This document shows positions 1-24,019 of a DNA stretch of 24,019 nt, one piece after another. The stretch is from Candidatus Hermodarchaeota archaeon (lineage in GTDB: Archaea; Asgardarchaeota; Hermodarchaeia; Hermodarchaeales; Hermodarchaeaceae): NCBI GenBank assembly GCA_016840595.1, contig JAEOSA010000005.1, positions 1 to 24,019 on the forward strand, in the 5' to 3' direction. Positions within the stretch are counted from its first letter, which is position 1; each line of letters starts with the position of its first letter. Below the pieces are notes generated by a model, which was not told where the DNA came from, did no database searches, and saw only the letters and a program-made list of their open reading frames with translations. Made by a program: the position numbers and the translations under genes.

Positions 1-1410
1 GGCAGCGGCATGATAGGCGATATTCCCGCTAGTATCGGCATAAATGAAATTGAGGTTGGGGCATTCAATTTGTTCAATGGCCGACAGAAAGCTAGAGTAG
101 TCGGCAGCGTGAGCAATGTCGAAGAGGGCTTCAAGGGCTAGCGATCCGTTGGCCCCTGTCCATTTGAGGGCAAAACGCCCGGTTGGTTGTTCGAAGAGCG
201 GTCCATGCACTGTTGAGTTCAAGGTAACTACGGTGGGGGTGAATATCCCTCCAGCCATTGACCAAATGGTTGTGTTTTCTTGGACAATTGTGTGCCAATC
301 GTTGTGATACCAATATTGGTTGGGTTGTCCCGGACGCCAGATGTAATAGTAGAAATCAGAAACATCGGAAACCATACCAGACCATCCCCAACTAATACTA
401 GGGTTATGTCCCTGATAGACAAAGGGAATCCCTGGGTATGTAATGCCTTGGACATTATGTCCCGGTCCAATCAAATGAACTTCATACCATTGAGCGGGTG
501 TTGTGAGTGTCATATGGGGGTCGTTACAAAGGATGGGTGCACCGGTTGCAGTATGAGACCCGTTAATGACCCAACTATTGCTCCCGCCATTAGGTGCAAT
601 GGGAATTGGATTAAGTGCCTGTATTCGCTGGTAGTTCTGGGCTAGCGCGTAAGCTGCTTCAAGTAAATTCTCTGTGAGTGGTTGAGGTTCGGAAGCCGGA
701 GGTACAATGGGAATGTCATTGTAGTGGGTTTCAGGGAAGAGATCGGTAAAGACTGCGGATGCTCCGTATTCATTGATGAGACTGGCCATGTTGAGGTCTT
801 GGAAGGTGTTACTTGCTGAGATTTGCCAAGTGAGGTAGCGTTCAATCGCTAAGGTATTGGTAACATTCCAGGGACCGGGGAAATAGTTCAGGACACGGAA
901 TTCCATAGGAATTTTCGTTCCGATGGTCTGCATGTACAGGTTAATGCCCTCAGCATAACTTTCGAGCAATTCGAGGATTTGAGGGTCGAGAATCATCAAT
1001 GAAGCATTCGCTGCTTGACCAAGACCTAGTTGCCGGTTCGTTAGGTCAAGTTCGATGTATTCGTCCCCAAACACCTCTGCGAGTTTTCCTTCAGCAATGC
1101 GACGATACAAATCGAGTTGAAATAGTCGGTCTTGAGCATGGGCATATCCACAGCCCAGATACAAGTCGTTGAGACTACTCGCGAAAATGTGGGGAACTCC
1201 CCAATTATCGCGGACGATGTGGATTTCACCATCGAGTCCAGGGAGTTCGTTTGTAGCATAAGGTGGTAAATTCGCCCAGTGGATATCTTGCCAAAGACCA
1301 CCGTTGGGTTGGAGCCAAGGAGCTATCGAAACCATCATGCCAAGGATGAGAGATGCGACAAGAATAATTGTGACATTTTTACAGCTGAAAACTTTACGTT
1401 GGGATGACAC
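1..1410 (-). CDS. Penicillin acylase family protein (S45 Ntn hydrolase), signal-anchored, 3' end cut by window edge
   Basis: The frame is open for 470 codons from a GTG at 1410 (preceded directly by an in-frame TGA) to the left edge. Residues 1-30 form a short basic start (SSQRK) and a hydrophobic stretch (VTIILVASLILGMMVSI), so the protein is probably exported or membrane-anchored. Residues 60-115 carry the family's A-chain signature: IHIVRDNWGVPHIFA, then GYAHAQDRLFQLDLYRR and GKLAEVFG. At 275-280 the sequence is GG|SNSW; Ser277 (codon 580-582) matches the N-terminal nucleophile exposed by autoproteolysis in this family. The visible end (NLNFIYADTSGNIAYHAA) fits the B chain. Known members run about 750-850 aa, so roughly 300 or more residues are probably missing. 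The family hydrolyses amide bonds of beta-lactams, acyl-homoserine lactones or N-acyl peptides; the substrate here cannot be told. It has its own TATA-like box and an AGGGGG ribosome site 7 nt before the GTG. Confidence 0.9.
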   Translation of the reverse strand, partial: MSSQRKVFSCKNVTIILVASLILGMMVSIAPWLQPNGGLWQDIHWANLPPYATNELPGLDGEIHIVRDNWGVPHIFASSLNDLYLGCGYAHAQDRLFQLDLYRRIAEGKLAEVFGDEYIELDLTNRQLGLGQAANASLMILDPQILELLESYAEGINLYMQTIGTKIPMEFRVLNYFPGPWNVTNTLAIERYLTWQISASNTFQDLNMASLINEYGASAVFTDLFPETHYNDIPIVPPASEPQPLTENLLEAAYALAQNYQRIQALNPIPIAPNGGSNSWVINGSHTATGAPILCNDPHMTLTTPAQWYEVHLIGPGHNVQGITYPGIPFVYQGHNPSISWGWSGMVSDVSDFYYYIWRPGQPNQYWYHNDWHTIVQENTTIWSMAGGIFTPTVVTLNSTVHGPLFEQPTGRFALKWTGANGSLALEALFDIAHAADYSSFLSAIEQIECPNLNFIYADTSGNIAYHAAA

Positions 1411-1519
1411 TCAGAAACCCCCTGGAGACCAGGAATATTGGGATTTGATTTGAAAGGGTGCGGCGAACATCCGTGTTTCAGTTCTTATAAATTGCTTGGT
1501 TCCTGAAAAGACGAAAACA
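1411..1519 (-). promoter_or_regulatory. Promoter and leader of the penicillin acylase gene
   Basis: On the minus strand a good archaeal TATA-like box (TTTATAAG) lies at 1484-1491. A start about 25 nt downstream would give a leader of roughly 50 nt. AGGGGG at 1418-1423 is 7 nt from the GTG start and supports that start. The T-rich stretch just after the DUF35 stop (1503-1519, minus strand) may end the mevalonate operon. Assigned by eye only. Confidence 0.55.
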
Positions 1520-2131
1520 TTACTTGTCTTTCGCTTTCTTCTTCTTCGCTTCTTTAGTTTCCTTTTCTTCTTTCTTCCTTCGGCGTAAACGGATTTTTCT
1601 TACTCGTGCCCCAGCCGCTTCTATGGTTTTACGCACGGAACGTCGTTCTCGTTCTTTCACTGGGACCTCGAGGTGGGCAACACCCTCTTCGCCTTCCACT
1701 GAGGCGATGACGTGCCCAGTTGCATATTCAGGTAATGGTCGGAATTTGTACGCGTATCGGAGAACTCCCGTTCGTCCAGCGTCTCCAATTCGCCGAAAAA
1801 CGACTTGAACGCTCATTCCAATTTTGAGTGCATCGTTGTTTACGTCTACAATCTGTGAAAGAACGAGGGGGCCTTCATCTAAGCGAATCAAGGCGAGTAC
1901 ATAGGGGGCTAAATCCTTGAAACCGGATGGTGGATCGTGGATAACGGTGTAAGAGTAAATCTTTCCTAATCCTGAGAGCTGAAAATCGATGAAATCAGTT
2001 TTTCGCCGACACTTTGGACATAGGGGAATTGGGGGGAAATATTTCGTCCCGCAGGTGCGGCAGTGTCGACCTTGAAGATTGTATACGGCTTTAATGCGCC
2101 GCCATAACATGGGAACACTTTGATCAGACAT
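1520..2131 (-). CDS. DUF35 OB-fold / zinc-ribbon protein of the thiolase-HMG-CoA synthase complex
   Basis: 203 aa. Residues 24-41 form a rubredoxin-like zinc ribbon, with CxxC at 24-27 and CxxC at 38-41. An OB-fold domain follows at about 50-130 (GLGKIYSYTVIH, APYVLALIRLDEGP). In archaea a DUF35 protein bridges acetoacetyl-CoA thiolase and HMG-CoA synthase in one complex that shares a CoA tunnel, making the unfavourable thiolase step feasible. Position as the third gene of that operon supports this role; it is known for the family and inferred here. Unusual: a C-terminal extension of about 60-70 residues beyond the usual roughly 130-140 aa ends in a Lys/Arg/Glu-rich tail (about 158-203). The ATG at 2131 has AGGTGA 6 nt upstream; the gap to the thiolase stop is 19 nt. 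Confidence 0.9.
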   Translation of the reverse strand: MSDQSVPMLWRRIKAVYNLQGRHCRTCGTKYFPPIPLCPKCRRKTDFIDFQLSGLGKIYSYTVIHDPPSGFKDLAPYVLALIRLDEGPLVLSQIVDVNNDALKIGMSVQVVFRRIGDAGRTGVLRYAYKFRPLPEYATGHVIASVEGEEGVAHLEVPVKERERRSVRKTIEAAGARVRKIRLRRRKKEEKETKEAKKKKAKDK

Positions 2132-2150
2132 ACAATTTCACCTTCTGCTC

Positions 2151-3332
2151 TTACTCCCGATTCAATATGTGGACCACAGCAGTAGAGCCTGTACCGCCCA
2201 AGTTGAGTGTGAGTCCACGTTTAACAGCTTTAACCTGACGTTTTCCAGCTCTCCCTCGGAGCTGTTCAACAATTTCTGCAACTTGCGCAATACCGGTTGC
2301 TCCAACTGGATGGCCTTTAGCTTTGAGTCCACCACTCACATTCACCGGAATCGTGCCCTTCTTATCAAAATAGCCATCTTCGAGGGCAGAACCGCCTTTT
2401 CCTTTTTCGACAAAACCCAAGTCTTCCACGGAGATGATTTCACTAATGCTGAACGAGTCGTGGATTTCAGCAATGTCCACATCAGCAGGCTTCATTTTGA
2501 GCTTATTAAAGGCTTGTTTTGCAGCACTGGTCACAGCCCGGAATTGGGTGATGTGTGGACGGTCATGAAGGGCAAGGGTATCGGAGGCTTGCGTGGACGC
2601 TTCGATCCAAATTGGGTCTCCTTCAAACTGGTCTACGAGGTCACCCCGGCAAAGGAGGATTGCTGCTGCGCCATCGGAAATTGGGGCACAATTTAGCATC
2701 CGTAACGGATCGGCGACCATGGCACTTCGAAGAACCTGTTCTGTTGAAATCTTGAACCGGAACTGTGCATAGGGATTATCCACTGCATTAGCATGGGCCT
2801 TCACAGCGGGATAGGCTAATTGCTCGAAGGTGGTTCCATAGCGATGCATATGTCGACGGGCTAGCAAAGCAAAGAGGGCTGGGAAGGTTGCTCCAATCTG
2901 TCCCTCCCACTCTCGGTCAGCTGCGCTCATCAAGGTATCGGCAATAGCTGGTTCTGAGATGTCGCTCATCTTTTCACAGCCTACTGCCATTACTAACTTG
3001 TGTTCTTTGGATTTGACAGCCATATACGCATGACGCACGGAAACGCCACCACTAGCACAGGCAGCTTCTACTTCCGTGGAGGCAATAGGGAGCAAGCCGC
3101 CAGAATCAGCTGCCATCGCGGCTTGGTGTTCTTGTTTGATGAATGAACTGGTTGAAGTGTTGCTAACGTATAATCCGTCAATGTCTTTCCCAGCCACCCC
3201 TGCGTCAGCAATGCAGGCAGTGGCTGCAGTTAATGTTATACGGCGAATGCTTCGATCCCACTGTTCACCAAATGCTGTTTGACCAATCCCAATGATTGCA
3301 ACTCGATCCTTCGCTGGAATTTCTTCAGTCAC
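2151..3332 (-). CDS. Acetyl-CoA acetyltransferase (archaeal acetoacetyl-CoA thiolase, SCP2-thiolase-like)
   Basis: 393 aa. It condenses two acetyl-CoA to acetoacetyl-CoA, the first step of the mevalonate route. Visible thiolase residues are nucleophilic Cys92 in EAACASGG, His291 in EIHDSFS, and His341 in AKGHPVGATG. The C-terminal motif GGTGSTAVV lacks the second catalytic Cys of classical biosynthetic thiolases, as in the archaeal and SCPx-like branch. The start is GTG at 3332, 6 nt after the HMG-CoA synthase stop; its GGAG ribosome site (3342-3345) lies inside the last codons of that gene, so the two are probably translationally coupled. Genes of this branch are often misnamed lipid-transfer proteins; operon context argues for acetoacetyl-CoA synthesis. 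Confidence 0.93.
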   Translation of the reverse strand: MTEEIPAKDRVAIIGIGQTAFGEQWDRSIRRITLTAATACIADAGVAGKDIDGLYVSNTSTSSFIKQEHQAAMAADSGGLLPIASTEVEAACASGGVSVRHAYMAVKSKEHKLVMAVGCEKMSDISEPAIADTLMSAADREWEGQIGATFPALFALLARRHMHRYGTTFEQLAYPAVKAHANAVDNPYAQFRFKISTEQVLRSAMVADPLRMLNCAPISDGAAAILLCRGDLVDQFEGDPIWIEASTQASDTLALHDRPHITQFRAVTSAAKQAFNKLKMKPADVDIAEIHDSFSISEIISVEDLGFVEKGKGGSALEDGYFDKKGTIPVNVSGGLKAKGHPVGATGIAQVAEIVEQLRGRAGKRQVKAVKRGLTLNLGGTGSTAVVHILNRE

Positions 3333-3338
3333 GTTTTT

Positions 3339-4388
3339 TCACTCCACTTTAATAGTTCGTCGATGCTTCGCGTATTGAGCATAATCGATGTAGACTTTAT
3401 CATCAATGTAATTTTGCACCATGGGCATCCGTTTCCGTTTCTCAGTGACCGGCTTTAAGACTTCTATGTGAAAGGCATCACTTCCCGCACCGGACCCATA
3501 CGATACCATCAAAATTTTCTGTCCAGGTTTTGCTACATCGAGGGTGGCGGCTAAGCCTAACGGTGAGCTTCCAGCATAGGTGTTACCTACATAATCAACA
3601 ACTAACCCTGGTCCGATTTGATCATCTTTGAAGCCGAGGCTACCTGCGGCACGACGAGGGAATTTACCATTGGGTGAGTGGAAAACACCCCAGTCATAAT
3701 CACTTGCCTTTGTATCCATTTTGGCAAACAAGCCCATAGCTGCTTGTTGCACGTGACGGAAATAGGCAGGTTTCCCAGTGAACCGTGACCCATGTTCCGG
3801 AAAATCCGTACCCTCACGTCGCCAGAAATCTGGCGTGTCACTAGTATACGAATAGGTGCCATCAAATGTGGCAAGCATGTTATCATCACTGCCAATGAGG
3901 AATGCGGCCCCACCTGCGGCTGCAGCATATTCCAAGGCATCACCAGGTTTGGATTGGGCAGTATCCGAACCAATAGCGAGGCCAACATCCACTTCCTTAG
4001 ATTTCACCAAACCAATACACACCTGAATCGCGGCTGTACCTGCTTTACAGGCAAACGAAAAATCTGCGCATTGGAGGTTATTGGGAGCATTAATCGCCTC
4101 GGCAACAACCGTCCCAGTCGGCTTCGTGGCATACACATGAGATTCGGATCCTACATAAATTGCACCAATGCGCGTTGGGTCGATTTGGGCGCACTTTAGG
4201 GCATTACGTGCCGCTTCAACAGAAATCGTAGTGGTATCCTCATCAAGTCCCGGGACACTCTTTTCAATCAGACCCAAACCTTTCCCAATGGCAATTCCAT
4301 CCTTGCCCCAGACTCGGGCGATTTCTTCGACTTTGATCCGATACTTGGGAATGTATCCGCCATAACCTAATATACCAACTTTGGGCAT
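3339..4388 (-). CDS. Hydroxymethylglutaryl-CoA synthase (archaeal type)
   Basis: 349 aa from the ATG at 4388. It condenses acetoacetyl-CoA with acetyl-CoA to HMG-CoA. Catalytic residues by family alignment are Glu82 (GSESHVY), Cys114 ([10 protein letters not shown]) and His237 ([14 protein letters not shown]). The C-terminal [13 protein letters not shown] and [11 protein letters not shown] segments are typical of the archaeal family. Start choice: the family begins at [14 protein letters not shown], and AGGAGG lies 11 nt upstream (4400-4405). An in-frame ATG at 4493 would add 35 mostly polar residues not expected in the family; its upstream signal (AAGGG) is weak. First gene of the operon with thiolase and DUF35 protein. 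The promoter is probably between 4389 and 4597. Confidence 0.95.
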
Positions 4389-4597
4389 GCCTTGTTGTGC
4401 CTCCTGGTGTTCAAGGGTCGGAAGTTCTCGACTCCCGCTTCGTTGAAGCTTTTCAATGTTTTGCTTCTCAAGATTTGGAGTTCGATGATTCATTAAGACC
4501 CTTGCTTTGATAAGTTCTCGAACGAACCTCCTATGGAGCCTCTGATACCGGTTTTCTAACGGTTGATATTAATCCAAAACAGATACAATGGTTGAAA
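4389..4597 (-). promoter_or_regulatory. Upstream region of the mevalonate operon
   Basis: Gap between the flavodiiron stop and the preferred HMG-CoA synthase start. A weak TATA-like element (GATTAATATC, minus strand) lies at 4565-4574, which would place transcription start near 4540 and leave a leader of about 150 nt. The leader contains an in-frame ATG at 4493, a second AGGAGG farther upstream (about 4528-4533), and TCGAGAACTT twice. No clear terminator for the flavodiiron gene was seen, so readthrough into this operon is possible. Confidence 0.3.
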
Positions 4598-5788
4598 TCA
4601 TGAAAAGGCTGCTTTTACTTTTCGACCGATTTCTTGTCCATACTCAAAGCAGCGCTTTAAATCTTCCTCGGTGGGACGAAACTGGACATCCAAGGGTTCT
4701 AGGACTTCACTAAATTTAAAGTCCTTCAATTGCTGCGTCAGAACCTTGGTGGCACCACCACCCCACCCATAAGATCCAAAAGCTGCGCCAATTTTGTTGG
4801 TAGGTCGAAGATGCTTCAGGTACGGCATAAACGCAGCTGTAGGATAATAGGGGTCGATGTTATAGGTCATGGCCCCCACGACCACAGCTTTCGCCTCCAT
4901 CGCCGCACCTTGGGCTCGGCTCAGATATTCTTCTTCAAGATTGTAAATATCCGCTGGCACGCCCACACTCGCAATTCCCTCACGAATTGCATAGGCCATC
5001 TGTTTCGTACTCTTCCAAATCGTCGAATATACCACAACCGCCTGTTCCTTTTCAGGGCTACTAGACCAACGTTGATAAATTTCAATAATCTGTTCGAGGT
5101 TTTTTCGCCAAATCGGACCATGGGATGGACAAATAATCTTCAAGGGAACCCCCTCAATTTTCTGGAAGGCTTTGAGCACCGCAGCTGCATTCCAGCGGAC
5201 AATGTAACTGTAGTACGCTCGAAGGGGTTCATACCAGTCATCAATTTGATCCGCATACCTATAGGGTGAAGCAATCTGCATACCGAAGGCATCATTACTG
5301 AACACGAGTTGCTCTTCTGGCATGTAGCTAATCATGGTTTCTGGCCAATGTACCATGGGAATCTGCACAAAGGTCAAGGACCGCTTGCCAAGACTCAGAG
5401 AACTCCCGTCCTCCATAATCTCAATGGGAAACTTGACACCCGGATAGCTCTTCTTCAGAAATTCTGCACCCCGCTTCGAGGTGATAATTTTCGCCTTCGG
5501 AGCCACTTTCAGCATATCCGCATATGATGTCGAGTGATCAGGTTCCACATGCTGACAAATCAAGTAATCAATTTTTGCTGGATCAATAATCGTACTAATC
5601 CTATCGATAAGCTCCTTGGAGAAGTTTGGAGCCACCGTATCAATTAACGTAATTTTTTCATCAATAATCAAGTAGGCATTGTAGGTGCCACCTCTCGGGG
5701 TCCAGAGCCCGTGAAAGTCACGTAGCGTCCAATCAATGGCACCAACCCAATACACGCCTTTGACAATTTCTACCTTTTCTGAGGTCAT
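4598..5788 (-). CDS. fprA: A-type flavodiiron protein (flavoprotein oxygen/NO reductase)
   Basis: 396 aa, the usual length for the two-domain A class. The N-terminal metallo-beta-lactamase-like domain (1-245) has a full diiron ligand set: His80, Glu82, Asp84 in HVEPDH, His147 in VHWPE, Asp166 in SNDAFG, His223 in PSHGP. The C-terminal flavodoxin domain (about 248-396) has an FMN phosphate loop (YSTIWKSTKQMA) and the GSYGWGGGATK loop. Cytoplasmic enzyme that reduces O2 to water, or NO to N2O, with electrons from rubredoxin or F420H2; which partner applies is not visible. The ATG at 5788 is chosen over one 7 codons upstream because GGAGGG (5795-5800) sits 6 nt before it. Divergent from the ACD alpha gene. 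Confidence 0.96.
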   Translation of the reverse strand: MTSEKVEIVKGVYWVGAIDWTLRDFHGLWTPRGGTYNAYLIIDEKITLIDTVAPNFSKELIDRISTIIDPAKIDYLICQHVEPDHSTSYADMLKVAPKAKIITSKRGAEFLKKSYPGVKFPIEIMEDGSSLSLGKRSLTFVQIPMVHWPETMISYMPEEQLVFSNDAFGMQIASPYRYADQIDDWYEPLRAYYSYIVRWNAAAVLKAFQKIEGVPLKIICPSHGPIWRKNLEQIIEIYQRWSSSPEKEQAVVVYSTIWKSTKQMAYAIREGIASVGVPADIYNLEEEYLSRAQGAAMEAKAVVVGAMTYNIDPYYPTAAFMPYLKHLRPTNKIGAAFGSYGWGGGATKVLTQQLKDFKFSEVLEPLDVQFRPTEEDLKRCFEYGQEIGRKVKAAFS

Positions 5789-5918
5789 AGAATACCCTCC
5801 ATGAAACATGAGTATTGGTGCAGCTACTCGGATTAGGTTCTATAATTGTTTTTCATCTACAGGCAGAAGGCTTATCCGACCATTCCGCCTCATCACAGAT
5901 ACCTTTGGAGACTTCGCC
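5789..5918. promoter_or_regulatory. Divergent promoter region between flavodiiron and ACD alpha genes
   Basis: A single A/T-rich element, TATAATT at 5841-5847, reads TATAATT on plus and AATTATA on minus. It is the only convincing TATA candidate for either gene. Initiation about 25-27 nt away on each side would fall near 5870 for the plus gene and near 5817 for the minus gene, giving leaders of roughly 50 and 30 nt. Ribosome sites are GGAG at 5907-5910 (8 nt before the ATG at 5919) and GGAGGG at 5795-5800 on minus. By eye only. Confidence 0.4.
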
Positions 5919-7331
5919 ATGGAACGCCTTCTCAACCCCCGGTCCATCGCCATCGTCGGCGCCTCCACCAACATCACCAAAATGGGCTCCCTCATCACCT
6001 TCAACGTCCAAACCGGTGGCTATCAAGGCGAAGTCTATCCCATCAACCCTAAAGCCCAGAAAATCCACGGCTACAAAGCCTATCCTAGCGTTTTAGACTG
6101 CCCTACACCCGACCTTGCTGCAATTATTGTCCCGAAGCCCGCAGTTCCCGAAGTCATGGACCAGTGTGCCCAAGCTGATATCCGCAACATCATCCTTGTC
6201 ACCGGTGGCTACCGGGAAATGGGACCTGATGGTAAAGCAGCTGAGGATGAAGTCAAAGCTATCGCCCAGAAACACCATTTCAATATGGTCGGACCCAACT
6301 GCGTTGGCATGAGCCGTCCCTCTCTCCACCTCAACCTCACCACCATGCCTTATGCGCCGCCGGCAGGGCCTGTCGCTTTCGTCTCTCAAAGCGGTGCATT
6401 CATGGCCCAAAACTTCATCGCCCTCCAACGCTGGGGACTCGGCGTCAGCACCACCATCAGCACCGGCAACGAAGCCATCCTCACCTGCACCGACTACATC
6501 AACCTCCTCAGCACAGATCCTGAAACTCGCGTCATTATCCTCTATATCGAGGGATTCCGCGACGGACCCCAATTCCTCAAAGCCGCACAACAAATAACGC
6601 CCAAAAAACCGATTTTATTGATGAAAGTCGGACGAACCACTGCCGGGCAACGTGCCGCCGCCTCCCATACTGGAGCCATGGCTGGCGACAACACGGTCTT
6701 TCAAGGAGCCATGCGACAAGCCGGCGTCACCCTTGGAAAAAGTCTTGAAGATCTTTTCGACTGGTCAATGGCTTTAGCCCATCAACCCCTTCCCAAAGGT
6801 CCACGAGTCGCCATCCTCACCAATTCCGGTGGTCCAGGCGTGTCCTTCACCGATGTCTGTGCAGAAGAAGGCTTAAAAATTCCCAAACTCTCCCCCCAGG
6901 TTCAGGAACAACTCCGTGCATTCCTCCCCCCAACAGCCATCACCGATAATCCCGTAGACAGTACGTTCACTGTCAATATGCGGTTATTTGCTCAATGTGC
7001 CGATGTGCTCCTCGCCCAGCCCGATATTGATGCATTACTCATTCATGGGTTCTTTGGACCCGACCTGATGGAACAATTCCGACAAAGCCCCGACATCCCC
7101 CAAGACGTCGTCAAAGCTATGCAAGACGAATTCGGTGGCGCTGCCAATCGACTCATCAATGTCCTACAGCAGTATCGAAAGCCCGTGCTCATGTCGTCAA
7201 CACAAGACCGAAGCGACTCAGGAATCCGGGCACTCCAAGATGCCGGCATCCCAGTCTACCCGATGCCCGAACGTGCAGCCCGTACCCTAGGCGTCATGAC
7301 CCGATACGCTGAACGCCGACAAGATTCATGA
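5919..7331 (+). CDS. ADP-forming acyl/acetyl-CoA synthetase, alpha subunit (CoA-binding and CoA-ligase domains)
   Basis: 470 aa from the ATG at 5919, preceded by GGAG; the frame is open to 5808, but the extra 37 residues precede the conserved family start (LLNPRSIAIVGAS). Domains: Rossmann CoA-binding domain (about 5-130; GAS, VYPINPK, GPNCVG), then two succinyl-CoA-ligase-like flavodoxin folds (about 150-290 and 295-460). His250 in AASHTGAMAG matches the phosphohistidine that carries phosphate; TNSGGPGV at 301-308 is the usual following motif. The enzyme makes ATP from ADP, phosphate and acyl-CoA in peptide- or sugar-fermenting archaea. The ATP-grasp beta subunit is neither fused nor adjacent here, so it must be encoded elsewhere if the enzyme works. 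Codons, especially in the first half, end strongly in C. Confidence 0.92.
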   Translation: MERLLNPRSIAIVGASTNITKMGSLITFNVQTGGYQGEVYPINPKAQKIHGYKAYPSVLDCPTPDLAAIIVPKPAVPEVMDQCAQADIRNIILVTGGYREMGPDGKAAEDEVKAIAQKHHFNMVGPNCVGMSRPSLHLNLTTMPYAPPAGPVAFVSQSGAFMAQNFIALQRWGLGVSTTISTGNEAILTCTDYINLLSTDPETRVIILYIEGFRDGPQFLKAAQQITPKKPILLMKVGRTTAGQRAAASHTGAMAGDNTVFQGAMRQAGVTLGKSLEDLFDWSMALAHQPLPKGPRVAILTNSGGPGVSFTDVCAEEGLKIPKLSPQVQEQLRAFLPPTAITDNPVDSTFTVNMRLFAQCADVLLAQPDIDALLIHGFFGPDLMEQFRQSPDIPQDVVKAMQDEFGGAANRLINVLQQYRKPVLMSSTQDRSDSGIRALQDAGIPVYPMPERAARTLGVMTRYAERRQDS

Positions 7332-7334
7332 AGT

Positions 7335-10300
7335 CTAGTCATCGCTTGCAGACTGTTTCAACGAGAAGTAGGTTGCCTGCCGCTCTTCTTTCGATAAGTA
7401 CTTCAGATGGTCAACCAGCGCTTGTTTCTCTTCCTCATCTAGGCCTGGAATCTTATCCAACTCTCGTCGAATCTCAATCTCGACTGCAGTTGGAACTTTT
7501 ACTGGTTCCATATCTGGTGGTAAGACGGTCGGCGCTGTCCGATCCTCAGTCAACGCCTTATCCGGCTCAGGCGGTTCCTCCGGCTTCACCTCTTCCAACG
7601 GTACAACCGGCTCTTCAGTCGGCTCAACTTTTTCCGGAGGCTTGGGCTTCAGCTTGGGCTTCCGTTTAGGCTTTGGCTTGGGTTCAGGTTCAACCTTTGG
7701 TTTAGGCACCGGTTCTGGCGGAGGTGTCGGTTCGTCAGGTCGTTCCCGCTGCGTCAAAAAGTCCATTCGACGCATCCCCATCTGGCGCTTCAGGTCATCG
7801 AGGAACCAGATTCGATCCTTTCGAGGAATCTTGCGCATCTCATCCGCTAGTACTCCCTTCTCTTCTGCACCCAGACCTGGAATCTTGTCAAGCTCACTCA
7901 TAATGTCTTCTTCAGTTGCTGTGATCTCTTCAACTTCTTCAGTTGGAGGAATCATAGCAGGTGTCGTAGGTATACCAATTGTTGACATAGCACCATCCAT
8001 TTTATCTTCAAGAATGACACCTCTTTGATGGAATTTCTTCAAGTCCTTCCTACCCAACGTGTAACCTTCTTCCTCCTCGACCGTCTTAGCGAGTTTTCGC
8101 ATCCGACGAACTTCCCAAGGAATCGAGAAAACACGAGCCCACAGAATCCACCCAATCAGTACAAAAATCAGTGTAATGGCTGCACCAATACCTCCATAGA
8201 CACCGAGAAGAAGAGCTTGGGAAGGCGCAAATTGAACCACCCATCCTTCTAATGAAGAAGAATCATGTCTTACTGGAACAGTTTTTTCTGCAGTCACAGT
8301 TAGACCTATTCCAACGGTGGAGAATGAAAAAGCATCCCAGATTCCCTGAATCTCATACACGCCGTTACCTAATTGGACTAACTCGAATCCTTCTTGAACC
8401 AATTGTGATGGGATGGTAATGTTTGCACCATCAATTGGATCATTGTGCCAAGTGTCGTTAAAGTAAAGGCGAATTGAAACCGGTGCACCAATGAAGAATG
8501 TCGCTTCTGTGAGGGTTCCTGCTTCTTCTCCATTAATATGTGTGACTAAAAGTTCGGTTGGAATACTGATGACTTCGAATGATGTTTCATATATTCGTGG
8601 ATTGAAGTTGTCTTTACTGATTGTAACAAATAGACGATAATTACCCGTACCGAAGTAACTTGCATCCAACATCACTATATACAGTCCAGTAGTATTATCG
8701 TATTCAAATGCTTCATAGGGGACACCTGCGTCTCCAACGCGGACTAGACCACCTGCGGCTTCAATAGGCTTACCATCAATATCGGTATAATTGAGGTAAA
8801 TGTAAAGCCAGTCGCCAAGCGGTACTTGTGGTATACCCAAAGAACTGCTCCATTCGCCACGAACTGATACAAGATCCATTTCATCCACCGGGCTAGTTTC
8901 TCGAAGCTGAATCTGTATAGTCAAGGTAACACGAGGACAGGAGAACAAAGTGGCGCCCACACCAACAAGATCTAAGTGAAGCTCATATGGGAATCCTGCT
9001 GCTTGTTCTGCTGGGAAATCGTAGTAATACCAACCTGCTGTCCCGTTGGGGAGCATAAGTGCTTCTCCACCTGGGAGGTTAGGCCAGGACGCCCGGATGT
9101 CCAATCCAGGAATAGGATTGTTATCCGTTGTATCATTCAAGTAAACCAATATAGTAAAGGTTGAGAAATATTCGACACCAATGAAGTAGATGTTATCTTC
9201 AGGAACGATTGCTGCAGGTCTCAGACGGACATCAATTTGAAATGATAATGTCTGCGATTGAGTATTGGGGAAGGTTGCCTTTACACTAACTGTATAGATG
9301 ATAGTAAGGTGTGCAGGGGCTGTTGATGAGAAGTTGGCATAATAGATTCCTGGATGGAGAACACTTTCGGTTAGTACTCCATCTATAATTCCTGAGTGTG
9401 AGTGGCTGAATGTTACTGTCGCACCGGTGATTGGCGTGCCTGCGCCTGTTGAATAGTTGACAACGATATCATAAGTGTCTGGTGGGTTGAGGATAAATGA
9501 GGTCGGACCTTGATACGAACTTAGACTGCTAGGTCCGGCAGTAATGGTGTATGTGACAAATATAGTATCATTTGCGAAGTACCCCGTCTTAAACGCGGTG
9601 ATTTCGATTGGATATCGATCTTTATCATATAAAGAGCTGATTTCCCACCAATAAGTGCCATTATTCTCATTATTGAAAATCAGTGTGGGATGATCCCAAT
9701 ATCCTTGAACGTCCGCATCCGTTACAAAAGTCCCTGCTAGTAATCCGGCTCCAATTCGTACTGTAACACGGATTATTTGGTAGGGAACCTCACCATAGTA
9801 TCGTTCAAAGACACCTGGAGATTCTAGAGTAATTTCAAGTGGAACTTCGTATACGTATATTGGGACAGAAATGTTTTGCCAATAGTAATAGCTTTGGTTG
9901 GCAAATATCCATAGGATGACTTCTTGTCCAGCGGGTATCCCAGCTGTATTTAGGTCAATTTGCCACCAATCTTGATATGGTCCTGATAGAATTTGAGTGA
10001 TGGTTGGCGAAGGACCGCCGGTTACTTGAATATCTACTGTTGATGGAACATTAGGTACATGTTCATCGTTATCTGTATCATAGAATTTCACTAAGATTGT
10101 CATATCGTCGCCATAATATAGGTCACCTGGAGATTCATATTCAAGTAGCGTTTCAATGAATCGGACAGCCTTTGATACTGGTTCATTAAATTGTGATTCA
10201 AAGAAGGGAATAGAGGCCTCAGGATATGTTACATTTATGGTGAATAAATAACTGCCAATTCCATCGAGTTGTGTTGTATCAATTGATATGTCATAGAAAC

Positions 10301-13300
10301 CATTACCTAGCTCTGTGTACCACCAATCAACTCCATAAGTTCCAAAGAATGGAAGTGAAGGACAGAGCAGGGTTATGTCCAATAATGGCCAATCTGTTTC
10401 ATTAATACCGAATCCCTGTTCTGTCTGAAACCTGAAGATGATGCTTATAACATCATCATAGGGGAACGAAGCATCGGTGGGTTGGAGGATAAATTCTGTG
10501 CGTTGTCCAACTACGTAAGCTCGAAAATCAAATTCTTTAGTTGTATAATAAGGTGCATTTCCTGATTCCCAGGTTACTTCGAGTTTGAAGTCAAAGAAGA
10601 TGTTTACTCGTCCAAAGTAGTCTGCGTCAACCCTGAGTTGGAATGCATCGGTTCCACCTAATGCAACAATATACCATGCATCAGTAGGAATGAGGACAGG
10701 AATTGCTGGTGTGGTATTATAAAGATAGCATAAGACATGGTCACCGCCAAAGGAGGTGTTTGTAATCCAAGTTGTCCGAAGTTGATCTGAGTAGGTGAAG
10801 TTTACAAGGATTTCATCAAGATAGCCATATTCTCCTGCAGCGGTGTTTCTGATATCTGTAGGTCGTTCTGTGACAATAAGTGATACTGATTTGGTTTGAA
10901 CAGCATAAGGTGGTGGTGAGGTTGGCCAGGTAGTGTTTACTGTCCGAGCATATGTACCTGGGGCACCTATGAAGGTAGAATTGATGACGATGTCATAGAT
11001 GCCACTTCCGAATGAAATCACTGTATAGAATCCAACTTCACCGATGAGTGTGATGATGGCTGCTTGACCATCTATACCTTGACCGTTCAGACTGCTATCA
11101 GGGTCATTCACAGTATAGGTAATTCGGATGGTGAAGTTCTCTGCGTATGGTTGTGCATCGACAGGTTGTACAGTCATGGCTGTGAACACGGTTCGCACAC
11201 TGAAGATGAGTTCAGGAATCGTATCGGTTTCATATTGACTCCCTGCACCAGAGACGCCGATCATGATCTTATATTCGTCAATGGTTGCAAAAGCGGCTGC
11301 ATCAATGGTGATTTGGTAAGCTGATTGGGCACCTATCCATACTGATGTTACGTAGCCTGTAGGGTCGAAACCATCGAGACCGGTTACTGTAATGGTTCCG
11401 GTGGAGATGTCTTGTCCGTTGAGGGAGCTTTCACCATCTAGAACCTCGTAGGCTACATAGAGGACGGCGTCGTCACCGAAGGGGGTGAGGGGAACGCCCG
11501 TTGGATGTAACCAGGTAAATAGCGTTCGGACCGTGAGTGGAGCATCGTCTAATTGTCCATCAGTATAATCGGGTGGTCGGGTTATCGTGATGTCAAATTG
11601 ATAATCTCCGATTGAGGTAAGATAGGTGTCGAAGAATGTGATGTTGTATTTGCCATTCTCCCAATAGGCATAGTCGAAGTGAGTGAATCTTGTCAGTCCG
11701 GAAATTGTGATGGTAGCACCGGATATCGGGATTGTGATGGGAACACCCGTTATTGGGTTTGTATCGCTAACAAGGTAGGTGACGATGAGTTTGCCATCTT
11801 CGCCCCATGGGACAACCGGTGGACTTTGGTATGTGAAGCTGGTGGCTAATCGTCGAATAATAAGTTGAGCATAGGCAACTCCATCACCATATTCGACAGA
11901 GGTGTAGACGTCGAGTTGGAGGTTATAGGTCGCACGTGGCCAACTCGAGATATCGAGGGTGATTTCATAGATACCATTAGTTACATTGGTGACCCAGGTA
12001 GCCCAATTGGAGCTGTCGAGAGTGATGGGGGCAAATCCTCCAGTTATCTCGATGGAGCTAATGTGGTTTACTGGTAGGCCCGCTGGTGGAACAAGGTCGC
12101 TGTCGTTTACAAATAAAGTAATCCTGGTATCGTAGCCAACGGGTACTTGGGGGATTGATTGAACGTCTGCACTGATTGAGTGGACGCGGATGACGATGTT
12201 CACGGTTCCGTATCCATCTTGGAATCGGGGGTCATTCGAATAGACGGTGACATTAAGTCGGTGTGTACCACGACCCCAGCCAGTGGCGTCAATGGTGAAA
12301 TCGAGATTGTTTAATTCTGTCCAGGGGAGTGTTGGTGCTGAAGGACCCGAAATTTGGGTTACGCGGATTTGGGAAAGGTACGTGGTACTGATGGGGGATC
12401 CAGTGTCAAGGTCAGTCCAACTTACGCTGATTGGAATGGATCCGTCTTCTGGGACTGGTGGGGGTCCGGTGACCAATACGTAGACCCGATGGCCACGTAT
12501 GGTGATTTGAACATTCCCACTAGAATCGGCATAAATTCGTGGGCTTGTTAATGCCTCAACTGTGATGGTAAGTGTATATGGAGATCCAGCAATTGTTAAT
12601 GCTGATGTATCAATTGTGATGGTCCAGTCTGCGGGACTGATTTCTTGACCTGATACAGCTCCAGACCAAGTTATCCGGTAAACCTCGCCAATATCGATGG
12701 TTCCTCCAGCTGTTAGGTCATACCATTCAATTGTGAGGTCTGTGGTTTCTCCCCAGGGCGTCGCTTCAGGAGGTAGAACAGAGACCGCTGTTTGGTGAAC
12801 CGTGACTGTTATTCGGAGACTCCCCGAGCTGCCAAAGTACTCACCTGTATCAGGAGTAGTTGTTACGTACAAATTGTATGTACCTGGGAGCCACGAACTC
12901 GTATCAAGGGTGAAGGATAGAGAGGTTCGAGTTGCAACGAGTGAATTATTGGACGTCCATCGAACTTGAAGGAAATTGAGCTCAGCATCGGAAAGAGCGG
13001 TGCCGTTGATATCTAACCACTGTAGGGTGACGTCAGTAGTACTTTGATAGGGTGTAGGATCTGGTTGGTTGACAATTGTCTGAGTTTGATGGCCCACGAT
13101 TTGGAATCCGATGGATGCGGATCCATCACCGTAGGGACTTGCTGCATCTGCTTGGACGTTCAAGGTATAGCTTTGAATTGTTGAGATTCTCCCACTTGAT
13201 GCAAGTAGGGTGATAGTATAGGTGCCGTCAGCATGGTCGACTAGGGTATAGTCGGGACCTTGGGTTAATGGAGTAGCACCTAGTTGTAGAGTGAAACTCG

Positions 13301-15773
13301 CTCCGCTTATTGGATCACCATTATGTGCTGTGCTTTCGGGATCATTCGCAGAAAAGTCAAGGTTGATTACCACGTCTTCACCCCAGGGAATAGAACCTGG
13401 TGGGGTGTAGTCGAGGGTTGTGGAGATTTCACGAACGATGATTGTGAGGACAGTTGTGCGGGTTGTGTAGTAGTTTCGTGCTGCTTGGATTGTTAAGGAG
13501 TATGTTCCCACGCTCAGATGCTCTGAAAATGTGATATCATACCATCCGGCAGTTCCATTACTTGTTCCCGAGGGATTTGTGGAACCCCAGTCCGTGGTGA
13601 CGGTTGCTCCAGCAATCCCGGAGCTGAACTCGTCTTCGTAAAATACCTGAACAGTAAAGTCTTCATCATATGGTACGGTTAATCCTGGCGATTCAGGAGA
13701 TGTGAGGGTTGCATCGCTTCGAACTTGGATATCAACCGGAACTGTCGCCGACTCATAAAAAGGCGCATCTGCTTGTACAGATAACACATAGTCTCCTGGA
13801 CTGTCAAAATCGTTCGGAATTTCGCCTTGATAAAGACTCCCAACGGCTTGAAATGTTATGAAATGCGAACCCGGGTTGATGGTTCCGTTCACTTCAGCAT
13901 TTCCAATGAGAATACCTGATCGGTCCAAATCAGAATAGTTGACACGCACAAAGGTGACACCAGATCCATAGGGGACAAGGACTGGATCTACTTCTGCTGC
14001 TGCAGCCGCGTCGTGTACTATGTTAAATTCTTGGGAATAAAATCCTGCAGCGGTTTCATTGGGGGATTCGGAGGTGTCATCGTCGTAGCTGACACAGGCT
14101 GTGTACCGTCCGGCTGGATATGTGATTCCAGATGTTAATACGGTTGATATGATGCTAGTTGTTGCCGGAGCTGATGTATCCCACGCTATTCCACCATCAG
14201 GTTTGTATAATGTAAGGTTAACTTCCCCCGCGGTCTTGGAAAGGGTGATATCTACTTCAAAGGTATCTCCTATGCTGTAAGTGTTTAGTATTCCCGTAAC
14301 GGAGCTAACCCGGTTGGTGGATGAGAAAGTAAAGTTCCACCAGCCAAAACCAGTGACTGCCGATGGGGGGAGTCGCCAATGTGTGCTGTTACTAGCTGCA
14401 TTTACAGCGGATGTTTGATCTTGTAAGAAGGGGTCAGTGGCGCTATAGAGTGTCCAGGCTTCTGAAAGTTTTTGGAGTGTGAAGTTATAATTTTCAAAAT
14501 ACCTTGGGTAAAGAGGAGCATTGAACCACGCCGTCCAGTAGACATCTCCTCCATTTTTGACGGAAAATGCTGTTCCTTCGGGTCCGAATTGAGCTTCTGT
14601 GGTTCTACTGCGTTTTATGTAAAGGGTTAACGTGTAATTGAAGCTAACATCTCGACTAATTGCACTCGCAGTGGTCCATATCCCAGTAACATAGTCATCA
14701 GATGGATAAGGCCCTAAATTTAAGTCAGTTAGAGAAATTTTGCCTGAACCATAGGTGGGATTTTCCCATGAGGATGTGCTATTAAATCGCAACTGTAAAC
14801 CATTAGCGGTTGGACTGGGTTTTCCTCGGACGGTAAGTATGACGTTGTCAAAGTCCATGGCGAAATAGTTGTTGATAGCCCAATCAAAGTCCACGGTCAT
14901 GCCCAAGGTGACATTAATGGTATCAGAAGCCCACGATGCGAGTTCGTCAACAGAAAGTGAAAAGTTAATGTTATGAAATCCCCAACCACCCCTATAGGCG
15001 TTAAGGCAATATCGATGGCAGACAAAGATGCGTTCAGCTCCTCCAACTTCTACATACACGGCCATCTCGTCGTCGTCGTCCCGACCGTGGACGTTATCAT
15101 CGTAGAATTGGACATCAAAGGAGAGCCAAGCGGAGCTGGGGTCGATCCGGTTGAGGTCGATGGTTTGTGTCCACCCGATATATTCCGTATAACTGGGTCC
15201 AGATTGCCAATTATACCCACTCATGTTAGCCCACACGTTGATGCCATCCCCGGTTTCTCCCCACTTTGGTCCCCAATTCCATGAAAGACCGTCGATGCCT
15301 ACTCCGGACATTCCAACTTGACTTTCCACCCAGTAGTCCGGTGTTGTCGTTCCGGATTCGAAATTACCATTCCGAGTGTTACCTATAATGTGAGAAATGT
15401 TATCAAACAAGTTGTATACGGAGGCGGTGAGTTGGTAGCCAGTCCATCCTTGAGGAATCTCAATTTGTCCGGATGCACTTTCTCCGAAATCTAAATCAGT
15501 CACGCCTAACGTGGCAGTTTGACCATGTGAGTACTCTTGGACAGTGAGTACTTGTCCAAGTCCTTGGTAAAGATACTCGGAACCATCCCAACTTGGTCCC
15601 TCCGGCAGAGGAGGCATTGAGGACGAAAGAGGAGTTTCTACTGCAGAGATACTTCCATCCTTAGTGAATTCTTGACCCAATGGAGTCAAGTTCGTAAAGG
15701 GCGTAATCAAGATAAGACTGGATAACAAAAACAAAGTCAGGATAGTTAAGGGAACAAAATTTCGTCGCTTCAT
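7335..15773 (-). CDS. Giant Ig-like-repeat surface protein 1 (type I membrane protein with duplicated cytoplasmic module)
   Basis: 2812 aa from the ATG at 15773; the frame stays open 31 codons further upstream, but MKRRNFVPLTILTLFLL is a clear signal peptide start, with GGGGT 7 nt before it. After the signal, residues about 134-315 look like a carbohydrate-binding-type jelly roll (NGNFESG, many Trp/Gly, Cys252 and Cys256). Then come roughly 20 Ig-like beta-sandwich units of about 105-120 aa, each with a phrase like PWGEDVVI near its start and VR or a similar turn at its end. There are many NxS/T sequons and very few Cys. One transmembrane helix spans about 2520-2545. The tail (about 267 aa, cytoplasmic by its basic flank) holds two 44-aa helical modules around a Pro-rich linker. 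No enzymatic motif was seen. Likely adhesin, receptor or surface-layer component; function unknown. Tandem paralogue of the upstream gene. Confidence 0.9.
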   Translation of the reverse strand: MKRRNFVPLTILTLFLLSSLILITPFTNLTPLGQEFTKDGSISAVETPLSSSMPPLPEGPSWDGSEYLYQGLGQVLTVQEYSHGQTATLGVTDLDFGESASGQIEIPQGWTGYQLTASVYNLFDNISHIIGNTRNGNFESGTTTPDYWVESQVGMSGVGIDGLSWNWGPKWGETGDGINVWANMSGYNWQSGPSYTEYIGWTQTIDLNRIDPSSAWLSFDVQFYDDNVHGRDDDDEMAVYVEVGGAERIFVCHRYCLNAYRGGWGFHNINFSLSVDELASWASDTINVTLGMTVDFDWAINNYFAMDFDNVILTVRGKPSPTANGLQLRFNSTSSWENPTYGSGKISLTDLNLGPYPSDDYVTGIWTTASAISRDVSFNYTLTLYIKRSRTTEAQFGPEGTAFSVKNGGDVYWTAWFNAPLYPRYFENYNFTLQKLSEAWTLYSATDPFLQDQTSAVNAASNSTHWRLPPSAVTGFGWWNFTFSSTNRVSSVTGILNTYSIGDTFEVDITLSKTAGEVNLTLYKPDGGIAWDTSAPATTSIISTVLTSGITYPAGRYTACVSYDDDTSESPNETAAGFYSQEFNIVHDAAAAAEVDPVLVPYGSGVTFVRVNYSDLDRSGILIGNAEVNGTINPGSHFITFQAVGSLYQGEIPNDFDSPGDYVLSVQADAPFYESATVPVDIQVRSDATLTSPESPGLTVPYDEDFTVQVFYEDEFSSGIAGATVTTDWGSTNPSGTSNGTAGWYDITFSEHLSVGTYSLTIQAARNYYTTRTTVLTIIVREISTTLDYTPPGSIPWGEDVVINLDFSANDPESTAHNGDPISGASFTLQLGATPLTQGPDYTLVDHADGTYTITLLASSGRISTIQSYTLNVQADAASPYGDGSASIGFQIVGHQTQTIVNQPDPTPYQSTTDVTLQWLDINGTALSDAELNFLQVRWTSNNSLVATRTSLSFTLDTSSWLPGTYNLYVTTTPDTGEYFGSSGSLRITVTVHQTAVSVLPPEATPWGETTDLTIEWYDLTAGGTIDIGEVYRITWSGAVSGQEISPADWTITIDTSALTIAGSPYTLTITVEALTSPRIYADSSGNVQITIRGHRVYVLVTGPPPVPEDGSIPISVSWTDLDTGSPISTTYLSQIRVTQISGPSAPTLPWTELNNLDFTIDATGWGRGTHRLNVTVYSNDPRFQDGYGTVNIVIRVHSISADVQSIPQVPVGYDTRITLFVNDSDLVPPAGLPVNHISSIEITGGFAPITLDSSNWATWVTNVTNGIYEITLDISSWPRATYNLQLDVYTSVEYGDGVAYAQLIIRRLATSFTYQSPPVVPWGEDGKLIVTYLVSDTNPITGVPITIPISGATITISGLTRFTHFDYAYWENGKYNITFFDTYLTSIGDYQFDITITRPPDYTDGQLDDAPLTVRTLFTWLHPTGVPLTPFGDDAVLYVAYEVLDGESSLNGQDISTGTITVTGLDGFDPTGYVTSVWIGAQSAYQITIDAAAFATIDEYKIMIGVSGAGSQYETDTIPELIFSVRTVFTAMTVQPVDAQPYAENFTIRITYTVNDPDSSLNGQGIDGQAAIITLIGEVGFYTVISFGSGIYDIVINSTFIGAPGTYARTVNTTWPTSPPPYAVQTKSVSLIVTERPTDIRNTAAGEYGYLDEILVNFTYSDQLRTTWITNTSFGGDHVLCYLYNTTPAIPVLIPTDAWYIVALGGTDAFQLRVDADYFGRVNIFFDFKLEVTWESGNAPYYTTKEFDFRAYVVGQRTEFILQPTDASFPYDDVISIIFRFQTEQGFGINETDWPLLDITLLCPSLPFFGTYGVDWWYTELGNGFYDISIDTTQLDGIGSYLFTINVTYPEASIPFFESQFNEPVSKAVRFIETLLEYESPGDLYYGDDMTILVKFYDTDNDEHVPNVPSTVDIQVTGGPSPTITQILSGPYQDWWQIDLNTAGIPAGQEVILWIFANQSYYYWQNISVPIYVYEVPLEITLESPGVFERYYGEVPYQIIRVTVRIGAGLLAGTFVTDADVQGYWDHPTLIFNNENNGTYWWEISSLYDKDRYPIEITAFKTGYFANDTIFVTYTITAGPSSLSSYQGPTSFILNPPDTYDIVVNYSTGAGTPITGATVTFSHSHSGIIDGVLTESVLHPGIYYANFSSTAPAHLTIIYTVSVKATFPNTQSQTLSFQIDVRLRPAAIVPEDNIYFIGVEYFSTFTILVYLNDTTDNNPIPGLDIRASWPNLPGGEALMLPNGTAGWYYYDFPAEQAAGFPYELHLDLVGVGATLFSCPRVTLTIQIQLRETSPVDEMDLVSVRGEWSSSLGIPQVPLGDWLYIYLNYTDIDGKPIEAAGGLVRVGDAGVPYEAFEYDNTTGLYIVMLDASYFGTGNYRLFVTISKDNFNPRIYETSFEVISIPTELLVTHINGEEAGTLTEATFFIGAPVSIRLYFNDTWHNDPIDGANITIPSQLVQEGFELVQLGNGVYEIQGIWDAFSFSTVGIGLTVTAEKTVPVRHDSSSLEGWVVQFAPSQALLLGVYGGIGAAITLIFVLIGWILWARVFSIPWEVRRMRKLAKTVEEEEGYTLGRKDLKKFHQRGVILEDKMDGAMSTIGIPTTPAMIPPTEEVEEITATEEDIMSELDKIPGLGAEEKGVLADEMRKIPRKDRIWFLDDLKRQMGMRRMDFLTQRERPDEPTPPPEPVPKPKVEPEPKPKPKRKPKLKPKPPEKVEPTEEPVVPLEEVKPEEPPEPDKALTEDRTAPTVLPPDMEPVKVPTAVEIEIRRELDKIPGLDEEEKQALVDHLKYLSKEERQATYFSLKQSASDD
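7350..7481 (-). other. Cytoplasmic helical module, copy 2 of giant protein 1 (C-terminus)
   Basis: 44 residues: IRRELDKIPGL, then EEEKQALVDHLKYLSKEERQA, ending SLKQS. A gap-free internal duplicate of the module at 7782-7913. It occupies the extreme C-terminus, followed by only ASDD. Confidence 0.75.
7482..7781 (-). repeat. Proline/lysine-rich linker in the tail of giant protein 1
   Basis: About 100 codons between the two helical modules, beginning with QRERPDEPTPPPEP and rich in KPKPKPKRK-type runs. Low complexity and probably extended. It ends with a conserved TEDRTAP.VLPP segment that is also present in protein 2. Confidence 0.8.
7782..7913 (-). other. Cytoplasmic helical module, copy 1 of giant protein 1
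   Basis: 44 residues. Core ELDKIPGL, then EEK, an acidic/basic helix, and a second helix ending DDLKRQ. It aligns without gaps to the module at 7350-7481 (shared ELDKIPGL..EEK..L.D, then R and LK near the end). It begins about 90 residues after the membrane helix. Probably a two-helix hairpin; the family is not recognised. Confidence 0.75.
13086..13421 (-). repeat. Single copy of the amplified 113-aa unit in giant protein 1
   Basis: The unit starts TTLDYTPPGSIPWGEDVVI and contains DYTLVDHADGTYTITLL and SSGRISTIQSYTL. It aligns almost without gaps to the 113-aa repeats of protein 2 (for example TKITYTPPLPTPWGQDVVI, DYTLVDNGGGQYTLTLL, SSGKLSSITTYTL). It is the best visible match in protein 1 to that repeat, and suggests the array in protein 2 arose from one ancestral domain. 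Confidence 0.75.
14830..15372 (-). other. Jelly-roll-like N-terminal domain of giant protein 1
   Basis: Residues about 134-315. The opening NGNFESG...PDYW resembles carbohydrate-binding modules of the jelly-roll type (general CBM4/9-like pattern). It is followed by Trp-rich strands (LSWNWGPKW, GYNWQSG), an acidic loop (GRDDDDE), a CHRYC pair and a closing strand near DFDNVILTVRG. Assignment is by sequence texture only; a specific CBM family is not claimed. This domain has no counterpart in the visible part of protein 2, whose N-terminus is outside the window. Confidence 0.45.
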
Positions 15774-16013
15774 ACTTTTTACCCCGGGGTGGTTAGCAGA
15801 GGGTTGGAGCGCAGAGCAGTTCCCAGGCAGCAATGCGGTGTGAAGATCGGATGATACGTGCATCATTGACCTGTCGGTGTGTCTCCAATCGCCACCAAAC
15901 CGTTACTTTACGACCGATGAGGCGATTTAAAAACATTTACCTGTACCTTTGTCTAAACAAAAAAGAAAAAATTGAGTGCTTACGAACATCAGAAGCCACG
16001 AGCACTCGGATGC
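15774..16013 (-). promoter_or_regulatory. Intergenic region between the two giant genes: terminator, then promoter
   Basis: 240 nt with no gene. Reading in the direction of transcription, the first part holds a hairpin and T tract after giant gene 2. Then comes a TATA-like box TTTTTAAA at 15926-15933, which would start transcription near 15900 with a leader of about 125 nt to the ATG at 15773. The in-frame open stretch back to 15866 is probably untranslated, since it would bury the signal peptide. The arrangement suggests the two giants are separately transcribed. Confidence 0.5.
15955..16007 (-). terminator. Hairpin and T-tract terminator of giant gene 2
   Basis: The arms GAGTGC (16002-16007 on minus) and GCACTC (15974-15979) can pair around a 22-nt loop. 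They are followed at once by a T-rich run with two blocks of six T (about 15955-15973). T tracts alone suffice as archaeal terminators. It lies just after the stop codon at 16014-16016. Confidence 0.6.
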
Positions 16014-19000
16014 TTACGAGTCCATGTCAGCATTTTGCTGCAGCGAATTGTACGTCGCTTGGCGTTCGGCTTTGCTCAAGTATTTCAGATGATCTACTAA
16101 GGCTGCTTTCTCTGCTTCACTAAGGTTAGGAATGCGGTCGAGTTCACGGCGTATCTCCGCAATCACTGCATCAGGTACAGCTGGCGCGTCTTGAAGTTCC
16201 GGAGGTAACACGCTAGGTGCAGTCCGGTCTTCTTTTAGTGCTTTGGGCTCTGGTGGTTCTTTGGTTGGCACCTCTTCCAGCGGAGGCACATCAGGCTTTA
16301 CAGGAGGTGTTTCAGTTGGAGTTGGTTTTGGAGGAGCTTCCTTTGGAATGGGTTTGGGGGGCGCCTCCTTCGGTGCTGGTGTTGGTGCTGGTTCTAGTGG
16401 TGGTGTGATGGGTTGCTCGCGTTGAGTGAGGAAGTCCATCCGACGTTGCCCCATCTGTCGTTTCAAGTCATCGAGGAACCAGATACGGTCTTTGCGCGGA
16501 ATCTTTCGCATCTCGTTCGCAAGGACGGTTTTTTCTTCTGGTCCTAATCCTGGGATTTTATCCAGTTCGGTCATAATGTCTTCTTCTTTGGCCGAGATTT
16601 CTTCAACTTCTTCTGTTCTTGGAATCATAGCCGGTGTTGCCGCTACACCAATCGTACCCATTGCCGTGCTTACCTTGGATTCCATGGTGACTTCTCGGTC
16701 ATGGAAGCGTTTCAGGTCCTTCCGACCGAGTGTATACCCTTCTTCCTTGTCAATGGTCTTGGCGAGTTTCCGCAACCGGCGGACTTCCCATGGTATCGAA
16801 TAGACCCGCGCCCAGAGAATCCATCCAATCAGTGCGATGACCACTATTACGGCAGTGATAGATCCATAGAAAATCAGTTGTTCCGTAAGTTCTGTGAATT
16901 CGATACTGACAAAGCTTTCAATTTCGTTGATTGCATTGTAATTGAACTTCTCGGCTATGAAGGTCAATGTAGTTGGACTGGCACTATTCGCACTGATTGT
17001 TATGTTATAATACCCTAGATTGGTCGGGTCAGGCTCGATTGTGATAGTCGCTCCTATCGAGGCTGCTTCAAGTTCATAATAAACATCAGCACCAGTTACA
17101 GGTGCGTTGTGATATGTGTCATTAAGATAAAGTACAAAGGAGTAAGTTGTTCCGATATAAAGCGTGTTAGGAATGGACTCAACTAAACTGAGTTCCATCG
17201 GAATAGAATCGACTTCAAGGCTCCTGCTAATCATTTTGTTTTCATAAAAATCTGAACGAAATTCAATTATGAGTTCACGGGTGGCTGATGTGTTAAATTG
17301 GAAATACACGGTCCAATAACCAGTATCAGAATCAAAGGTAAAATCTACGGCGGAAATAAAGCTGATGGTTCTCGATAAAACTTCATCTTCAAGGAGACTG
17401 TTATAACCCATATCCCTATAATTATAGGTTAGAACAAGTGTATCACCAATGGGAATGAACCAACTGGGATTCGAATAGGGAACAGAGACATTATAGTCAA
17501 CCCCATCAATTGTGACGATTGTATATGCACTTATGAGATCTAATTCCGTTCCTGCTTTGCTGATTGTTAGAGGAACAGAAGTTGACGAGTCACTGAATTT
17601 CGAAAATATCGGATGATAGATACTAATTATCCGGGCTTGACTACTTGGTGTTTCATTGGCAGGGAACGAGCAAGTATACCATCCATCAGTCCCAGTTGGG
17701 TCGAAATAATAGTGATTCCCTTGCCAGATAAGATATAGCGTGTGACCGTCGATTGGATTCCACGGATTCAATCCTCGTGTGTCATTGAGAAAAACGTCGA
17801 TTGTGACATTCTGCTTGTAATTTGCTGAATAAGCTGGTTGTTCAACGATAATCTCGCAGGGCTTATACCTCATTGTAATTGTGAAGGTGATTTGTTGAGG
17901 AATTGTATTTGTGGCGCCTGCTGTGACGGTGATGGTTTGAGGTTGCATTCGCCAGGTGGATGTATTGAATTCACAATAGTAGGTTCCGTCTGCTATGAAG
18001 GTGAAATCTTCCATCACATAAGAAGTCGAAGCATTCAGTGCACTAATATCAGCATAATTCAAATAGTTCCAGAAGGTTCCATTTTCATGAACTGACCAAA
18101 ATGTCACATAAAGAGTGATGTTGTCATCTATGTAGACTTCTATTGCGGTGCTATTTCCTGGTGGTGTGTCAAGTCTTGTGTTTACTGCTTGGATACTTAC
18201 TGTGAAGATGAAGAATTCAGTTTCGTAGTCGGTCATGTTCGTTTGGATGATGAGTTGGGTTCCAGTTGCATTCGCTGATCCTGTATCAATTATTGGACTA
18301 ATAGTGTAGAAACCAGGAGTTCCTGTATAGGTCATTAATGCCCAGTCTGAAGTATACCATTTGTAGATGATTTCGGTGCCGTTGGCTGGGGTCATTGGAG
18401 TGCCCGTTAATAAATCTTCAAGGTAAACGGTGACAGGAATGAGTTCTCCCCAGTAGACAATTATATTCGAGCCTATTGGGTCGATTTTTACCAGTGATAG
18501 AGGCGCTTTTTGGATAGTAATGTCGACATCTCTTATTTGCTCTTCATAATTTGTTTTAGTAGCTGTGAGGTAAAAGGAGAAGGCTCCTGCCGCAAGACCA
18601 GTAGTGTCAATCATAATCACCCATGTTCCGTCGATTTGAGTATAATTGAAAGTTAATCCAACATCAATAGACCAAATTACATCGGTGATATTTTCGAAGT
18701 CATGGTCTCGATCTTGATATAGCGCCTCGATAACAAGCCATTGAGAGTAGTATAGTGTTGAGGGTTGCGACCAATCTAGTGTCGTACGAATCTCACGGAC
18801 ACGTGCTGAAACGAAGGCTTCAGCAGATGCATAGTATGGGAAGTATTGTGGGTCAAATCCTGTTGGCCAAGTGAGGGTGATGCGGAATGAATAAGTTCCT
18901 ACATCTAGATTCATATCGCCACGGATAATTAGCGTGTAGTTACCATCTGTTCCTGGCCAGGAGGAGGCTAGAACGTACCAATATGAATCATTCCATCCTG

Positions 19001-22000
19001 CGATATCGTCACATTCAACGAGAATGCCAACATATGTACTGCCATTCGTTACTTTTCCTCCTCCAGTTGTCTCGTAATGTAAATTGATGATGATATCATC
19101 ACCAGTTGGCTCCGTTTGGATGGTTTCGGAGTAGAGAATGGTTTCTGTACCCACTGTACGGACGGAGAATGCTTTGGTTGCTATTGTATAGAACGGTGCG
19201 TTTCCAGCTACCCAGCTGGCTTCAATTTTCAAGTTGAAGATTACGTTTACGGCTCCCAGTTCACTAGCACTAATTAGGACACGATAGTAGAGGGTTGGTT
19301 CGCCCCAACCTGTACCAAACGTTATGTCTTCAAGATAATATGTAGCCGAAATCTCGCTATCGTTGGAAGCGTGAAGGATTCGGATTCGTACCCAAGAACC
19401 AGTCGTTGAGTTATCAATGCCCCAATCATCAAGGACATCAGTATAGTTAAGGTAGACAATGACATTATCAGCATAGTTGGTGTCAGGTGGGTTGGTATTG
19501 ATAATGCGGGTTTCTCGATATTCTGATGTCAGCCAGACACCCACCCATTGTTCTTCGTAGGTTGGTGGATCATCTATCCATCCAAGGGTGATGTTAATCC
19601 AGTAACTTCCTGGTGCTGGAGTTTGATCAGAGTTTATGATGATGAGATAGTGACCGTTTCCTTGGTCAAATAATGAATAGCTTGGATACGCCCAAGTATC
19701 ATTAGTGACGATAATAATATCATCGGAGCCAATGATGCCGTCTCCATCTTGGGAACTTGCATCATCGCGAACTCGATAGATTACTGTGATATAGAAATCT
19801 TCACCGTAGGGAGCGGCGTCAACTGGTTCTTTTTCAATCTCAGTGTAGACGGTGCGGATATTGAAAGACATTGGGGGGCTAGCGATTCTTGCAGATCGAT
19901 ACGGCTCCGTGGGATGATATGCATCAACTTCGATTTGATAACTTCCAATACTTAGTGCCTTTGTAATTGTGATGCGGTAGTATCCGGGGAATGGGGTAAC
20001 GGAATAATCACCTGGAAGAAGAACCAAACCTCCGATACCCGTGACCGTAATGGTGGCTCCGGAGATAAATGCCCCGTTGTTGGAACTTTGTCCATCTAGA
20101 ATGAAGTATTGTACATCAACAATGACATCATCACCATATGGCGTTGTTGGAACTCGTGAGTACGCTAGTGTTGTAAAGAGAGCACGCACGGTAATTGGAA
20201 CATTGGTGAGTGCTCCATTGTTATATTGGGCTGGGCTTGATATGGAAATATCAAAGTAATAGGTCTGATTAGTCGGGAGTTGTGCTGCAAAAATGGTGAT
20301 GGTATAGGTGCTATCTCCATTATCTAGGAAAGAAAAGTCCACACCCAAAGTTAAAGTTGCTATACTTATCGTGGCCCCTGTGATTGGATCTCCATTTTGG
20401 GATGCAATAGTGTCTGAAACAGTGTAGTTCACTTCGAGAATTCCATCTTCTCCCCAAGCCACAACTGGTGGGCTTTGATAAGTGAAGCTGGTGGCAAGGG
20501 CACGGATAGTAGCTGCTGTGTAAACAGTGTCATTCTCATAGCTTGATGAAGTGTAAACGTAAACATCTAGCGCATGAGTTCCTAGCACCCACCCAGTGGT
20601 ATCAAGTGTGATAGTGAAGATTCCATCATTTGGTAAGCCATCTTCTACCCATTGCGTCCAGTTTCCACTGTTAATGTACAGGGTTGTTGGACCCACAATC
20701 CGGATGGCAATGAGATCTGCGTCAGGAAGTGCTGTTCCCAAATCGTCATCATCGACTCGAAGCACCATGGACCCATTGTTTTCCCAAGGGATGTTGGAGA
20801 TTGGATTGATGTTGCTAGCAATATAGTGGTTGCGGATTCGAAAACCGATTGTTTGGTCAGCATCTTGATGATAGGCGTCTGGGGCGACCACATGCAATGC
20901 AAGGGAATAAATTTTCACTGTTGAGATTTCTCCGCTTGAATAAAGGAGGGTTAATGTGTATTGGCCTCCGCCGTTATCTACGAGAGAATAATCACCTGGA
21001 TCGAGTGCACCACCATCGAGTAAAGTGCCTGCGATACTCGTTACTCCAGTAATGCCATTCCCATCTTCTCCACTGGCTGAATCATCCACAATGTAATAGA
21101 AAACTATAACGACATCTAAGCCCCAGGCTGTACTCCCGACTGCTTCGTATGTGATTGCGGTACGAATGGCTCGAATGTCAAATCCAATGTTGACACTTGC
21201 ATCATCATGTTGGGTATCTGGAGAATTCACATAAAGATCCAACGAATAAGTCGCAATACTGCTAATTCTACCACTGGAGAAGAGGATTGTAAGGGTATAT
21301 TGCCCTCCACCATTATCGACTAGGGTGTAGTCTCCAGGGTTTAACGGGGCACCATCGAGCTGGGAACCCGCAATTGAGGTGACGCCTGTAATTCCGGTGC
21401 CATGTTGAGAGCTGGCAGGATCATTCACTTTGTAATTGATGACAATGACTACATCTGTACCTCGGGGAACAGGGGGCGTGGGGGTATAACTTACAAGGGT
21501 GACAATAGACCGAACGTCGAATTGCCCAGATCGGTCTGCGTAGTCATAATTAGCAGTTGGAGCATTCACATAAAGGTAGAGAGTGTATGATTGAATGTTG
21601 TTGATTCTCCCGCTGGAATACAGAATTGTGAGAGTATATTGACCAGCTCCTTCATCAACTAATGTGTAGTCAGTACCAACTAATCCAACGGCATCTAGTG
21701 TTGACCCTGAAATGTCGGTTACTCCTGTGATACCATTCCCGTGTTGGCTGCTTGCTAAATCACTAACCCGATAATAGAACGTAATAACAACATCGTCACC
21801 CCAGGGTGTTGGTGAGGGTGGATCAATCGTTACCTGGGTTGTTAAGGCACGAATATCGAAGGTAATGGTTTGGTCAGCAGCATCATATTGGACGGCAGGG
21901 GCGTCAAAATGTAATTCCAGCGTATAGGTCGTAATACTGGATAACTTCCCACTGGAATAAAGGAGAGTGAGGGTGTATTGGCCACCACCGTTATCGACTA

Positions 22001-24019
22001 AAGTGTAGTCACCTGGTACTAGGGGTACAGCATCTAAAGTGGATCCACTAATACTCGTTACTCCGGTAATCCCATTGCCGTGTTGGGCGCTGGATGTGTC
22101 TTCAACCAAATAGAATACAGTGATAACCACATCTTGCCCCCAAGGCGTCGGAAGGGGCGGTGTATAGGTAATCTTTGTACCCAACAAGCGAACAGTAAAT
22201 GATGTTGTTCGGTCTGCAGCATTGTACTCAGCGCTAGGTGCAACGACATGCAGAGCCAGTGAGTAGGACTGAATACTCGAAATAACTCCGCTGCTAAATA
22301 GGATAGTGAGGGTGTATTGACCGCCACCGTTATCGACCAGAGTATATTCACCAGGGTTCAGGGCTACTGCGTCAAGAGTGGAGCCGGTAATTGAAGTGAC
22401 CCCGGTGATGCCAGTGCCATCATTGGAGCTGTCTAAGTCGTTAATGACATAGTAGAAAGTGATTACGACGTCTTCACCCCAGGGGGTCTGAGGAATCGGG
22501 TCAAAGGAAATCGAAGTCCGCAACGTACGGACCCTGAAACTGATTGTTTGTGATGCATTCTCATGTTGGGCATCAGGGGAGACGACAAAGACAATTAGAG
22601 AATACAACTTGATGATAGATAGCTTTCCACTACTAAACAGAATAGTTAGGGTATATTGCCCTCCGCCATTATCCACGAGTGTATAATCACCGGAATCGAG
22701 AGCAATAGCATCGAGGGTCGATCCTGTGATACTGGTGACACCAGGGATACCATTTCCATCTTGGGAGCTGGTGGGATCATTGACCGTGTAGTAGAAGATG
22801 ATTTCGACATCTTCACCATACGGTGTGGGACTGACCGCATCATATGTGACGAAGGTTCGAATGGTCCGAATTTCAAAGGTGATGGTTTGGTCAGCAGCAT
22901 CATGTTGGCTATCAGGAGCGACGACATGCAAGTCAAGAGAATATGTTTTGATACTGTTGATAATTCCACTAGTATAAAGCAGTGTGAGGGTGTATTGGCC
23001 GCCGCCATTATCAACAAGTGTATATTCTGTGACGAGGAGTGGTGTTCCATCCAATTGGGACCCAGCAATTGACGTTACACCATCAATCCCGTTTCCATGT
23101 TGACTACTGGACGGGTCATTGACCTTATAGTAGAAGATGATGACGACATCCTCACTCCAAGGTACGGGAATAACCGGGTCATACGTAATTTCAGTTGCGA
23201 GAGTTCTCACATCAAAAGTGATTGTTTGGCTCGCATCATCATGTTGAGTATCCGGGGAATTCACAAAAAGGTACAAGCTGTAGGTTTGGACGTTATTGAT
23301 CTTTCCACTGGAGTAGAGGATGGTGAGTGTATATTGTCCTCCTCCATTATCTACGAGAGTATAGTCGCCAGGATTAAGGAGGACAGCATCTAGGGTGGAT
23401 CCGGTAATATCTGTGACGCCTGTGATACCGTTGCCATGTTGGATACTAGCTAGGTCACTGACCCGATAATAAAAAGTGATTATAACATCGTCACTCCAAG
23501 GAGTTTGTGATGGTGGGTCAATCGTCACTTGGGTTGTTAGAGTGCGAATATCGAAGGTGATGGTTTGGTCGGCATCAGCGTATTGGACAGCTGGGGCATC
23601 GAAATGTAATTCCAATGTATAGGTCTTGATGTTGGAAAGTTTTCCGCTGGAATAAAGAAGAGTGAGGGTGTATTGCCCGCCTCCGTTATCGACTAGGGTA
23701 AAGTCACCTCCGATTAAGGGTACGCCATCAAGTGTTGAATCGGTGATGCTGGTGACACCAGGGATACCATTCCCGTGTTGAGCGCTGGATGTATCTTCGA
23801 CTAAATAGAACACGATGATGACTACATCTTGCTCCCATGGTGTTGGAAGGGGAGGTGTGTATGTAATCTTCGTGCCTAGTTGCCTGACAGTAAAAGTGGT
23901 GGTTCGATCTGCTGAGTTATATTCAGCACTCGGTGTATCGACATGTAAGGCAAGCAGGTAGGGCTTGATACTCGAAATTATTCCACTACTGTACAAAATT
24001 GTGAGGGTGTATTGGCCGC
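16014..24019 (-). CDS. Giant Ig-like-repeat surface protein 2 (paralogue of protein 1), 5' end cut by window edge
   Basis: The frame is open from the right edge to TAA at 16014-16016, giving 2667 visible residues; start codon and signal peptide are outside. In order: at least nine 113-aa tandem repeats (20823-23873) plus a partial one at the edge; about twelve more diverged Ig-like domains of about 100-120 aa, with sequons and few Cys; one transmembrane helix (LIFYGSITAVIVVIALIGWILW, about 16803-16880); a basic juxtamembrane stretch (SIPWEVRR, then EEGYTLGRKDLK); and a cytoplasmic tail with two 44-aa modules around a Pro-rich linker. From the domain starting TSFTYQSPPVV (20492) to the C-terminus it is collinear with protein 1 (from 11843). 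No catalytic motif was seen. Probably a long cell-surface stalk, adhesin or receptor; function unknown. Confidence 0.9.
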   Translation of the reverse strand, partial: GQYTLTILYSSGIISSIKPYLLALHVDTPSAEYNSADRTTTFTVRQLGTKITYTPPLPTPWEQDVVIIVFYLVEDTSSAQHGNGIPGVTSITDSTLDGVPLIGGDFTLVDNGGGQYTLTLLYSSGKLSNIKTYTLELHFDAPAVQYADADQTITFDIRTLTTQVTIDPPSQTPWSDDVIITFYYRVSDLASIQHGNGITGVTDITGSTLDAVLLNPGDYTLVDNGGGQYTLTILYSSGKINNVQTYSLYLFVNSPDTQHDDASQTITFDVRTLATEITYDPVIPVPWSEDVVIIFYYKVNDPSSSQHGNGIDGVTSIAGSQLDGTPLLVTEYTLVDNGGGQYTLTLLYTSGIINSIKTYSLDLHVVAPDSQHDAADQTITFEIRTIRTFVTYDAVSPTPYGEDVEIIFYYTVNDPTSSQDGNGIPGVTSITGSTLDAIALDSGDYTLVDNGGGQYTLTILFSSGKLSIIKLYSLIVFVVSPDAQHENASQTISFRVRTLRTSISFDPIPQTPWGEDVVITFYYVINDLDSSNDGTGITGVTSITGSTLDAVALNPGEYTLVDNGGGQYTLTILFSSGVISSIQSYSLALHVVAPSAEYNAADRTTSFTVRLLGTKITYTPPLPTPWGQDVVITVFYLVEDTSSAQHGNGITGVTSISGSTLDAVPLVPGDYTLVDNGGGQYTLTLLYSSGKLSSITTYTLELHFDAPAVQYDAADQTITFDIRALTTQVTIDPPSPTPWGDDVVITFYYRVSDLASSQHGNGITGVTDISGSTLDAVGLVGTDYTLVDEGAGQYTLTILYSSGRINNIQSYTLYLYVNAPTANYDYADRSGQFDVRSIVTLVSYTPTPPVPRGTDVVIVINYKVNDPASSQHGTGITGVTSIAGSQLDGAPLNPGDYTLVDNGGGQYTLTILFSSGRISSIATYSLDLYVNSPDTQHDDASVNIGFDIRAIRTAITYEAVGSTAWGLDVVIVFYYIVDDSASGEDGNGITGVTSIAGTLLDGGALDPGDYSLVDNGGGQYTLTLLYSSGEISTVKIYSLALHVVAPDAYHQDADQTIGFRIRNHYIASNINPISNIPWENNGSMVLRVDDDDLGTALPDADLIAIRIVGPTTLYINSGNWTQWVEDGLPNDGIFTITLDTTGWVLGTHALDVYVYTSSSYENDTVYTAATIRALATSFTYQSPPVVAWGEDGILEVNYTVSDTIASQNGDPITGATISIATLTLGVDFSFLDNGDSTYTITIFAAQLPTNQTYYFDISISSPAQYNNGALTNVPITVRALFTTLAYSRVPTTPYGDDVIVDVQYFILDGQSSNNGAFISGATITVTGIGGLVLLPGDYSVTPFPGYYRITITKALSIGSYQIEVDAYHPTEPYRSARIASPPMSFNIRTVYTEIEKEPVDAAPYGEDFYITVIYRVRDDASSQDGDGIIGSDDIIIVTNDTWAYPSYSLFDQGNGHYLIIINSDQTPAPGSYWINITLGWIDDPPTYEEQWVGVWLTSEYRETRIINTNPPDTNYADNVIVYLNYTDVLDDWGIDNSTTGSWVRIRILHASNDSEISATYYLEDITFGTGWGEPTLYYRVLISASELGAVNVIFNLKIEASWVAGNAPFYTIATKAFSVRTVGTETILYSETIQTEPTGDDIIINLHYETTGGGKVTNGSTYVGILVECDDIAGWNDSYWYVLASSWPGTDGNYTLIIRGDMNLDVGTYSFRITLTWPTGFDPQYFPYYASAEAFVSARVREIRTTLDWSQPSTLYYSQWLVIEALYQDRDHDFENITDVIWSIDVGLTFNYTQIDGTWVIMIDTTGLAAGAFSFYLTATKTNYEEQIRDVDITIQKAPLSLVKIDPIGSNIIVYWGELIPVTVYLEDLLTGTPMTPANGTEIIYKWYTSDWALMTYTGTPGFYTISPIIDTGSANATGTQLIIQTNMTDYETEFFIFTVSIQAVNTRLDTPPGNSTAIEVYIDDNITLYVTFWSVHENGTFWNYLNYADISALNASTSYVMEDFTFIADGTYYCEFNTSTWRMQPQTITVTAGATNTIPQQITFTITMRYKPCEIIVEQPAYSANYKQNVTIDVFLNDTRGLNPWNPIDGHTLYLIWQGNHYYFDPTGTDGWYTCSFPANETPSSQARIISIYHPIFSKFSDSSTSVPLTISKAGTELDLISAYTIVTIDGVDYNVSVPYSNPSWFIPIGDTLVLTYNYRDMGYNSLLEDEVLSRTISFISAVDFTFDSDTGYWTVYFQFNTSATRELIIEFRSDFYENKMISRSLEVDSIPMELSLVESIPNTLYIGTTYSFVLYLNDTYHNAPVTGADVYYELEAASIGATITIEPDPTNLGYYNITISANSASPTTLTFIAEKFNYNAINEIESFVSIEFTELTEQLIFYGSITAVIVVIALIGWILWARVYSIPWEVRRLRKLAKTIDKEEGYTLGRKDLKRFHDREVTMESKVSTAMGTIGVAATPAMIPRTEEVEEISAKEEDIMTELDKIPGLGPEEKTVLANEMRKIPRKDRIWFLDDLKRQMGQRRMDFLTQREQPITPPLEPAPTPAPKEAPPKPIPKEAPPKPTPTETPPVKPDVPPLEEVPTKEPPEPKALKEDRTAPSVLPPELQDAPAVPDAVIAEIRRELDRIPNLSEAEKAALVDHLKYLSKAERQATYNSLQQNADMDS
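16032..16163 (-). other. Cytoplasmic helical module, copy 2 of giant protein 2 (C-terminus)
   Basis: 44 residues: IRRELDRIPNL, then EAEKAALVDHLKYLSKAERQA, ending SLQQN. Matches copy 2 of protein 1 closely, and copy 1 of its own protein more distantly. Ends at the C-terminus (ADMDS). Confidence 0.75.
16164..16454 (-). repeat. Proline-rich linker in the tail of giant protein 2
   Basis: 97 codons with repeated KEAPPKP-like phrases. Almost the same length as the linker of protein 1 (100 codons), but with quite different composition: Ala/Thr/Pro rather than Lys/Pro. A short conserved KEDRTAPSVLPPE segment precedes the second module. Confidence 0.8.
16455..16586 (-). other. Cytoplasmic helical module, copy 1 of giant protein 2
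   Basis: 44 residues with core TELDKIPGL, EEKTVLANEMRKIPRKDR and DDLKRQ. Only a handful of residues differ from copy 1 of protein 1, and it sits in the same place relative to the membrane helix. Confidence 0.75.
20823..24019 (-). repeat. Tandem array of 113-aa (339-nt) Ig-like repeats
   Basis: Nine consecutive units of exactly 113 codons begin (minus strand) at 23873, 23534, 23195, 22856, 22517, 22178, 21839, 21500 and 21161; a further partial unit runs off the right edge. Every unit has TLxDxxxL near 48-60, a (D/E)(Y/F)(T/S)LVD.G.GQYTLT core at about 57-71, and SSG or TSG before the last strands. Each ends in a strand rich in I/V and R. No insertion or deletion is seen across nine units. 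Nucleotide differences are spread over the units, so the array is not very recent. Confidence 0.93.

Follow-up and report, generated by a model that had tools for sequence, protein, structure and literature searches.

Four 44-residue segments encoded in a 24,019-nucleotide stretch of Hermodarchaeal DNA (the window, by which we mean the whole stretch that was analysed) appear, on balance, to belong to a three-helix cytosolic domain that has not been described before, copies of which make up the docking tail of giant, probably single-pass Asgard surface proteins. Comparison of the sequences establishes that the segments are homologous, that they occur as tandem copies, that they keep a conserved place after a hydrophobic span and that their family is spread over much of the phylum. 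The tails belong to two large frames on the minus strand, here termed giant A and giant B, both of which present the same order of hydrophobic span, basic juxtamembrane part, first 44-residue module, Pro-rich linker and second module:

7335..15866, minus strand: frame of giant A, 2843 residues, from the reading of open frames
8115..8219, minus strand: hydrophobic span of giant A (residues 2550-2584), from a hydropathy scan, 67 residues before copy 1
7914..8144, minus strand: basic juxtamembrane part of giant A (LWARVFSIPWEVRRMRKLAK...), which overlaps the span in its first residues
7782..7913, minus strand: module copy 1 of giant A, 44 residues, from gapless alignment; helices predicted by AlphaFold2 at tail residues 78-86, 93-105 and 108-123
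7482..7781, minus strand: Pro/Lys/Glu-rich linker of giant A between the module copies, with a conserved RTAPTVLPP motif
7350..7481, minus strand: module copy 2 of giant A, 44 residues, from gapless alignment; helices predicted by AlphaFold2 at tail residues 219-230, 237-247 and 252-268
16014..24017, minus strand: frame of giant B, 2667 residues, its 5' end beyond the window, from the reading of open frames
16791..16889, minus strand: hydrophobic span of giant B (residues 2377-2409), from a hydropathy scan, 68 residues before copy 1
16587..16817, minus strand: basic juxtamembrane part of giant B, which overlaps the span in its first residues
16455..16586, minus strand: module copy 1 of giant B, 44 residues, from gapless alignment
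16164..16454, minus strand: Pro-rich linker of giant B between the module copies
16032..16163, minus strand: module copy 2 of giant B, 44 residues, from gapless alignment

All four segments are free of stops on the minus strand and align with one another without gaps, as the original prediction had proposed, with 12 of the 44 columns invariant (including E-L-D, I-P, L, E-K and L) and copy 1 being 91% identical between the two paralogues. The accompanying claim that the module is duplicated within each tail also holds: the best ungapped match between the N- and C-terminal parts of the tail scores 99 in giant A (shuffle maximum 51) and 60 in giant B (shuffle maximum 53), values reached by 0 of 2000 shuffles in either case.

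Hydropathy scans and AlphaFold2 predict for the giants a single membrane span and a folded cytosolic domain; in giant B one additional hydrophobic stretch, weaker than the span, lies within the ectodomain (20016-20072, hydropathy scan). The frame of giant A as called (15771-15866 region) probably begins too early: an internal ATG (15771-15773, MKRRNF...) is followed by a hydrophobic, signal-peptide-like stretch, and MKRRNF also opens a relative in locus L001, which together point to this ATG as the probable start. The visible start of giant B consists of near-identical repeats, in which GQYTL recurs at ten sites exactly 113 residues apart (within 16014-24017, minus strand), and this protein matches the Collagen-flanked surface repeat of Pfam (PF19079, E 1.4e-7, 32 bits against a cut-off of 27). 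Adjoining the giants, positions 1-7331 of the window hold a CoA-ligase-like gene, a flavodiiron-type protein, a trio of HMG-CoA-synthase-like, thiolase and OB-fold genes, and a penicillin-amidase homologue; this metabolic gene order recurs in L003 and L005. A protein search with the tail of giant B recovered 22 giants of 1633-4498 residues, which, where a taxon is named, come from Hodarchaeota, Hermodarchaeota or Promethearchaeota. One of these, P0018, is 85% identical to giant A and has a tail identical to that in L005, from Candidatus Hermodarchaeum yapensis, to which the host of the window is close by these sequence criteria. A genome scan yielded five loci, all in metagenome-assembled genomes (MAGs) of Candidatus Hermodarchaeota or Hermodarchaeum.

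The fold of the unit had originally been given as a helical hairpin; AlphaFold2 instead predicts three helices for each copy in the tail of giant A, with block-mean pLDDT of 79-84 inside copy 1 (66 at its beginning) and of 82-90 in copy 2. The flexible linker proposed between the copies reappears in the same model as a largely disordered Pro-rich segment (68 of the 86 residues at tail positions 129-214 lie in stretches with pLDDT <50), and the topology is likewise predicted. A PDB fold search (Foldseek) with the predicted module returned middling fold matches, none of them significant, and small three-helix bundles are common folds, which counts against our preferred explanation. None of 18 tails had an above-cut-off match in Pfam-A or NCBIfam (E<=0.05), the best sub-threshold scores being 19.7 bits for the Pfam BET family (cut-off 24.5) and 20.9 bits in NCBIfam (cut-off 601). 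Hence the module carries no family name in these libraries, as had been claimed, and neither of the outcomes that were held in advance to speak against it, a match to a described family or disorder without helices, came about, given that the 18 tails are unmatched above the cut-offs and the copies are predicted to be helical.

Two known motifs that the module brings to mind do not match it by sequence. The three-helix bundles of the GA module, protein A and the Z-domain are extracellular binding modules, whereas the module studied here lies on the predicted cytosolic side and below the Pfam cut-off: the GA module (PF01468) reaches 16.0 bits for P0004 and 12.9 bits for P0001 against a cut-off of 24 and gives no match for P0002 and P0003. 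With respect to fold, three helices are predicted per copy, and the fold matches are only middling, with a best Foldseek E of 2.3 for this set of bundles. The IPGLG resemblance to a helix-hairpin-helix motif does not extend to the conserved hairpin glycines (PGxG) by which that motif is defined: across 28 modules, the central leucine is followed by G, S, D, E, T, Q or K. One frame that the module profile matched at E 0.5 only is presumably a helix-hairpin-helix region.

A first profile built from 12 modules gave 13, 2, 10 and 4 matches at E<=1 in four Hermodarchaeal genomes, the weakest of these being chance, and at E<=1e-3 it matched 43 of the 227 genomes of the phylum of Ca. Hermodarchaeum yapensis. 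A broad profile (A7) of 28 modules, including sequences found in the first-profile searches, matched 93 of the 227 at E<=1e-4, namely all of the 43 and 50 more, with 134 genomes lacking a match at this threshold. A single genome may hold several module proteins, as in G001 with 11 broad-profile matches on 4 contigs among the places listed; contig C29 alone carries two separate module-bearing frames. Thus, the original statement that the module is conserved in both giants is correct for these two genes and too narrow as a measure of extent, since the family spreads far beyond them.

Our classification covered 68 distinct module-bearing frames in the retrieved loci, excluding the window. A hydrophobic span lies upstream of the module in 62 of these, five run off the contig and one is soluble. 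Two or more copies score above threshold in 25 frames and one copy in 43, the latter count being subject to diverged second copies that the threshold can miss. The search for soluble carriers that had been suggested with the original prediction met with success in 1 of 68 frames, in one genome, where the module is an extra domain on a TPR protein. This protein (L073:2049-3983, genome G070), which is unassigned to a family, begins with the module and ends in TPR repeats; its relatives align only from residue 66-69 onward, behind the module, and seven long ones (from 6 of the 7 other Hermod-type genomes, and a second one in G070) show no sign of the module. Two proteins of 513 and 531 residues (L106 and L112), with five predicted spans each, bear two module matches at the C-terminus, so that the module is not limited to giants. 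In another genome (G082) four large proteins (L113, L114, L115 and L116) end in a short half-match, roughly LKELAxLSxEEReEFLxxLE, which may represent the module in shortened or diverged form, and in L063, L065 and L069 some 200 extra residues, helical-looking by eye (ELSxIxRTRxTT...), lie between span and module.

The module-bearing proteins display several layouts. The Hermod type and its paralogues have two or three copies, with the first located 64-67 residues after the span among the frames listed. Thorarchaeal giants, mostly of about 2580 residues, share this tail layout, with short linkers that are free of proline runs; they have 88 relatives, and the taxon-named ones are Thorarchaeota except for two Promethearchaeota and one Sifarchaeia. 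In profile comparisons the first Thor module matches Hermod copy 1 at 84.6% and Hermod copy 2 at 87.0%; the second Thor unit is more divergent, matching Hermod copy 2 at 84.0%, Hermod copy 1 at 5.6% and Thor copy 1 at 2.9%. The Lokiarchaeal type runs from a hydrophobic N-terminus through ectodomain, span, predicted longin domain and module to a TPR-like part; where such a frame ends naturally, the stretch behind the module measures 141-168 residues, and in L122 it measures 359. At least 144 relatives of this type were found at E<=0.001, scoring having covered the 7992 candidates with most shared words. The submitter labels among the best 120 of the 144 are Lokiarchaeota, Lokiarchaeum GC14_75 and Promethearchaeota, and also Heimdall-, Hod-, Hermod-, Thor- and Odinarchaeota; given this mixture we treat MAG labels as noisy, and the type is named after the labelled Lokiarchaeota records. 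Giants of other lineages have one or two module copies at the C-terminus.

The domain flanking the module in the Lokiarchaeal type has a longin fold by structure prediction, with no Foldseek row reaching E 0.001. Searches of 16 members against Pfam at E<=1 listed 24 families, none of them longin or roadblock, and a PDB sequence search at E<=1 recovered no longin and one dynein light chain (0.31), which falls elsewhere than on the longin part. A neighbor of this kind was seen only in the Lokiarchaeal type, the tails of the Hermod and Thor types showing none. The second-copy region of another frame (L023:857-1609) has a sub-threshold match to the GTPase-associated adaptor domain GAAD (18.8 against 23.6 bits), which is of interest because of the longin neighbor in the Lokiarchaeal type and is probably a chance helix match.

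Given that the first-profile matches outside Hermod-type genomes are mostly weak, and that the broad profile was partly built from them, the likeness beyond Hermodarchaeota might be put down to chance or to the helical composition of convergent amphipathic helices. We consider this extremely improbable. The reversed broad profile matched 0 of the 227 genomes, the 50 genomes added by the broad profile had no first-profile match, and the juxtamembrane parts of the Hermod and Thor types match each other independently (97.3%). Profile-profile comparison gave 96.6% for Hermod copy 1 against copy 2, 97.1% and 97.1% to another single-copy Asgard group and 91.6%, 98.2% and 96.5% to the Loki type, the figures for the latter two groups being raised by selection, as both were picked with the first profile. 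This effect is answered in part by the reversed-profile control and by the constant position of the module. Column shuffling of six profile pairs, 100 times each, gave at most 17.8%, with 0 of 100 shuffles reaching the observed score for any pair, and a Loki protein deprived of its module fell to <=0.1%.

An unrooted tree of 59 copies, which is based on only 55 columns (as the program itself warned) and has many open forks, unites the Hermod-type copies 1 in one group (15 rows, 97/100) and the copies 2 in another (15 rows, 88/97), each spanning several paralogous giants. Hence the tandem apparently predates the paralogues, in agreement with the original view that the module duplication is older than the gene pair. 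The ectodomains of the other module giants are diverged repeats relative to those of the window giants (BLAST segments of ~20-30% identity, E down to 1e-34); since they are diverged relatives and not unrelated folds, the common tail may be a matter of plain inheritance.

Among the scored parts of 21 Hermod giants the modules are the most conserved by mean pairwise identity (module 1 0.87, module 2 0.71), ahead of the juxtamembrane part (0.66), the linker (0.50), the span (0.42) and the ectodomain (0.39; best 50-residue window 0.53). Of 76 Thor proteins with 2500-2650 residues, the first 45 show 0.80 and 0.75 for the modules and 0.53 for both ectodomain and juxtamembrane part; in both sets the contrast between tail and ectodomain is biased upward, because the proteins were found by their tails. 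The orthologue pair of giant A has a dN/dS of 0.054 and 0.043 in the modules as against 0.109 in the ectodomain, and in that of giant B the changes in module 1 number 14, all of them synonymous. Module 2 of the latter pair is 82% identical as against 88% for the ectodomain, with synonymous change saturated, and juxtamembrane identity is below that of the ectodomain in both pairs (0.75 versus 0.84, and 0.83 versus 0.88). These values support purifying selection on the tail module, with the tail as a whole not being uniformly slower across the two pairs.

The same figures bear on whether the Pro-rich linker, rather than the module, might be the working part, recruiting profilin and thereby actin to the membrane. 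Hermod-type giants do carry such linkers, and PMC8410842 reports that one Thorarchaeal and one Heimdallarchaeal profilin bind polyproline. The linker is, however, less conserved than either module and variable in length, the Thor-type tails do without proline runs, and in that paper the Loki and Odin profilins are reported without polyproline binding, which leaves this explanation very unlikely. A tail for biogenesis or stability, i.e. a folded plug that would hold the topology, shield the C-terminus or aid folding of the giant secreted chain with no part in signalling, would account for the position of the last module: outside the Lokiarchaeal type, nearly all natural-end frames have it no more than ~30 residues from the C-terminus, barring Thor-type ones with a missed second copy. 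It sits poorly with the near-constant distance of the module from the membrane, with the retention of polar as well as core positions in helix 3 of copy 1 (KDRxWFLxDL) and with the long extensions after the module in the Lokiarchaeal type, and we take it to be improbable.

We instead infer that the module is a cytosolic docking unit, in as much as several giants of one genome share it, it is kept while the ectodomains diverge, helix 3 of copy 1 preserves the above positions and the module has moved into a soluble TPR protein. The strongest rival to docking is self-association, whereby copies of neighboring giants would pair on the inner face of the membrane and cluster the surface proteins into patches without a cytosolic partner. 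Such pairing calls for no further partner, and it would make sense of the tandem copies, of a tail common to several giants per genome and of the small bundle, whose third helix is conserved in copy 1. We nevertheless regard it as rather unlikely, as 43 of the 68 frames have one copy above threshold (subject to the above-mentioned missed copies) and the module further occurs in a single soluble TPR protein and, in the Lokiarchaeal type, next to a longin-like domain.

Under the docking interpretation, diverged ectodomains on one common tail would let several giants of one cell present the same binding units, on which one or a few cytosolic partners might dock so as to tether or cluster the giants and relay their state. 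In the Lokiarchaeal type the module is wired within one polypeptide to the predicted longin-fold domain. Unlike the Asgard longin and roadblock proteins (PMC10933270; 8yqg), the module itself is not a longin, and the one, indirect pointer from it to GTPase biology is the predicted neighbor domain; PMC10933270 describes longin/roadblock dimers as small-GTPase platforms. In view of this fusion, and of longins being such platforms in known complexes, membrane-cortex or GTPase signalling is our best guess for the pathway.

It is plausible that the giants are transmembrane receptors or adhesins, as originally proposed; the bivalent binding of a cytosolic partner that was proposed along with this, and any tie to actin, ESCRT or small GTPases, would be more conjectural. 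Single-pass adhesion receptors of the integrin- and cadherin-like kind have docking tails, and the giants resemble them in a large beta-rich ectodomain, one main span and a conserved cytosolic tail with a flexible linker; this is a comparison of how they might work, and searches not aimed at such receptors gave no sequence relation. To bacterial or archaeal S-layer and giant surface proteins they are alike in the long repeated ectodomain (the giant B repeats, with the Collagen-flanked surface repeat), to which they add a predicted conserved folded cytosolic tail that a plain surface-layer anchor would presumably not need. According to PMC9834061, Ca. Lokiarchaeum ossiferum has no highly ordered S-layer, and has complex surface proteins and actin cytoskeleton filaments.

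With its 45-50 residues and its conservation across much of the phylum, the module could serve as bait for whatever couples to it, and its sequence marks out a class of surface proteins. Because a predicted longin domain stands next to it in the Lokiarchaeal type, a link to small GTPases is open to direct test. A bolder and rather doubtful extension is that a common Asgard outside-in linkage exists, in which diverse giant ectodomains plug through one movable tail module into the cytosolic cortex, with longin/GTPase wiring in the Lokiarchaeal type; if true, such a linkage would foreshadow or parallel, in function, the receptor and adhesion tails of eukaryotes. Given that large surface proteins of many Asgard archaea carry this domain at their inner ends, it may be what connects the cell surface to the cell interior in these relatives of eukaryotes.
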